Part shown: in pieces, positions 1 through 64,000 of the stretch
Numbering within the stretch: the first letter of the stretch is position 1
Layout of the letters: each line of letters opens with the position of its first letter
Assembly (NCBI GenBank): GCA_008690995.1
Contig: VRMN01000005.1
Coordinates: 1 to 64,000 of the forward strand
Reading direction: 5' to 3'
DNA length: 64,000 bases
From: Porphyridium purpureum
Taxonomy: Eukaryota > Rhodophyta > Bangiophyceae > Porphyridiales > Porphyridiaceae
Position numbers and translations under genes: made by a program
Notes under the pieces: generated by a model
Database searches by the model: none
Seen by the model: the letters and a program-made list of their open reading frames with translations, nothing else
What the model was told of the DNA's origin: nothing

Positions 1-1056
1 TTCTCCATTCAGCCCGTTTGTCTAGACGACATTGTCGTCATGGACCAACAGGAGCGCTTTGCGCGCATGCTGAGGCTCGTGCTCAAATTGCTAAATGCCA
101 AAGTCTCCGACGACTCCTCAGTGGATGACTTGGACTTCGTGCTGTCGTGTGGTAATGCCATATTAGAGTGCAGGTGGAGCTTGTACGAAAAGTACTTGAA
201 AACGCCGCTCGTGTCCATGCAGCACGCGCGTTGGAACGACATCCTCCTCCTTGATTTGAGCCTGGAGCAGGCCCTCAAAACGCTGCTTGAGTCAAACGGG
301 TCCCTTGCGGTCAGCGATATGGACGCAACTTTACATCTCGTCCAGCTCGCGTTGGAGAATAGCTGTTTGTCCGCGATGCCGAATGGAGAAATTCTGATCT
401 GCGCGCGGCAGTTCAATTCGTTTGCATTTGACGCTGGCGAATGGAAGGGCACAGACTGGGCCCTGCGGTTACATGCAACCATCCAACGTCTGTACGAGCT
501 GCTTGGTGCCGAGTCGATTTGGTGGTGCTCAGCGCTCGGCACCCTGTCCACCCGCTTGGGCGAGAGCCTCAACGCAAGCGACCCGCATGTGTGCAGCATG
601 CTCCCGGAATTCGTTGTCCGCGGCACACACTTTGCCTCGTTGTCGCAGCTGTTGCCGAACCTCGGCAAGATGGTTCGTGGACTGGCTGGACTGGGCAGTT
701 GGCAGGTTGTGTGCGCCGGGAACGCAACATCAAGGGGCGTTTCAGGAATCGTCCGTGTATTGGATGAATTGAAGCTTGTCACTGACGAGGATCAGATTGC
801 GCAAGAGCCGTGCATTTTGCTCGCTTCGACCGTCCATGGCGAAGCCGACATTCCGGCCCAAGTTGTGGCTGTGCTGACGCTGTCCACACTCGATATTCTC
901 AGCCACATTGCAGTGCGTGCGCGCAACGAGCGCAAGATGCTAGCGAGTTGCTGTGACGACGCCGAGTTTGCAGGGCTCCAAGCGCATGCTGGCAAGCGCA
1001 TGCAGGTTACGTGTCGTGGCGAGGGAGACAGCGTCCACTTTGAAGTATTAGCGTAG
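1..1056 (+). CDS. alpha-glucan, water dikinase-like protein, 3' part (5' end outside window)
   Basis: The frame is open from the window edge, so this is the C-terminal ~350 residues of a longer protein. The sequence resembles the part of GWD that precedes and includes the swivelling phosphohistidine domain. It has a helical stretch (ILLLDLSLEQAL), a GLGSWQVV segment, a VLDEL segment and the ILSHIAVRARN motif at 896-928, whose His is the phosphate-carrying residue of the family. GWD transfers the beta-phosphate of ATP to starch glucan and so opens granules for breakdown; red algae make cytosolic floridean starch. The oddity is the end. Known GWDs continue about 300 residues into an ATP-binding domain, but here the protein stops some 50 residues after the His. 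No open frame downstream resembles that domain. Family assignment is good; the domain architecture is unusual. Confidence 0.8.
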   Translation, partial: FSIQPVCLDDIVVMDQQERFARMLRLVLKLLNAKVSDDSSVDDLDFVLSCGNAILECRWSLYEKYLKTPLVSMQHARWNDILLLDLSLEQALKTLLESNGSLAVSDMDATLHLVQLALENSCLSAMPNGEILICARQFNSFAFDAGEWKGTDWALRLHATIQRLYELLGAESIWWCSALGTLSTRLGESLNASDPHVCSMLPEFVVRGTHFASLSQLLPNLGKMVRGLAGLGSWQVVCAGNATSRGVSGIVRVLDELKLVTDEDQIAQEPCILLASTVHGEADIPAQVVAVLTLSTLDILSHIAVRARNERKMLASCCDDAEFAGLQAHAGKRMQVTCRGEGDSVHFEVLA

Positions 1057-1217
1057 CATGCATCGGAGCACAGGTCAAGATATCAGACTGCGTTCGGGCG
1101 ACCGGTATGTGAATTGTGTTCGCGTTTACTTATGTTCAAAGTCAGGTTTCCAGAATCGCACGATGGCTTGGGGACAATAGACAGAGCTTGTCACCAAAAA
1201 TGACGTTCTTAGACATG

Positions 1218-1433
1218 TTACTTGCGAATGACCAGCGGGGCGTGGTCATGGAGCTGGGCGCGCCGCAGAGCCGCGGCTCGCGGGTCGCGCGTGCGAGAGC
1301 GTCCCGTGCGGAACTCGGCCAGTTCAAGCGATTCGAAGCTGCCCAGGCTAGTCCCTCGGGACTCCATGGCCTCATGTGTTTCGTCTTGCCCCTGTGTTTC
1401 TGATTTGGTCCGTTTGCGCGGGCTGCCCATCAT
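1218..1433 (-). CDS. possible small protein, 71 aa, unrecognised
   Basis: A short minus-strand frame beginning MMGSPRKRTK, rich in Arg, Glu and Ser, with no recognised family. The only support is position: a minus-strand TATAAAAG lies about 145 bp upstream of its ATG, and no better gene occupies the interval. It overlaps other open frames of similar length, so it may be chance. Confidence 0.2.
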   Translation of the reverse strand: MMGSPRKRTKSETQGQDETHEAMESRGTSLGSFESLELAEFRTGRSRTRDPRAAALRRAQLHDHAPLVIRK

Positions 1434-1576
1434 GACTTGTATGTATGTCGACTCGCGGCGTCGCTTGGTGGGGCCCGGTGCGAAGTTTGTTTTGTATCAT
1501 TCGCTTTTCGTAGCTCCTTTTTCTCACTGCTCGTTCCTCGCGTACTTGTGAACAGGCACGATTAGCCCTCGACCCT

Positions 1577-1584
1577 CTTTTATA
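1577..1584 (-). promoter_or_regulatory. TATA-like box (TATAAAAG)
   Basis: TATAAAAG read on the minus strand, ~145 bp upstream of the ATG of the candidate small frame at 1433. Sequence match only. Confidence 0.25.
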
Positions 1585-2164
1585 GTCGGCGACACGCGCG
1601 GGAGAGGATTTTGCGTGAGAGCGAGAACAGTCAAGCATGCGCACGTGCATTCTCGCTCGTTCAGAAGCTGGAAAAGAAGAAGAAACCACAACAACAATAA
1701 ACAAACACCTTCGCTTCCTCGCGTGCTCACGGTGACGCCAGAAACGCTGGCGCGTCGCCAACATCACGGCCAGTTGCGATGACCGCGCGCCCAATCATGT
1801 CGTGGTTCGGGTGAGAACGACGCGGATCGATGGTGCAGTGGTGCGGCAGTCGCCAACCACTCAAGTCACGCTCTGCCGTCTTGTGCAACACGCACGCGTC
1901 AAGCGGCTCGCTTTACTACGCGCGGAGCGGGTGATTTACAGGCGAGAGGACGCTCTCTTTGAGTGTGCTTCCGAGAAGAAGAACAGGACAACCCAAACTG
2001 CTGACTCTGATGATCATGGCGATGACGATCCTAATCAAGACCGTGTGCACAGGTTCGGTCGATAGAGGCGGCGCTCGTTCCGGCGCCTGTTGCGCGCGTC
2101 TGCTCATCGCGCGCGCCAAACGTGCGTGCAGGGTAGAACGAAGAGCGGCGAGCGAGGAGCGGCG

Positions 2165-2194
2165 AGCGTAGAGCGTAGAGCGTAGAGCGTAGAT
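2165..2194. repeat. 7-bp tandem repeat (gagcgta)n
   Basis: Four near-perfect copies of gagcgta, preceded from about 2147 by related gagcg-rich units. A short simple repeat in non-coding DNA. Confidence 0.7.
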
Positions 2195-2839
2195 ATTGTT
2201 TTCTGAACAGTAAGCCGTAGAAAAATGCCTGAAACGCCGGAAATGCGTGGAGGACCGGGAGCGCCCATGACCACATCGCGCGACGATGCATCGAATCTCG
2301 AACAGGTCAGCACAGCAATGGAACGCAGCAAGCCGGCGTGGAAAGAAACGAAAACCAAAATCTGCAAATGAATGGCATGTGTGTGTGTGCGTGGAAATGG
2401 GGTGTGCTTGCCATACAAAGAGGATTCGTAGATTGGCGCAAGGCAACAGAGAACAAGAAAAGCCCGATTTGGGGTGGCTGTAAAATAGGTTTACAACAGA
2501 ACCTTAAAAACAGCACGGGGTTACGGACCGGTAACGCTGAACGGCGCAATTAGGAGCACCATACCGGTTCGCGAGCAGCGTTTGGCAACAGGAGTGTTGG
2601 TTCGCGGCCGCCGTGTCTATCGCCGCGCGGAGACGTGCGGCTCCTCTCACAGTCCCCAAGCCGCCGCTGGAGTATCCAGCGTCTTCGGCTGCAAAGTTCT
2701 GAAACGCTGCACCTGCAGCTTGCCTCGCTTTTGTTTCCTGCCGCCGCTCAAACGTTCACTTTGGGGCGGAGCAAGCAAGGGGGGCTCTTATCGCAAAGCC
2801 GCTTCTCGCGCAGTGCCCTGTTTGCTCGATCAAGCAACG

Positions 2840-3172
2840 TCAGGGGGGACCGCTCTCATCATCGTCCCCAACCGCGTCCACAGCCGCGTCATCGTGATGT
2901 TCAGCCACAGAAGACACAATCTCAGATACCACCTTCTGCCTCAATACTTGGGCCTGTCCAAAATCGTCGTAGAAGAACGCGAGCCGCAGCCGCAACGCTC
3001 GACTCGCTCCCAAGGGACTTACTTTCCTGCGCAGACAAACAAGCAGCATCCACCATACCTTCTCTCACAAACCCGACGCCGGCGCACAGGAGTTCACTCA
3101 CCGTGAGTCGTCCCTTCCACGCATCAGCTGGCCGCCAGCAAAAGCCTCCGCGACAGCGCGTGCATGGCCCAT
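2840..3172 (-). CDS. candidate spliced small protein, 85 aa, two exons
   Basis: Minus strand. Exon 1 is 3172-3102 (71 nt) and exon 2 is 3026-2840 (187 nt). The 75-nt intron 3101-3027 has a strong donor (ACG|GTGAGT) and a pyrimidine-rich acceptor (TTTGTCTGCGCAG). The junction keeps frame (2+1 nt of one codon). The product begins MGHARAVAEAFAGG, has a central LRLRLAFFYDDFGQAQ segment and ends in an acidic tail (VGDDDESGPP). No family is recognised. The ATG could differ; an in-frame upstream extension would run into the tail of the convergently placed MAEA gene. Both splice sites and the preserved frame argue against chance, but transcript evidence is lacking. Confidence 0.4.
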
Positions 3173-3281
3173 AGTCGATCGCCTTGACAGTATATGCTTG
3201 GGATACGGCGCAGGACATAGCCACAGACAGGCCGGGTGTCGCGCATGACGCACAGACACCACGGCGCGGTAACTTGCTCCG

Positions 3282-4604
3282 TCACATGATGAACACACGC
3301 TTGAATTCTGCGGCAGGATCGTTCGGGTTCGACGGCGGATACACAAAGTGCTCCCTGGTGCGCGGATCAAATACCATGCCAGATTCCTTGGCCATGGACT
3401 CGAGTGCGGACTCACTGTACACATTGCCATTCGGAAGCACGATGGGCGCGTTGTGCTCATTCATCAACTTGCCCGTAATCTTGCACACCAGCACAGAGTG
3501 CACGTGGTGGCTGAAGGGCAAATCTCTGGCCAGACTTTGAAACGGCTCATTACACGTGGGACAGTTCACGTTGTATTCAAACGTGTCGCCGTCTGCGTCG
3601 TGCGCAAAGCAGAAGCGGGTCTTTAGTGACGACACGCCTGCCTTGATGAGTATGCTCAGAAGCGATTCATGCGTGAGTCCATGCAGCATGTATGAATCAT
3701 TTTTGAAAATGGCAATCAAGTCCTTCCAGCGCTCTTTGGCATACAAAGAAGCGTACGGCTCGCACCTTGTATCTGGCTCGAACGCGAGCAGCGCCATCAC
3801 CGTTTGAAATTGAGTTGTCATGCCATCTTGCGACATGGTCATGCCGACAGACAAATGCTTACGCGCATACTGCGTCGCTTCTGCAATCTTTCCGGCACGG
3901 CGCAGCTCGACAAACTCCTGCAAGCGTAAGCGGAACTCAAATGTGCTGTTGATTTTGGCAAGCCGCCGCTTGTTCTCCACACACCACTTGAAGGCCTCTG
4001 TGCAGTCGCCCGCGCCGAGCGATTCTATCACTTTCGCGCGAGTTAGGAACACGTCCACGTCTACCAGATTCTCCACACCAGCCTCCTTGGCCAGCTTCTG
4101 CGCCGACGAGTAGAGGCCTTCGCGCAAAATATGGTCCACCAAGATGCGGTACAAGCGCGTCTTTTGCCATTGCAACAGACGAAGTGCCTTGGTGCTGGGA
4201 TCACATGCGCCCTTGTCCGACATTTCTTCTCCAGCGCTTGCTGCTCCGGTCCCGTCATTGGTGCCATTCTCCTCGTAGCCTTCCACAATCTCAAAGTATC
4301 GCTTGACGTACTGCACGCGCACGCGCAGCACATCAAGTGCCTTTTGCTCAGCTTGGCATAACACGACCCACTTTTTCTTCAGTGTCTTGAGGCGCGCAAT
4401 CTGCTTGTCTAGTCGGTCCTTCAGCAGCTGGTGCTGCTGCGACGACCCGGCTGTCGGCCACGTGCTTGCAGACAAAGCAGCGTTATACTCGTTCATCAGC
4501 GCCACACAACTTTCTACCTCCTTATCCACTGCCTTTTTCGACGCGCGAAAGTGCTTCATCAGCGCCTCGCTGGGCACCTTGAGTACTGCATACTCCAACT
4601 CCAT
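3282..4604 (-). CDS. MAEA: MAEA/Fyv10/GID9 subunit of the GID/CTLH E3 ubiquitin ligase
   Basis: 440 residues, close to human MAEA (396). It opens with YAVLKVPSEALMKHFRASKK, as in MAEA. A helical region (~50-110) is followed by LisH (~150-182), CTLH/CRA (~185-330) and a degenerate RING-type domain (~345-440) with CPTC, LVCKITGKLMNEHNAP and LPNGNVY. It ends in the family's -V(F/Y)IM tail. MAEA pairs with RMD5/GID2 to form the catalytic RING dimer of the complex, which in yeast degrades gluconeogenic enzymes. Single exon. Its ATG lies 106 bp from that of the divergent HtrA gene, so the two probably share a promoter region. Confidence 0.93.
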   Translation of the reverse strand: MELEYAVLKVPSEALMKHFRASKKAVDKEVESCVALMNEYNAALSASTWPTAGSSQQHQLLKDRLDKQIARLKTLKKKWVVLCQAEQKALDVLRVRVQYVKRYFEIVEGYEENGTNDGTGAASAGEEMSDKGACDPSTKALRLLQWQKTRLYRILVDHILREGLYSSAQKLAKEAGVENLVDVDVFLTRAKVIESLGAGDCTEAFKWCVENKRRLAKINSTFEFRLRLQEFVELRRAGKIAEATQYARKHLSVGMTMSQDGMTTQFQTVMALLAFEPDTRCEPYASLYAKERWKDLIAIFKNDSYMLHGLTHESLLSILIKAGVSSLKTRFCFAHDADGDTFEYNVNCPTCNEPFQSLARDLPFSHHVHSVLVCKITGKLMNEHNAPIVLPNGNVYSESALESMAKESGMVFDPRTREHFVYPPSNPNDPAAEFKRVFIM

Positions 4605-4710
4605 CTTCCTTCTTTGCGCTAACCCTTTCCTCCTGCCTTGCCAGCGTCTTCGATCTCGAGCACGCTAACTAGCAAGTGTGTGAGTTGGCACTCATAGGCA
4701 AGCTGGGAAA

Positions 4711-6045
4711 ATGATGTTCCGGCGGCTACAGCAGAGCTGGCGAGCAACGGCGGCATGTGCTGTCGCTGCAGCTGGCGGGTATGTTGCTGGTGGTTCTCGC
4801 AATGTCCTGGACAGTGAATCTTCGCGTCGGGTGCGCCCATTCCCAGTTTCTGTGGAAGGCACGGGAAGCGGCGCCGCCTTCTCGGCTGTGAGTGATGAAG
4901 CGCTGAGACGGGCAGAATTGAGGCATGCCGACCGGTCGATCCATGTACCTCAGATGTTGTCGCCACCGCCAGCAGTATCATCACCGCCAGTGTCGGGTGC
5001 GCCGCTGGGCAGGTATACAATAGCTGAAGCCATTGACAGAGCAGGTCCGGCCGTTGTCAACATCACGTCAGCAGCAGCAGATGAATCATTGTTCGGGCTG
5101 TTTGGCCCTCGCGTTCCTGGTGCGCTCTCATCAGGCTCTGGATTCATTATTGATGGTGTCAAGGGCACGGTGCTCACGAATGCGCACGTCGTTGTATCTG
5201 CCAAACGCAGTGGTAACCCGGTAAGTGTTTCACTGCGCGATGGACGCAGCTTCGAGGGCATCATACGTTCGGTGGATACCACTGCTGATATTGCTGTTGT
5301 AGAGCTCGTGCGCGAGCCGCCCGATGTACAAGATCCAAACTCGCCGGTACCATTACCAAGCGTTGAACTGGGAGACTCGACCAAGTTGAGAATGGGCGAA
5401 TGGGTCGTGGCGCTTGGGTCTCCCCTGACGCTTAAAAATAGTGCGTCACTCGGCATCATTTCGGCAACAGAGCGCGAAGGATACGAAATTGGATTGGTTG
5501 GCGGGGCGCATGCTTTTATCCAGACGGACGCCGCAATTAATGTCGGCAACTCGGGCGGCCCGCTTGTGGACCTGGACGGCAAGGTTGTGGGGATCAGCAC
5601 CATGAAGGCAGCGGATTCGGACGGCATTTCATTTGCTTTGCCGATCAATTACGCGAAAGAAGTGATCCAACAGCTCGAGCAGTATGGCTCGGTGCGGCGT
5701 CCTTACCTCGGCTGCAAGCTGCTCACTTTGCACCGCGTGCTTGCGGATGAGCTCGCACGCAAGAGCTTTAACTTTCCTCGCGAAATTGACAAAGAGTGGG
5801 CATCCAAGAATGCCGATGAGCTCGGTGTGCTCGTGCACGAAGTGGAGCCGAACGGTCCCATGGCAAAATCGGGCATCATGCCAGGCGACATTGTGGTGCA
5901 GGTTGGCAAGAAGAAAATCATGAACACAAGCCAGTTTCTGGCGGAGCTCGGCCACAAGGTCGAAATGGACGTCGCCATTGTTGTCATTCGCGGAAAGGAT
6001 GCGCGGCGCCTCGAGTTCACATTGCATCCCGACATACGGAAGTAG
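4711..6045 (+). CDS. HtrA/Deg-type serine protease, probably mitochondrial
   Basis: 444 residues. The N-terminus is basic, then Ala-rich (FRRLQQSWRATAACAVAAAG), fitting an organelle targeting signal and membrane anchor. The trypsin-like domain (~100-320) has the full triad: His159 in TNAHVV, Asp193 in TADIAVVEL, Ser281 in GNSGGPLVDLDG. One C-terminal PDZ domain follows (~330-440; LVHEVEPNGPMAKSGIMPGD). One PDZ and an N-terminal anchor match the HTRA2 layout, so a mitochondrial quality-control role is the best guess; plastid Deg is the alternative. Single exon, divergent from MAEA. Confidence 0.9.
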   Translation: MMFRRLQQSWRATAACAVAAAGGYVAGGSRNVLDSESSRRVRPFPVSVEGTGSGAAFSAVSDEALRRAELRHADRSIHVPQMLSPPPAVSSPPVSGAPLGRYTIAEAIDRAGPAVVNITSAAADESLFGLFGPRVPGALSSGSGFIIDGVKGTVLTNAHVVVSAKRSGNPVSVSLRDGRSFEGIIRSVDTTADIAVVELVREPPDVQDPNSPVPLPSVELGDSTKLRMGEWVVALGSPLTLKNSASLGIISATEREGYEIGLVGGAHAFIQTDAAINVGNSGGPLVDLDGKVVGISTMKAADSDGISFALPINYAKEVIQQLEQYGSVRRPYLGCKLLTLHRVLADELARKSFNFPREIDKEWASKNADELGVLVHEVEPNGPMAKSGIMPGDIVVQVGKKKIMNTSQFLAELGHKVEMDVAIVVIRGKDARRLEFTLHPDIRK

Positions 6046-6285
6046 AGGAAGGGGTTTATACTTTTGGGTTCTAGTGCTCGATAGCACAGCCAACATAATT
6101 GTGTCTTTCAAAGCCGTCCTAGTCACTGAATGCGCTGCGGCCCGACGCGTGCTACAAGTCGAGCGTTTCCCGACATGTGTGAAAGATGTCTTTTGCTTCA
6201 TGACGGATGTACGCTCATGTGCAGGACGTACTTGCTACCCAATCGCGCATGTAAATGCATGACATGGAAGTGCTTTCGGTGCTTC

Positions 6286-6843
6286 TTAGGAAAGCTTGTA
6301 TAAAACCGGCAACTTGGACACAGCGGCTGCGCATGATTCCAACTCATCCTTGAAATCCGCGGCCTTATCTGCCGACACCAGCACGATCGACGTTGGTCTC
6401 TTTGTTAATGCGGCTGCACCCAGATCGACCTTTTGCGGGACGTAGCAATAAGGAATCCGGGCCTCCTCAAGCGCGACAGGAAATCCCGAAATCACATCAA
6501 TGGGGAAAATGTCACCGGCAATGACGCAAAGCCCCTTGCCCTGTTTCCGCACAGCCTTGGCCACCTCCTTGATCCCGCGCCTCAACGCCTTCGCCTTGGC
6601 TGCCTTGGTCACGAGCTTCAGTATCTTTTTTGCGAGTTTCGGGTCTGCCATCGGCGACGAAATCGGACTCAGATAAACTAGCTTTTCCGTCTCGGGGTGC
6701 GCAGCGTCGCCGGTGTCAGCCGACACGTTCTCATCCTTCTCCTTTTTCGGCGTCTTTTCCTTCTTAGTCTTCTTCTCCTTTTTCTTCGGCGTTTCGAGCG
6801 CTTCCGCCTCCGCCTCTCGCGTGCGCTTCTTCTCCGATCCCAT
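6286..6843 (-). CDS. NHP2: H/ACA ribonucleoprotein subunit NHP2
   Basis: 185 residues: a lysine-rich, nucleolar-type N-terminal tail (~1-45) and an L7Ae/L30e-like RNA-binding domain (~60-180). Typical NHP2 segments are LRRGIKEVAKAVRKQGKG, VIAGDIFPIDVI, IPYCYVPQKVDLGAAAL and TKRPTSIVLV. In H/ACA particles NHP2 acts with dyskerin, NOP10 and GAR1 in pseudouridylation of rRNA and snRNA. The ATG at 6843 gives a family-like start. An open frame with its own ATG at 7027 and a GTAAGC donor-like site lies upstream and could be a 5' exon, but this is not needed to explain the protein. Confidence 0.9.
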   Translation of the reverse strand: MGSEKKRTREAEAEALETPKKKEKKTKKEKTPKKEKDENVSADTGDAAHPETEKLVYLSPISSPMADPKLAKKILKLVTKAAKAKALRRGIKEVAKAVRKQGKGLCVIAGDIFPIDVISGFPVALEEARIPYCYVPQKVDLGAAALTKRPTSIVLVSADKAADFKDELESCAAAVSKLPVLYKLS

Positions 6844-7934
6844 CTCGAGGATAATTTTTCTTGAACCCGCACGTGAGACGCAAACACCTCTGCCCGCCGC
6901 GCACGCACGCTTGGCTCGTCGGTTCAGGCGGCTTACCGGTTTCTCGGCTCATGCGCGGCTGCTGTACTGCAAGTAAGCGAACCGCATTTTCCGACGCAGC
7001 ATGCGAGCCTTTCAACCGTTTAGCCATCTTGAATTATTGTCTGCTAAAATAGACGCATTTTAGTGACACAAGATCAATATATTAAGTAAACACGAATTGC
7101 TAGCAATATCTTCCTATCAAAGATGGTTGAATTGGCATCTGATTGTTAACGGTTTATAGTTACAAAACTTGGTTGTGCATCAGAACCGGGGACGAGCATG
7201 CTTCGCATGGAGAAGTTTCACTTTTGGAGGGTTGATTCGTACTCCGGACGTTACTGGACTCCATTCACTTGCCAAGTTCTGCACCTGGCCTGGCTTCTAC
7301 CACCGTACGTGGACTGCTGGGCACGAGTATGATGCTCTTTCTGATGTGCAGAACGTCCGCATCGAAAACGCATGCTTTCGGCTCTGCTGAAAGGTTCACT
7401 GCGGCATTCACGCGAAACGTCTGCTGACAACACTCCTTTCTATGTCATTAAGAAGCGGACCATGGACCATCGATAGTGAGTGGCAAGTGATTTTCAGTCG
7501 CAACCCTTCAGAACGCGGCGGCGTTGCTCTTCCTGTCCACGACACTTTGGGCAGCAGCCTATTCGCGAACACGTGCTTTTGCGGTTCTGACCCAACAACA
7601 CATCATCAGACACTAGTCACATCCAGTCTTGGAGTAGAAAGATACCTTGTCCACTTTTACAATTTAAACGGCAAAGTGAGGCCGTTTGTTCATGACCCAC
7701 AAAGTCCGCCGCAAACGGCTTCTGGCAGGCATCTACAATGCAACAGACGTAGCAGCCCGCAGAGACTCTGGGCGTATGGGGGCAAACAGCTCGCGCATAA
7801 AGTTGACGCGCTCATCGTATGATATAGAGACAATTTACAGCGTCTGTCGCCCGAGACAGAAACGGCACGACCTGTCATTCGCGAATTCTTCGTGTCCATT
7901 CGTGGTTGAATTTTTTCCGGCGCATAGCTAGCTT
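6844..7934. other. non-coding stretch of 1.1 kb
   Basis: No convincing gene. The segment ~7030-7170 is clearly more AT-rich than its surroundings. The short frames here are not protein-like. Confidence 0.6.
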
Positions 7935-8714
7935 TCAGCTAGTCGTGCCGTTACCGCGATACGTGTTGCGGATTTGCGCGAGAGATTCGGCTCGCGCGGC
8001 GTTCGATGTCCGAGTGGTGAACGTGTCTTGTCCTTCGCCAGACAAGATTTCGATGACCTGGTTCAAGGAAATGAGCACGAAAACACGAGCGATCGTGAGC
8101 ACCGTCCAAATCAGCGCCTCAATGGCGACCAGCACCTTGTAGACCACGTCGCCGTAATTAAAGACAAGGAATCTGAACCAGCCGTTGAAGTTAATGACTG
8201 GCATTAGCGTATACAGCAGCGAGATGGCAATGAGCGCAATGTCCATGAAGCTTGCGTTCCGCATCACGTTTGCGGACGAAAATCGTGCGCCGCGAAATGT
8301 CATGGCGTAGGCCGTGCACGCGAGCATCACAAAGCCAAATCCCAGAATTGGCGAAAGCACAAGCCCGAGCCATCCCAGATCTGCGCCTATGGCCGTGACG
8401 TACACGTTCACGCCCAGATTCACGAATAGCGTGGCGCACGTCGCTACCAGCAGCGCGCGCGACCGTCGCAAGACCTTTTGAGCGGCCTCGATGCGAAGCG
8501 AGCTCAACTCGCCCACGTAAAAGAGCTTTAGAAGGGGCGGGAAATTTTTGACGTCACTGGATGTGTCAACTGCGGCTTCAACCTCCACATCCGCAGCGGC
8601 ATTCGTACCAAACACAGAGAACTTACTTTCCCTCGCGCCAGTGCCTCCCAAATCAGCATCAAGCCCCAGCCCGCTGAGCTGCCGGTCCAGCGCCTTTCCA
8701 CTTAACCAATCCAT
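7935..8714 (-). CDS. unrecognised membrane protein with four predicted transmembrane helices
   Basis: 259 residues from the ATG at 8714; the frame is open further upstream but only with a GTG start. After ~70 polar residues there are four hydrophobic segments (about 87-110, 113-138, 155-173 and 192-218), followed by a polar C-terminal tail. The segment before helix 1 is basic (QKVLRRSR), suggesting a cytosolic N-terminus. No family motif is recognised. Single exon. A TAGGGTACAGT motif on the same strand lies ~350 bp upstream of the ATG. Confidence 0.7.
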   Translation of the reverse strand: MDWLSGKALDRQLSGLGLDADLGGTGARESKFSVFGTNAAADVEVEAAVDTSSDVKNFPPLLKLFYVGELSSLRIEAAQKVLRRSRALLVATCATLFVNLGVNVYVTAIGADLGWLGLVLSPILGFGFVMLACTAYAMTFRGARFSSANVMRNASFMDIALIAISLLYTLMPVINFNGWFRFLVFNYGDVVYKVLVAIEALIWTVLTIARVFVLISLNQVIEILSGEGQDTFTTRTSNAARAESLAQIRNTYRGNGTTS

Positions 8715-9745
8715 CTGCCGAGCGCTGCGCGGGCAAGACACACTGCGCTCACGGACCAATCCCACTCCACCGCACCCAGGCGCTGCAGGAGAACAACCGC
8801 TGACACCGAAAAGCAGGCCAAGCCTTCTTCAAGGATAGGAGAAACTGTGTGCTTATTCTCCCATACCCCACGCGCGCCGCACCGCTCCTGGACTGTGTCT
8901 CTTGCTTCTGCTCTCGAAACCCAACTCACCGCACCGGCTCTTCCCGTTCCCCTTCCCTTCTTCCCCCCGTCACCCACAGCCGCGTCTTCTATCCGCGTTC
9001 ATGCTGCCACCGCCCACTCCATCAAACTAGTGTTATCCCATCAGCTTGCGAATACTCTAAACTGTACCCTACTCTCATTTTATTCCACGTCCTTGGTGTC
9101 CACGTTAGCAGCCGCTGTACACCTCATTTCCGCAATTTCTTTATCATTACGTTTTTAACGTTAATAAAATATCGGCAGCTGTACAGTCGCCACATGAACA
9201 CCCACCCCCAAGTCAACCATCGCTTACTCCGATTCCGATGCCTATGCGGCGAAAATCTGACGCATGTACGTGAGCTCTATGTCTCCCTGTCTCTCGGGCT
9301 GGCTCGCTCTCTCCCTCTGTGGATGGTATACGTGTTTGTGTGTCTGTCCATGCGGTCTCTCCATTGACATCACCATCATGGCAACCATCATTGCCACTAT
9401 TGCCACGATCACTACCAGTATCGCCACGCTCGTCCCTGACGTGTCATATCTTCTGCAATGTGAGTTACCTTCCAAAACACAGCCGAGGCGCGACTTGGCC
9501 ACCTTGAAACCTTGCGCGTTGAAAACGGCCCGTGAATGAAAAGGGGAAAAGGGGGGGCGGGGGTTTGGTGAAAGCAAGAAGGGGCCTCTTGAGGTGAATG
9601 ATGCGGAGAGGGGGGGATGGTGAGGATGGTGGAGAGGATGCATGGCGTGGTGGTTGCTGCACCAGTGGGAGAGATGTGCGTGCTGCGACGACGGACTGGA
9701 GAGGGCGGCGTGACGCGAGCACGTCGTGGCAGTTCAGCGGCGGAC
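8715..9745. other. intergenic region between divergent genes
   Basis: About 1 kb between the four-helix protein and the RING-H2 gene. It contains pyrimidine-rich tracts, the TAGGGTACAGT motif (9061-9071, minus strand) and a GTACAGT core near 9178 on the plus strand. No gene seen. Confidence 0.6.
9061..9071 (-). promoter_or_regulatory. TAGGGTACAGT motif, candidate promoter element
   Basis: Read on the minus strand the sequence is TAGGGTACAGTTTA, identical over 14 bases to a site upstream of the exportin gene (15370). It points at the minus-strand gene starting at 8714. Confidence 0.4.
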
Positions 9746-10570
9746 ATGCGGCGGCGGCGGCGGCGGCGGCAGCAGCAGCAGCAGCTGCTGGTGGTCGGGC
9801 TGGTGGTGGCGGTGGTGGCAGTCATGGTTGGTAACGCAAATGCGGTCAGCGAGGAGGCGTGCAGCGCGGCGGGAGATCACGTGCAGCGCTGTGAGGCGCA
9901 AGTGTGTGAGCGTTTGACGGGAGCAAGGGCTCTGGAAATGGACGCGGAAGCGGCGAACCCAGGCGCAAAGGTGAACCTGCAGCAAGAGCCCGTCTGCACC
10001 ATACCCGCAAAGGTTGAATGTCAGTGGAAGGACTCGGCGGCGACCGACTGGCGGCACTTTGACGTTTCTGACCGCCACGCTTTTTGTAGGAAGCCACCAC
10101 GCGCGCCGTGTGCTTACGACCGGAAGGTGCGAGCTTATATCTTGTCTGCGGCATTGGTGCTAAGCCTGCTCCTCTTTTTCTTGTGCCTCATTGCATTCGA
10201 TTATTCCATTGGCCTCTCGGCGTCCAACAACCGTCCGATTGCGTATCTTCGCTCCGTCCAAGAGGCTGGGCTGAGCGGTGACACAAACGCGGCGTCACCA
10301 ACAAAGCAGCTCGTGCGCGCAAAAGTGTGGACGCCTGTGACGTGGTCATACCTTGCGTCACATGTCAAGACCGACTCGGGCAAGCACGTGCTGAACATTG
10401 ACGATACTTGTACCATCTGCCTGGAGCCTTTAATTGCACTCGCGCCGCACACCGAGGCGCGCTCGTGCGCACAGTTGGAATGTTTGCACATTTTCCACGC
10501 GCCGTGCTTGTCCGGCTGGCTTGAAAATCGTGGCAACTCATGTCCACTGTGTAGGAAATCATTTCGCTGA
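9746..10570 (+). CDS. membrane RING-H2 E3 ubiquitin ligase
   Basis: 274 residues from the ATG at 9746; an in-frame upstream extension to 9617 is low complexity. The start MRRRRRRR-Q5 is encoded by (CGG)n(CAG)n triplets. A hydrophobic signal or anchor follows (~14-29), then a cysteine-containing domain of ~95 residues, probably lumenal. A second hydrophobic segment lies at ~130-152 (ILSAALVLSLLLFFLCLIAF). The C-terminal RING-H2 finger (~222-270) has CTIC, a central CLHIFH with APCL, and CPLC. RING-H2 fingers recruit E2 enzymes; this layout suggests a ligase of the endomembrane system or cell surface. The partner of the lumenal domain is unknown. Confidence 0.85.
   Translation: MRRRRRRRQQQQQLLVVGLVVAVVAVMVGNANAVSEEACSAAGDHVQRCEAQVCERLTGARALEMDAEAANPGAKVNLQQEPVCTIPAKVECQWKDSAATDWRHFDVSDRHAFCRKPPRAPCAYDRKVRAYILSAALVLSLLLFFLCLIAFDYSIGLSASNNRPIAYLRSVQEAGLSGDTNAASPTKQLVRAKVWTPVTWSYLASHVKTDSGKHVLNIDDTCTICLEPLIALAPHTEARSCAQLECLHIFHAPCLSGWLENRGNSCPLCRKSFR
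9748..9790 (+). repeat. triplet repeats (CGG)n then (CAG)n inside the RING-H2 gene
   Basis: A run of about eight CGG-type triplets followed by about five CAG triplets, encoding poly-Arg then poly-Gln at the start of the protein. Confidence 0.85.
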
Positions 10571-10797
10571 GGCGCATACGCGATGAGACGCGCAAGACGC
10601 TAATACACCCGTGTACATTCATTCGCGACAGTTCTCAGGAAATATGCACAAAGCACAACATGGAGTCCTTGCCCGGCCTGGAAGAAAAACGAAATTAAAA
10701 AAAAGCGTGGAGTAATTTTTGTACAGAAAAATGCCATTCGAAAGCGACGGCACTTCCTCCCCCACGCGGTCTCGCAAAGCCCGACTCGCAGCCTCCG

Positions 10798-11808
10798 TTA
10801 TTGTGCAATAATAGAATGGCCCTGGAAGAACAGGCGCACGGCTCGCGCAACCGCGGCTGGCTGTTCGTGAAGTACGAGAAGTCCGGCATGCGGCACTTCC
10901 ACCACAGAGGTGTACTGTCGGCTCAGCAGCTGGCGGGCCGCGTCCACCTGTTCGACTGCTGTGTAGCATTCCTTTCCGACAATGATCAGTACACTGGTGT
11001 GGCTCAAGGCGCCACCCACGAGTCGAGCATCGGCGAGAAGGTCAGTGCGCACTGCATCTGCATATACCAGCCGAAGCACATTTGCCACTGACATTCGATC
11101 CAGCGTCTGGCTGAACAGTCGTACCTGTTCTGCTCTTTGCTCGCGAAACGTGTCCGAAAACCATCTAGCGAGAAAATAATTGTGCGCCCATTGTGGCCAA
11201 GCCGTGATTCCTTTGAGCCAGTAATTCACCATCATTCTCGTGTACATAATATCGGTGACACCTGCGCTTTGCAGGGTCGGTGATATCAGGATAATGGAAC
11301 GCACATCGTGCGCATGGGCAAGTGCATGTCGAAACATGACGTTCGCCCCAGTTCCGACACCCAGAAGGAAGTAGTTTTTGAGGCCATAGTGACTTACCAC
11401 GTGCGCAACACTTGCTGCGAGGTCGTCGAGCGTGATCCATTCTTGTTCTTCGGCAATATCACCTGCGCGTAGCTCGTGCCCGGGTGCCTCCAAGTGGTAA
11501 TGGCAAGTCTGATACAATTCTTCGCACACACCAGCTGAACAAAACTGCAGAAAGGCCGTAAAAGTGGACGCGGCATTCAGACCTATGTCGTGAAAAGTTA
11601 GGAGCGCCGGCTTGGACTCATCACCGTGCACCGACACCCGCAATCCGGCGATGTGTTCCGCGCGCACAAACGTGCCCGGCAGGTTGCTCACGCATCCGTC
11701 TTCGCCCTCGATCACCAGGTCTCGCAAACTCTCTACAGATTCCCCCGGCAAAAGGCTAGAGCCGATCGCTCTTAGCCCCTCTTCAACGCCCTCGACATCC
11801 CCATCCAT
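10798..11808 (-). CDS. NDRG family alpha/beta-hydrolase-like protein
   Basis: 336 residues. It shows the NDRG layout: ALLTFHDIGLNAAS (family: TYHDIGLNH), then HYHLEAPGHE (family: H.DAPGQ), the GLKNYFLLGVGTGANV nucleophile-elbow region lacking a catalytic Ser (G-V-G-T-G-A) and late LIIVGKE. NDRG proteins have the alpha/beta hydrolase fold but appear to lack hydrolase activity; roles in stress and growth signalling are reported in other eukaryotes. Tail-to-tail with the RING-H2 gene (227 bp apart) and divergent from the next gene. Confidence 0.85.
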   Translation of the reverse strand: MDGDVEGVEEGLRAIGSSLLPGESVESLRDLVIEGEDGCVSNLPGTFVRAEHIAGLRVSVHGDESKPALLTFHDIGLNAASTFTAFLQFCSAGVCEELYQTCHYHLEAPGHELRAGDIAEEQEWITLDDLAASVAHVVSHYGLKNYFLLGVGTGANVMFRHALAHAHDVRSIILISPTLQSAGVTDIMYTRMMVNYWLKGITAWPQWAHNYFLARWFSDTFREQRAEQVRLFSQTLDRMSVANVLRLVYADAVRTDLLADARLVGGALSHTSVLIIVGKECYTAVEQVDAARQLLSRQYTSVVEVPHAGLLVLHEQPAAVARAVRLFFQGHSIIAQ

Positions 11809-12027
11809 TGTTGGTCCCCGACCGTATTGGACAAAGAAACGTCGCCTCCCGCACTTTGTCCGTGAGCGTTTCCCCGAACACCGGCGAAGCGTTTACCACT
11901 CGATGGGTGCCGGCGGCAGTGCATGATGCGGCGGCGGGGCAAGTGGCTGGAGGGTTTTGGCCTGTTTTGGAAGAACCGCCGATGCAACCCAAGCCACAGT
12001 ACTGGCCAGGGCAACAGGCACAGAAAG

Positions 12028-12699
12028 ATGAGTCGAGACGTCAGAGACACATCGCTGGCCCTCGTCACGACGTTGGACGTGGTGGATTTTGACGGCACGC
12101 TGGTGTGGACGCCCGGTCCAGAAGACGGCCGCAACCTGTATCAATCGTGCACGGGAGTTCCATTCCCATGGAGCGGGTGGTGGGGTCGCCCAGAGTCGCT
12201 GCGGCCCCCGCTTGTACCTTCTCCGGCGCCGCGCGACATGCTGAATGACGAGCTTGCTCAGCGGCTGCGTGCGTCGTGGAAGGATCCAACACATTTTAGC
12301 ATTGTGCTCACCGGCCGTGTCGAAAAATTGCGCGCCGATGTGGAGCGCATACTGACAGATCTCGACATGGGCTTTCTGTGCGGCGAGGATAGGCTGTTCA
12401 TGAAACGCGGTAGCGACGACGTGCTGCGGTTCAAGAGCAACTTGCTCCTCAGTCTCGTTCTCGGCGACGTGGCGGCGCTGAACCTGAGCGGCGTGAAGAA
12501 GCTGGTTTTGTGGGACGATCGCATCGACCAAGTCCGCGGCTTTGACGAGCTTCTTCGGCCGAGATTGGAGGCGCGTGGCATTGATGTGGATTTTTATCAT
12601 GTATCAAAGGAAACAGGCTGCACACCGTTTCCGCCGCGGACCGACGAGACGCCTGTAGGTGCACGCTCTGGGAGTTTGGGTTCTTCGATTGAACGATGA
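12028..12699 (+). CDS. HAD-superfamily protein, Swiss Army Knife RNA-repair-like (HAD_SAK_1 type)
   Basis: 223 residues from the ATG at 12028; the open frame extends to 11923 but the start just before the HAD motif is more natural. Motif I is VVDFDGTLVWTP (Asp20 and Asp22), followed by a Trp-rich segment (FPWSGWWGRPESL), motif II-like FSIVLTGR and KKLVLWDDR. This order matches the HAD_SAK_1 family, whose members are linked by comparative genomics to RNA repair. The catalytic residues look intact. No experimental role is implied. Confidence 0.75.
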   Translation: MSRDVRDTSLALVTTLDVVDFDGTLVWTPGPEDGRNLYQSCTGVPFPWSGWWGRPESLRPPLVPSPAPRDMLNDELAQRLRASWKDPTHFSIVLTGRVEKLRADVERILTDLDMGFLCGEDRLFMKRGSDDVLRFKSNLLLSLVLGDVAALNLSGVKKLVLWDDRIDQVRGFDELLRPRLEARGIDVDFYHVSKETGCTPFPPRTDETPVGARSGSLGSSIER

Positions 12700-12827
12700 T
12701 GACGACATTTTGGTCTGCATGAATTGCACGCGGCACAAGCACACAGAGGTCCGAAGGTCAATGCCGTCACTTTACAGTGCAAGTATTCTGGATCGCACCT
12801 AACTGTCAAATGTAAATCAAAGCCATC

Positions 12828-14537
12828 TCACACGGATTTGCTTCCCACGGTCGGTATTCGAAGTCCCAATCTCACTCGCAGAAAGTCGATCATTTGGCGG
12901 CGCGCACGTTCGTAGTCTATTCCGGCGAAGCTGGAGGCTCTTCGCATGGCTCCAAAGGTGCGGTCCAGAAACATGCTGCCAAATATGATGGCATAGAAAA
13001 AGTACCCCAGCATGCCTACTGTCACTGCGAGATCCAACACCACTCTCCGCCAAATGTGGAAGTATGCATGGATGAGCACGATCACAAGAAAGACGCTTTC
13101 GGCTTTTTCCTGAACCGCCGCCGGGTCGATCGCGAGATGGATTGCGACAACCAGGTCCAAGAAAATGGCAAATCCATGCGTCATTACCAGAAAGAGAAAC
13201 AGGGTCTCTTGGTCAACGCGCATGCGGTCCAGCACGTCTTGCTGATGGATCGCCGTGAGCAAGAAGCAGAGGCAGAATACCACAAACAAGTACCCGCTCA
13301 GCATGGTATGCACCTGGTTGGTCTGCAGCGTCGACATGTATTGGCGAGCATAGTGAAACAGCGAAAACGATGACACGAGCGGCAAAATCATCCCAAAATA
13401 AAAGAAGAGGCCCCGATAAAATGCCGAACGGCTAGCCTCTGGGACGACACGATCCACGCTTTCCGCAATCTCTACCGCTACCTTGTCATTGAACTCAGCA
13501 GCAGCTTCCAGTCCTTCGAGCATGGGTGAGATGACGCGAGAGGCCTTTCGGATACTCCCACGAAGCAAGGGCGACAAGTTCTGAAAGCGACGGTCAAGCC
13601 ACGTTTCAAAGAATGAATCCTCACGCAGCTTGATGACTAAATATTGGTACTGCTGCAGCAGGTTTTGATATGTCCTTGTCTTCTCTTCTACGGATTTGCC
13701 CGCCAACTGCTTTTCGCTGAGCACCTTCTTACCATGCTCCTCGAGCTCCGGAATCTGCAACCGAAGCGTGCGCACACGTTCTTCAGCTTGGAACTTCAGC
13801 TTGGCCTCCAACTCACGCCGATCAAATGTATTCTTGTACCTCTGCCTCATCACTTCCAAGTCTGCCTTTGTCTTTTCCACATTAGCCTGTAGGTTGGCGA
13901 CTTGTGCCTGGGTCGCATTGTACTCCTTGAGCTTCTGCAGTACTGCTGTTCGCAGATTTTCCAATGCGAGCTTATCCTCTTGTTCTGCCGCGACGGCCGC
14001 CCGGGCTCTCGCGGCTGCTGCCGCTTCTTCCGCTGCCAGCGCTTGCTCAGCAGAATCTCGCCGTGAATCTGCTCCACCGCCGATAAGATCGGAACCGTCA
14101 AGCAACCCTTGACCTGAGGTTTGCGACTTTTGCGCTCGATCCATTCCAGATCCAAACGAGGACGCATGTATGTTATCATGATTCTGTGCCTGTGCCGATG
14201 CTATTTGTTCCGTCAATATTCTTCTGTGATCCTCGTTCGTCCCGAAACTCCTGGTTGAAGTGCTGGGGTCCACTTGCCCAGCTGGCTCAGTCGCGCCGCC
14301 ACCTCTAGAGCCCTCTGGCGCGCCAACCGCTCCCCGTCGCCGCAATATATCATCAATCAAATGAGCCCCACCCCCTTGACTCCCACTGCCTCGGTCAAGA
14401 CTCCCAAAAGCCGGCGAGTAAGTCCCAGGGCCATCGGCGCCCACGACAGTTCGCACAGCGTGCGCACATAAAAGAACAAACATGGCGAGCCGCGCAGTTT
14501 TTGGACATAGCAGCCTGTGCCGCGAAAGCCGCATCAT
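12828..14537 (-). CDS. unrecognised secretory-pathway protein with coiled coil and C-terminal membrane helices
   Basis: 569 residues from the ATG at 14537; a longer frame upstream has only a GTG start. The N-terminus looks like a signal peptide (LAMFVLLCAHAVRTVVGA). Then comes a Ser/Gly/Gln-rich region, an Ala/Glu-rich coiled coil (about 160-310, many heptad Leu and Lys/Glu) and a C-terminal half with about five hydrophobic segments (from FFYFGMILPLVSSFSLF to GMLGYFFYAIIFGSMF). The tail is basic. No family is recognised. The layout would place a long lumenal coiled coil on a multi-pass anchor. Confidence 0.75.
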   Translation of the reverse strand: MMRLSRHRLLCPKTARLAMFVLLCAHAVRTVVGADGPGTYSPAFGSLDRGSGSQGGGAHLIDDILRRRGAVGAPEGSRGGGATEPAGQVDPSTSTRSFGTNEDHRRILTEQIASAQAQNHDNIHASSFGSGMDRAQKSQTSGQGLLDGSDLIGGGADSRRDSAEQALAAEEAAAAARARAAVAAEQEDKLALENLRTAVLQKLKEYNATQAQVANLQANVEKTKADLEVMRQRYKNTFDRRELEAKLKFQAEERVRTLRLQIPELEEHGKKVLSEKQLAGKSVEEKTRTYQNLLQQYQYLVIKLREDSFFETWLDRRFQNLSPLLRGSIRKASRVISPMLEGLEAAAEFNDKVAVEIAESVDRVVPEASRSAFYRGLFFYFGMILPLVSSFSLFHYARQYMSTLQTNQVHTMLSGYLFVVFCLCFLLTAIHQQDVLDRMRVDQETLFLFLVMTHGFAIFLDLVVAIHLAIDPAAVQEKAESVFLVIVLIHAYFHIWRRVVLDLAVTVGMLGYFFYAIIFGSMFLDRTFGAMRRASSFAGIDYERARRQMIDFLRVRLGLRIPTVGSKSV

Positions 14538-14823
14538 GGCCACTGTGCCTGAGCTTGCCCCACCCGTTCTAAACCCCGGTCTGCCGTTCGCACAGTCGCC
14601 ATGCACATCTGAACAAGCTTCAACCGCACACACATAAGCTTCACACGAGACGCGTTGACATGACCCTCCCTCGTTTACTAAACCAAGTTTGTGATAAAAT
14701 AACGCTTCCCTAGCAAGACATGACGCCGATTTGCGTCTGTGTCAACGCAAACGGTGATACGTAGCTCGCGGGGATGGCTTACGAGCGCGCACGGATAGAG
14801 CACTTGGTCGAATGCAGAGCAGT

Positions 14824-15201
14824 CTACGGCTTGGTCAGAAATGCGACGCCGACCAGAAATGCCAGGAGCGCAGCGAATGTGAGACCAAAGTGCTGCACAC
14901 TCTTGGGCGCCTGGTACACCATGTTGCGCATGGCCAGCTTGATGAACGAGTCCTTCTCCTGCGGCGGCGGCGCTGGGGTCTGTGCCTGTGCTTTAACAGC
15001 CTCTTCATCCGTGGACTTTTGCGCGCTTCGCACCACTCTCCTCGCCGTCGCATGGGCAACACTCACACGCCTCGTGCTCATCCTGTTCATCTTCATTGCC
15101 ATGCGCGATGTCGCCGCCACATCCTCTGTCTCGCGCGCTGACAACACGCCGTTCATCCTCACCGCCCATTGCCCGTAGGCAGGCGCTGTAAATGCCATCA
15201 T
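14824..15201 (-). CDS. small single-helix protein, probably plastid-targeted
   Basis: 125 residues from the ATG pair at 15201/15198; another in-frame ATG lies at 15285. The start MMAFTAPAYGQ resembles the phycobilisome linker in this window (MAFVSSGAIG). Red-algal plastid transit peptides typically keep an early Phe, so import into the plastid is inferred. The mature part has a Gln/Pro-rich stretch (QAQTPAPPPQEK) and one C-terminal hydrophobic helix (FGLTFAALLAFLVGVAF), with a very short tail. No family is recognised. Confidence 0.55.
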   Translation of the reverse strand: MMAFTAPAYGQWAVRMNGVLSARETEDVAATSRMAMKMNRMSTRRVSVAHATARRVVRSAQKSTDEEAVKAQAQTPAPPPQEKDSFIKLAMRNMVYQAPKSVQHFGLTFAALLAFLVGVAFLTKP

Positions 15202-15369
15202 TACTCGTCCGCTGAACCACCAGCCCTCTACCTCTACTGCTTCAGAGACAACCGGCGTCGCTCTTCCCTTTCCCACAACTCTCATCACCGCTTTTTTTCT
15301 TCACCAGTGAAATAACAACCAGCCACGCCCGGCCTTTCAAAAAGTGGAACGTGGGCGGGTGTACAGTAA

Positions 15370-15380
15370 TAGGGTACAGT
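15370..15380 (+). promoter_or_regulatory. TAGGGTACAGT motif, candidate promoter element
   Basis: TAGGGTACAGTTTA, 101 bp upstream of the exportin ATG, preceded by a second GTACAGT core at 15361. Identical core to sites at 9061 and 35657. Confidence 0.45.
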
Positions 15381-15480
15381 TTAAATTGGTTTGTTTTTTA
15401 AACATTAAGAATTTTGTGAAAGGAAGGAAGTGCGAGAGGGGAGAGGGCAGACGGAAGGGGAGAAAGGATGGTGAAGAGCA

Positions 15481-18400
15481 ATGGGGATAGAGGAGAGTGT
15501 GATTGCGGCGAGACTGCAGAACTTCTACGCGACTGGACAAGGACATGAAGAGCTTGTGAGTTTCCTAGATCACGCCGAAGCGCTGCCGTTTGCGCGCACA
15601 GTGCTGCTGCAGTTCTGCGCACCGCGTGCGCAGTTCGCTCAGACCGACTTGTACGCATTGTACTACGCGATCACAATCGTGCATCATGTGGTCGCACAAG
15701 ATATGCTGCTGCCTTCCGCGTCGGTCTCGGCGCTTGCTCAGCAGCGCTTTGAGCTTTTGCGCGAGCTGAGCGCCGCGCAGCGCGCCGCGTTGGTTTATGC
15801 AGGCCCGCAGGTTGAGTTCGTGCAGGCCGCGCGCCGAAAATTGGCGCATACCCTGGCAAAGATCGTCCAGCGCGACATTGTTCTACGCATGTCTGCGGAC
15901 GCGGCGAATTCCACGTGTCCTTTAATGGCGACTCTGGTGCAGCAGATATCAAGTGCATTCCAAATCGGCTTCGAGCAACTGCAGGCCCAGTGCGGCGATC
16001 CGGGAAGCACTCTGTTCAGTGCGGTATGCGCGATAGAGACACTCGGTGTATTTGTCAACACGGTTTTGCAGGAACAGTCTGACGGCACGAGTTCGGAGCT
16101 GCTGCACAGTCACAGAATGTGCATTAAGACCCTTATTCAGAGCGCAGAGCAAATGCACAGTCTAGCGTTATGCATGCAGCGCGGTGCTGATTTGTGCAGC
16201 CTCCTGAGACCAGCATATTCACGCAGCGAAGATTGGTTTGCGCTGTCACGCGTGGTGTCGATTCAAAAGGAATGCATACAGGCGTGCCAGCTCATTCTAC
16301 GTACCAGCGCGAACCGACTTCCGTCTCCGCACGTCGCCGTCGAGCTTGTGCAAACACTACGTAGCGTGGCGTCACTCGACCTCGACGAAAAGGAACTCGC
16401 GCTTTCAGCGCTGGGAGCGCTGTCGAGCATGTTCAACGACGGCTCTGCGTCGCTACTTCAGCTGCTTAGGGTACATGGAGTCACATTTGAAAGTTTACTG
16501 GGCGATTCGTTAACTCATATACGTCAAACTCTGAGCGCCGCATCCTCACGGAACCGTTGGTCCGACGAGGACTACTCAGCCACACTGCTGGAGTACGTAC
16601 AATCGCTCGTCGGAAAGCACATTGTGGTGCTCACAGTTCCCGCCAGTGCGGGCCTGCTGAACGATATTCTTGGACAGCTGCTTGAAGTTACCTTTGCGTC
16701 CAAAAATTCACCGAGGCTCCTCCCGAAACTGACGCGCTTCTGGGCAGAATTTGTGAAGCGTCTTGCGGAAGGAGACAAGGTCACGGAAAGCTTGAACCAG
16801 CCGAAGGCGTTTCTCAAGGACGGATTAATTCAATTGGCCAGTCATTTGGTCGGCATGGCGACATTTGCCGGGAATGCAGATGTTCTTCAGGGCCTGGAGG
16901 AATGGGGCGACGACGACGATGACGCAGAGGATGGCGACGGTGATGGCAACGATCGCAGGTATTGCATAACCCGAGCAGATGCCTCGGCAATGGACTGTGT
17001 GCGCCAGCTACATCGCCAGTTTGTGCCTGAGCTCCGCCACGAGGATCGCTCTGCGGATGACGAGGAGCAGCACGTCTACTCTGAGCGCAAGGAGTATATT
17101 TTCATGTGCATGTCAGTAATTGGCGAGGTGTGCAGTTTGTATCCCCAGGATGCCGCGGTGCCGGTGGCAATGTTGGTCAAAGACCGTCTGCTCCACATCG
17201 ACAGCATTGAGGCGCAGGACGTCACGACGTACTTGCGACTCGCATTGAGCGTTTCGTCGTTTCTCATGGTAGACTCGCCTGCCACGCGTGAACTGCTGCA
17301 GGTCATCGTAGAACGGGCCCTTGACTTGAATTCGCTCATGTCCAAAAGTAAGTTGCAGGTTCGCGTTTTGTTCAAAACGGTCGGCGCTTTGCTCAGGCTT
17401 TTGCTTTGTTTACCTGAGAACGTTTGTCAAGACGTAGTCTTGCGCCTCGTCGCAAGCCTGCGCTGGTGCATTCTGGATTCGGGGCGTGAGGACACGATCT
17501 TACCGGCTGCGAAGCTTTTGGCCGAAATCTGTAGTAAGCTACGATTGGGCTTGTTTCGTGACCAGCCGCCCATCAGCGCCAGTGAGTGGCTCCATCGGCG
17601 CGCTTCTGTCAATGATACTTATATCCGGCTGGAAACAGGACGCTACATCACTGCCACGGCAGAGCGCGCGCTGCTGTTTCCCAGCCAAGGTGTTAAAAGT
17701 AGCCAGGCACTGCCTCCGGAGGAGTGGGAACTCCGGGCAACCCGATTCCGTGAATTTTTGTCCACGATTCTTTCTGACTTTGTAGCACAGCTCGGCGCGT
17801 TGAAGGCAAGCGAGCAATTGTCATTGGACACGAATGCGATGCTGTGCGTTGAGGAAGGTGTCACGTTGATGCACACGATGGTGCTGGTCATGTATGGAGA
17901 GCTCAATACTCCGAGGGACGCGTTGTGGTTCTGCTGCCAGGACCTGATTGGAGCTCTTGTTTCAGACGTGCTGCCCCGCATCGTCCCGGTGCGTAGCATC
18001 GAGAGTGGCAGAATGTGTGGGCTTGTCGTCAGTATGGTATCGTCGGCCGACCAGTGCTTCCGAAAGCACATGCACCATGTCACGAAACGCTGCTGCACAG
18101 TGGTCATGACCAGCTTGAGCGGCATTTTGGCGGACGGATCAAGCGGGGCCTTGAGCAGCAGTACCGGAACCGACCAGGTTTGCCTCGCCATGCTCGAGTT
18201 TATGCGCGAGGTCTTGTCGCAGGGTAGTAGCGCGGATGTGGAGTGGCTTGTGCAGGGCTGCATCACGCTTTGCTCCCGCGCACTCACTTCGATATGGTTG
18301 CCGCAAATCAGTTATTCCGTGCAGCAGCCTCAGTCTCTGTCCGCGCAGAATCAGCACCTTGCAGAAGAGCTGGCTGTCAGCAGTTGTCGCGCCATTGGGG

Positions 18401-18960
18401 AGATCCTTGTGCGGCACTGGCTCTACCTTTTTTCGTCCACACACGTTTCTGTGGAGGCACTGCAGACGGCCTCTTCCGTTGTTGATGCATCCGCACGAGT
18501 GGACGAGTTTATGCTGCTAACGTCTGGATTGCTGTACGTGCTGGAACACGCGCAGGAAGCTCCTGTTATCCGTAGCGCGTTGCAGGCATTGCAGGAGGCA
18601 AATACCACGCGCCGACTGTATAGCCGACCTGTTTTTGCCGCGCAAATGCTGCGTGTCCAGTTTGAGGTGCGCGTGCTCATGTGCATGACCAGCGAAATGC
18701 ATCACGCTCTGCGTGACGACCTGCAGATGTGCCTGTTTGACATGGTGAGCTGTGACTGGCAGGAATTCCATGCCACTGTGCTCGGCTCGTTTTTCGAGAC
18801 CCCAGCGGCCGCTTTCCTGCTTCCGCTGCAGCGTGACTTGCTGCGCTCGGTTTTCTCGAATGAAGACTCACAGCAGGGTTTTCTGCAGGCCTGCAGGATC
18901 TTCTGCAACGACTTTGCATTCTATCGTAACGTCGTCAAGCGTGCTTCGCAATTGGCGTGA
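15481..18960 (+). CDS. exportin of the importin-beta superfamily (XPO4/XPO7-like)
   Basis: 1159 residues, almost entirely predicted amphipathic helices, in the size range of exportin-4 and exportin-7 (about 1090-1150). The N-terminus (ALYYAITIVHHVV, FELLRELS) follows the exportin pattern of helical repeats leading to an importin-beta-N/Xpo1-like region. An acidic loop at ~475-490 (DDDDDAEDGDGDG) fits a cargo- or Ran-sensitive insertion. Exportins carry proteins or RNA out of the nucleus with Ran-GTP. The choice between XPO4 and XPO7 cannot be made by eye. Single exon. Confidence 0.65.
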   Translation: MGIEESVIAARLQNFYATGQGHEELVSFLDHAEALPFARTVLLQFCAPRAQFAQTDLYALYYAITIVHHVVAQDMLLPSASVSALAQQRFELLRELSAAQRAALVYAGPQVEFVQAARRKLAHTLAKIVQRDIVLRMSADAANSTCPLMATLVQQISSAFQIGFEQLQAQCGDPGSTLFSAVCAIETLGVFVNTVLQEQSDGTSSELLHSHRMCIKTLIQSAEQMHSLALCMQRGADLCSLLRPAYSRSEDWFALSRVVSIQKECIQACQLILRTSANRLPSPHVAVELVQTLRSVASLDLDEKELALSALGALSSMFNDGSASLLQLLRVHGVTFESLLGDSLTHIRQTLSAASSRNRWSDEDYSATLLEYVQSLVGKHIVVLTVPASAGLLNDILGQLLEVTFASKNSPRLLPKLTRFWAEFVKRLAEGDKVTESLNQPKAFLKDGLIQLASHLVGMATFAGNADVLQGLEEWGDDDDDAEDGDGDGNDRRYCITRADASAMDCVRQLHRQFVPELRHEDRSADDEEQHVYSERKEYIFMCMSVIGEVCSLYPQDAAVPVAMLVKDRLLHIDSIEAQDVTTYLRLALSVSSFLMVDSPATRELLQVIVERALDLNSLMSKSKLQVRVLFKTVGALLRLLLCLPENVCQDVVLRLVASLRWCILDSGREDTILPAAKLLAEICSKLRLGLFRDQPPISASEWLHRRASVNDTYIRLETGRYITATAERALLFPSQGVKSSQALPPEEWELRATRFREFLSTILSDFVAQLGALKASEQLSLDTNAMLCVEEGVTLMHTMVLVMYGELNTPRDALWFCCQDLIGALVSDVLPRIVPVRSIESGRMCGLVVSMVSSADQCFRKHMHHVTKRCCTVVMTSLSGILADGSSGALSSSTGTDQVCLAMLEFMREVLSQGSSADVEWLVQGCITLCSRALTSIWLPQISYSVQQPQSLSAQNQHLAEELAVSSCRAIGEILVRHWLYLFSSTHVSVEALQTASSVVDASARVDEFMLLTSGLLYVLEHAQEAPVIRSALQALQEANTTRRLYSRPVFAAQMLRVQFEVRVLMCMTSEMHHALRDDLQMCLFDMVSCDWQEFHATVLGSFFETPAAAFLLPLQRDLLRSVFSNEDSQQGFLQACRIFCNDFAFYRNVVKRASQLA

Positions 18961-19345
18961 CCGGAAATGTACAATTCATGGTGTTAAATCAAACTTGATG
19001 TATACATACACTCTGCTCACCTGGACCATTGCTTACAAAGCAGACAGCGGCAGGGTGCCACGCGCGTGGCTGGCGGCCTGCCTGAGCGGCGTATGGCCAC
19101 TGCATCCTGCGTTGGTGTCCAGAACGCGCGCGATCAAACCAAAAAATGCGCGCGGTCCGTCCTCATCAGCGATTACTCCTGCGCGAAGATCGTCCGTTCA
19201 GGCTCAAGGCCTAGGAGGCATCGAGCCTTCCATGGAGACACACGAGCTGCTGCTGCATGCCTGAAGTGCGTCTTGTCGGCGCACGAGCGCCCAGAAGAGT
19301 GCCCTTGTTCTTCTTCCTCGGTGCTCGCGCGTGTGTGCGCGCGCC
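18961..19345. other. intergenic flank of the retroelement insertion
   Basis: 385 bp between the exportin stop and the target-site duplication. No gene seen. Confidence 0.6.
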
Positions 19346-19350
19346 GCAAA
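19346..19350. repeat. target-site duplication (gcaaa), left copy
   Basis: The 5 bp gcaaa immediately left of the outer element is repeated at 30217-30221 immediately right of it. Confidence 0.9.
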
Positions 19351-19652
19351 CGTGGAAAGTTGCCCGTCCCACTCGTCGATGGGCGTGCGGAAGGGCGAGT
19401 GCGAACGTACCGGGACGTCGTGACGGGGATTCAGCGGGTGTAATGCGATGTGACTCGACTAGCGTCCCGCCGGATGCCGATGTGACGTGACTCGATGTGG
19501 TCAGATTGCATCAACAAGGACCCGGCGGGCGTCTATATAGTGGGTGCGGTCGCGCAGAGATGGCAGACGGATAAGCCTAGAAGAAAAGAGAGAAGGTAAG
19601 GGAAGGGGAATAGTAAAAGGGTTCTTCGTTGATCGTTAACAGAAAACCCACG
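19351..19652 (+). repeat. copia-type element, left LTR
   Basis: 302 bp, starting CGTGG and ending CCACG (5-bp inverted termini around the usual TG...CA). It contains a TATA-like tctatatag at 19532-19540. A direct repeat of CGATGTGAC with TGACGT/TGACTC cores near 19446-19497 could bind bZIP-type factors. No difference from the right copy was seen. Confidence 0.93.
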
Positions 19653-19664
19653 TGGTATCATCGC
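19653..19664 (+). other. primer-binding site of the copia-type element
   Basis: TGGTATCATCGC directly after the left LTR. The first eight bases match the usual initiator-Met tRNA primer site. The same 12 bases follow the LTR of the nested gypsy element. Confidence 0.75.
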
Positions 19665-19712
19665 CGGTTCGGCGGGTGAGGAGCGGTAGTCTCTGGTGCG
19701 GGGCCTGTCGGG

Positions 19713-20453
19713 ATGGACGAGGAGACGGGGCCAGTTGTGAGGCCGGCGCGGCTCAGCCAGTTCGCGGGGCAGCGGAACCAGCGAGTGGTGATGAACTGGT
19801 TGTTCGAAGTGGAGACGAAGGTTCTGCCGTTCGCCAGCTCTGAGCGCGAAGGAGTCAACGTAGCCATGAGCTACTTGACGGATACTGCATTGCAGTGGTT
19901 GCGTGGCCTGCCGGTCCGTCCAGAGAATTGGGCCGGGTTTCGAACGGTGTTTATGGAACAGTTCTTGCCGGCGGACTACAAGCGTCGCGCGCGAGATGCG
20001 CTGCATGGATGGCGCCAGACGAGGGGCGTAGCGGTGTACGCGGCCGAGTTCAGGGACCTGGTCCTAGCGTGTGAGGACGTGGGTGCCGCGGAGGCGTTGG
20101 ACAAGTTCACGCGTGGACTTAAGCCCGCCATAGCGTTCGAAGTTATGAAGGAGAATCCAAGTAGCCTCGATGAGGCCTGCCGAGTTGCCCTTTGCGCGGA
20201 GGACGCATTCGTGGCGGCGCGTCGCGGTTCGCCATCATCCCAGGGTCTTGGGATCCACCATCGCTCAGGCCCGACGCGCGCTTTCGACGTGCCGTATGGA
20301 GAGAGCTCGGCACCAATGGAAATCGGGGCGCAGGCTATGGAGGTAACCTGTTACAACTGCGAGGAACGCGGGCACTTTGCGCGAGACTGCCCCAAGCCGC
20401 ACCGCGCGCGAGCGCAGGCGCAGCCGGGAAAAGGCGCCCCGCGCCGAGACTAG
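19713..20453 (+). CDS. gag of the copia-type element
   Basis: 246 residues: a helical capsid-like region and a C-terminal zinc knuckle of the CX2CX4HX4C type. The capsid region resembles the gag of the nested gypsy element (shared RRARD, AEF/AAFQD and F-RGLKP segments). It overlaps pol in another frame, as in families that use ribosomal frameshifting between gag and pol. Confidence 0.85.
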   Translation: MDEETGPVVRPARLSQFAGQRNQRVVMNWLFEVETKVLPFASSEREGVNVAMSYLTDTALQWLRGLPVRPENWAGFRTVFMEQFLPADYKRRARDALHGWRQTRGVAVYAAEFRDLVLACEDVGAAEALDKFTRGLKPAIAFEVMKENPSSLDEACRVALCAEDAFVAARRGSPSSQGLGIHHRSGPTRAFDVPYGESSAPMEIGAQAMEVTCYNCEERGHFARDCPKPHRARAQAQPGKGAPRRD

Positions 20454-23335
20454 GGCAGGTGTCGGCGCGGGAGCCGTCAGAACTTCTGACGTTGCACGTT
20501 CGCTTCTGCGGGAAACGTGCGATGGCAATCGTAGACTGTGGCGCCACACATGTCTTTGTGGATAAGGCATGGGTGCGCCATTCAGGGTTATTATCATTTT
20601 GCGAAGCGACACCGGGACTTCAGGCCGTCCTTGCCGACGGGCGCAAGACTAATGTTGTCGGGAGCCTTCTCGGTCATTTGGAGCTGAACGGCATCGGGTC
20701 ACGTCGCTGCCGTGCGATTGTATGTCCGGCACTGATGACCGACCTCGTCATCGGTATGGAGTTCCTGACGCGTACTGGGATGGTCATTGATTACGAGGAC
20801 GGGAGCATTTTCATGCGTAAGCGGGAAGATATGAACTTGAAAAGGGACAAGGAGCAGAACGGGAGCGCAGGGCGCACGAGCGGAGGAACGGCTGGGCCGG
20901 GCAGAGAGCAGAACGAGAGCGCAGGGCGCACGAGCGGAGGAACGGCTGGGCCGGGCAGAGAGCAGAACGGGAGCGCAGGGCGCACGAGCGGACGAACGGC
21001 TGGGCCGGGCAGAGAGCAGAACGGGAGCGCAGGGCACGTGGAAGCAAGCTCTGTCAATCCGCAGCCGCGAAATCAAGGACGGAGCGCGGGGCGCTCGAGC
21101 GTACATGTGGACGGGCCATGCGTGAACCGAGACACAAGCGCGGGGCGCGTGCATGAAAAGAACGTCGGAAAGTCATCAGGGCTGAGCGATGAAGAGAGCG
21201 CGGGGAGCTCCAACGCATGCTCGACAGGAGCGAACGGTTACGAGAACGGGAATATGAGCCCGGAGCGCGTAGATTGCGAAACAGATAGGCCGAACATGGG
21301 GGCGAATGTCGAGGTCCATTCGAACCAAGCATGCAAAGGCACCCCGTTGGCGAAGTCGGCTGAGTGCCGCGAAACGGAGGTACGGACGCGAGGAAGGGAC
21401 CAAGTGATGGGCAAAACGAAGGCGAGGAGCAACACGGACCCTGCGCAAGACTCGCTAGTCAGGAGTAAAATCGGGTCGCGGCATGGCGGCAGTGCGTTGA
21501 AGGAAACCGCATACCCTTCCGGAGACTGTAGCCTGATCCCAGAACCTGATTCGCCGGGGGAGGCACAAACCGGCGACATAGCGTCAAGTTCAAGCGACGA
21601 TGGAGCGCCAAATGCGATACGAGGTATTCGACGCGCAATGACATGGGTCGATCGTCTCGCCCTTGGCACCACAGTTTCAAATGTGCCCGACGGACACGCG
21701 CTCCTGCACATGCCTGCTCGCACGTCGTGCGAGGTTTGTACAAGGGCGAAGCTGAAAATGCGGCCGTCTTACCGAATTGATGTCGACGCGCACGCGCGAG
21801 CACCTGGGGTCGCTGCACGCTTTGACGAAGAAATAGGGGTGGACCTGGTCGACGCCGGCGCCAAGGTCCGTTCGCGGGAAGGATATCGATACATCCTGAC
21901 ACATGTCGACGAGCACACGGGGTGGATAGAAGTCGCGGGAGTCGTCGATAAGACTGCCCTGGCCTGCCGCGAGGCGCTTGTCGAGTGCCAAGCTGGGAGA
22001 GATTGGCCGAAACGGATGCGCACAGATTCGGGCAGCGAGTTTAGGGGCGCGTTCGCGCGCGTTCTGCGCGAGAGGAACGTTGAACATACCCTCTGCATCC
22101 CTCATAGACCGAACGGACACGCGCGACTGGAAAGACTGCACCACACGTTGAATGCCGTCATTCGTTGCCTCTTATGGCAATCGGGTTTGCACGTCGTCTG
22201 GTTTTTCAGAGCAGCCAAATTCTTCGCGTTCTGGTACAATCGGGTGCACCTGGGTAGGGACGGACTAACTCCCTTTGAGCGCAGATACGGACAGGGATGG
22301 GTCGAGAGCGGCAAGCCATGGCTGATGGCTCCATTCGGATCGCGGGTGGTCTATAAAGTGGACGACGTAGCCAACAAGTTCGCTCCTACCACGCGCGAGG
22401 GAGTGGTCGTCGGGGCTCGGGACCACCCCGCCGCCCTCGAAGTTCTCGAGACAGGGTCTGGAGCGACGACGTGGACAAGAGATTTCAGAGTATTCAAAGA
22501 CTTCACCATGCGCGTGCCGGGCGCAGAACCGCTCGCAGAAATGGAAAAGGTGATCGCGTACGATCCGGACGGGGATTTGGCAGTCGCACAGCGCGACAAC
22601 GTCGCGTCGGAAGAGACGGGAATCAAAGCGAGGGTTGAAGCAATCACGGAACGCCTGAAGGCCATCGACGAGCGGGAAAAGCAGCTAAGCCAGGAGGTCG
22701 CGGCGCGGCGGGCGGCTAAGGAGGGCAAAGAAATCAGGCGTACAAAGAAGAACGCCCGTCGCTCGGCCCGAATAGCGGCGCGCTTTCCTTCCGTGACCAT
22801 AAATGTTACCAGGGTAATGAGCAGACGAGAAGCCACCACGGATGGAAGGGCAGCTGAGGCCATTGAGAATGAGCTCGGGCAAATGCGGCGCTTCGGCGTG
22901 TGGGATCCGGAACCGGTCACTCTGAACTCCATTACCGAGGGACTTATTGTAAGGGCGCACATGGTGGTAGCCGAAAAGCACACGGAGCGTCCTGTTGAGG
23001 AGCGCAAGATCAAGGCAAGGCTCGTGGCCGGGGGGGATCGCATTACGGACATGACGGGGGTCCCAGTGTCTCTTACCGTTCCCTACGAGGCGCCGGCATC
23101 TTTAGCTGCGCTAAGGATCGTGCTGGCGTGGGCGCAGATGAACGAATTAGAAGTGGGCTTTGTTGACATCACCAGCGCCTACCTGCAGGCCGAGTGCAGC
23201 GGGGGACCGGTGTATGTAATCCTTCCCAGCGAGGCAGGCGGGAAGACGGGCACCGCCCATCATCTCCGCAAGGCAATGTACGGATTACCGAGAGCGGGAG
23301 CGGACTTCGCGCGCGAAGCTCGTAGTCGCTTGTTG
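20192..23335 (+). CDS. pol of the copia-type element, part left of the nested insertion
   Basis: Order of parts: aspartic protease (DCGAT motif near 20535) with a gypsy-like VIGMEFL segment, a linker with 18-residue tandem repeats, a zinc-binding and DDE-type integrase core (~21690-22300) and the beginning of the copia-type reverse transcriptase (~22850 onward). The remaining RT lies right of the nested element. Confidence 0.88.
20852..21035 (+). repeat. 54-bp tandem repeat inside copia pol
   Basis: Three full copies and one partial copy of an 18-codon unit beginning EQNGSAGRTSG, in frame with pol, between protease and integrase. Copies differ at only a few positions. Confidence 0.9.
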
Positions 23336-23628
23336 TGTTATCCGTTCGACCCCAGTCACCTAGAACGGTTCGGTTAATCCGAAACCGGTAAGCCGTTAAA
23401 CCGTCAGACCGTTTAACCGTTTCTAGAAGCTTCTAGAGGTTCCAGAAACTTCTAGACGCGCGCAGAAATGCCAATGGTTTGCATTGTCATTTCTCTTGGC
23501 GCCTTGCTGTCCCTAGCGGAAGTAAGGGTATAAAAAGGCGACGCGCCTGCCCGGACTAGCCGGTCAGGTCTTGCTCGGAGACAGAAGAGGTAAGAAGAAG
23601 CAGAGTAAAAGGCACAGCATTGGTAACA
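23336..23628 (+). repeat. gypsy element, left LTR
   Basis: 293 bp, TGTTA...TAACA inverted termini. The U3-like part has many AACCG/CGGTT cores (Myb-like), then heat-shock-element-like arrays, then a TATA box (tataaaaag, 23529-23537). Confidence 0.95.
23421..23457 (+). promoter_or_regulatory. heat-shock-element-like arrays in the gypsy LTR
   Basis: Alternating TTC and GAA triplets with 2-bp spacers: one array TTCnnGAAnnTTCnnGA, then a second array of the same pattern offset by one base. They lie ~72 bp upstream of the LTR TATA box. The same sequence is in the right LTR at 28589-28625. The pattern is the binding consensus of heat-shock factor. Confidence 0.6.
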
Positions 23629-23630
23629 TT

Positions 23631-23642
23631 TGGTATCATCGC
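23631..23642 (+). other. primer-binding site of the gypsy element
   Basis: TGGTATCATCGC, two bases after the left LTR; identical to the site in the outer element. Confidence 0.75.
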
Positions 23643-24200
23643 TGGTTACCTGGGGTTGCTCTAAGGTTCTCTTAGAGTTTCTCTGGGGTTGCCTGGGTGG
23701 GAGAGTCTGCGGGTAAGGGGGTTCGAGTAAGTCGATCCGGAGGGTGCGACGGGTGGAAGCGGGTCTCAGTCTTGGCTGTACGATAGGCCTAGGCCTTGAC
23801 GGCGGACTCGCTCTCTGCCTTAGCACGTATTAGTAGGCAAGAGCCGTAACGGTCAGCCTTCACTAGGATTCATCCTAGTGTCGCACGACCACCTTTGCGA
23901 AGGTAGGCGCCGAACACCTCCATATAAGATCGCATCTATAATCCCCGCCCCAGTGCAAAGGCCCGGGCCGCTCCCCATCCAGCGCAACAGAGGAGGATTG
24001 CTGTGTGCTTTGTTGTGTGTGCGTGAGAAGATTGCTGTGCGTGTGTGTGTGCGTGAGAGGACAGCTTCGTGTGTCGGTTTGTGTTCGTGAGGGCGACCGA
24101 GCCCGTTCGTGGTGCGCGCAGCTGTTGGAGAAAGTGAGCATCGGAGGCTTGCTGTTCGTGTCGTTATTGTGATCGGTGAGCGTGCTTTAGTCCAGAAAGC

Positions 24201-25007
24201 ATGGAGATTGATTCGGAGACGCTGGGACCACGTGGCCCGAAGGAGGCCCGTCTGATGAGGTTCGACGGGAAGCGTGACCTTCTGGTTGTGAAGACGTGGT
24301 TGTTCCAGGCGAGAAAGAAGATCTTGGGCCGGTTGTTGGAGAGCATCCACCCGGACGATTTGGAGAAACGTCTGCTTGCGGAGAGGCGTGCTGTGGACTT
24401 GGCTTCTGACTATTTCGAGGGAGAGGCGCTTCATTGGTGGGTTCTAAACTGCGAACGCTACCCGCAGGAGATCCCCACGACGTGGAATGATTTTGCTGCC
24501 CTCGTGAGTGCTCGGTTCACGCCGCAGGATTCGATCAGGCGTGCAAGGGACAAGTTGACGCGTCTTTCGCAGAAAGGCCCGGCCCATGCGTATGTGGCGG
24601 CTTTTCAGGACGCGGCACTTGTGATTCCGGACTTGTCGGACGCAGAAATGATGGACCGCTTTGTGAGGGGTCTGAAGCCCGAGGTCCGCTTGGAAGTTTA
24701 CAAGCGAGGAGTGAGTACGTTTGCGGAGGCTGCGCAGGTGGCGGTGGTCGTGGATGACGCCATTCATGCGACTCGCGGCGTGCGTGATTCAAGTGTGAGG
24801 ACGCCATTTTTCGGTCGCGCAGCGCAGGAAGGACCTGTCCCGATGGAGCTGGGACATGTGCAGGGTCAGAGGCGTGTTCGAAGCGAGCTCAAATGCTGGA
24901 ATTGTGGAAAGCCGGGACACATCGCCAGGAAGTGTCCCGAGGCAAGGAAGACTATCCAGCAGCTGGAGGGAGACTCGCTGGAGTCAAAAAACGAGGAGCT
25001 CGAGTAG
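24201..25007 (+). CDS. gag of the gypsy element
   Basis: 268 residues with a helical capsid domain of the Ty3/gypsy type (WNDFAALVSARF, DRFVRGLKPEVRLEV) and a C-terminal zinc knuckle CWNCGKPGHIARKC. It overlaps pol by about 115 bp in a different frame, as expected for frameshift-expressed pol. Confidence 0.92.
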   Translation: MEIDSETLGPRGPKEARLMRFDGKRDLLVVKTWLFQARKKILGRLLESIHPDDLEKRLLAERRAVDLASDYFEGEALHWWVLNCERYPQEIPTTWNDFAALVSARFTPQDSIRRARDKLTRLSQKGPAHAYVAAFQDAALVIPDLSDAEMMDRFVRGLKPEVRLEVYKRGVSTFAEAAQVAVVVDDAIHATRGVRDSSVRTPFFGRAAQEGPVPMELGHVQGQRRVRSELKCWNCGKPGHIARKCPEARKTIQQLEGDSLESKNEELE

Positions 25008-28000
25008 AGAGGTTCCTCGGACAGTCAGAGGGAAAGGAGGCTCGCAGGCGTTACGAGACCTCTAGGGGCGGCAATGAAGACCGCTGTGGTGGCCTTGGTA
25101 AGCCAAGGTCTGGCTGTCCGACACCTTGTGGGCGAAACTCGAGCGCCAATCAGCCCGTGATCAAGGAACTTGGAGGGATGGGAGCTGCCATGCTTCTTCG
25201 AGTTCGAGGAAAAGTGCACAAGTCCGACGGAGAGGCCACGTTTTTGATTGACAGTGGCGCGACGGACAACTTTATGAGCGTGGACTTTGTGCTGAAATCC
25301 GACGGCCTGAAGCAGAAGGCGTCGTGGAAGAGAGATCATGTGACCCTAGCGGATGGGTCTGTATTGGAAACAGCCGGAGAGGTCTCCAATGTCAAGTTTG
25401 AACTGAGCGATGGGTACTCAGGGGCCGCTAACTTTGCCATTTGCCGGATTGCGGGACAAGACGCAATTCTGGGCATGGAGTGGCTGAAGCGGGAGAACCC
25501 AGTGATTGATTGGCAGTCTGGCATGTTGGCCTACGGAGAGAAGAAGGCCTGGAGCATGACGCAGATGCTGGTGCCGCGGAAAGAGCTCCGTCGGCTGTTG
25601 AAGAGTCAGGAGGTAGAAGAGTGCTACCTCGGCGTGCTGAAAGGAAGGGAGGAGCCCTGTTCAGTGGAGCGCAAAGACGCTGACTCTGTGAGAAAGATGC
25701 TCAAGGATTTCGAAAATCTGTTCGAGGAGCCACGAGGGCTGCCTGAGAGCCGAACAGTGGAGCATGTGATTAGGCTGAAAGATGAGAAGCCTGTGAGAGT
25801 GGGCAGGGTCTACCGACTGAGCCCTGCGGAGTTGAAAGTCCTCCGAGAGACTTTGGATGACTTGCTGGACAAAGGATTCGTCCAGCCGAGTCAGAGCCCG
25901 TTTGGAGCACCCGTGCTGTTCGTGAAGAAGAAAGACGGCAGCATGAGGATGTGCGTCGATTATCGGGCGTTGAACGACGCAACTGTGAAGGACCGGTATC
26001 CGTTGCCGAACATGGATGAGTTGCTGGATCGACTGGGCGCAGCTCACTGTTTTTCAAAGTTGGATTTGGCATCGGGATACCACCAGTTGCGTGTTCGGGG
26101 AGAGGATGTGCCGAAGACCGCGTTCCAGACCAGGTACGGACAGTTCGAGTTCCGTGTGATGCCGTTTGGTCTTTGCAACGCGCCGGCAACTTTTCAGAGG
26201 GCCATGAACGAGCTGTTTGCAGATCTGCTGGACAAGACCGTCATTGTCTACTTGGACGATATTTTGGTCTTCACCAAGGATAGGCAGTCGCACAGCGAGG
26301 CCCTCAAGGAAGTGTTGTCGCGCTTGCAAAAGGCAGGGTATCGTTTGAAGCGCAAGAAATGCAGCTTCTTCGTTTCTGAAGTCGAATACCTGGGAAACAT
26401 TGTCGGTAACGGTTGTGTGAAGATGGATCCACGGAAGGTGGAAGCTTTGAAAGATTGGCCAGTGCCAAAGACGGTGACGGAGTTGAGATCCTTTTTGGGA
26501 ATGACAAACTGGTTTCGCAGGTTTGCCAAAGGATACTCTACCGTCGTGGCGCCGCTGACTTCGCTGTTGCAGAACGCAAAGTCGAAGAAGCAGCTGATCG
26601 AACTGGGAGATGAAGGCAAGTCGGCCTTCAAGAAGATTGTGGGGATGTTGACGGAAGCGCCGGTGTTGGCTTTGCCAGACCCTGAAAAGCCATTCGAGGT
26701 GTACACAGACCGCTCCGAAGTCGCGGTGGGGGGATGGCTGGCACAGGAAGGCAGACCGGTCGCGTTTACGTCAAGGAAGCTGCTGGACCGAGAGACCAGG
26801 TACAGCAGCTATGAAGGTGAGCTCATGGCCGTCATTCACTGTCTGCGAGAGTTTCGACCTTATCTGTACGGAGCACAGTTTGTGCTTCATACAGATCATG
26901 AGGCGTTGAAACATTTGATGACGCAGAAGGAGCTGAATGGCCGGCAAGCACGGTGGCTGGACTTTTTAGCCGAGTTTGACATCACGATCGACTATGTGAA
27001 GGGAAAGTCGAACGTGGTAGCCGATGCTTTGTCGAGGAAGCCAGAGTTACATGCGCTAGAGTACCAAGTTCGGTGTGATGAATTTGGTGCGGGTTTCCAG
27101 GCATTCGTGGGTTCGTACTCGAGTGACCCAGACTTTGGTACTTTGATGGGTGACTTACCGACCCACCAGGGTTTTCGAACCGAAGCTGGGCTCTTGTACT
27201 TGAGGAATCGCGTTTGCGTGCCGAGGAAGTTCAGAGAGCGTGTCATGCAGCTCCACCACGATATCCCGACAGCAGGACACCGTGGAGCCGACACGACGTA
27301 TGCATCTTTGATCACTCGCTTCTACTGGCCAAAGATGAAGCGAGACGTGAGCCGTTTTGTGAAGACTTGTCACGCATGCCAAGTGACAAAGTCAGAGAAT
27401 CGGTCGTTTGGAAAGCTGAAGCCCTTGTCGATCCCAGAAGGACCTTGGGTCGACATTTCGATGGACTTTGTGACGGAGCTGCCTCGGAGCGAAGGCAGCT
27501 GTGATGCAATTATGACTGTGGTGGATCGCTATTCGAAGATTGCGCTGTTCATCCCGACGCGCAAGGACTTGACAGCAAAGCGTTGTGCTGACTTGTTCGT
27601 GAAGCACGTCGTGAGCCGTTTCGGATACCCCAAGTCAATTGTATCGGACCGAGATCCGCTGTTTACGTCCACGTTTTGGCAGCAGTTGAGCAAGCGGGTG
27701 GGCATGAAGTTGGCTATGTCTACCGCCAACCACCCGCAGACAGATGGCCAAACTGAGCGAGTGAACCGCGTGATTCGGGAAATGCTCAAGTTGATGGCGA
27801 CGAATAGTGGCTGGGTGCGAGACTTGCCGTTGTACGAGTTTGCGTACAACTCTGCACCAAGCAGTGCCACTGGATTCGCGCCGTTCAAAGTGGTATATGG
27901 AAGGGATCCTTGGTTTCCACCGAGCGAAGGGTGGAGGCCTGCGCGCGACGGACAGACAAAGGACATGGCGGAGCACTGGTTTCGCCTGTGCAAAGTCCAT

Positions 28001-28384
28001 GAAGAAGTCCGCGACAATTTGATCGAAGCCCAGGGGAGAATGCAGAAGTTCTTCGATCGACGCAAGGATGCCCGGGAGTTTCAAGTTGGTGATCAAGTGT
28101 TGATCACGGCGCCGCAATTGCGGCCGAACAAGAGTGATTTGGCGGCACCAAAGTTTCTTGGTCCGGTGCCTGTCATTGAGAAGGTAAGCTCGCATGCTTA
28201 CCGAGTGATTTTGCCCGAGGGTGTGGCTTGTCATGATGTTTTTCCGATCCAACATCTGAAGCCATACTATGGACGCGAAGACTACATGGCAGGGGAAAAT
28301 GATGAAGAAGTACCCGACGACCTGCCAACGTCCGATTCTGAGCCAGACTTGTTGAAAATTATCGAAGAGTCTGACTCTGAATGA
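24893..28384 (+). CDS. pol of the gypsy element
   Basis: 1163 residues: aspartic protease (LIDSGAT), reverse transcriptase (CVDYRALN, YLDDILVF), RNase H (~26700-27050), then integrase with an H2C2 zinc finger and a DDE core (SMDFVTELPRSEG, SDRDPLFTS, ANHPQTDGQTERVNR) and a C-terminal GPVPVIEKVSSHAYRV segment. This order is that of the gypsy group. Confidence 0.95.
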   Translation: MLELWKAGTHRQEVSRGKEDYPAAGGRLAGVKKRGARVERFLGQSEGKEARRRYETSRGGNEDRCGGLGKPRSGCPTPCGRNSSANQPVIKELGGMGAAMLLRVRGKVHKSDGEATFLIDSGATDNFMSVDFVLKSDGLKQKASWKRDHVTLADGSVLETAGEVSNVKFELSDGYSGAANFAICRIAGQDAILGMEWLKRENPVIDWQSGMLAYGEKKAWSMTQMLVPRKELRRLLKSQEVEECYLGVLKGREEPCSVERKDADSVRKMLKDFENLFEEPRGLPESRTVEHVIRLKDEKPVRVGRVYRLSPAELKVLRETLDDLLDKGFVQPSQSPFGAPVLFVKKKDGSMRMCVDYRALNDATVKDRYPLPNMDELLDRLGAAHCFSKLDLASGYHQLRVRGEDVPKTAFQTRYGQFEFRVMPFGLCNAPATFQRAMNELFADLLDKTVIVYLDDILVFTKDRQSHSEALKEVLSRLQKAGYRLKRKKCSFFVSEVEYLGNIVGNGCVKMDPRKVEALKDWPVPKTVTELRSFLGMTNWFRRFAKGYSTVVAPLTSLLQNAKSKKQLIELGDEGKSAFKKIVGMLTEAPVLALPDPEKPFEVYTDRSEVAVGGWLAQEGRPVAFTSRKLLDRETRYSSYEGELMAVIHCLREFRPYLYGAQFVLHTDHEALKHLMTQKELNGRQARWLDFLAEFDITIDYVKGKSNVVADALSRKPELHALEYQVRCDEFGAGFQAFVGSYSSDPDFGTLMGDLPTHQGFRTEAGLLYLRNRVCVPRKFRERVMQLHHDIPTAGHRGADTTYASLITRFYWPKMKRDVSRFVKTCHACQVTKSENRSFGKLKPLSIPEGPWVDISMDFVTELPRSEGSCDAIMTVVDRYSKIALFIPTRKDLTAKRCADLFVKHVVSRFGYPKSIVSDRDPLFTSTFWQQLSKRVGMKLAMSTANHPQTDGQTERVNRVIREMLKLMATNSGWVRDLPLYEFAYNSAPSSATGFAPFKVVYGRDPWFPPSEGWRPARDGQTKDMAEHWFRLCKVHEEVRDNLIEAQGRMQKFFDRRKDAREFQVGDQVLITAPQLRPNKSDLAAPKFLGPVPVIEKVSSHAYRVILPEGVACHDVFPIQHLKPYYGREDYMAGENDEEVPDDLPTSDSEPDLLKIIEESDSE

Positions 28385-28488
28385 CTTGGGAATTGTGAGA
28401 AGTTTGCTAGGCAGAGGTTTTCTCCCGGAGCGCGGGTTCCTCGAGCCAAGAATGCAACTTAGTTTGAAGTCTCGCCGAGACGTCGAGC

Positions 28489-28503
28489 CAAGAGGGGGGG
28501 AGA
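28489..28503 (+). other. polypurine tract of the gypsy element
   Basis: Purine run (aagaggggggg-agat) directly before the right LTR, the expected plus-strand primer. Confidence 0.8.
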
Positions 28504-28796
28504 TGTTATCCGTTCGACCCCAGTCACCTAGAACGGTTCGGTTAATCCGAAACCGGTAAGCCGTTAAACCGGTAGACCGTTTAACCGTTTCTAGAAGCTT
28601 CTAGAGGTTCCAGAAACTTCTAGACGCGCGCAGAAATGCCAATGGTTTGCATTGTCATTTCTCTTGGCGCCTTGCTGTCCCTAGCGGAAGTAAGGGTATA
28701 AAAAGGCGACGCGCCTGCCCGGACTAGCCGGTCAGGTCTTGCTCGGAGACAGAAGAGGTAAGAAGAAGCAGAGTAAAAGGCACAGCATTGGTAACA
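28504..28796 (+). repeat. gypsy element, right LTR
   Basis: 293 bp, differing from the left copy at two positions by eye. Followed by the tgttg target-site duplication. Confidence 0.95.
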
Positions 28797-28801
28797 TGTT
28801 G

Positions 28802-30007
28802 CGTCTCGGATGGGTGGAGGTCACAGCAGGAGTGTATATCCGTAGAAGCCTCGAGGGGAACGCGGCAGGACTCGTCTTGGTAATGTACGTTGACGACGTG
28901 GTCTTAGCGGGGCGGAAAGACGAGGCACGGAATGCCATGAGTGAGTTATATCAAGAATTCGTGATCGACGAGCAACCGCAGTGGCTCGGCGAGAGCCCGG
29001 TCCTTCACCTTGGCATGCGGATTTCCAGAACGAACGGAAGGGTAAAGATTGATGGTACGGACTACGCAAAGACCATTATAGATGAGTACGAGCGCGACTC
29101 GACTGTGAGGACGAGGGGCACGCGCGATGCGGCAACCCCCATGGTATTTCCAGAGGCGGCGCTCTACGACGAAGCGGAAGTCAGTACGACTTGCCGGCAA
29201 CACGTCGGACGCCTAATGTGGCTCGCACGCACGGTAAAGCCCGAAATAGCATACTCGGTCGCATATGTCTCGCGCTTTGTGGACAAGTGGAGCAAGGCAG
29301 CATCGGCGATTCTCGACCGAATCGTGCGGTACGTGCACGGGAGCCAGGATAGTGTCTTGGAATACGGCAGCGCGGGGCGCCTGGGAGATCAGGTACGAAT
29401 AGTCGCCTTTTCAGATAGCGACCATGCAGGCTGTCCCGCGACGCGGCGGTCAACTTCCGGCGGTTGCGTATACTTCTCAAACGGAGAAGAGAACTACTTG
29501 GTAGATTGGTTTTCGAAAGCACAACGGGCCTCGGTATTATCCACCGCGGAGGCGGAACTCACCGCCCTTGGCAGGATCATGCGAACTACGATTCCTAACG
29601 CCGAAGTTGTAATCCGAGGGCTCGTTGGAACGCGCGTACCGCTCGCTGTGTGTTGCGACAGCGAAGCAGCGGTGAAGGCCGTTCGACGAGGATACTCCGC
29701 CAAGATGGCAAGTCTCGGGAAGACACACGGCGTCACTGTAGCCACCCTCTCGGACGCTTTTGATGGAGAAGACTCGAACCTCGTGTCTGTCCCCGGAATA
29801 TCGAATTGCGCAGACATCTTCACGAAGCCGATGGAACGAGTGGCATTTACACGTGCTATTGCCAACCTTAGGAAGGGCGCTTCCAACGATCGAGAGCGAG
29901 ACGTGCACGGGGCGCGTGGAAAGTTGCCCGTCCCACTCGTCGATGGGCGTGCGGAAGGGCGAGTGCGAACGTACCGGGACGTCGTGACGGGGATTCAGCG
30001 GGTGTAA
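28802..30007 (+). CDS. pol of the copia-type element, part right of the nested insertion
   Basis: Carries the RT catalytic segment (YVDDVVLAG) and the copia-type RNase H (SDSDHAGCPATRRSTSGG, STAEAELTAL), ending with the family's ADIFTKPM-type tail. It runs slightly into the right LTR. Confidence 0.88.
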   Translation, partial: RLGWVEVTAGVYIRRSLEGNAAGLVLVMYVDDVVLAGRKDEARNAMSELYQEFVIDEQPQWLGESPVLHLGMRISRTNGRVKIDGTDYAKTIIDEYERDSTVRTRGTRDAATPMVFPEAALYDEAEVSTTCRQHVGRLMWLARTVKPEIAYSVAYVSRFVDKWSKAASAILDRIVRYVHGSQDSVLEYGSAGRLGDQVRIVAFSDSDHAGCPATRRSTSGGCVYFSNGEENYLVDWFSKAQRASVLSTAEAELTALGRIMRTTIPNAEVVIRGLVGTRVPLAVCCDSEAAVKAVRRGYSAKMASLGKTHGVTVATLSDAFDGEDSNLVSVPGISNCADIFTKPMERVAFTRAIANLRKGASNDRERDVHGARGKLPVPLVDGRAEGRVRTYRDVVTGIQRV

Positions 30008-30216
30008 TGCGATGTGACTCGACTAGCGTCCCGCCGGATGCCGATGTGACGTGACTCGATGTGGTCAGATTGCATCAACAAGGACCCGGCGGGCGTCTAT
30101 ATAGTGGGTGCGGTCGCGCAGAGATGGCAGACGGATAAGCCTAGAAGAAAAGAGAGAAGGTAAGGGAAGGGGAATAGTAAAAGGGTTCTTCGTTGATCGT
30201 TAACAGAAAACCCACG
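29915..30216 (+). repeat. copia-type element, right LTR
   Basis: 302 bp; by eye identical to 19351-19652. The purine tract in front of it is short and weak (cacggggcg). Confidence 0.93.
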
Positions 30217-30221
30217 GCAAA
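30217..30221. repeat. target-site duplication (gcaaa), right copy
   Basis: Matches 19346-19350, confirming the outer element's boundaries. Confidence 0.9.
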
Positions 30222-30477
30222 TGCATCTGCGCTGTACACCCGTGCGTGTACAGCACCACTGTACTCACATCGAGTGCGCGTGTCATCTTTTGACGCCACG
30301 CGGCAGCGTGCAATGCACATCTCTTTGTCATCATTCTGAATTCGGGTCGCGTGTGGAAGTTGGGAGATTGTGGTTGGATCTGCGCTGACAAAGCGTGTAG
30401 CCGCACACGGGACTGGCAGGTTGATCGGAGGGTGGTGGGTGTGTGTGGAGAGGTTAGGAGCGACGTGACAAGGAAAG

Positions 30478-31701
30478 ATGCGAGGTGGTCAGGAGAGGGT
30501 GGCCCGCGTGGTGCGATCCGCGATGATCAGTGGGCTGCGTGGGCGTGGGTATGCGGCCGCTGCGGCCGCCGGCGGCGCGCTGAAGCAGACCGTGCTGCAC
30601 GATAAGCACATGGCGATCGGCGGGAAGATGGTCGAGTTCGCCGGGTACGATATGCCCGTGCAGTATCCAGACGGAATTATGGAGTCGCACTTGTGGGTGC
30701 GCGCAAACGCAGGCCTGTTCGATGTGTCGCATATGGGACAGGTCCGCCTGCATGGCAAGGATCGCGTCGCGTTTTTGGAAAAGCTCGTCGTGGCAGACGT
30801 CGCTGGCATGGCGCCGCATACGGGCGGCCTGTCTGTTTTGACCAATGCAAACGGAGGAATCATCGACGATACAATCATTACGAATCTCGGCGACGTGACC
30901 GGTATGGTGATCAATGCCGGCTGCAAGGATAAGGACCTGGCTCACATGCGCGAGCACTTGGAAGCCGCGAAAAAGTCTGGCATGGATGTAGATCTCGAAG
31001 TAATCGAAGATCACGAGCTGCTCGCGCTGCAGGGACCCAAGGCCATGGAGGTGTTGATCAAGCACTGCACCGGAATCGATTTTGTGCACATGCCTTTCAT
31101 GATGGCGTCGTACGGCACCATCGCAGGCGCTAAGTGCCTCGTGACTCGCTGTGGATACACCGGAGAGGACGGATTCGAAATCTCAATGCCAGCAGCAAAG
31201 ACCTTGGAGATTTTCGAAATGCTCACCGCAGACGCGGCGGTGCGTCCGGTGGGGCTTGGTGCTCGTGACAGTTTGCGTATGGAGGCCGGGCTGTGTCTTT
31301 ACGGAAATGACATTGACGAGACCACCACTCCGGTGGAGGCTGCGCTCACTTGGACAATTGGTAAGCGCAGGAAGGAGCAGGGAGGCTTTTTGGGCGACAA
31401 AGTTATTCTCAAACAGCTCGCAGAGGGCGTGAGCAAGAGGAGGTGTGGCTTTTTGGTGGAAAAGGGCGCGCCTCCGCGCGGGCATGAAACGATTCTGTCT
31501 GAAGATGGGCAAGAGGTCGGAGTGGTGACGTCGGGCGGCTTCGCACCCTCGGTGGGTAAGCCGATTGGAATGGGCTACGTCAACAAGCCCCACAACAAGA
31601 GCGGCACAAAGCTTCAGGTAGTTGTCAGGAAAAAGGCCAACCCCATTTTGATTAGCAAGACGCCGTTCGTGCCGAGTGGGTACTACAAGGTTCCTGAATG
31701 A
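30478..31701 (+). CDS. GCVT: aminomethyltransferase, T protein of the glycine cleavage system (mitochondrial)
   Basis: 407 residues. An N-terminal presequence rich in Arg, Gly and Ala (~1-33) is followed by the GCV_T fold: LHDKHMAIGGKMVEFAGYDMPVQY, LFDVSHMGQ, LTNANGGIIDDTIIT, LGARDSLRMEAGLCLYGND and VTSGGFAPSVGKPIGMGYV. It moves the aminomethyl carbon of glycine from the H protein to tetrahydrofolate, releasing ammonia, and is central to photorespiratory and one-carbon metabolism. The ATG lies ~260 bp right of the retroelement; spacing to the right LTR may bring LTR promoter activity close to this gene. Single exon. Confidence 0.95.
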   Translation: MRGGQERVARVVRSAMISGLRGRGYAAAAAAGGALKQTVLHDKHMAIGGKMVEFAGYDMPVQYPDGIMESHLWVRANAGLFDVSHMGQVRLHGKDRVAFLEKLVVADVAGMAPHTGGLSVLTNANGGIIDDTIITNLGDVTGMVINAGCKDKDLAHMREHLEAAKKSGMDVDLEVIEDHELLALQGPKAMEVLIKHCTGIDFVHMPFMMASYGTIAGAKCLVTRCGYTGEDGFEISMPAAKTLEIFEMLTADAAVRPVGLGARDSLRMEAGLCLYGNDIDETTTPVEAALTWTIGKRRKEQGGFLGDKVILKQLAEGVSKRRCGFLVEKGAPPRGHETILSEDGQEVGVVTSGGFAPSVGKPIGMGYVNKPHNKSGTKLQVVVRKKANPILISKTPFVPSGYYKVPE

Positions 31702-31904
31702 AGACCGAGTGGCTGAACACGTGTGGGATATTTCGAAATAAATTTGTTCTCATCTCCCCCGTCCATCCTGAAAATTCTGAACGGGGGTCGCGAAAAACGC
31801 AACATTTTTTGCTCCTCCCTTTCGCTCTTTCTAAATGGCTGCTCAACCTTTCGCTCACAGTTGTGATCCGTCGCGCAGCGACCGACGTGACTGTGCCATG
31901 GATT

Positions 31905-33137
31905 TTACCCAAGCAAAACATCTGAAATTCGGGTCAGAAAGCTTCTCTGAGGTTCTACGCGCAATGGCTGCTGCTGCTGCTGCGAAAGATGGTGCTCCTC
32001 CCTGTGCGCTACGCCAAAGGGTGCCAATCGATCATCTGACGCCATGGAGCCATTCATAGGCGCCTCCCCGGTGAGCTCATGGGTTCGCGTACATTCACAT
32101 ACGCCGACCATCACGTCACCAAAAAGTAATCTGACACGTTTGCTCAGGGCAACTTGCGCCTCGATACGCGAGCGATATCGAACGTGAATCCAGTTGCCTC
32201 GAGGCGGTGACACACAGTTGAGCACATCACCGTAGGAGCGGAATTCACCGAGCACGCCAGAGACTAAGTCTGATGGAAACCCAAATACCGTGACCCAGTG
32301 CTGCAGCTCGTTTGCTTGCTCACTCGCTTGCAGGGACACCGTGGTCGGCGCATGCTCGCCGACGGCAACCACAGAAGGGGTGCCCAAGGTACTCTGCCTG
32401 AGCGCCGATGCAGGCGGGCTTGCAAACCTTGAAGGCTGAGCATTTGTAGGTGTTCGCTCGCCAAGATTGAAAGGACGGATCGAAGCAGCTTCGTCCAGCA
32501 TCGACGTGCGTGGCGGAGGCCGGGCAGCTGTTGGCGTTGGACCCGCTGTCCGGTACGAAAGTCCACCAGGTGTATCAAGCCGGTATGATTGATCACCTAG
32601 TCTTGAGCCGCTACCACTCATGGCAAGTCGCTGCGCACTCGGGGCGCCTCCGTCATATGTCCGTGTTACGTCGACCGCCGGTGACTGCTCCGTCGACTGG
32701 TCGCGCAAGCGTTGATTGAATGTTGTCGTAAACATCGGGGATGCTCCCGGCGTTCCCGCGGGGTTCCTTCTCCCGCTACTCATCTGCACTTCCGCGGCGG
32801 CCTTCATTGCTGCGGGCGGCGCAAAGGCATTCTGCTGCTGTTGCTGCTGCATCATGATCGCGCGCATCTGGCTGGACTCATAATCCCCATTCCGACTCTG
32901 ATTCTGATCCTGAAGAGGTGCTGTGAATCCACTTGTTAGCAAGTGGTTCGGTAAGGCTTGCCCTTGCGGCTGCGCTTGCGCGTGCGCCTGACTTTCAAAA
33001 TCCGCTGCGCCTGGTATTCGCCCATACGATGCCGGCACGCCTGTGCCGACGGGACTCCGAAACGCGCCCGTCGACATGTCCCACTCCATCACTGGACGCG
33101 ACCCCATTTGCTGCGGTGTGTGCATATTCGACTGCAT
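31905..33137 (-). CDS. NUP35: nucleoporin NUP35/NUP53
   Basis: 410 residues from the ATG at 33137. The open frame continues to 33335 but would overlap the divergent gene at 33289, so the shorter form is preferred. A Gln/Pro/Ser-rich N-terminal region leads to an MPPN (RRM-like) domain at ~280-349: WVTVFGFPSDLVSGVL, YGDVLN, GNWIHVRYRSRIEAQVALSK and GDVMVGV. The C-terminus (FLTRISDVLLG) resembles the amphipathic, membrane-binding end of NUP35. It links the inner ring of the nuclear pore to the membrane and to NUP93, NUP155 and NDC1 partners. Confidence 0.88.
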   Translation of the reverse strand: MQSNMHTPQQMGSRPVMEWDMSTGAFRSPVGTGVPASYGRIPGAADFESQAHAQAQPQGQALPNHLLTSGFTAPLQDQNQSRNGDYESSQMRAIMMQQQQQQNAFAPPAAMKAAAEVQMSSGRRNPAGTPGASPMFTTTFNQRLRDQSTEQSPAVDVTRTYDGGAPSAQRLAMSGSGSRLGDQSYRLDTPGGLSYRTAGPTPTAARPPPRTSMLDEAASIRPFNLGERTPTNAQPSRFASPPASALRQSTLGTPSVVAVGEHAPTTVSLQASEQANELQHWVTVFGFPSDLVSGVLGEFRSYGDVLNCVSPPRGNWIHVRYRSRIEAQVALSKRVRLLFGDVMVGVCECTRTHELTGEAPMNGSMASDDRLAPFGVAHREEHHLSQQQQQPLRVEPQRSFLTRISDVLLG

Positions 33138-33288
33138 CTTGTCCGCGCACGCTGCAACATCAATCGCGAGAAGCACCAAACACGTGCTTCTTGCCCGTTC
33201 AAACCGCGCGCCCAACCTTGTCGAAAATTGGATTTCGAAATTGCCTTGAGAACCAGCGGCGCTGGCCAGAAAGCGAGAGACTGCGGCC

Positions 33289-34194
33289 ATGGCAACGGAG
33301 CAAGTCGAAGAGGCGTGGGTCTCGAGCGTGCACAAGCGGTTAGCCTCAGTTCGAAGAGCCGCAGGTCATGGGTCACGAGAGGATGAGCGGCGTTTGCTTG
33401 AGCGGCTAATGTATCGCAACAAGAACCAGCACCGACGCGCACACTACTGGTGCCGGATTCGCATGGTGCGGCGTCGCTTGGCCAAGCTCGATGCGTGTGA
33501 TGTGTGGAACGCATTACGCGCTTTGGATGAAAGCGTTCGAGTCTTTCGAGAAGAGAGACCGAAAGAAAGAGCAAAGATAGGAGATGGAAGAGCGCGTCAA
33601 AGAGTGAAAACGCAAATGAAGCATAGGCAACAACTGTCGGCGCTGCTGGCGGCAGCGCAGGCATTTATAAAGCATGCGACTGCTTACGAGCGTCAGGCTC
33701 AGCGCTGGATGGCGCATGATGTACGTCAAGCGGCTCTTGCGGTCGAAACTCTTGTGACTGCCGCCAACTTCTTGCCCTTTGCGGTAGCGATTCTGGCCGT
33801 GCTCGCACGCCTCTACTGTATTGAATCGCGCGTCTTGTCAGAGATCCGCGAGCTGCGGTGCAGCCTGGTTGAGCAAGTGCGCGATATGACGTCTCCGTCC
33901 AGCCGACATCAATTCGAGGATCTCGGTGTGCATGTTGCCGAGACGTGCAGAGAAGCTTCCACGCCGCTTCCTCCGTCTCCGAGCGGCCTCAGGTCGTCAC
34001 CGATATCCCTGTACGATGTATTTACATCTGGCGGTTCACTCTCAGCAGACGTAACCGTGGACTATGCGCGGTCCGATGCAGACACTGCCCAACGTCGTCT
34101 TCAAGCGAATGGGTCGTCAGAAAAGTCGCGGCGCGGTTCGCAGTCGCTGGGCTCGAATGAGATCGATGACATTTTCGGGTCGCAAGCGCTTTGA
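33289..34194 (+). CDS. nucleolus and neural progenitor protein (NEPRO)-like
   Basis: 301 residues. The N-terminal part has the family signature LLERLMYRNKNQHRRAHYW followed by RMVRRRLAKL, with a basic helical region (~95-115). In animals and fungi NEPRO/RMP64-type proteins are nucleolar and associate with RNase MRP. A hydrophobic segment at ~155-175 (NFLPFAVAILAVLARLY) is part of the conserved helices rather than proof of a membrane anchor. The tail is Ser-rich and polar. It starts 152 bp from the divergent NUP35 ATG. Confidence 0.7.
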   Translation: MATEQVEEAWVSSVHKRLASVRRAAGHGSREDERRLLERLMYRNKNQHRRAHYWCRIRMVRRRLAKLDACDVWNALRALDESVRVFREERPKERAKIGDGRARQRVKTQMKHRQQLSALLAAAQAFIKHATAYERQAQRWMAHDVRQAALAVETLVTAANFLPFAVAILAVLARLYCIESRVLSEIRELRCSLVEQVRDMTSPSSRHQFEDLGVHVAETCREASTPLPPSPSGLRSSPISLYDVFTSGGSLSADVTVDYARSDADTAQRRLQANGSSEKSRRGSQSLGSNEIDDIFGSQAL

Positions 34195-34257
34195 ATTCGT
34201 ATTAAAGTCATATATATTAGCATGTGCAACATCGCCGGCCAATCTCTACTGGTCCTT

Positions 34258-35574
34258 CTACAGGTGGTTATGGCCCACCGAATGAATTCGCGATCTAGTG
34301 GCGGGGGGGTTCGAACACAGTTTGAAATCCGCAGCCTTCTTGTGCTTATACGCATTGTTGTAAAGGTGCATGAGCGTCTCGTTGAAGCGATGCATTGCAA
34401 GGAAGTGCTCCGTGCATGCCTTGCCGTCCCGATCCCACGGCTCATTCACAAAGTTGCTGTTGTGTTCGAAGACTTTTTCCAGCTTGTCTTTGAACATGGC
34501 ATCCCACGCGGTTGAATCTTTCAAGTCAAGATCCAGTTCTGGATACACGTGTTTGGCCACGATCCCCCCCACCGTCGCATCCTCGAAGCGAATGGGAGCG
34601 AAGGGGCAGTTGCCGACTGGCTCGCACGAACTATACATACCTGGATTGAAACACGCAAAACTGCGCGGTAAGCACTCTGCAGCGACCTTGACTAGGTCCA
34701 TGCTGAGAATATAGGCCGAGCCAAACATGTATGGCGGCCAGCGAGCGTACGGGTACTCTTCTTCTGAAATGACCCATTTGCGCGACTTGGGCCCCTTTTC
34801 TGTGCGGTACGGACTAAAGCCCTTTGCCAGAGATCCTGCGTACAGAGCATGCGTGAAATGCATGAATCTCTTGCCAAACATCTCGTCCAGCCGGTCGAAG
34901 CGAATGTACACATCCGAATCTACCTTCATGAGATGCGTCACGGGCAGTTCCTTTTTCCGTGCCCACGCAAAGATGCTCAATGTAACAAGCGTCAAATTTG
35001 AGTAGGATTCGCGCACGTTGCTCAGCAACACCATGTCCTGCAGCTTTGAGTTTTCTTCTTCCAAAGCGATGCGTTCATTTTCGCTCGACGCAGTCACAAA
35101 GAAGCAGTAGCTCAGCCGCGCTTGCTCCAACTTGTTCATGAGCATGGTTGTCCGCAGTGTCTTGCGGCGAGAGGTCTCATCGGAGCGCGACGTGATGGCT
35201 AAAAACGCGTCCGGCGGTCGCGCGTACTTGGACCGCCTGCGCGGCGCCATGGTTGCGGCCGCCGGGTTGAACTGGACATCAAAGTCGCAAAACTGTGCAG
35301 AGGGCAGGGCGCCCTCTATGCTTTCCCTCCGCGACTCGAGCAGATCGAGCGTGTCCTGAGTCACGTACACTGGCCCGCGGGAGCCCGGCCACCATCCGAC
35401 AAAGGAGAGCACGAACAGAATCAAGGCCATGTACACCACGGGCCTGCGCAGATCGCGGCGCGCGGCGGCCGCGAAGAGGCGCCAGTGCCGCTCCAGCCAC
35501 GTACGAAACGGCTCCTTGGAGCTTCCGGACCGACCAGACGTGGCCACTCCCAGCATTGCGCGGAAACCTTCCAT
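34258..35574 (-). CDS. GT31-type beta-1,3-galactosyltransferase-like protein
   Basis: 438 residues from the ATG at 35574; type II membrane layout with a short basic cytosolic tail, an anchor at ~46-61 (VVYMALILFVLSFVGW) and a lumenal catalytic domain. GT31 features: AFLAITSR, FFVTAS, the metal-binding DSD in LMKVDSDVYIRFD (~219-221) and KWVISEEEYPYARWPPYMFGSAYILS-type sequence, all typical. It transfers a sugar (usually galactose or GlcNAc) from UDP-sugar in the Golgi, possibly for cell-surface polysaccharide or glycoprotein. Donor and acceptor cannot be read from sequence. A TAGGGTACAGT motif lies ~83 bp upstream of the ATG. Confidence 0.88.
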   Translation of the reverse strand: MEGFRAMLGVATSGRSGSSKEPFRTWLERHWRLFAAAARRDLRRPVVYMALILFVLSFVGWWPGSRGPVYVTQDTLDLLESRRESIEGALPSAQFCDFDVQFNPAAATMAPRRRSKYARPPDAFLAITSRSDETSRRKTLRTTMLMNKLEQARLSYCFFVTASSENERIALEEENSKLQDMVLLSNVRESYSNLTLVTLSIFAWARKKELPVTHLMKVDSDVYIRFDRLDEMFGKRFMHFTHALYAGSLAKGFSPYRTEKGPKSRKWVISEEEYPYARWPPYMFGSAYILSMDLVKVAAECLPRSFACFNPGMYSSCEPVGNCPFAPIRFEDATVGGIVAKHVYPELDLDLKDSTAWDAMFKDKLEKVFEHNSNFVNEPWDRDGKACTEHFLAMHRFNETLMHLYNNAYKHKKAADFKLCSNPPATRSRIHSVGHNHL

Positions 35575-36417
35575 CCTGCTCCTCTTCACGCTCCGCGTCG
35601 CCCCTTCTGCACCTCAAACCCGCTGCGCACGCGCTCGCAGCCGTTTCGTGCCATTCACTGTACCCTATCACAGTACACCTGCCTCAATTCCTAGCAGTAC
35701 CCAGCAGTACTGTCGTGGAATACGAGGTACAGTTCACTCACGATCATGCAACGGCGCGCGATCGAGCGCACACGGAAGTGAAACGGCGTTCGGAAATTGG
35801 GACAGTTCGCGGCGCCGGACCGTAAACTGCGAACCCAAACCAAGTTATCGCACCCCTACTGGCCGCACCACATTTTCTCCACATCAGCTGCCAGTCTCTT
35901 GCACCACAGCCACCCTTCGATCATTCCTGACGTCCAGCCTCATGCGCGCGGTTGAAGCACGCACCAAACGCACGCAGTCTTCTTCAGACTTTTCATGGCC
36001 TCTCTCTCTGTGCTCAACCCTCGCCACTGGCACGCAGGCACGCTTCTTCGTCAAGCGTCTTACCGGCTACCGGTTCCCCGTTCCTTGTTCGGTTGAAAAC
36101 CGATTCGCGCGCCGTCTCAACAAGAAGGTGTACAGTGCGCTGTACTCGTGCCATGAGCGCCAGCCGCGAAACGAGGTGCGGAGGATCTCGAAATACCGCT
36201 TAGAGCGCCCATAGTAGAACACGGCGTGTATAGTAAGACGCGCAGATTTTCATATGAAACGTCACGCGGACGTGACAGGAGCCGAAGAGCGAGGTGTGGT
36301 GGCTGGGTTGAACGGGTGATAATAGCTTGTGGGGAGAGAGTGAGAGAGAGAGAGAGGAAGAGAGTGAGAGTGTGTGTGGGGGTTGGCGTGCGTGTGGTCA
36401 GGACACAGGGGAACGAT
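35575..36417. other. intergenic region between GT31 and phycobilisome linker genes
   Basis: ~840 bp with no convincing gene. Contains the TAGGGTACAGT motif (35657-35667, minus) and GTACAGT cores near 35729 and 36129 on the plus strand, plus a GA/GT-rich leader (~36330-36400) before the linker ATG. Confidence 0.6.
35657..35667 (-). promoter_or_regulatory. TAGGGTACAGT motif, candidate promoter element
   Basis: Minus-strand copy pointing at the GT31 gene, ~83 bp upstream of its ATG. Identical 11-base core to 9061 (minus) and 15370 (plus). Confidence 0.45.
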
Positions 36418-37725
36418 ATGGCGTTTGTGTCGAGCGGGGCGATCGGCGTGCACGCGTTCGCGGGTGAGCGGCTGCCGGTATGCAGTAGCAGCAGCAGCAG
36501 GACGCAGCGCTCGGCCGAGCTGCAGATGGTGAATCTGCCCAAGATGCCCAGCCTGCCCAACCCGTTCAAGAAAAAGGGCACTGCGACGGCCGTGCCGGCC
36601 AAGACAAAGGCGGTGTCTATGCCAAAGAAGGCTCCCACCCCGCCGCCAGCGCCAAAGGTTCGGGCCGCGGGCGGCGCCGCGCCAATCAGCTCCAAGCCGA
36701 GGGCGCAGCGACCCAGGTTTGAGAAGCCAAAGCTCAAGGCTCCGGAGATGTACACGCCAGAAAACCGCAGCTACACTTTCCAGAGGAACACCCGCATGCA
36801 GGGCACGACGCAGTTCGACCGCCGCTTCGGCGTCGACGGCCTGCACAAGCTCAATAACGACCGCGTGAACGACATCGGTACGTTCCGCAACATGGACGAG
36901 TACACAGATGAGCTCGTGTGGACCAACAACGACGAGAGCCGGGCGGTCACCGTCAAGGCCGTGTACAAGCAGGTCTTTGGCAACGCATACCTGTTTGAGA
37001 GCGACCTTGCCGCGCTCAAGGGCCCCGAGAGCGCCTTCGTCAAGCACGGTGACGTGAAGGAGTTTGTTCGCGCACTGGGGTGCTCAAGCGTTTACAAGAG
37101 CAAGTTCTTCGACAAGATGACCACGATGCGCTTTGTGGAGCTCAACTTTAAGCACTTCCTTGGCCGCGCACCGCGCAGTCAGGCTGAGTGGTCCACGCAT
37201 ATCCAACTTGTGAACAACAAGGGTATTGTGGCGGAGATCAACTCGTACCTTGATTCACCGGAATTTGACTCGCTGTTCGGTACGACTCGTGTGCCGGCCA
37301 TTAATTTTAAGGGTGGCCACGAGACGGACATGGAGATGAACAGGCTAGCCATCTTGAACGGTACCCCGTCGGACGCCGACGTGACCAGAAAAAAGGCCAG
37401 GTTCCCTGCATTTGTTGGCACAACAGGCGTGGATGCGTTCTCTGTCGAGATCGGTCTGCCGCCCGCTTGGCGCGGTGAAAACCGCGCACGCGCCGCGGCT
37501 GGATTGTCGTTCAAAGTGCCAGGCATGCGCGACAACTCCGAGTTGATCGTGCGCGACGAGCTCGCTTGGAAGATGAAGATGGGCAAGTGGGCCACATTCT
37601 ACTACAAGGACTCACTGCCGTACCAGCAAATCATTAAGCCGAATCTTGTGAACTCGGATGAGGAGAAAAAGATGGCCAACGCTATCCTCAAGTACGGCTC
37701 GCTGATGGCCAAGAGCTATGTTTGA
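36418..37725 (+). CDS. phycobilisome linker polypeptide, nucleus-encoded and plastid-targeted
   Basis: 435 residues from the ATG at 36418; the in-frame extension to 36226 is low-complexity leader. MAFVSSGAIGVHAFAG is a red-algal-type transit peptide, with a likely processing site around residues 30-36. A Pro/Lys/Ala-rich basic arm (~37-110) precedes the PBS-linker domain (~170-290: AVYKQVFGNAYLFESDLAAL, VKEFVRALGCSSVYKSKFF, RFVELNFKHFLGRAP, LDSPEFDSLFG). A ~145-residue C-terminal extension follows. Linkers thread the cavities of phycobiliprotein hexamers and set rod order and attachment. Which linker of the red-algal series it is cannot be decided by eye; the basic arm suggests contact with an acidic surface. 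Confidence 0.92.
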   Translation: MAFVSSGAIGVHAFAGERLPVCSSSSSRTQRSAELQMVNLPKMPSLPNPFKKKGTATAVPAKTKAVSMPKKAPTPPPAPKVRAAGGAAPISSKPRAQRPRFEKPKLKAPEMYTPENRSYTFQRNTRMQGTTQFDRRFGVDGLHKLNNDRVNDIGTFRNMDEYTDELVWTNNDESRAVTVKAVYKQVFGNAYLFESDLAALKGPESAFVKHGDVKEFVRALGCSSVYKSKFFDKMTTMRFVELNFKHFLGRAPRSQAEWSTHIQLVNNKGIVAEINSYLDSPEFDSLFGTTRVPAINFKGGHETDMEMNRLAILNGTPSDADVTRKKARFPAFVGTTGVDAFSVEIGLPPAWRGENRARAAAGLSFKVPGMRDNSELIVRDELAWKMKMGKWATFYYKDSLPYQQIIKPNLVNSDEEKKMANAILKYGSLMAKSYV

Positions 37726-38019
37726 TGTGTTACTCATATTCGCGCGTGCTAGCGTTCACTGCACAGTGCCCTGAAAGGCGAAGGGGGCACCTATCACTAA
37801 GTGAATGATTAAAAGTCAGTTATACAAAGATAAAAGCGCTCGTGCGGTGCACGCTCGATACTGGAAGAGGCGACCATGTGTGTGTTCACGCGAGTGACAA
37901 GTTATGTATCCTTTAGGGCATGATACCAAAACACAGAGCAAAAGCAAGGAGAAATTTACACCAATTGTCCATTCATTCATTAGTCCAGCGTGCGTATCTT
38001 CAACATGGCATTCCTAAGC

Positions 38020-39192
38020 TCACCGATTCTTTGCGGCCCGGCCTGAAGGCGGCAATCCTCCTCTTCCGGTGGTAGCAGAAGCATGCGTTCCGCCTTGTGC
38101 CCCTGCGTCTGCGTTGTCGCGAGGCGTTGGACTCGCGCAGCGGGAAACAGCTGGGGTCGATGCTCCTGAAAGTCCTCTCTGCCGCTTGCTGGTCACAGAG
38201 TTTGCACCAGAGCCTGAGCCTCCGTGCCGCTGGCGCTTCCTAGATGTCACAGCAAAGTCGTCTCCGTCGCCGTCCGAGCCATCCGAGGCATCTTGATAGC
38301 TAACGGATGCCTTTAGCCGCGCGGTGGCTGCCCGACTGGACGACCGGCCACCTTTACCCAGGCACTTTTCATAGTGTGGCGCAAATCTGGCAGCAGCCAC
38401 GTTCGAGCCGCACTGAGAGCACTCGACTAAAACGGCACGCTCAGCCGCGGCGCTCAGCTTTGACGCGCGCGCAGTGTCCTGCGAAAACGTCGCGCTTTGT
38501 ATATCTTTGCCGTCGTCCTTTTCGCCTGAACCACTTCCGGCACCGCTTGATGGATTCAGGCCCGCACTGACAGATTTACCTCCGGCATCTGAGCCATCGC
38601 CTGTCCCAGAGCGATGGCTCCGGCGGGTGAGTTTTTCAACCAGCTGTTGCAGCTTTTCGCGACGCGGATTCAATTCACGTTGCTTGAGAAAGGTCAGGCA
38701 AGCGTCCATGACAGCCCATCGCATCACTGACTGCACAATAAAGTCCAGCTTGTCATTATCCTTATCATTATCTTCAGTTCGCAGATGATGCGACCCATTC
38801 ACGAACGCCGCGCCTACAGTCGCTGCCTGGGCCGATGTATGATCTGATGCCGCTCTGTCAATCCGCCGCTCCGACCTGCTATTTCCAACCTGTCCGCTGA
38901 AGCTCTGCTGTCTTGTCGCCTTGCTGTGCGAATCTTTTTCGTCTGGAACCTGCAATTTCAGCGCAGACGCTCCGTTCGGCCCACCTCGAGGCTGCCCCTG
39001 TACGTCCTCATCAGATGAGCGTTCCTGCGCATCAGCGTCGTGCGTTCCTGCTCGCGCCGCAGCAATGCCGCTTTTCGGATCCACAGCGTCATCTTTCGAA
39101 GCGCGCACTTGCCGCGTGCCTTGCGTCGAACGCCGGCTCCGCATCTCGCTCCTCAGACCTCTCCAAACACGCTTCCCTGGCTCTGCATCCAT
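38020..39192 (-). CDS. SGF11/ATXN7L3-type zinc-finger protein of the SAGA deubiquitinating module
   Basis: 390 residues, mostly polar and low complexity. A helical segment (~147-190: LDFIVQSVMRWAVMDACLTFLKQREL) resembles the SGF11 N-terminal helix that packs on ENY2/Sus1. The SGF11 zinc finger follows: ECSQCGSNVAAARFAPHYEKC, with Cys258, Cys261, His273 and Cys277, then GRSSSRAA. In SAGA, SGF11 activates the Ubp8/USP22 protease that removes ubiquitin from histone H2B. It is longer than yeast Sgf11 (99 aa) because of disordered Ser/Gly-rich linkers. Confidence 0.85.
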   Translation of the reverse strand: MDAEPGKRVWRGLRSEMRSRRSTQGTRQVRASKDDAVDPKSGIAAARAGTHDADAQERSSDEDVQGQPRGGPNGASALKLQVPDEKDSHSKATRQQSFSGQVGNSRSERRIDRAASDHTSAQAATVGAAFVNGSHHLRTEDNDKDNDKLDFIVQSVMRWAVMDACLTFLKQRELNPRREKLQQLVEKLTRRSHRSGTGDGSDAGGKSVSAGLNPSSGAGSGSGEKDDGKDIQSATFSQDTARASKLSAAAERAVLVECSQCGSNVAAARFAPHYEKCLGKGGRSSSRAATARLKASVSYQDASDGSDGDGDDFAVTSRKRQRHGGSGSGANSVTSKRQRGLSGASTPAVSRCASPTPRDNADAGAQGGTHASATTGRGGLPPSGRAAKNR

Positions 39193-39449
39193 TCATCTAT
39201 CCAGCCATCGACACGACTCCCAAGCTCTTTCTGCAGCCTTGCGCTCGTATCGGCTTATCGGCTAAATCTCATCTTATCAGTTCATCAGTTTATCAGTTTA
39301 TCGGATCATCGGATCGTCGAATTTGGAACCGATTCGGAGGAAACGACTCGAAACGGTTCAGCCTGTTGCTGCCGCGTGCTGGTGGTGAGGGGAGAAGAAT
39401 CTTCGCTTGCTCGGTGGACGGACAGACTACACCATGTACGGTGACCATC

Positions 39450-40742
39450 ATGAGCACAGAAAACGTGCTCCGTAAAAACCCGCCGCAGTGGAAGGACCTG
39501 GCCGGAAAGTATCCGTATCTCAAGCAGTTCCTGGACAGTGAAAACCAGTCGCGCCTGGATTTCAGACGGCCCGGCGCGCATCGTGCCGTGGCAAGAGCCT
39601 TGTTGGCTGAATACTTTGCGTTGGAGGAGTGGGACATCCCGGCGCATTATCTGGCACCTGCTGTCTCGAGTCGTGTAGACTATTTGCTGTGCATTAAGCG
39701 GCTGATCAGTGCCGGCTTCGGTTCGGATCTGAGCGGACTCCAGTTGGGACCGGCCAGCAGTCGAAGCGCCCGACCAACCCGAAAAGTCTTGGACATCGGC
39801 ACAGGGGCGAGTTGTATTTACCCTCTTTTAGGGGTGCGACTATTTCCGGACATTGACTTTTTGGCAACAGACTGTGACGCCGTCGCGCTGGCGTGGGCGA
39901 AGAAAAATGTTGAAGCGCATCCGGACCTCGCAAATCGCATCACGCTGAAATTGGCCCCAATTGCCAACAGTGAGTGCATGCTAGAACATGTGCTGGAGGA
40001 AAATGACAAAGATTTTTTCGATTGCGTCATGACTAATCCACCCTTTTACGACGCAGACACGGCCGAACGACCTGGCGTGCATCCGCACCGTGCCGGCAAT
40101 CCAGAAGGGTCAGTGCAGCAGACGCACACGCCAGGAGGGGAATCCTCTTTCGTTCGGAATCTTGCGCTCGAGAGCTTCCGCTATTCGCGTCGATGCAAGT
40201 GGTTTACGGCACTAGTCGCAAAGAAAAAGGATGCGCAGTTGCTCCTGGAAATGCTAGAGAATGAACTGGGCGCCCCGCACCGACGAATCATCACTCTGTG
40301 TCCTCAAGACAGGACTCGTCGCTGGGTCCTCGTCTGGAGCTTTTGGACTCTTGAGGAACCACTCTGTCGCCTTCAGAACTCTAGCAGTCGGGCTGGCTGG
40401 GCTCTCGATTGCGGAAATTTGGGTCCAGGTATGCAGTTTCTAGACGCTGTGAACCGGTTTGCTCGAGCTGGCTGCGTGAAGGCAGCTGAAGACCGCTGGA
40501 TTGTTCGTATGGATCAGGCATTGGTGACCGAGTCTCGTGAATGTCTGGCAGTGGAGCTGCTTGTCATGACGCGTTTGGAAGCGCATCCGATATCCGTAAA
40601 GCTGCGATTGATCACAAGCTTTCTTCGGCACGCCGTATTTCAGATACAGCTCGTGAACGACCATTCCAGTGGCCCGAAGAACGGCATCCTGAATGAATAC
40701 GTTGAGTCGGTAGAGCGCCAATTACGAAGCTTTCTGTGTTAG
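39450..40742 (+). CDS. METTL16: METTL16-like RNA N6-adenosine methyltransferase
   Basis: 430 residues from the ATG at 39450; the open frame extends far upstream but overlaps the SGF11-like gene. Features: NPPQWKDLAGKYPYLKQF (METTL16: PPDFAYLASKYPDFKQH), SAM motif DIGTGASCIYPLLG (~115-128), FLATDCDAVALAWAKKNV and the catalytic NPPF at ~196-199. The later SSFVRNLALESFRYSRRCKWF and RTRRWVLVWSF also match. Human METTL16 methylates U6 snRNA and the MAT2A transcript. The vertebrate-type C-terminal RNA-binding regions are not evident, but ~100 extra C-terminal residues are present. Convergent with the next gene, 25 bp apart. Confidence 0.92.
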   Translation: MSTENVLRKNPPQWKDLAGKYPYLKQFLDSENQSRLDFRRPGAHRAVARALLAEYFALEEWDIPAHYLAPAVSSRVDYLLCIKRLISAGFGSDLSGLQLGPASSRSARPTRKVLDIGTGASCIYPLLGVRLFPDIDFLATDCDAVALAWAKKNVEAHPDLANRITLKLAPIANSECMLEHVLEENDKDFFDCVMTNPPFYDADTAERPGVHPHRAGNPEGSVQQTHTPGGESSFVRNLALESFRYSRRCKWFTALVAKKKDAQLLLEMLENELGAPHRRIITLCPQDRTRRWVLVWSFWTLEEPLCRLQNSSSRAGWALDCGNLGPGMQFLDAVNRFARAGCVKAAEDRWIVRMDQALVTESRECLAVELLVMTRLEAHPISVKLRLITSFLRHAVFQIQLVNDHSSGPKNGILNEYVESVERQLRSFLC

Positions 40743-40767
40743 GTCGATCGTACCAGGCTCACACTTT

Positions 40768-43506
40768 CTATTTTGTCCGGAGCGAACGATGGGCTTCCAT
40801 CAGGATCTCAACTGCGAGTGCCTGCGTGACAGAGTCCTGTGAGGTGACATGGCCGTGTGTGCTTTCGACAGCGCGGACGCAGTGCTGCGCTAGGAGATCC
40901 GACTCAGCGATCATTTGCTCAATGCGCCCCACGGTACCAAGACTTCGGTCGCTTGTGTCTTGTCCGACCACTTTGCTCGTAGCGCACGAAAGTGCCTTGT
41001 CTTCCAGAATACGAGACAATAGCGCTGCGTGGAGCCATGGCATTAGTGCAGTGCTGCATGCGTATCTCAGCTCAACAATGTCACCCTTTTTCTCGTGATG
41101 CCCCAATTCGATATAAAACCGGTCACCGAAGCAGGATTCTAGCGTCGACCTAGTAGCATCGATGTTGGTTTTGCTTTCTTTTACCAAGCGGTGCCAAAGT
41201 GAGCGCATCTCAGTTTCGATGCTGTGGGTGGCAGCAGATGATGAGCAAAGGGATACACATCCCTGTACGTACACCATCCCCAAGGATAAATCAGTACTGA
41301 TCACTTTTGACATACTCAAAAGGTCGACTCGGAAAGAATCCAGAGCGGCACTGAAAGTGAGCTCGCCTCTCGCCGAAGGCCAGTACTGGACGTCAGCCGG
41401 GCTCACAAACAGTATAGAGGGAAAACAGGTAACAGGCATGTACGGGTGAGCCACACAGAGAATAAAGTCAGCCCGTGCACTGAAAGCGGGAGAATCTTCC
41501 GATCCTTGAAACAACACTCGCTCCATAGACTCGATCGGAACATTAAGTGTGCAGGATTTCAAGCATGCGTCGTCGCAGAATGGCGCGTCACCCATGAACT
41601 CACAAAGCAGAACCCACCCAGGGCCGAAAGAAAGTTCTGTACCTGCCTCAAGCGACACTGTCACATGGATCCACGCCTCCTTGTCACCGCCGCTTGAGAA
41701 CGGAAGCACTTTGCGAACTTCACTCGGTCTACACCGTAAAGTCGTCCGGTCCAAACATGCAACAGGCTTCTGCCTGCGGTGGCTGCCGCCGCTACTCGCG
41801 GGCGGAAACCTTGTCTCCTGTACATGTGCTTGCAGTCGCACGGCACACTCGAGACTTTCGACGGCATCGTTGCACCGCATGCCGCGTTCCATGAGCAGAA
41901 TTCGCTCGTCCGCGATCCTATCCAGCTGCTTAAAAATGTCAACCATATTGTGCTGCGACAAATGCCCAGCGCTCATCCGTTCCGGGGATTCCCGCTCAAT
42001 CTCAATCAGCTCTACATGTCCGCTCTCATGAAGGACACAAACTGAGACAGCCGTTCGTTCTAGTTCCATGAACACTTGAGCGTTACAAATTAGGCCGTAC
42101 GAATTGTTATCGTGCGTCACGTCCAGCACACATTCGTGCACTAATCGCGAACCACCTTGTGGGTCGCGGAGGCACTGTACTGAAAATATCCTCCGGACAA
42201 AAGACAGCAGGAATCGATCGTTTCCCGTACTTCCAACAGCCCGAATGGGCTCTGAGTCAGAAAGAGGCAAAACAAGTCGGGCAGCGACCTGAATCGCAGT
42301 GTCCTCGTGCACGGCCGCGCCTCTAGCCCACTTCAGTCCGCCCACAAGCGCAACAGTGCCTGTCATCCCTACGCACAGTGCTTGACTGCCGTCCGCACTC
42401 GCGCACACTGTCGCGAGCGGCTCCGGAAGCACATGAATCAAACTCTCCATGTATCGGACGCTTCCGTCTGCGCCTCCTAGAATAACCCCGTGTGGCGAAT
42501 GAGCGCTCAAGACAGGTTCAATACAGGTAACGTCCGTTCGTGCCGCATCACAAGGGAGCCCCCCTGAGCTAGCATCGTTTGACACCTCTGGGCTCTCGAT
42601 ACCGCGCAAAACCTCAACACTTGTTTCTGTTGTGTGCAGCCACCACATATGCTTGGTCTCATCGTATGTAAGACACCCAAGCTGTTCACCATCTCCATTT
42701 AAGACTCGCACATGGGAGACGCGCAATTCGTTCGATATTCCGGCTTCCATCGGGTAAGTTGGTTGACCGAGACGATCAAAGTCATCGGCAGACACCAAAA
42801 TGTGAACGGTGCGCTCCGCAGAGTCTGCGGCATCAACATCTGCGTCCAGTGGCTGCATGCAAATCCACGCTTGATCACCACCGAGGCGTTCCGGACTCGA
42901 GACCATGACGGCAAAAGCCAGCACCAGCATTGAATCACACCATCGCAGCACGGGCCGCACCTTTTCACACACGCGAACGCGATCATCTCCACACCACACG
43001 ACCGCCCGCATGATGCACCGGCCGTGGCGGTCGACCGCATGCACGTGCCATGCGCCCCAACGCGCCACGTACGCCGCATACGCTACCGCACGTGCGTGTG
43101 CAGCGGAGCCTCGCTGCCCAGTTGCCACAAATAAGGCGTTCGTCGGAACCCATCCTGCACCTCCATGCTCACCACTCTCACTGCCACATCCATCATATGC
43201 AATCCTTCCCAACAACATCGTCCTCCTTCCTGCTTCAAACCCTTTTCGCTCTTTCCTCACACCACCTCTTATCGAGGTGCTCGTTTTCATACCAAGCGGC
43301 AATTCTTTGATAAGATCCTGACAACTCGACTGGGAGAGCGAACGCGCTGCGACACAAGTATGTGCGTGTGTTCCCATCGGCTCATATTGATGGCGTGTAT
43401 CAGACTTTCGAGCGGAGCGGCACACCGCTCGCGCCCGACAAGCCGTCTCGACTCGAGCGGCGCGGCTGAGTGTCGGCAACGTCAAGCTGACTTTGTGTGA
43501 GTACAT
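40768..43506 (-). CDS. unrecognised 912-residue protein
   Basis: Single long frame; in-frame ATGs at 43506, 43290 and 43218 make the start uncertain. The first ~70 residues are basic and low complexity, so a shorter form is likely. The N-terminal two thirds alternate short hydrophobic strands with Gly and Asp turns (VHILVSADDFDRLG, VCASADGSQALCVGMTG), which would suit a beta-propeller. The last third is more helical. No diagnostic motif was found and no function is proposed. Its stop lies 25 bp from that of METTL16. Confidence 0.8.
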   Translation of the reverse strand: MYSHKVSLTLPTLSRAARVETACRARAVCRSARKSDTRHQYEPMGTHAHTCVAARSLSQSSCQDLIKELPLGMKTSTSIRGGVRKERKGFEAGRRTMLLGRIAYDGCGSESGEHGGAGWVPTNALFVATGQRGSAAHARAVAYAAYVARWGAWHVHAVDRHGRCIMRAVVWCGDDRVRVCEKVRPVLRWCDSMLVLAFAVMVSSPERLGGDQAWICMQPLDADVDAADSAERTVHILVSADDFDRLGQPTYPMEAGISNELRVSHVRVLNGDGEQLGCLTYDETKHMWWLHTTETSVEVLRGIESPEVSNDASSGGLPCDAARTDVTCIEPVLSAHSPHGVILGGADGSVRYMESLIHVLPEPLATVCASADGSQALCVGMTGTVALVGGLKWARGAAVHEDTAIQVAARLVLPLSDSEPIRAVGSTGNDRFLLSFVRRIFSVQCLRDPQGGSRLVHECVLDVTHDNNSYGLICNAQVFMELERTAVSVCVLHESGHVELIEIERESPERMSAGHLSQHNMVDIFKQLDRIADERILLMERGMRCNDAVESLECAVRLQAHVQETRFPPASSGGSHRRQKPVACLDRTTLRCRPSEVRKVLPFSSGGDKEAWIHVTVSLEAGTELSFGPGWVLLCEFMGDAPFCDDACLKSCTLNVPIESMERVLFQGSEDSPAFSARADFILCVAHPYMPVTCFPSILFVSPADVQYWPSARGELTFSAALDSFRVDLLSMSKVISTDLSLGMVYVQGCVSLCSSSAATHSIETEMRSLWHRLVKESKTNIDATRSTLESCFGDRFYIELGHHEKKGDIVELRYACSTALMPWLHAALLSRILEDKALSCATSKVVGQDTSDRSLGTVGRIEQMIAESDLLAQHCVRAVESTHGHVTSQDSVTQALAVEILMEAHRSLRTK

Positions 43507-43533
43507 GTTCGGTTCACACCGTTTTCACAATTG

Positions 43534-43761
43534 ATGAGCCGTCTATCGGCACGTCTCGTGGGAGTACCTCTGTATCGCAGCATCAGCCGAGTTCGACAAG
43601 GGAGCCGCGGGCATTTTTACCTGCGCAGAATCAGGATCGGTGCACGTGGCAGCTTACTGGGTGGTTCCGTCAGCCTGCGCGCAGAGATAGCTCGCGGTTC
43701 CGGTCGCGTTCAACAAGCGGGTCTTGCGGCGTCATGGCGCAAGTGTGTCGATGTCGTGTAG
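43534..43761 (+). CDS. possible small basic protein, 75 aa
   Basis: MSRLSARLVGVPLYRSISRV..., Arg-rich and free of acidic residues at its start, like a mitochondrial targeting region. It begins 28 bp from the divergent 912-residue gene. No family recognised; it may be chance. Confidence 0.25.
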   Translation: MSRLSARLVGVPLYRSISRVRQGSRGHFYLRRIRIGARGSLLGGSVSLRAEIARGSGRVQQAGLAASWRKCVDVV

Positions 43762-44286
43762 GCGCACACTGAGACAGAAAGCGCTTTTTCAAATGCCGCC
43801 GTTCGAATGTATGTGAATATGGATTGTGCCATAGAAATGTTCAAGCGCGTACGAGAACTGCTACACACAAGCCGGACACGGTTGCTCAGCCAATATCCGG
43901 TCATGCCAAAGTACAGTGATTTCAGTAGTGTTCAGTGGACCAAGGGACATGCCTGACGAGATGCGACTCGGCAAACCGCCTCTGCAACGGTGTGGAGCAC
44001 GCGCACGTACTGATGCACGCTGACCACGCGTCTGGTCAAGTCGCACAAAGAAAACAGTGTGACGTAATCTTTTTATAATACTGACTGAGCTCATAAGGGC
44101 CAATTTGAAGAATTCGCGCGGACACATGTCGGCAGCCAAACGGAATGGACGTTGAACGATGTGCTCGGTTTCACTTGAATCATCGTCAGCGTCGCTCTTG
44201 CCGCCGACCTAGTCGAGGAGTGAAATGCCGAAAGCGCCGTGTCCGACCGCAGCGTTTTGGAATTGTCATGCTTCTTTCTGGATGGT
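43762..44286. other. non-coding stretch
   Basis: No convincing gene. A GTACAGT core lies near 43911. Confidence 0.5.
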
Positions 44287-45042
44287 TTAAGCTAGCGAAG
44301 CTTGTGGCACTTCTTCCTCCTTTTTACCCTCCTTCGCTTTGGCCTTGGTGGCCTCCCAACGGGCCTTCTTTTTGGCGGCGACGTCTTCAGCCCATGCTAT
44401 GCGGAGGTTCTCGTCGTCCATCATTTCTTTGCTGCAGTTGCCGCACTGGTATGTGCTGTATTCGGCCGGGAGCTCCACGGACGGCTCAAAGTTGACCGTG
44501 CCGCACTCGCACAAGCGCTTAATCCAAAAGCCCGGGTTGTACAGCGGGAACAGCATGCCCTGCTTTGGCTTTTTTGACGATTTCAGGCGCATGAGCTTGA
44601 TGTGCACAGGGTCGGCCTGCGCAGCGCACACAGCCTTGCCGTCCTCGATATGAACCACTGTGCCGTCGCGCTCGTGCGCGCAGATAAGGCACGGCGGTCG
44701 GGTGCCTTTCTGGCGGCGCTCGCGCGTCGGGCGTTCGGCATCTGCCGGCGGGTGCATGGCAAACTCGCTCTCAGCGCCCAACCGCATGCGCTTGATGGGC
44801 TGTCCATCCTCACCAATGACATCTGCGCCATCCGCCTGCGCGTCGGCCGTGGTGGCTGCTGACACGAGGAACGCACTGCCCGACTTTTGCTCGAGCTCGA
44901 GCGCCTTTGTCTGCCAGTCCTCCTTCTCCTTCATGAGCTCCTCCTTCTCCCTACGCAGACTCATCAGCTCGGACTCCTTGCTCTCCAGTGCGTCTGCGAG
45001 CACCTTGATTTCCGGGTCGCCTTCCGCTGGCTTCTCACTCAT
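44287..45042 (-). CDS. unrecognised coiled-coil and cysteine-rich (zinc-binding) protein
   Basis: 251 residues from the ATG at 45042. A charged coiled coil (~5-55: ALESKESELMSLRREKEELM) is followed by a linker with KRMRL and a Cys-rich domain (~120-215). Possible zinc ligands are CLIC, a lone Cys in KAVCAAQ, CECG and CGNC, with WIKRLCECGTVNFEP in between. The C-terminal tail is a highly charged Lys/Glu/Ala helix. The paired CX2C motifs suggest a zinc ribbon. No family was recognised. Confidence 0.7.
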   Translation of the reverse strand: MSEKPAEGDPEIKVLADALESKESELMSLRREKEELMKEKEDWQTKALELEQKSGSAFLVSAATTADAQADGADVIGEDGQPIKRMRLGAESEFAMHPPADAERPTRERRQKGTRPPCLICAHERDGTVVHIEDGKAVCAAQADPVHIKLMRLKSSKKPKQGMLFPLYNPGFWIKRLCECGTVNFEPSVELPAEYSTYQCGNCSKEMMDDENLRIAWAEDVAAKKKARWEATKAKAKEGKKEEEVPQASLA

Positions 45043-47511
45043 GGCGTCCGCTTCGGCTGCGTGCGCTCTGGCCTCTGTTCTATCCACCCTTTCCGTCCAC
45101 CACCTCGGACGCAATGCACCCACGTGTCCAACCGCCTCGCAGCGGGCGTTGCGCGCTGCGCACTCTGCGTGCCGCTTTCACTGCCGTTACCACCACCACG
45201 TCCACGTCCACGTGCACCACCACCACCTCCAGATTTAATTTTCGGTCCCGCGCGGTACAGGACGTCTCTTCCCCCCGTGTTCACTTGCGCCCGTCCTGTT
45301 TCCCGTCGGTACTCTTCGTGCCACACAACTGTTCTCTTCTCTTTCCTGTCCCTCACCGAACCGTCCCCCCCCCCTCTCTTCTTCTTCTCTTGCATAAGCA
45401 CCGAACGTCTCCTCAACACCCCCTGTCTCTTACACGCAGAACCTCGCCCTGTACTTATCATACCACCGCTCCCCTTTTTCTACTACTGACCCAAACACCA
45501 CACTTGCGCGCGCGCGGTCATATAAAAATGCGCATGTTTTATGATTCGCAAAAGCGGTCCAGCGCCGCCGCCACCATTCCGACAGCGCACGCACGTATAG
45601 ACAAAAGGCCTCTATAAAAATGAACTGGTTTTACTTGGTAAAAAGAACCCACCGACACTTGTCAAAATGGCGCGCGGCAACGAGATGGAAAAAGCGCGCG
45701 CTGTACGCAAACGTCCGCACACTGTACATACCCGCATTTGTGAGCGAAATAGTTTCTCCACAAAAAAGCCTCGGCTTTGATATGATTGTTATTGTGATAA
45801 AAGAGCGTGGTTTGTATAGACGTTTTGATGGATATGGTACAGTAGAAGTTCAGTGTATGATCCCGTTTGCGGCAGCGTGCAGTGTGCAGGACTAGGCTTG
45901 CGATGTAGGTGCAATGGCGTGAGCGTCTGGGACGTGGCTCATCAGATTGTACAGCCAATCGGTGCCGCCGCATGAGTCCTGCGACACACGCCTCACTGCC
46001 CGATTGCCCGCATTCGATGGGCTGCTTTTATCGGGCATCGATGCCGAGAGCTCGCCGGGTGCGCGCCACGCAGGCGTCCACTCCGGCAATGATTGGAGCA
46101 CCCGTTGCAATTCAGTGTTCAATTGATTGCCACCGCGCGCCCGTGGTAGGATGAGCGGAATCGTCTGTATATCCTGCGCGTGCTTGGTAGAGCCTTGTGT
46201 GTGCGAACTTCGGAAGGAAGTACAATCTCGAATGCGCGTCTAGCTATCTGTCGCGTATTGGGCCTGCTTTTTTGTCATCCATGGGTCTCGAGGACAAGGG
46301 CACATTGAATCGTGCGAGTTGTGCCCTATCGTGCTAGGGACATCTTCATGGCGCTGCGTGTTATGTGTGCCACTTGCTGATGATATCGCCGTTCACGCTT
46401 CTCAGCAGGCCAGTCCAAGGCTTCTTGGCAGGTGGTGCCGCGTACAGACGTAGACAGCGCGCGTGCAGGTCGATTTGCGCCGAAACTCGGCTTGCGGAGT
46501 CGTTGCGGACCTAAGCGTGAATTTTCGAGTGGTAACTGCTCCAAACATCTTGGTCGGGGCCATGCACCTCACACATCACGTGCCACGCTTTGATCTATAT
46601 ACTGCACATGCGTCTTGGAGACCATCACGTGCACGCGTATTCCAGGCGTTTAAAAAGGCAGACCCAAGTCACAATCATACATATGAATGCTGGGCGCGCA
46701 CGCCATGAGGCAGAACTACCAACGGGTAGTCGCCCGGATGGGCTTGAGGATTCGCTTCAGCAATGCCAGGACATGAAGCAGTCCGTTGCAGAATGGTGAG
46801 GAAAGCGTGCGGGAAAGCAATTTATGAAGCGTTTCCATACCTTTGGAGTCGAGCTCCACCTGGACGAAACAGGCAGGGACGGCGAGCTTCATTCTGTGGT
46901 TGTCGATCCCACGGACGCTGAATGGGGTAGCGAGACAGAGGACATGGACACGATGGTTGGGGACTAAGTGTTCCGTCAACTGAGGGTCGCAACGCTGCAA
47001 ACTTCTCTCAAGTCACAGGGAACAAGGTATGAGTCAACCGGAGCGAGATATTCCTTTGCGAGTTGGAGTCTCTGCCAGACCGGAGCGTTATGACGGCTTT
47101 GGAATCTCGGTGCTGAAACGACAAGTTTCCGGGGCCCGATTGCATCGCTGGCTCCATGCCCATCTTTAGCGCGACGCAAATCGTAAATGCGCGACGCAGA
47201 AGCAGACCGATGAGTTGGGATGTAAATAATGTAGCATGGCCTTCTTTCTCCCCTTCTTCCATTTTCTCCTAGACATGCACAGAAATTCAGGCGTTCATGC
47301 CGAATCGGGTGATATCGAAGAACGCTTACTCGCGATCGCAGGCCACGTGCGAGCTCTGCCACGACCAGGAGTCTGGACGGCAAGAGTCCAGGCCGTGTGC
47401 CTCTTGCGCGGTTTTCTGCAAATCGCAAAATTTACTTCTACGCGCAGTGTATTTTGAACGCCGCAACTTGCTGCAGACACGAAACGCTGACGCGCTTGGC
47501 GCGGTCTAGTG
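45043..47511. other. 2.5 kb region without a clear gene
   Basis: Left part (45120-45500) is pyrimidine-rich leader sequence of the minus-strand gene. 45892-47428 holds several short, protein-like minus-strand frames listed separately. A GTACAGT core lies at ~45837. No RNA gene recognised. Confidence 0.5.
45892..47428 (-). other. cluster of protein-like minus-strand frames: possible spliced gene or decayed gene
   Basis: Several open frames on the minus strand have natural composition but do not share one frame: about 46976-47428, 46716-47000, 46326-46548 and 45892-46231. The last is open for ~113 codons without an early ATG (ending NLMSHVPDAHAIAPTSQA) and is preceded by an acceptor-like tract (TTGTACTTCCTTCCGAAG). 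An AAAG|GTATGG donor-like site lies near 46839. This could be a multi-exon gene or a pseudogene of the host. No family was recognised. Confidence 0.3.
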
Positions 47512-49962
47512 ATGGAGGAGCGACCGATGTTGTCACCGCAGGCACATCCGCATCCACATTTGCAATCAGAAGCGCCACCGCAGCATAGTACAGAACAATC
47601 TACTGGCGAAGAGGATGAATCTCAAGCCGGTCAGGCGCGTGCTTGGCAGGAGTTACGGCGCGCGATTGGAGCCGCGCTCGACGAGGTCAAGAGCGCGCGA
47701 GACGTGAAGGATGTGTGCATACAGCTGCTGCGCTTGAATCTCGTGCGCGGTCGAGGCGTATTCGTGCGGTGTGTCATTGACGCGGCGAATGCAGCATCCA
47801 TCCGACAGCAGCGGTGGCAGGAGCAGAATCAGAACAAGCCAAACGAGCGTCCCGAGCGGAAACGTAGTCATCGACAGATAGGCTTTCCCCCGCGGATAGC
47901 TATGTTTGCGGCCGTCGTGTGTGTGGTGAATGCAAAAATTCCTCCCATTGGAGAGCTGCTCGTGTGCCGCCTTGTCAGAGAGCTGCGTGCCGCGTTGACA
48001 AGGCGGCACAAACAAAGTGCGACGGCTGCCTGCCGCTTTCTCGCGCATTTAACGAATCAGCACGTGTGTAGTGAGTTGCTGGCGCTAGAGACTCTAAGCT
48101 TACTGCTGGAGGACTATTCGAACATGTCTGTCGAGGTTGCTGTACAGTTCATGCTCGAATGCGGCATGCACTTGATGGAGAATGCCAAGAGTAGCGCGTT
48201 GCTGGTCTTTGACCGGTTCCGCTTTCTTCTGCAGGAACACAAACTGGGCAGATTTGCAGAAGGCCAAGTGGAGGTACTAATGAACGCCTTCAGAAAGGAC
48301 TTTTCTGCGTATCCGAGCATCGCGCAAGAGTTAGATGTTCTCTCGGACGATGAAAAGATCACGCACGAAATCGGGCTCGAAAATAACGAGCTTGACATGG
48401 ATGCAGAGGCAGCAAACCCCAAACTTGACGCTTTCCGCTTCGATGAGCAGTACTCGCAGCATGAAAATACGTACAAAGAGGCGGCGCGCAGCATTCTTGG
48501 TGCGGCATTCGACGACGTTCCCAAGGCTGCCGCCCAAGTCCCTTCCGAGCTCGATCAAAACGAAGCCGAGCAGAGTACGAAACATGTAGCAGAGTCAAAT
48601 CTTGCACCGACTCGTGACATGACTGACGCAGAAGTGATGACGTTTCGCAAAAGTGTCTATTTGACTATTATGTCCGCACTCTCAGCCGAGGAAGCAGCAC
48701 ACAAGCTCTTCAATCTGATCGGAAGGAACCCGGGACAGGAGCCGCAGCTTTGCAGTATGATCGTAGAAAGCTGCACACAAGAGCGTGCGTACATTGATAT
48801 CTATGCAACTCTCGCGATTCGCTTCTGTCACTTACAACCTTCCACGTACACAATGTTGTACGAGGATCTCTTTGCACTCAAGTACGCCATGGTGCACCAG
48901 CTGGAAACAGGCAAAATTAGGAATCTGTCCAAATTTTTTGCCGCTTTGTTGGAGCAGCGTGCTCTTCCATGGAGTATTCTCGAGCTGATCACCCTCACTC
49001 AGGAGGACACAACGAGCTCGAGCCGCATCTTTCTCAAGTTCTTGTTTCAGCAGCTGGCCGAATCTCTCGGCGTGCAAAATCTTCGAGCCATTCTGCTCGA
49101 TGAGGCGCTAACCGAACCCATGGCGGGCTTGCTTCCAATGCAATCTGACGACATTCATCGCCTTCGCTTTTCAATCAACTTTTTCACAAGCATTGGGCTC
49201 GGGGCCTTGACAGATGAGATGCGTGCGCGTTTCAAGTATTTGCAAGAGCTCTCGCTCAAACAGAGGCAAACGGCCCGTAATGCCACTGCCGATAGTGAGG
49301 ACGAGTCCGAGGAGGACGATGTTGATGTAGAAAACCACTCAGGCTTGAGAAGTCACGATCTGAAAGAAAGCAAGGTCGCTGGTCAAAGCTCTCGCCCTAA
49401 AGGAGATCTGGAGCGCAGTCATCACAGAAGGAATGGCAAGCACGGACGCTCAGAGGGTCTTCAACCACAGGATCGGTCTATGGAGCCGCAAAGAATCCAC
49501 GAAAGGCACGCAAGCAAGCACAAACACAGGCCGTCCAGGAGAAGAAAACGCAGCGAGAGTGAATCAGAGAGTTCATCTTCTAGCTCCACGTGCAGCGATT
49601 CTTCGGAAAGCTCGTCTTCATGTTCAACTTGTAGCTCCTCGAGCAGTTCATCGTATGATCAGAAGGATTATCGCTTATCCAAGCGCCACAAACGCGCGCG
49701 AGCTCGGAATCACGATGACACGTCTACCTCGAGTTCTGAATTTGATTCTCTTCCGTCCGGCACGTTCTCGAAAAGGCAGAAGAAGAGCAAGGCCAGAAAG
49801 CTTTCATTGCGAAAGACTGAGCCTAGAGTGAAGTCGAAATCGAAACCAAAGCCCAGGCGGTCACCGGGGTCGGGACGAACCAAAAAGCGTTCCGGTTCAG
49901 ATGATCGCGCACGTCAAGAGCGCAAAAATCGTTCGAGGAAACGCGAAAGACGACGCGCTTGA
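47512..49962 (+). CDS. CWC22: pre-mRNA-splicing factor CWC22
   Basis: 816 residues. MIF4G domain (~45-270: WQELRRAIGAALDEV, LLRLNLVRGRGVFVRCVI, FAAVVCVVNAKIPPIGELL), then an acidic linker, an MA3 domain (~375-490: FRKSVYLTIMSALSAEEAAHKL, IYATLAIRFCHLQPSTYTML) and a long Ser/Arg/Lys-rich tail (~590-816). CWC22 joins the spliceosome before the first step and, in animals, delivers eIF4A3 for exon-junction complexes. Its presence fits a genome that keeps a working spliceosome despite few introns. Two gene models in this window (2840-3172 and 58519-60007) would need it. Confidence 0.93.
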   Translation: MEERPMLSPQAHPHPHLQSEAPPQHSTEQSTGEEDESQAGQARAWQELRRAIGAALDEVKSARDVKDVCIQLLRLNLVRGRGVFVRCVIDAANAASIRQQRWQEQNQNKPNERPERKRSHRQIGFPPRIAMFAAVVCVVNAKIPPIGELLVCRLVRELRAALTRRHKQSATAACRFLAHLTNQHVCSELLALETLSLLLEDYSNMSVEVAVQFMLECGMHLMENAKSSALLVFDRFRFLLQEHKLGRFAEGQVEVLMNAFRKDFSAYPSIAQELDVLSDDEKITHEIGLENNELDMDAEAANPKLDAFRFDEQYSQHENTYKEAARSILGAAFDDVPKAAAQVPSELDQNEAEQSTKHVAESNLAPTRDMTDAEVMTFRKSVYLTIMSALSAEEAAHKLFNLIGRNPGQEPQLCSMIVESCTQERAYIDIYATLAIRFCHLQPSTYTMLYEDLFALKYAMVHQLETGKIRNLSKFFAALLEQRALPWSILELITLTQEDTTSSSRIFLKFLFQQLAESLGVQNLRAILLDEALTEPMAGLLPMQSDDIHRLRFSINFFTSIGLGALTDEMRARFKYLQELSLKQRQTARNATADSEDESEEDDVDVENHSGLRSHDLKESKVAGQSSRPKGDLERSHHRRNGKHGRSEGLQPQDRSMEPQRIHERHASKHKHRPSRRRKRSESESESSSSSSTCSDSSESSSSCSTCSSSSSSSYDQKDYRLSKRHKRARARNHDDTSTSSSEFDSLPSGTFSKRQKKSKARKLSLRKTEPRVKSKSKPKPRRSPGSGRTKKRSGSDDRARQERKNRSRKRERRRA

Positions 49963-50127
49963 CTCAACCAGAGCCATTCCGGGTCTTTGCTTCTGCTGCT
50001 CGGAACAACGCCTTATGAACAAAGTAAAAGGTTTGACGGTGCGGGACCGTGAGTGCGCGTAATTGCCGACATCGTGAAACCAGCTTCGGCGCGGGGACAA
50101 GAAGTATGAACACCAGCGCGTGTGCGC

Positions 50128-51990
50128 ATGGCATACGATGATGGTCAGCTGTGGGCGGGCGCGCGGCTTGATGATCTGCGAGCGCGCTTGCGTTCGGGAT
50201 TGGGCGCCATGGACCAGGACGGGCAAGGACGGGTCCAGGCGGGTCTGAAGCTGGAAGAGGTCGTGCAAGTCGCGCAGGATTTAGAGCAAGCCCTGCGCTA
50301 CATGAGCTTCGCACAGGGCCTGAAAGAGCTGCGCGACGCGCCGCGCTGGATCCAGAACCTGGTGGAACAGCACGCGCAATTTCTGGCAGATCAGCGAGTC
50401 AGCAGTGCGGTGACGGCTTGCGTATTTTATTACTATGGTGCGGAAGGCACCGACGCAGCGGGCTCCGCGACGGCCCTGCCGCCTGCGAAAAAACACCGCG
50501 GCGCATCAGGTCCCACTGTGGTTCACGAGCAAAAGGCGAAAGTAGTGGAATGGGCTCTTCGACTGGTGAAAAAGTTGGGCGCATACGGAGATCCGGCGTC
50601 GGCGCATGCCGATGTACTGTATTCTTTGCTACCCATTATGGGGGACAAGGTGGATCGCGCTGTCCTGGACGCCACGCGCAAGTCAATACAAAGAATGCTA
50701 GACCATATGCGCAGAATCGTTTGGCACTCATGTCAGCAGGGACGGCAGGTGGAGGAGTGTGTGGAATTGGTTGGCGTCTTGCAAGAAACGGCCGAGCTTT
50801 GCGTTGGTACGATTTGGAATGAGGCAACCATTGCAGTTGTAGACCAACTTGTAGCGGTCATTCTGGGTGCCCAAGAAAAGCCTCTGTGTGTGTGCAAAAG
50901 TATTGAGATATGTAGTGGCGAGATTCTCGAACAGAGTGGACTTGTTGCTGCTCTACTGGGACCAGGTCTACCCCTCACCCATTTATCGCATAGCAATCGG
51001 GTGCGTATGGTACAGACCTTCGAGTTGGTTCTCGACACAATCCTAGGTCAACTGGCGAGCGCAGCCGATCGTGAAGGCACCAATCGGGCACTCTTTGTCA
51101 CGTCGCGTAAGCTGTTGCGCGAAAGCAACACGCTTGGTGTGACCGTGCGTGACGCTGCCGCAAAAGATGTGAGTGTGTTTTGGACGCTGTTCGACCGAGT
51201 TGTAGCTTTCATGCACCAGCCTTGTCTTGAATCATCGTCTCCGTTGTGGCTCTTGATTCACCTTTTGCAGGGTCTCCTTGAAGACGCCCAGATGGATGTG
51301 AGTGTGCTGCTTGATGCAAGGGTAGAGCCACTGGCCGTGCACGTCAGGGCTGCGGGGTGGGAATCTGCGTGTTCTTTTATACGAGCTTTGCGCGTCAACA
51401 TGACCTTGTGGAGAGCTGAACTATGCGCTACCGTTCGTGCCTTATTCCTATTGCTGCTTCCGTATGTCGATGAGTTCTGGTACTCAGCTTCTTGTGCAGC
51501 ATCGACAACTGTGACTGCGCAAGAGCTGCTTGCTTTCGGCTTTACTGCATGCAAAGTTGCCGAAGCTTTTGCGCTGGTGTGGGAAGATAGCAATGACTGG
51601 AATCCTAATGCAGCTCACAACATGCGTCTTCTTGATCTTTGCAAGGCTGCCAGCTCCGTAATGACTGGCTCTGAAAAGCATTCTGCGCGAAATGCCAGCC
51701 ATGCCGGCCCTCTTGATGTTCTGCTTTGGGAGCGAAGTGACATCCTCTTCAGAAATGATCCTACATCCGAAGGTTTACTGCCAAATGACTTGGTCAACCG
51801 AGCAGTTGTGGACCCGGAAGAACTTTTGCTTCGAGGTCCGCGTGCTTGTGTGATACTGCGAGCTGGATTCAACCTAGATGCACTTGCGGTCGGAACTCAA
51901 GCAAGTACAGGCAAGAGACAACAGCGACTCATGCACGTTGTGGAAGCGCTGGCAAGATTCGAAGATCACGGCCCATCAAATCCATCGTAG
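50128..51990 (+). CDS. unrecognised alpha-helical protein, 620 aa
   Basis: Starts at the ATG at 50128. The whole length is predicted helical with no membrane segment, in a pattern of paired amphipathic helices (LVVEH-type, FVLLLLPYVDEFWYSA) like HEAT-repeat scaffolds. A short low-complexity loop (~110-130, GTDAAGSATALPPAKKHRG) contains a possible nuclear signal. No family motif is recognised. Convergent with PEMT, 67 bp apart. Confidence 0.75.
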   Translation: MAYDDGQLWAGARLDDLRARLRSGLGAMDQDGQGRVQAGLKLEEVVQVAQDLEQALRYMSFAQGLKELRDAPRWIQNLVEQHAQFLADQRVSSAVTACVFYYYGAEGTDAAGSATALPPAKKHRGASGPTVVHEQKAKVVEWALRLVKKLGAYGDPASAHADVLYSLLPIMGDKVDRAVLDATRKSIQRMLDHMRRIVWHSCQQGRQVEECVELVGVLQETAELCVGTIWNEATIAVVDQLVAVILGAQEKPLCVCKSIEICSGEILEQSGLVAALLGPGLPLTHLSHSNRVRMVQTFELVLDTILGQLASAADREGTNRALFVTSRKLLRESNTLGVTVRDAAAKDVSVFWTLFDRVVAFMHQPCLESSSPLWLLIHLLQGLLEDAQMDVSVLLDARVEPLAVHVRAAGWESACSFIRALRVNMTLWRAELCATVRALFLLLLPYVDEFWYSASCAASTTVTAQELLAFGFTACKVAEAFALVWEDSNDWNPNAAHNMRLLDLCKAASSVMTGSEKHSARNASHAGPLDVLLWERSDILFRNDPTSEGLLPNDLVNRAVVDPEELLLRGPRACVILRAGFNLDALAVGTQASTGKRQQRLMHVVEALARFEDHGPSNPS

Positions 51991-52056
51991 ATGTGCTTTT
52001 CGTACGCGCCGGAGCAACTGCGCCATTGTTTCCTTCTGCCTTGACTCATCATCTTC

Positions 52057-52869
52057 TCAAATGGTTTTCCTGTTCTCCTTGTTCGTATGATACGCGGCGT
52101 ACGCATCGTACATGAAAGGCTCCTCAAAGATCTTACTGGCGACCCAATACGTCCAGCCGAGTAGCGCGCTGAGCACGAGCCCAGCGGGAGACCAACGCAC
52201 TGCTTGATGAAAATCAGGGCTCCACGGTGCAGGGTTTCCGCGCGACACAGCTTTGCCAAAATGCATCAAGGTCGATCCAAGATACATAGGGTCAGGAAAT
52301 ATGTTGAATGGGAATGCACAGACAAAGTCGTCGAAGAAAAAGCCAAAATACTCGCCCATGTACGTGCCGCGAACGCTCAGCCGATAGAAGCCGCTCATTG
52401 AAATGACCGCGCCAAGAATGAAGAGACCATAGCCAACGACACAGCTGATCAATCGCGAGATCAGATTACTGTGCGCGTCCGCGAGCTGCAAGACTGGCTG
52501 CGACAGGAGTGCCTCCTTAAATGTGTGCTCACGGTACGCCGAGAAGCACACAATGTACAGCGCAAAGAAGTTATGTGCTGTGCTCTTATGGCCAAAGAAC
52601 CGTGTCAGAAATCTGGTTCGATGCTCACAGCGGCAGAAGATGTTCCACAGAATTGGTGCCAAAATTGTAACGAGCGCGCATCGTAGCAAGTGTGGGTCTG
52701 CAAAATCGATGACGTGTCCGTCAGCGAGAAGCTTACTTCCTGTCTCGAACGGCAGCAACACTGTCATGGCACCTGGCGGATACCATCGAGAAACGACAAT
52801 GCAAAAAAGCAATGTAGTGAGCGAGTAGACGCTCAGCCGCAGCAGACGCGTCTGCAGTTTTCCGTACAT
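52057..52869 (-). CDS. phosphatidylethanolamine N-methyltransferase (PEMT type)
   Basis: 270 residues from the ATG at 52869; the frame stays open to 53091 with only a GTG start there, so a longer N-terminus is possible. PEMT features: CRCEHRTRFLTRFFG (family: C.Y.TR.LT..FG), FKEALLSQPVLQL, GTYMGEYFGFFFDD, FPFNIFPDPMYLGSTLMHFG and the C-terminal SPAGLVLSALLGWTYWVASKIFEEPFM. The last two carry the SAM-binding GxG-like and EE motifs. It methylates phosphatidylethanolamine or its mono/dimethyl forms in the ER to make phosphatidylcholine. About four membrane segments are visible. Confidence 0.88.
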   Translation of the reverse strand: MYGKLQTRLLRLSVYSLTTLLFCIVVSRWYPPGAMTVLLPFETGSKLLADGHVIDFADPHLLRCALVTILAPILWNIFCRCEHRTRFLTRFFGHKSTAHNFFALYIVCFSAYREHTFKEALLSQPVLQLADAHSNLISRLISCVVGYGLFILGAVISMSGFYRLSVRGTYMGEYFGFFFDDFVCAFPFNIFPDPMYLGSTLMHFGKAVSRGNPAPWSPDFHQAVRWSPAGLVLSALLGWTYWVASKIFEEPFMYDAYAAYHTNKENRKTI

Positions 52870-53286
52870 AATGAAACGAAGAAGACGGCGCACGTAGTCA
52901 GTCCAAGCAAAAGCGCTCACCGCGTTCGGGCCTGTGCTCAACGAAAGACAACCTTCTTCTCTTGCCGATCCTGTTCTCGGATAGATTTGGCAGTGCGCAC
53001 CGTCCACCTGCCTGATCGGTTCATCTGCCACACCCAAAGAGCCCTGGCTTAGACTCAGACGTCTCCGTTCTCGCGCCGAAGCGCTGACCACCAGCGAGTC
53101 CCAATCTCGTAGTAAAAATTAGTGCCGAATCACAAAATTCGATTCGATGCTCAACGAGCTTCCAAGTTCGTGCTCAAAGTGACCGAGGTCTGTGTCCAAA
53201 TGATATGGGCGTAATTGATCTTTGCGCGCGGCGCGGTCAAATGCATACTGTTCAGCAGCGACGATGCCTGGCGTTCCACCTTTCAT

Positions 53287-53970
53287 TCATTGGTCAGGGT
53301 CGTAGCGGTCAATGCCGAATTCGGCTTCTGCCGCGAGACCGCGATGTGGCAGGCGGGCTTCTCCCCACATCATGTACGTCCTTGAGAAACCAACATTGTT
53401 GCACTCGGGGCTGCAATCATGCGGACCATTGCTGAGCAAGCCGCATGATACATGGAGAATGCTCGGCGGTGAAACCATCTGCCGGAACCTGGCCTTCCTG
53501 ACCGCACTGCATTGAAGATTCAAGCTCGCGACCGACTGGCAAGCACGGGTCGTCGCAGTTTCAATGTCAGGCAAGGTCCAACCGCGCGTCTCTGTAAGTT
53601 TCGTAATTTCGTGATGGTGTGCCACTAGAACCGCACCTAAGTGTGCAAAGGCCTCGAGCACTCTCACCGCCGGGAAGACGGGCTGATTAGGAAAATGCCC
53701 ACTCAGTTCGGGGAAGCGCTCGATATCTACACGCACTTGAGCCTCCACAAGCATATGATTCTGTTGATCTTCCTCTTGCCCTGCGGTGCTTGCACTGATC
53801 ACCAGCTGCACACCCTGGACTAGCTGCCGAACTGGTCTGGACGAATCCAGTCGACGAACCACATGTTCAACAGCGTTCTCAAGGACGTGGATGCGGTACG
53901 CCTTCGAACTCTGTTCACTGTTAGGAACGTGACGGATCGCCCGAGAGCTTTGGAATCGGAGCGCACGCAT
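53287..53970 (-). CDS. FabZ-like hot-dog-fold hydroxyacyl dehydratase
   Basis: 227 residues from the ATG at 53970. The first ~40 residues are basic (MRALRFQSSRAIRH), possibly a mitochondrial or plastid signal. The motif ELSGHFPNQPVFPAVRVLEAF matches the FabZ active-site region, where His of GHFP and the Glu ~14 residues later form the catalytic pair. The C-terminal half diverges from FabZ (Cys-rich segment CSPECNNVGF, CGLLSNGPHDC), so the substrate is uncertain. Its 5' end faces the dehydrogenase gene, whose open frame overlaps it. Confidence 0.6.
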   Translation of the reverse strand: MRALRFQSSRAIRHVPNSEQSSKAYRIHVLENAVEHVVRRLDSSRPVRQLVQGVQLVISASTAGQEEDQQNHMLVEAQVRVDIERFPELSGHFPNQPVFPAVRVLEAFAHLGAVLVAHHHEITKLTETRGWTLPDIETATTRACQSVASLNLQCSAVRKARFRQMVSPPSILHVSCGLLSNGPHDCSPECNNVGFSRTYMMWGEARLPHRGLAAEAEFGIDRYDPDQ

Positions 53971-54115
53971 GAGAGCGATTGTCCTCGGTTTCGGCGGAAT
54001 CCAACACGTTGCACTTCGTGTAACACGCGCTGTCGAGCGTACCGGTCCTCGCACGAGAGAGGCGTTTGCGCATTGGCGCGCGTGTCAACCGGCAGCACGG
54101 AGACGGCAGCTCGCA

Positions 54116-55183
54116 ATGGCAAGTACGACAATGACGGGAGCCCGCAAAACAGTCTTGCTATTTGCGCCGGCAGGGAGCCCGGCACTGGAGAGCATTCCCC
54201 GCGACAATGCCCTACTTCGCGATCACGTGGATCTGGTGCGGGTGAATGAGGTGCACGAGTTGGAGGAGGCTTTAGCGGGCAAGAAGGACGGTAGTGCTCT
54301 GAACCCGCCTGATGCGGTTCTCTTTATACCGCCGGGTAATGCGGAGCTGCTTCGAAAAGTGTGGCTGGAGAACAAGCTGAAAGAAGTCCGATGGGTGCAC
54401 TGCTTTTACGCTGGCGTGGACCTGCTGAAGCCTTTCATTTCGGATTGTCTACTCAATCCGGATGGCTCGGACACTGGTGTCCCTCTGACGAATGGGCGCG
54501 GAGCCTTCTCGTCGAGTCTGGCAGAATATGCGGTGACCGCGATGCTGCATTTCAACAAGCAGGTGCCGCGATGCCAGGCAAACAAGGCCGAGCACAAATG
54601 GGACAAGTTTGTGATGGATGTGGTAGATCGCAAGAGCGTGGTGTTTGTTGGGTATGGAAATATTGCCCAGGCTACAGCCAAGGTGGTGCGCGCGCTGGGC
54701 ATGCGTGTTATTGCGCTCAAGAGAAACCCGAACGCCGTCGCAGCCGATGCAGAGCGCGCGGATGAGTACTATGGCCTGGATAAGAAGATGGACGTGCTGG
54801 GACGCGGCGACTTTGTTATCTCGACGTTGCCAGGTACGCAAGAGACGTTCAACTTTTTCTCGCATGCCGAGTTTGGTGTTATGAAGCGCTCGGCAGTGTT
54901 TGTGAGCATGGGACGGGGCACGGTTGTAGATGAGGACGCGCTGGTCTCGGCGTTGCAAAGCGACGTGATATCCGGGGCCGGGCTGGACGTATATCAGAAG
55001 GAACCCTTGGACCCCCAGTCGCCGCTGTGGAGCTGCAAGAACTTACTGATGACAGCCCACAACGCAGACTACACGTCGGACTACTTCTCTCTGGGCTGGG
55101 ACGTGTGGCTGCAAAACTTAGAGTGCTTTCTTGACGGCAAAGCAGAATACGCGTCACCCGTCAACAAGCATAGTGGATACTAG
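54116..55183 (+). CDS. D-isomer-specific 2-hydroxyacid dehydrogenase
   Basis: 355 residues from the ATG at 54116; an upstream in-frame ATG at 53969 overlaps the divergent dehydratase start. The NAD(P)-binding motif is VVFVGYGNIAQATA (~175-187). The catalytic set of the family is present: Arg267 in MGRGTVVDE, Glu296 in KEPLDPQSPLW and His315 in TAHNA. The order and SPLW-type segment resemble GhrA-like hydroxypyruvate/glyoxylate reductases. Substrate is not determined by sequence; a role near photorespiratory carbon is possible. Confidence 0.88.
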   Translation: MASTTMTGARKTVLLFAPAGSPALESIPRDNALLRDHVDLVRVNEVHELEEALAGKKDGSALNPPDAVLFIPPGNAELLRKVWLENKLKEVRWVHCFYAGVDLLKPFISDCLLNPDGSDTGVPLTNGRGAFSSSLAEYAVTAMLHFNKQVPRCQANKAEHKWDKFVMDVVDRKSVVFVGYGNIAQATAKVVRALGMRVIALKRNPNAVAADAERADEYYGLDKKMDVLGRGDFVISTLPGTQETFNFFSHAEFGVMKRSAVFVSMGRGTVVDEDALVSALQSDVISGAGLDVYQKEPLDPQSPLWSCKNLLMTAHNADYTSDYFSLGWDVWLQNLECFLDGKAEYASPVNKHSGY

Positions 55184-55477
55184 TGAGAAAGAGTTACTAG
55201 CCTGGTGTAGACGCCGCAGAACAGGCCAGCGAAGCGAATGGGTTAACACCCTCTGCTTCTGGTGCCGCACTCAAGTAGGAAAACACATTATTTTCTTGAT
55301 TTCCCCCTTCCAGCTCTAGTATATTTTCATTCTGAAGTTCGCTCCCGTACCACGCTTAGTCAGAGCGCGCCCAAAGCCAAACGCAAATCATCATAACTTT
55401 GTCCCTTCTTTGTCATCTTCTTTCAGCTTGCGCCTTTCTAGTCCTCGCCTCGCTTCGCCATGGCAAAAGAAAATCAA

Positions 55478-56491
55478 TTACGTAGCGCCATTAAACTTGT
55501 AAATGTACTTGAAATCCTCCGTCTCAAACACGAGCGTGGCTTGGCACGAGCCGAGCTGTCTGGGCGTGAAACGCACAATGATATCTGTCGGGTCACCGTC
55601 ACTGCGGTCCATTGTGCCGTATTCCGGGGTCGCCGTGAAGAAGGGGCTCGAATCCGGCGTGAATACACAGCGGAAGGGCAGGAAGGTGCAAAATGCGTTG
55701 CGGATCGAGAGCTCCACAACCTCGCTCGAGTCCACTCGTGCCGAGAGGTCGAATGTCTTTTCCACTGGGTCCGAGGGGTTAATAACGAGCGGCTTCCACG
55801 TTTCGCCATCCAGACGCTGTCCGGGGATTTCTTGCGACTGGTACATGGACGCGGGTGGCGAGTACGGTTCTGGGGCGCCGTACATGACGCCCTGGCCCTG
55901 GGCCTGGTTCATCTGGTGAATAGAGCGCTGATTGTGCCAGTTCTCCAGCTGCTGGGCGCGCACTTCATCGAGGCGGTTGAGTCTGCGGTCTTCCTCTGAA
56001 ATTTCGGCGATCTTCTGCTCTGCGTAGCCCGTGGATCGACCAAAGTAGTTTCCCTTGGTCGACGCGACGCGAGCCTCCATGGCTGACACGACCTTACCGC
56101 GGCCCACCTGCTCATTGCCAGTCACCTGGGCCTGCCCGAACCCGCCGCGCACGACGTTCGGCGAGTTGTGCTGGTCCTCCAAGTCGGTATTCCCGTCACC
56201 AACCACACCGCCGCCCGAGTCGCCACCGTCAAACTCCATATCTCCCCCGCCAGCAATAAAGGTCTCCAACTGCTTTGTGGCCTCCTCGATGGTCCCGCCC
56301 TTCACCTGGCCCGCATTCCGCGCGCGCACATACTCCTCCCACGAGGTCGGTCCGCCGGCCATGCTCACCACGACGGCATGCCGCCTAGTCGCCCTCGGCG
56401 CCTGCGCCGGGCATCGCGCCGAGCCGCGCGCCGCACCCACCACTGCACCCGCCACCCCACCCGACAGCACAAACATCATTGCGCTCGCCAT
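55478..56491 (-). CDS. plastid-targeted protein of unknown function with a C-terminal beta-sandwich-like domain
   Basis: 337 residues from the ATG at 56491. The start MASAMMFVLSGGVAGAVVGA with RR-rich follow-up looks like a red-algal plastid transit peptide. The middle is Gly/Asp/Gln-rich and low complexity (~60-130), then a charged helix (~150-190: AEQKIAEISEEDRRLNRLDEVRAQQL). The last ~95 residues alternate beta-strand-like segments (VEKTFDLSARVDSSEVVELSIRN..., IIVRFTPRQLGSCQATLVFETEDFKYIYKF), reminiscent of MSP/ASH-type immunoglobulin-like domains. No function is assigned. Confidence 0.65.
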   Translation of the reverse strand: MASAMMFVLSGGVAGAVVGAARGSARCPAQAPRATRRHAVVVSMAGGPTSWEEYVRARNAGQVKGGTIEEATKQLETFIAGGGDMEFDGGDSGGGVVGDGNTDLEDQHNSPNVVRGGFGQAQVTGNEQVGRGKVVSAMEARVASTKGNYFGRSTGYAEQKIAEISEEDRRLNRLDEVRAQQLENWHNQRSIHQMNQAQGQGVMYGAPEPYSPPASMYQSQEIPGQRLDGETWKPLVINPSDPVEKTFDLSARVDSSEVVELSIRNAFCTFLPFRCVFTPDSSPFFTATPEYGTMDRSDGDPTDIIVRFTPRQLGSCQATLVFETEDFKYIYKFNGAT

Positions 56492-57410
56492 CCTCCCGTC
56501 CTCCCCTCTCCGCACCAGCTCCTTCCCCACCTTTCCCTTTCCCCTGTCCACTCCTCCACCCCTCACCCCCTGCTTCCCGTCACGTTTTTCTCGAGATTTC
56601 GCCTTTTTTCCCCTTTACGCTTTTGCCCTTTTTTCGCTTTGTTTTTCCTCCTTTTCCTATTTTTTCCCCCATGTTTCATTCTTGTCTTGTTGGCTGCACC
56701 TCTTGGGACATGCAAGCGGCATTCAGGGGCGTCGCGCTTTCTGCCTATTAAAACACGCCCTTTTCATCAGTTTCATCACACACATCTGCGCGCCTGCTTC
56801 GCTGTAGCTCTTGGCAAGCTCCTCCTTTTTGTCCCCGTTGATTAGAAACACACGCGCCCGTCAGTTCGGTGTCCAGGTCTGTTCTGGACACTATACGCAG
56901 CAGCACCTGCCAAGTCGCGGTGGGAATGACACACGTCGCAATGCGAACGCAGACATAGGGACGACAACGGTGGCCGACCTCATCACTCGTTCACACACAG
57001 AGACGCACGTGTGCAAGCCATTCTCTGAAAGTGGAGTGGCCGGCACGCGCGCGCGTCCCCGCCGCGCGACCACATGAGTGCGTTTCCTTTCTCACCCGAC
57101 ACAGGCTGGGACGCCAGCTGTGTCCAACGATCCTGTTATCGGTTCGTGTCGGCGGTCCAGTTAACCTAACAGTTCGGAAAGTCGTGCTGACGGTTTCGGT
57201 TTCAACTTTGGTTTCGGTTTCGACTTTCTGAACGTTCAGTTCAACGCCAAACGGGTGGACAGTAGAAGTACAGTGTGGCGAGGCGAGACTGATTTGGCGC
57301 GAACGCGCGAGTCGCGGATGGTGCGAGGGGTGACGCACGTCGAGAAAGGAACAGGAGGGAGTTCGTGGTGGGGAAGGCAACAGAGGGACGCGCGGTCGCG
57401 GGAGAGGGAG
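56492..57410. other. intergenic region between divergent genes
   Basis: ~920 bp, pyrimidine-rich on the left. A CAGTAGAAGTACAGTGT motif near 57261-57277 resembles one at ~45841 and lies ~140 bp upstream of the RFC2 ATG. No gene seen. Confidence 0.6.
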
Positions 57411-58388
57411 ATGTCGCGGGCAGCAGGACAGTATGAGCAGCCGTGGGTGGAAAAGTACCGGCCGGTAAAGCTGGAGGATGTGGTGGGGAACGAGCCGCTG
57501 GTGGGCCGCCTGCGCTTGATTGCGCAGCACGGAAATATGCCGAATATGTTGCTGAGCGGGCCGCCGGGCGTGGGCAAGACAACGACTGTCGCGGCGCTGG
57601 CCAGAGAGATGCTCGGCGACGCGGTGAAGGAGGCCGTCCTGGAGCTCAACGCTTCCGATGAGCGCGGCATTGATGTCGTGCGCAGCACCATCAAGTCGTT
57701 TGCCCAGAAAAAGGTCACGCTGCCGCCCGGAATGCACAAGATCGTGATCCTGGACGAGGCAGACTCGATGACAGAGGCCGCCCAGCAGGCACTCCGAAGG
57801 ACCATGGAGGTGTTCACCGCCACGACCCGCTTCGCGCTTGCCTGCAACACCTCGTCAAAGATCATCGAGCCCATCCAGTCGCGCTGCGCAATCCTCAAGT
57901 TTTCCAAGCTGGGCGATGCGCAGATCATCAAGCGGCTCGTCGAGGTGCTGGACAGAGAAAAGGTCGCGTACGAGAACTCGGGACTCGAGGCTCTCGTCTT
58001 CACTGCCGAGGGTGACATGCGAAATGCGCTCAACAACGCCCAGAGCACAGTGAACGGCTTTGGCTTCCTGTCCGCGGAAAACGTGTTCAAGGTGTGCGAC
58101 CAACCGCACCCAGTCGCCGTGCAGAACTTTGTCAAAATGTGCCACGAGCGCAAGCTCGAGAATGCTTTATCGCTTCTTGTTGCACTGCACAGTGATGGAT
58201 ACTCCACCATGGACATTATTAACACAGTCTTCCGCGTGGTTAAATTCGCAGAATACTTAGCCGAGCGGGAAAAGCTCGAGTTTTTGAGAGTGGTTGGCTC
58301 CACACAAATGCGCGCGGCTCAAGGGCTCGACAGCCTACTACAGCTCACGGCCATGTGCGCTCGCCTCTGCGAGACTGGAGGGTACTAG
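57411..58388 (+). CDS. RFC2: replication factor C subunit 2 (RFC2 / yeast Rfc4 type)
   Basis: 325 residues from the ATG at 57411 (an upstream extension to 57255 is not family-like). PWVEKYRPVKLEDVVGN opens the protein. Walker A GPPGVGKT (~50-57), Walker B VILDEAD (~112-118) and the SRC box SRCA (~157-160) are intact. The C-terminal collar has FGFLSAENVFKVCDQPHP and MRAAQGLDSLLQL, typical of RFC2. It is part of the clamp loader that places PCNA on DNA. Single exon. Confidence 0.95.
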   Translation: MSRAAGQYEQPWVEKYRPVKLEDVVGNEPLVGRLRLIAQHGNMPNMLLSGPPGVGKTTTVAALAREMLGDAVKEAVLELNASDERGIDVVRSTIKSFAQKKVTLPPGMHKIVILDEADSMTEAAQQALRRTMEVFTATTRFALACNTSSKIIEPIQSRCAILKFSKLGDAQIIKRLVEVLDREKVAYENSGLEALVFTAEGDMRNALNNAQSTVNGFGFLSAENVFKVCDQPHPVAVQNFVKMCHERKLENALSLLVALHSDGYSTMDIINTVFRVVKFAEYLAEREKLEFLRVVGSTQMRAAQGLDSLLQLTAMCARLCETGGY

Positions 58389-58518
58389 CGACCGCGGAGA
58401 AGTGTGCCTTTCAAGCAATCTAAACTTGCAAGTCTTTCAGTTGCAAAATCGAAACAGCGCGAATGCATGCACTTTCACAAGCTCCCGCCAAGGCATGTGT
58501 GCGAGGCGTGCACACGAC

Positions 58519-60007
58519 TCAATTCAGAGTCTGGAATAAGCGTGCCTCCGGGGTCGCGGTGGCCTCCCCGGTGCCTTCCACGAAGGCGTACGAAAGCGCG
58601 TAGTGCTCACGTGCAACAATGCGAGACATCTCGTGCGGCCCGATCTCTACTCGGAACAGGTCGAATAACCGCTTGCTTCTCGATTGGGGCCATGTCATCG
58701 CAATTCTTTCGACTGCTTGGCAGACGCGATCGAGTTCCAGGACTTTACGATGCCACAGAGTGAGAAGCGTTGCCACGACCGACTTTGCAGACATCATACA
58801 CAACAGACTGCACATCTCACTAAATTCATATTTGCGCACACAAAGATGCTCAGCGCAATCAAACAAAGTTTCGCGAGCTACCTCGCCGCTGTTTCCTCCT
58901 AGCAGAAGGCTGTTGCGCAGAAAATGACTGCTCGCTTGAATGCCCCAAGACATCGTCAGCTCAGCGAGCAGCTCTCCGGGTGATTCAAATGCGGTGAACG
59001 CATCTGTACTTAGGCAGAGTCGAACGACCTGCATGATACCGGAAAGGCACGCAGTCGCCTGCTTCACGGTTGTATGATTGGTGAGCGCGCGGATCATGCG
59101 CATGAAAACATTGCGCTCAGCCGGTACGCTCAGTTCCAGGCCCCGGCACCCCGCCATCGTGACACTCGCCACGATAAATCCTTTTGTATACTCGCTCTCA
59201 TTCAGATGGTGCAAAAACATTAATACTGGACCAAGTACCCAATGCAGCAACTGCGTCTCGTCTCCAGTGTGACACGTGCAAAGCATTTGCTGTGAATTGA
59301 AAAAAGATACGTCATCCACCATTCATCGCGCATTAGTACTCACCCTTCGCACGCAATACAGACGACCCGCAAACTGGCACGACAAGACGAAGCCCTTGAA
59401 AGGCGTGTTCGGGATAAGCATGCTTGCAAGCCTTCTCTATTCTTACCTGCGACAAGAAAAGCGCCACCTCCCACTTGTTGGGCAAGCGCAGCGATTCGTG
59501 CATGGCCGTCGCGAGTGAATCAGCAACGACGTCGCATCTGTGCATGCGTCCGATCGGCAAATCATTCTACATTATACGTAGGAATGACAGGAAAATCAGT
59601 CGACCCCAAAATCGCGTGTCAGCGGTCCCCATCCACAGTGCGGAAGCAATAAGCACGGGCAGCACCTCGACACAAGCATGCATGCATCCGCTTCGTGGAC
59701 CTCAAAACCGGGCATGACCACTTGAATCCCTTATCACCTAGTCGAACTGCAGGGGCCCGATTTCACTTACAAGCAAGTCGCTACACAGCGCAAAAACACA
59801 CGGCACTTTGCCGAGGAGAGCATGGTACATGCAATCCTTCCACCCGGATGGTCTGAACAACGCATGCTTCATGATGCTATGCTGCGCGGCCATTCCAAGC
59901 CGTGAGCTCACTAGCGCGAGCTCCGCCGCCTCGTCCCATGCTAAGTGCATGCATATCCGCGGCACTAGCTCCGCAGGGAGCCACTCCAGCATGCATTCTC
60001 CTTCCAT
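58519..60007 (-). CDS. probable F-box protein, four exons with a 30-nt microexon
   Basis: Exons on the minus strand: 60007-59771, 59566-59447, 59373-59344 and 59289-58519, giving ~385 residues. Introns: 204 nt (CTT|GTAAGT ... ATAATGTAG), 73 nt (CAG|GTAAGA ... TCGTGCCAG) and 54 nt (AGG|GTGAGT with TACTAAT and TTTTTTCAATTCACAG). All exons are in phase 0 and the frame holds throughout. Exon 1 encodes an F-box-like start, LEWLPAELVPRICMHLAWDE. The large last exon (from QMLCTCHTGDE) is helical. Skipping the microexon also keeps frame. F-box proteins recruit substrates to SCF ligases; no specific orthologue is recognised. The first acceptor is the weakest site. Confidence 0.55.
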
Positions 60008-60043
60008 GTATGCGTCAAAGCTCCCACGCCAATATTTTTCTTT

Positions 60044-61570
60044 TCAACTTTCCACACCGTCCTCCTCTCCTTCGCTGCTCTCAAACGCGGCGTCCGGCTC
60101 GGCTTTTGAAGTCTGTACGGGCCGAGCCTCGTCGAGAATGACAAATTCAAGGTGGAATGCAGGAGGCACGTGAACCAAGGCAATCAGGAGCGTGCCAAGT
60201 AGCGCGCCGATCCCTCCGGTGGCCAGCACGCTGACGATCCGCCCAGAAAACATTCTCAGGATCAGCGGGCTGAGCAGGCTGATGGCGACCTCGGGAATGC
60301 ATTGAGAGAGGTTGAATAGGCTGGTGAACACGCCTGTGCGTGTGCTGTGCTGTAAGCTCAGTGTCACAATGCTCCATGGAATGGTGAACGTCGAGCTCAA
60401 CGGAATGGACAAGAGCGCCGAGTTGACCAGCACGCCTGCCGGGCTGCTAACAAAGGGCGTGCTGATCAAAATGCAAGCTAGAAGCAGCTCGCACACGGCC
60501 CAGGTGCGACGAACACCCGCCAGTCGAATCACAGCGGGAAAGATGATGCTCAGCAGCATACTGAACACGCCCATCAGGCAAAGACCCAAGTTTGCTGTCC
60601 TAACACCGCGGTCAAACAGTTCGCGTTCCGGGCTACCCGGCAGCGCGTCGGCGCTTCCATGCGCTACCTCCTTCCCGCTCCAGTCCGTCCAGAAGATGAA
60701 GGTCGAGTACCACGCAAAGTAAGTCGCGGTCTGCACTAAACCTGCTCGCAAAATGTACGGAAACGCCGCGTCGCGCCAAATGGACACCTCGGGTCCGCTC
60801 CTTCCCTGTCTTGACAATAGAGCATTAGATGACGATGGCGACGACGACGACGACGACGACGCTGCGGTTCCCGAAATTCCGTTGATGGTCAGTGCTTGGA
60901 GCTCCTCCGTCCATTTGTTTCCACTGACATTCGGCAACTCGTCCAATGGCACTTCAACGGCCAAACTCACCGAAATGGCCACAAGAAGCGCGAACACAGC
61001 GGACGCAATGCCAAAGAGCAGGCTGTACCCGCTGAACGCAGATGCGCTATGCTGCACCAACAGTGGAGACGCGCCCAACCCGTACCCGACGCTTTTTCCG
61101 AGCCCGTTTCCGAATGCAAACAAGGCATTTGCCATAGGCTGCTCCGCAACTGGTACCGAATCGGCCACCAGCGCGCGCAGCGGACCCTGAATCATGTTGA
61201 TGGATCCGTCGAGCAGCCAGAAACTCGCAATCGCGACAGGCAGTTGCGCCGCCTCGGGCAGGCGCGGCGAGTTGGCGAACACGTTAAGCGCAAGCACCGT
61301 ACAGATTGCCCCGGCCACCATAAAAGGCCGACGCCGACCGAAGCGTGAGCGACACACATCCGACCACGACCCGATGAGCGGCTGCACCACAATCCCACTG
61401 ACTGGTCCGGCTAGCCACACGAGCGGAACGAGCTCGTCCGTCAGGCCCACGCTTCGCAGGAGAGGTGTCGCATATCCAATTTGAACCGCCCACACGGCTT
61501 GAACGCCACTGAACGCCAGCATTGGAAGAAACTTTTGGTACCATCGCGCAGGCCGCGCGGCGGATGACAT
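60044..61570 (-). CDS. SUT/SLC45-like sugar:H+ symporter (MFS, GPH-type)
   Basis: 508 residues, about 12 hydrophobic segments. The loop between helices 2 and 3 has the family signature SRFGRRRPFMVAGA. Other SUT-like features: FSGVQAVWAVQIGYATPLL in helix 1, VWLAGPVSGIVVQPLIGSWSD, and LLDGSINMIQGPLRALVAD. A Ser-rich cytosolic loop (~230-250, from GTC/GAC triplets) splits the two halves. Members move sucrose or related disaccharides with protons; red algae may use it for other glycosides. Single exon, 36 bp from the F-box start. Confidence 0.88.
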   Translation of the reverse strand: MSSAARPARWYQKFLPMLAFSGVQAVWAVQIGYATPLLRSVGLTDELVPLVWLAGPVSGIVVQPLIGSWSDVCRSRFGRRRPFMVAGAICTVLALNVFANSPRLPEAAQLPVAIASFWLLDGSINMIQGPLRALVADSVPVAEQPMANALFAFGNGLGKSVGYGLGASPLLVQHSASAFSGYSLLFGIASAVFALLVAISVSLAVEVPLDELPNVSGNKWTEELQALTINGISGTAASSSSSSSPSSSNALLSRQGRSGPEVSIWRDAAFPYILRAGLVQTATYFAWYSTFIFWTDWSGKEVAHGSADALPGSPERELFDRGVRTANLGLCLMGVFSMLLSIIFPAVIRLAGVRRTWAVCELLLACILISTPFVSSPAGVLVNSALLSIPLSSTFTIPWSIVTLSLQHSTRTGVFTSLFNLSQCIPEVAISLLSPLILRMFSGRIVSVLATGGIGALLGTLLIALVHVPPAFHLEFVILDEARPVQTSKAEPDAAFESSEGEEDGVES

Positions 61571-62021
61571 GGTGGCGGACGTCCGTGGCTCCCGCCCTGC
61601 GTTGTCTTCTCAAACAGGGATGAAACAAAATGGAATTGTGCCCCTCGCGTTTCATGAGACCATTTTCAGGATTTGTCGAAACGCAATCGGACTCACGAGG
61701 AGAGGCAGGAGGCGGCGTTTGCGGAGTGTGACCAGCGTCCTACGATTGCAAGATGTGAGGACTGCTTTAGGAGCTTGCGACACGCACGAGTGCGAAAACA
61801 AGTCAGATCAAAAATAACAAGACAGTTCCTCATAACTCCCCAAGTTCCTCTACAGTTACTTTTCTTCATGTGCTACGTCGACACCGCGTCAAGGCGGTGT
61901 ATATCTCGCAGTCTTATGGGCACTGCATGCTTTGCGCTGTGCCGTCCCACACTGCCCAAAGAAATTCGTGCCCATGCGCCAATCTGTTGCCTTCATATTC
62001 AAACAGCCTCAAAAACCATAC
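61571..62021. other. intergenic, 451 bp
   Basis: Between the sugar transporter start and the 3' end of the ADP/ATP carrier. No gene seen. Confidence 0.6.
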
Positions 62022-62990
62022 TTAAAACTTGGCATCGATCACCTTCTTGATCTCGTCGTACATGACCAGCACCAGCGCACCGCCCGCACCACGCAGGACG
62101 TTCGACAGCGCGCCCTTGAAGAAAGCGTTGAGTCCTTCGTTCACATAGATCTTCTTCCAGCAGTCCATGGTGCCGTTGTACATCTTTTCCTTACCACCGG
62201 CCTGCATCATCAATCGACGACGCACGGTGTCAAACGGATACGAAATCACACCAGACAATGAGGTCACAACCTGGGCGACCACCCACTTGGCAAGCACGCT
62301 AGCAGACTTCTCATCCTCGAACAGCATACCCTTGGCAGTATCGTACAAGCCAAAGTACGCACCTCGGTACACGATGATGCCCTGCACCGACACACCAAAG
62401 CCCTGGTAGAGCGCCATCGGGCCGCCTCGCTTGACGGTCTTGCCCAGGCAGTCAAGGAGACCCGAGAACTCGCGCTCGTGAGACTTTCCAACGTCGGCGG
62501 CGAGGCGCGTTCGGGCAAAGTCAAGCGGGTACACAATGAGCAGCGACGCGGCACCGGCCGCGCCACCCGATGCAATATTTGTCAGGAAGAATTTGAACGA
62601 CTCGGTCTTTGGGTTGTACTTGGGGAACATCTTCTTGAAGGTATCCTTGAACGCAAAGTTGAAAGCCTGGGTGGGGAAGTAGCGGATCACGTTTGCGGTG
62701 TTTCCGCGCCAGAAGGACAAGAAGCCCTGCTCGGCCGACACGCGGGTGAAGCAGTTGGCGATGCCGGTGTATCTTGGAATCTCGCCCGACTTGATGCGCG
62801 GGTTTGCGTCCTGCGTCTGCAGCAGCAGCTTGACGCGCTCGATCGGCGCGACGAGCGTCTTGCTGATGCCTCCGGCCGTGCCTCCCGCCGCCAGATCCAT
62901 CAGGAACTTGGTTGTGTTGAACGGCTTCTTCTCCTCCGCCGGCGCCGCCGCGCGCATCGACGCCCCCATGCTTGCCACGAAGCCCGCCAT
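62022..62990 (-). CDS. AAC: mitochondrial ADP/ATP carrier
   Basis: 322 residues in three mitochondrial-carrier repeats, each with a P-x-[DE]-x-x-[KR] motif: PIERVK, PLDFAR and PFDTVR. The AAC signature RRRLMM (usually RRRMMM) follows the third. [21 protein letters not shown] and [11 protein letters not shown] are typical AAC segments. It exchanges cytosolic ADP for matrix ATP across the inner membrane. The ~20-residue N-terminal extension is not obviously a presequence. Confidence 0.95.
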
Positions 62991-63705
62991 CTCTTCTGAT
63001 CCTTCTCTCTCCCTAACCCCTACTCACAACCCACACACACACACACACACACACACAACCCCCTCCCTCCCTCTTCCCTTTCCCCCCCGTCCCTTAGTCT
63101 CCCCCACCGCGCGCCTAACACCTTACTCCTCACACGCCGTTTGTTTCCGTGCCCGTTTGCGCCGCACGCACGCACCGAAGCCAGCCGCCGGTTTTAATCC
63201 ACGCGCGGCAGTTCAAACGCCCGCCACAAACGTGTCGCTACTGGGCACGCCGCGCGCGTTTCCACCAAAAACACGCCATTTTAGTATAGCGCCTGCGCAC
63301 AGCACGGGACAAAAAAGGATTTAAAAAAAGAATGAAAAAAAGGAAACCGTCTCGCGGCCGACACGGTACACGCCGCACTGTGCGCATGTGCGCCGTGGCA
63401 GACAGTGCGCGCTGTGCATTTGGCGCTGTGATGCCGAAGCAGAGCAGGGGTGACACTCTGCTTGCCTGCACTGGTGTGGCATGTGGCGTATGTGTCGCAA
63501 CCGTTGTGATACTCATGATCGTCCGACGCTGTCCTCTCCATTCTTCAAAAGCTCTCTCACTCTCTCTCTGGACCACTCCACACCAGACGCACAGCGACGG
63601 TCCCTGCTCGGAGTAATTGCCGGACGCAACGCACTCGGCGATGACTCCTTTCAGTTCATGCAGTCTCGCGCGCGTCGCCGCGCTTCGGGAGGCGATGTAC
63701 GGTGC
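62991..63705. other. intergenic, 715 bp
   Basis: Pyrimidine-rich near the carrier start, with a CA microsatellite. No gene seen. Confidence 0.6.
63032..63057. repeat. (CA)n microsatellite
   Basis: About 12 CA units in the 5' leader of the ADP/ATP carrier gene. Confidence 0.95.
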
Positions 63706-63999
63706 TTACATTGGAACCGACGCAGCTGATTGGAGAAAGGCTTCGAGCGCGTCGACGCATGACGGGAGCGACACACATGCCCCTGTGCGGTGCGTCACGT
63801 CAAACGCTGGTTGAAGAAGGTCCTGTTCAGCAACAAGCAAAGCGCCAGTACCGAGGCCGTGGAACGTGGTCTGCTTAACGCCCGACAACGGCAAGGTCGA
63901 TGGATACGGAGCGAACGCCGTATCGAGGACAGATGCGAACACGCTCTGCCACGCGAGACTCACACCGCTCTCGTAGCATGAGCTGAGAACGAGCTGGAC
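63706..63999 (-). CDS. o-succinylbenzoate synthase-like (MenC) C-terminus; 5' part outside window
   Basis: Open from the window edge, ~97 C-terminal residues. LSSCYESGVSLAW resembles the MenC/PHYLLO segment VLSSAYESS-LGLA that precedes the enolase-superfamily end, and HGLGTGALLVAEQDLL matches the family's later GLGT...D segment. MenC makes o-succinylbenzoate in phylloquinone synthesis; in plants it is part of the fused PHYLLO protein. Whether this copy is a fusion cannot be seen. Family assignment rests on two motifs. Confidence 0.6.
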   Translation of the reverse strand, partial: VQLVLSSCYESGVSLAWQSVFASVLDTAFAPYPSTLPLSGVKQTTFHGLGTGALLVAEQDLLQPAFDVTHRTGACVSLPSCVDALEAFLQSAASVPM

Positions 64000-64000
64000 A

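Follow-up and report, generated by a model that had tools for sequence, protein, structure and literature searches.

Copia and gypsy elements are ranked as separate virus families, the Pseudoviridae and the Metaviridae, largely on their reverse transcriptase (RT), and gag is usually assumed to track RT. Across LTR elements, gags and retropepsins are generally regarded as distant relatives. Gmr1 carries a gypsy-type gag and protease. According to the available text of PMC2774666, the integrase of Gmr1-like elements follows the protease as in copia, Gmr-1 is called Ty3/Gypsy, and an LLS motif serves as a rule for copia proteases. GalEa-like copia elements were described from Porphyridium cruentum (CoPorcru1 and CoPorcru2), and a gypsy gag in copia elements is unmentioned in the available text of that account (PMC3587641). 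A combination of copia pol enzymes with gypsy-type gag and protease was not described in the literature searched, which included the available text of PMC12440569, PMC2774666 and PMC3587641 and lay outside most subscription journals and Repbase.

The window analyzed here is a stretch of 64,000 nucleotides of Porphyridium purpureum (contig VRMN01000005.1). It contains an LTR retrotransposon, the outer element, interrupted by a nested gypsy element. The outer element very probably belongs to a mosaic lineage, in which a copia 3' half (integrase, RT and RNase H) is joined to a 5' module from Ty3/gypsy with a PF03732 gag.

Features of the element

19351-30216, + strand: outer element with copia-type RT and identical 302-bp LTRs
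19351-19652, + strand: 5' LTR of the outer element (CGTGG...CCACG), an exact repeat with 29915-30216
19653-19664, + strand: PBS-like 12-mer TGGTATCATCGC, abutting the outer 5' LTR
19713-20453, + strand: gag with Ty3/gypsy-type capsid (PF03732) and CCHC knuckle, from profile matches
20192-23335, + strand: pol open reading frame of the outer element
20426-20432, + strand: candidate -1 slippery heptamer G_GGA_AAA, ahead of the gag stop
20495-20773, + strand: aspartic protease of gypsy/retroviral type (DCGAT ... VIGMEFL), from PF13650, PF13975 and the protease tree
20852-21035, + strand: tandem repeat (54-bp unit, 3.4 copies) in the protease-integrase linker
21690-22400 (approximate limits), + strand: integrase with zinc-binding N-terminus (residues read by eye) and rve core
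22976-23335, + strand: 5' part of the copia RT (RVT_2), interrupted, from a Pfam match and likeness to the classical copia L012
23336-28796, + strand: nested Ty3/gypsy element with LTRs, RVT_1 and target site duplication (TSD) TGTTG
23336-23628 and 28504-28796, + strand: LTRs of the nested element, differing at 2 of 293 positions
24201-25007, + strand: gag of the nested element
24893-28384, + strand: pol of the nested element (RVT_1)
28797-29914, + strand: 3' part of the copia RT and RNase H region (RVT_2 match on this piece)
29915-30216, + strand: 3' LTR of the outer element, an exact repeat of the 5' LTR

The outer element is flanked on both sides by the TSD GCAAA (19346-19350 and 30217-30221). 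The gag and pol frames lie where the first-pass annotation had placed them. They stand in a -1 relation, which was found in all 13 gag/pol overlaps examined among mosaic and gypsy elements. The copia order of integrase, RT and RNase H given in that annotation was borne out as well: in protein P0001 the protease occupies aa 102-194 and rve aa 558-640, and RVT_2 begins at aa 929, placing the integrase between protease and RT. The 12-mer TGGTATCATCGC also occurs 2 bases past the 5' LTR of the nested gypsy element. A search for the primer tRNA by acceptor-stem pattern gave three places, one apparently in a repeat tract and the others in an unrelated stretch that is present twice, and all were rejected as not tRNA-like. 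The pattern is palindromic and so hit both strands at each place. ARAGORN found no tRNA gene in the 64-kb window.

Gag and protease

The gypsy side of all comparisons consisted of the gypsy elements of P. purpureum itself, Pfam profiles and solved structures. Among the Pfam profiles, the outer gag matched PF03732 (E 7e-14), zf-CCHC (E 1.8e-8) and Ty3_capsid (E 3.1e-6; 27.2 bits, slightly below the cut-off of 29.1), and the PF03732/Ty3-type capsid places it with the Ty3-type gags. The copia gag profile PF14223 gave no match in the outer element up to E 1. Outer and nested gag are 33% identical over 265 alignment columns (E 1e-31), with the RRARD, A-F-D and RGLKP segments in register, which agrees with the likeness originally noticed by eye. 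Identity to the P. purpureum gypsy gags compared is 33-38%, so that these are not closely similar. The sole credible match to the polyprotein of L012 comprises 16 zinc-knuckle residues (E 0.009). A profile built from mosaic gags only matched the Ty3 capsid 6r22 at E 1.7e-6 over positions 23-249, a span that takes in the knuckle, and the dArc2 capsid 6taq at E 0.0079 over positions 69-174, upstream of the knuckle, whereas its match to the Copia VLP chain 8vvw was confined to the knuckle (222-250). For the gag of the uninterrupted sibling copy L020, the profile probability was 99.8% against gypsy and 41% against classical copia.

The outer protease matched Asp_protease_2 (PF13650, E 1.4e-8) and gag-asp_proteas (PF13975, E 3.4e-8), with no match to the copia family Pol_BBD up to E 1. 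Its end, VIGMEFL...VIDYEDG, had been called unlike that of usual copia proteases, and the motif is indeed VIG, of the ILG type, not LLS. The profile probability for the L020 protease was 97.6% against gypsy and 4.8% against classical copia. In the protease tree, a branch with support 100/99 has 10 classical rows on one side and, on the other, 15 rows that are mosaic, gypsy or unassigned, and a clade of mosaic and classical proteases against gypsy was rejected (p 0.034).

Integrase, reverse transcriptase and RNase H

The outer element has two features typical of Ty1/copia, an RVT_2-type RT and an integrase between protease and RT. The nested element splits the RT domain, and both pieces score under the Pfam cut-off for RVT_2 of 31.6 bits (5' piece: E 3.4e-6, 27.3 bits; 3' piece: E 7.6e-4, 19.6 bits); the sibling L020 scores 61.3 bits. 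No RVT_1 match was found in the outer RT. The outer stretch that includes RT is 33% identical to L012 (E 3e-25), and the profile probability for the L020 RT was 0.24% against gypsy and 100% against classical copia. The outer RNase H was read from the RT-RNase H profile match of L020 to classical copias, with no separate Pfam hit.

The rve core was matched by PF00665 at 21863-22111 (E 6.8e-9). BLASTP of the integrase alone gave 37 bits to gypsy and 36 bits to copia, which is no guide to affinity, and the profile probabilities for L020 were 94.8% against gypsy and 98.4% against classical copia. The profile score was 111 to copia versus 61 to gypsy. By position and profile the integrase would thus go with copia; the integrase-only approximately unbiased (AU) test is compatible with mosaic and gypsy integrases as one clade (p 0.265). 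The separate profile searches and trees proposed beforehand for each module therefore gave Ty3/gypsy for gag and protease, Ty1/copia for RT and RNase H, and for the integrase a profile affinity to copia that agrees with its position.

Occurrence in the genome

At no fewer than 42 of the 150 RVT_2 loci listed for the P. purpureum genome, the same strand carries a PF03732 gag 1.8-3.4 kb upstream; as controls, the same 150 loci had PF03732 downstream in 3 cases and on the opposite strand in none. These 150 rows come from 155 reported matches and 223 candidates, the PF03732 list comprises 150 of 180 candidates, and L028-type families, whose RT is too divergent, fall outside the 150 RVT_2 rows. The mosaics form several divergent families. 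L028 has a single ORF of 1536 aa that holds gag and protease and matches RVT_2 weakly (E 0.0023); P0032 and P0033, its relatives in the database, go by the name 'Copia protein' and have PF03732 and a retropepsin.

Given the nesting at this locus and the many RVT_1 matches (150), gypsy gag-protease debris might have come to lie beside a copia pol through nested insertion or an assembly error. Among the matches listed, however, 12 gag hits (54.8/54.4 bits) belong to the outer family, counting the outer copy, and for 9 of the 12 the distance to RVT_2 is exactly 2850 bp; a single LTR pair encloses both modules in the sibling as well as in other families, and L028 is a single ORF. An artefact of this kind was rejected on these grounds, its probability being negligible.

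A protein search with the pol region (495-1440) returned 30 proteins, namely P0002, a copy from Porphyridium, and 29 others that are 22-36% identical, of which 27 have RVT_2 in the Pfam column and 2 have none. The gag alone gave nothing at E <= 0.01 among 850 candidates, and the gag-protease region of L028 retrieved only P0032 and P0033, both from Porphyridium. Among viral contigs, 60 pattern matches gave 0 confirmed cases. It is improbable that the mosaic entered Porphyridium ready-made after an exchange in another host. Nothing direct speaks for such a transfer; the outer gag and the gypsy gags compared share 33-38% identity. Against it, the P. purpureum genome itself harbors the classical copias that are sister to the mosaics, and the protein searches, which require shared 5-residue words, found no mosaic protein beyond Porphyridium.

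Phylogenetic placement

The RT tree was built without near-duplicates and fragments (L032, L033, L034, L038, L040, L046, L048, P0002, P0004, P0006, P0016, P0022 and P0031) and without matches under 190 residues; the rows of later trees were chosen by hand. L037, with no recognised gag in its own sequence, was placed among the classical rows on its 96-97% identity to L011 (PF14223 and Pol_BBD), and P0003 on its Pol_BBD protease. One clade of the RT-RNase H tree (100/100) unites ten mosaics with four classical copias of Porphyridium. With divergent copias as outgroup, the mosaics lie among classical-gag copias, and a single clade of the 9 classical rows was rejected (p 1.3e-5).

A PF03732-like gag and an ILG-type protease might instead be primitive in copia and retained without exchange. 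The distant kinship of such gags and retropepsins would favor this, as would the gag profile matches, still 91.7% between gypsy and classical copia and 96.6% between pooled mosaics and classical copias. Against it, the outer gag is 37% identical to gypsy gag (216 columns) versus 22% to copia (138 columns). As the mosaics lie among classical-gag copias, retention would also require the classical module to have been gained independently more than once, and it is considered very improbable.

Trees of RT only, RT-RNase H, integrase only and gag are compatible with one or several events. Capture of the gag-protease module may have happened two or more times, or else the L028 group may have taken gag, protease and integrase from another mosaic while keeping its own RT-RNase H. 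This is possible but rather doubtful. It agrees with the RT-RNase H tree, which places L028 and P0033 with K_L012 and K_L014 (82/82, inside 89/98), away from the other mosaics, with the RT-only tree, where 3 label changes are needed and starred branches force 2, and with the outer gag being nearest to gypsy gags. In the tree of integrase, RT and RNase H (797 columns), however, 8 mosaic rows form one clade (100/100), and the AU test leaves a single mosaic clade standing for RT-RNase H (p 0.285) and for RT only (p 0.175). The RT-only test likewise rejected neither a clade of the four classical rows (p 0.486) nor one of the mosaics minus the L028 group (p 0.378).

Proposed origin

Because the mosaics lie among classical copias by RT-RNase H and their protease goes with gypsy, a copia lineage appears to have acquired a gypsy 5' module and then to have diversified. 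Copia and gypsy RNAs would most likely have come together in one particle, and a single template switch during reverse transcription, between integrase on the copia RNA and protease on the gypsy RNA, may have joined them. The module taken up would have comprised gag, the -1 frameshift overlap and the protease, and perhaps the leader and PBS, so that gag and the protease cutting it moved as one functional unit. The affinity change had been located near the tandem-repeat linker. The repeat does lie inside the changeover stretch (about 20.77-21.69 kb), but it is probably not the junction itself, since another mosaic family, L015, has a much shorter protease-integrase distance (protease match at aa 42-93 and rve starting at aa 213).

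The module exchange suggested in the first-pass annotation holds at the level of the superfamilies, not between the two nested copies: the mosaic is common to several diverged families in the integrase-RT-RNase H tree, so its origin long preceded the nested insertion, and the nested gypsy copy is not the donor of the outer gag and protease. Judged from the anatomy, gag would form a Ty3-like shell, some ribosomes would slip -1 at G_GGA_AAA to give Gag-Pol, the gypsy-type protease would process it, and reverse transcription and insertion with a 5-bp duplication would fall to the copia RT/RNase H and the integrase.

The shell and protease of the outer element have their affinities in one family, its replication enzymes have theirs in the other, and this hybrid type has since diversified; the shell-making half of LTR retrotransposons thus appears exchangeable between families. 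More tentatively, gag-protease could be a cassette exchangeable across the copia/gypsy divide that moved more than once in Porphyridium, and the hybrid superlineage thereby founded would today make up a sizeable share of the copias of this genome. The element opens to testing whether the need of a protease to match its gag is what keeps the two moving together, whether copia RNA can be packaged by a foreign gag, and to what extent particle biology is misstated when elements are classified by RT only.

Comparison with known systems

With Ty1/copia (Pseudoviridae; here the classical copias L009-L014) the outer element shares the RVT_2 RT, the order protease-integrase-RT-RNase H, a copia-like RNase H and a 5-bp TSD, and its integrase is copia-like by profile. 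It differs in its gag (PF03732/Ty3-capsid type versus PF14223), its protease (ILG-type motif versus LLS/Pol_BBD), its -1 overlapping gag and pol frames (a single ORF in L009 and L012-L014) and its LTR ends (CG...CG, not TG...CA). With Ty3/gypsy (Metaviridae; the nested element) it shares full-length gag homology (E 1e-31), the ILG-type retropepsin, the -1 gag/pol overlap and the 12-nt PBS-like sequence, but its RT is of copia type and its integrase lies upstream of RT. The GalEa-like CoPorcru1 and CoPorcru2, compared by their available description only, are copia elements of the same algal genus. Gmr1-like elements share a copia-like gene order outside classical copia, and Gmr1 also the gypsy-type gag and protease; as the RT of the outer element is itself copia, its order is not that of a rearranged gypsy pol.

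Structure of the element

The outer element carries a Ty3/gypsy-type gag and protease (PR), followed in copia order by an integrase (IN) and by copia-type reverse transcriptase (RT) and RNase H (RH). Its pol is broken in two by a nested gypsy element.

19351-30216, + strand: outer LTR element, with identical 302-bp LTRs, CGTGG...CCACG ends and a GCAAA duplication
23336-28796, + strand: nested gypsy element, with LTRs differing at 2 of 293 positions and a TGTTG duplication

The identical LTRs of the outer element point to a recent insertion. It is placed between two large ORFs, 15481-18960 (a putative exportin-type protein, by eye only) and 30478-31701 (a putative glycine-cleavage aminomethyltransferase, likewise by eye only). 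The two halves of the outer pol were searched one by one, and trees and profiles were built with the uninterrupted sibling L020 (pol ORF of 1455 aa, LTRs 100% identical, TSD GAAAC). The LTR ends of mosaics, the copia-RT loci with gypsy-type gag and PR, are non-canonical (C...G, not TG...CA) in the outer element (19351-19652), L015, L020 and L034, where clear 5-bp duplications (GCAAA, CTTTT, GAAAC and GTTTT) were also seen.

Affinities of the modules

In Pfam, the outer gag matches Retrotrans_gag (PF03732, E 7e-14), a zinc knuckle (E 1.8e-8) and, slightly below cut-off, Ty3_capsid. The PR matches Asp_protease_2 and gag-asp_proteas, and the IN matches rve. Each piece of the RT matches the copia RT family RVT_2 below cut-off because the RT is split; the sibling L020 scores 61.3 bits. 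The likeness to the nested gypsy gag, noticed by eye in the first-pass annotation, holds end to end (E 1e-31), and alignment with the gag of L012, a classical copia (PF14223-type gag, LLS/Pol_BBD-type PR), is confined to the knuckle. Separate profile comparisons agree with the mosaic reading proposed there, gag and PR being closer to gypsy and RT-RH to copia.

Profile comparison by module (hhalign probability, gypsy set vs classical copia set; the gypsy sets are small)
Module; sibling L020; other mosaics pooled; size of gypsy set
gag; 99.8 vs 41.1; 100 vs 96.6 (scores 317 vs 72); 3 rows from 2 families
PR; 97.6 vs 4.8; 99.1 vs 75; 4 rows
IN; 94.8 vs 98.4; 97.8 vs 99.85; 3 rows
RT-RH; 0.24 vs 100; 0.26 vs 100; 3 rows (RT)

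A mosaic-only gag profile (7 rows) matched the Ty3 capsid structure 6r22 (E 1.7e-6, positions 23-249 including the knuckle) and the dArc2 capsid (E 0.0079, positions 69-174), and the Copia particle protein structure 8vvw at the knuckle only. As a single sequence against solved structures, the outer gag gave no Ty3 capsid match, only the knuckle.

Phylogeny

In the PR tree (25 rows: 10 classical, 10 mosaic, 4 gypsy, 1 unassigned) the classical rows split off at 100/99 from the 15 others, on whose side mosaic, gypsy and unassigned rows interleave. A single clade of mosaic and classical rows against gypsy was rejected (p 0.034) in this tree, which carries a long-branch warning and in which the outer element's row is long. 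In the RT+RH tree (529 columns, 24 rows) one clade (100/100) unites 10 mosaic rows with 4 classical rows from Porphyridium: L012-L014, and L037, which is assigned to the classical group on its 96-97% identity with L011. A single clade of the 9 classical rows was rejected (p 1.3e-5). The protease sides with gypsy, as the annotation had expected of separate trees, and RT+RH with classical copias. With divergent copias as outgroup the mosaics fall among classical copias in RT+RH, which speaks for replacement of gag-PR rather than retention from an ancestor.

The IN+RT+RH tree (797 columns, 21 rows) joins 8 mosaic rows in one clade (100/100). The L028 group stands beside classical rows in the RT+RH and RT-only trees, one mosaic clade being unrejected in both (p 0.285 and 0.175). 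The expected grouping of IN with Ty1/copia is favoured by profile (copia 98.4, gypsy 94.8) and less firm by tree: the IN-only tree splits 16 copia-linked rows from 3 gypsy rows at 97/97, with mosaic + gypsy as one clade unrejected (p 0.265). In the gag-only tree the outer gag groups with gypsy gags (90/90, unstarred). Taken together, these trees support an exchange between copia and gypsy modules well, a support that does not extend to the number of events or the donor.

Distribution in the genome

The mosaic structure is no local accident of the nested locus. In the 22.16-Mb assembly (46 contigs) of the unicellular red alga Porphyridium purpureum, 42 of the 150 RVT_2 loci among the matches listed are preceded at 1.8-3.4 kb by a PF03732 gag in the same orientation, 25 by a PF14223 gag and 83 by neither. 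Controls over the same listed matches gave PF03732 at equal distance downstream on the same strand at 3/150 and on the opposite strand at 0/150. The 'neither' class includes mosaic-family copies with a gag outside the scored list (e.g. L034), divergent families whose gag was not recognised (L030, L035, L036, L039) and the weakly copia-like L031 (PF14223, E 1.7e-4).

Among fetched loci, RVT_2 occurs together with gypsy-type gag and PR in L015, L016/L033/L034, L017/L018, L019, L020, L021, L022, L023 and L028; by local profile the protease signal is weak in L017, L021 and L023 (16-25 bits) and marginal in L018 (12.9 bits, E 0.019). L028 combines gag and PR with a weak match to RVT_2 (E 0.0023) in a single 1536-aa ORF, and its database relatives P0032 and P0033, named 'Copia protein', have PF03732 and retropepsin domains. 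An LTR pair is present in 11 of 12 mosaic loci tested, all but L028, those of L016 and L033 reaching the stretch end and several limits being blurred; the L023 pair is 87% identical.

PF03732 gags at L027:261-2480 and L024:410-1585 have no RT identified in the fetched stretches. L027 is probably another mosaic, since it groups with the L028 mosaics in the gag (99/98) and gag-PR (100/99) trees. Between IN and RT of mosaic family L019 (1632-5282, aa 595-644) there is a match to a Myb-like DNA-binding domain (PF00249, E 6.1e-5, slightly below cut-off), a possible targeting module.

Gag/pol organization and PBS-like sequence

The 13 gag/pol overlaps inspected come from mosaics and gypsies, some families with repeated copies, and each has pol in the -1 frame relative to gag. 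At least one X_XXY_YYZ heptamer occurs in 9 of the 13, some being expected in overlaps of such length.

20426, + strand: candidate slippery heptamer GGGAAAA, outer gag/pol overlap
24986, + strand: candidate slippery heptamer AAAAAAC, nested gypsy gag/pol overlap

Among the classical copias fetched, the 4 in which an LTR pair is present (L009, L012-L014) have gag and pol in one ORF. The divergent copia-like L030, L031, L035, L036 and L039 have gag and pol in frame with one stop codon between (e.g. L031:833-1942, 1946-5698), which suggests stop-codon readthrough to Gag-Pol.

The 12-nt PBS-like TGGTATCATCGC lies downstream of the 5' LTR in the outer (19653) and nested (23631) elements. With at most one mismatch it also occurs in L015-L022, L033 and L034, upstream of the mosaic-type gag of L025, and in two further loci, gypsy L008 and classical L013. 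Scans of L009-L012, L014, L023, L024, L026-L028 and 9 divergent loci did not detect it. An extra one-mismatch match lies at window position 61536, outside both elements. Classical L009, L012 and L014 have GGTTATGAGCC downstream of the 5' LTR. No tRNA matching TGGTATCATCGC was found by acceptor-stem pattern search or by ARAGORN on the window. The distribution fits a transferred block that started upstream of gag, short of proof because classical L013 also has TGGTATCATCGC.

Origin and comparison with known elements

The best explanation, with high confidence, is a copia lineage with a gag-PR module, -1 gag/pol overlap included, taken from a gypsy-type element. The gypsy-type gag would build the particle, a -1 frameshift would yield Gag-Pol for cleavage by the gypsy-type protease, and replication and insertion would fall to the RT, RNase H and IN of the copia half. 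The observed join is exactly what a single template switch would produce if minus-strand synthesis moved from the IN region of a copia RNA to the PR region of a gypsy RNA; gag arriving with its own protease would keep enzyme and substrate matched.

In the literature searched, as far as accessible text extends (few subscription journals covered, Repbase outside the search), no copia element was found that combines gag and protease of gypsy type. Copia and gypsy are handled as separate families in PMC12440569, and the copia elements CoPorcru1/2 are reported from Porphyridium cruentum (PMC3587641). According to PMC2774666, the protease motifs LLS and ILG tell copia apart from other elements with rare exceptions, integrase follows protease in every known copia element as well as in Gmr-1 gypsy elements, and LTR elements evolve modularly.
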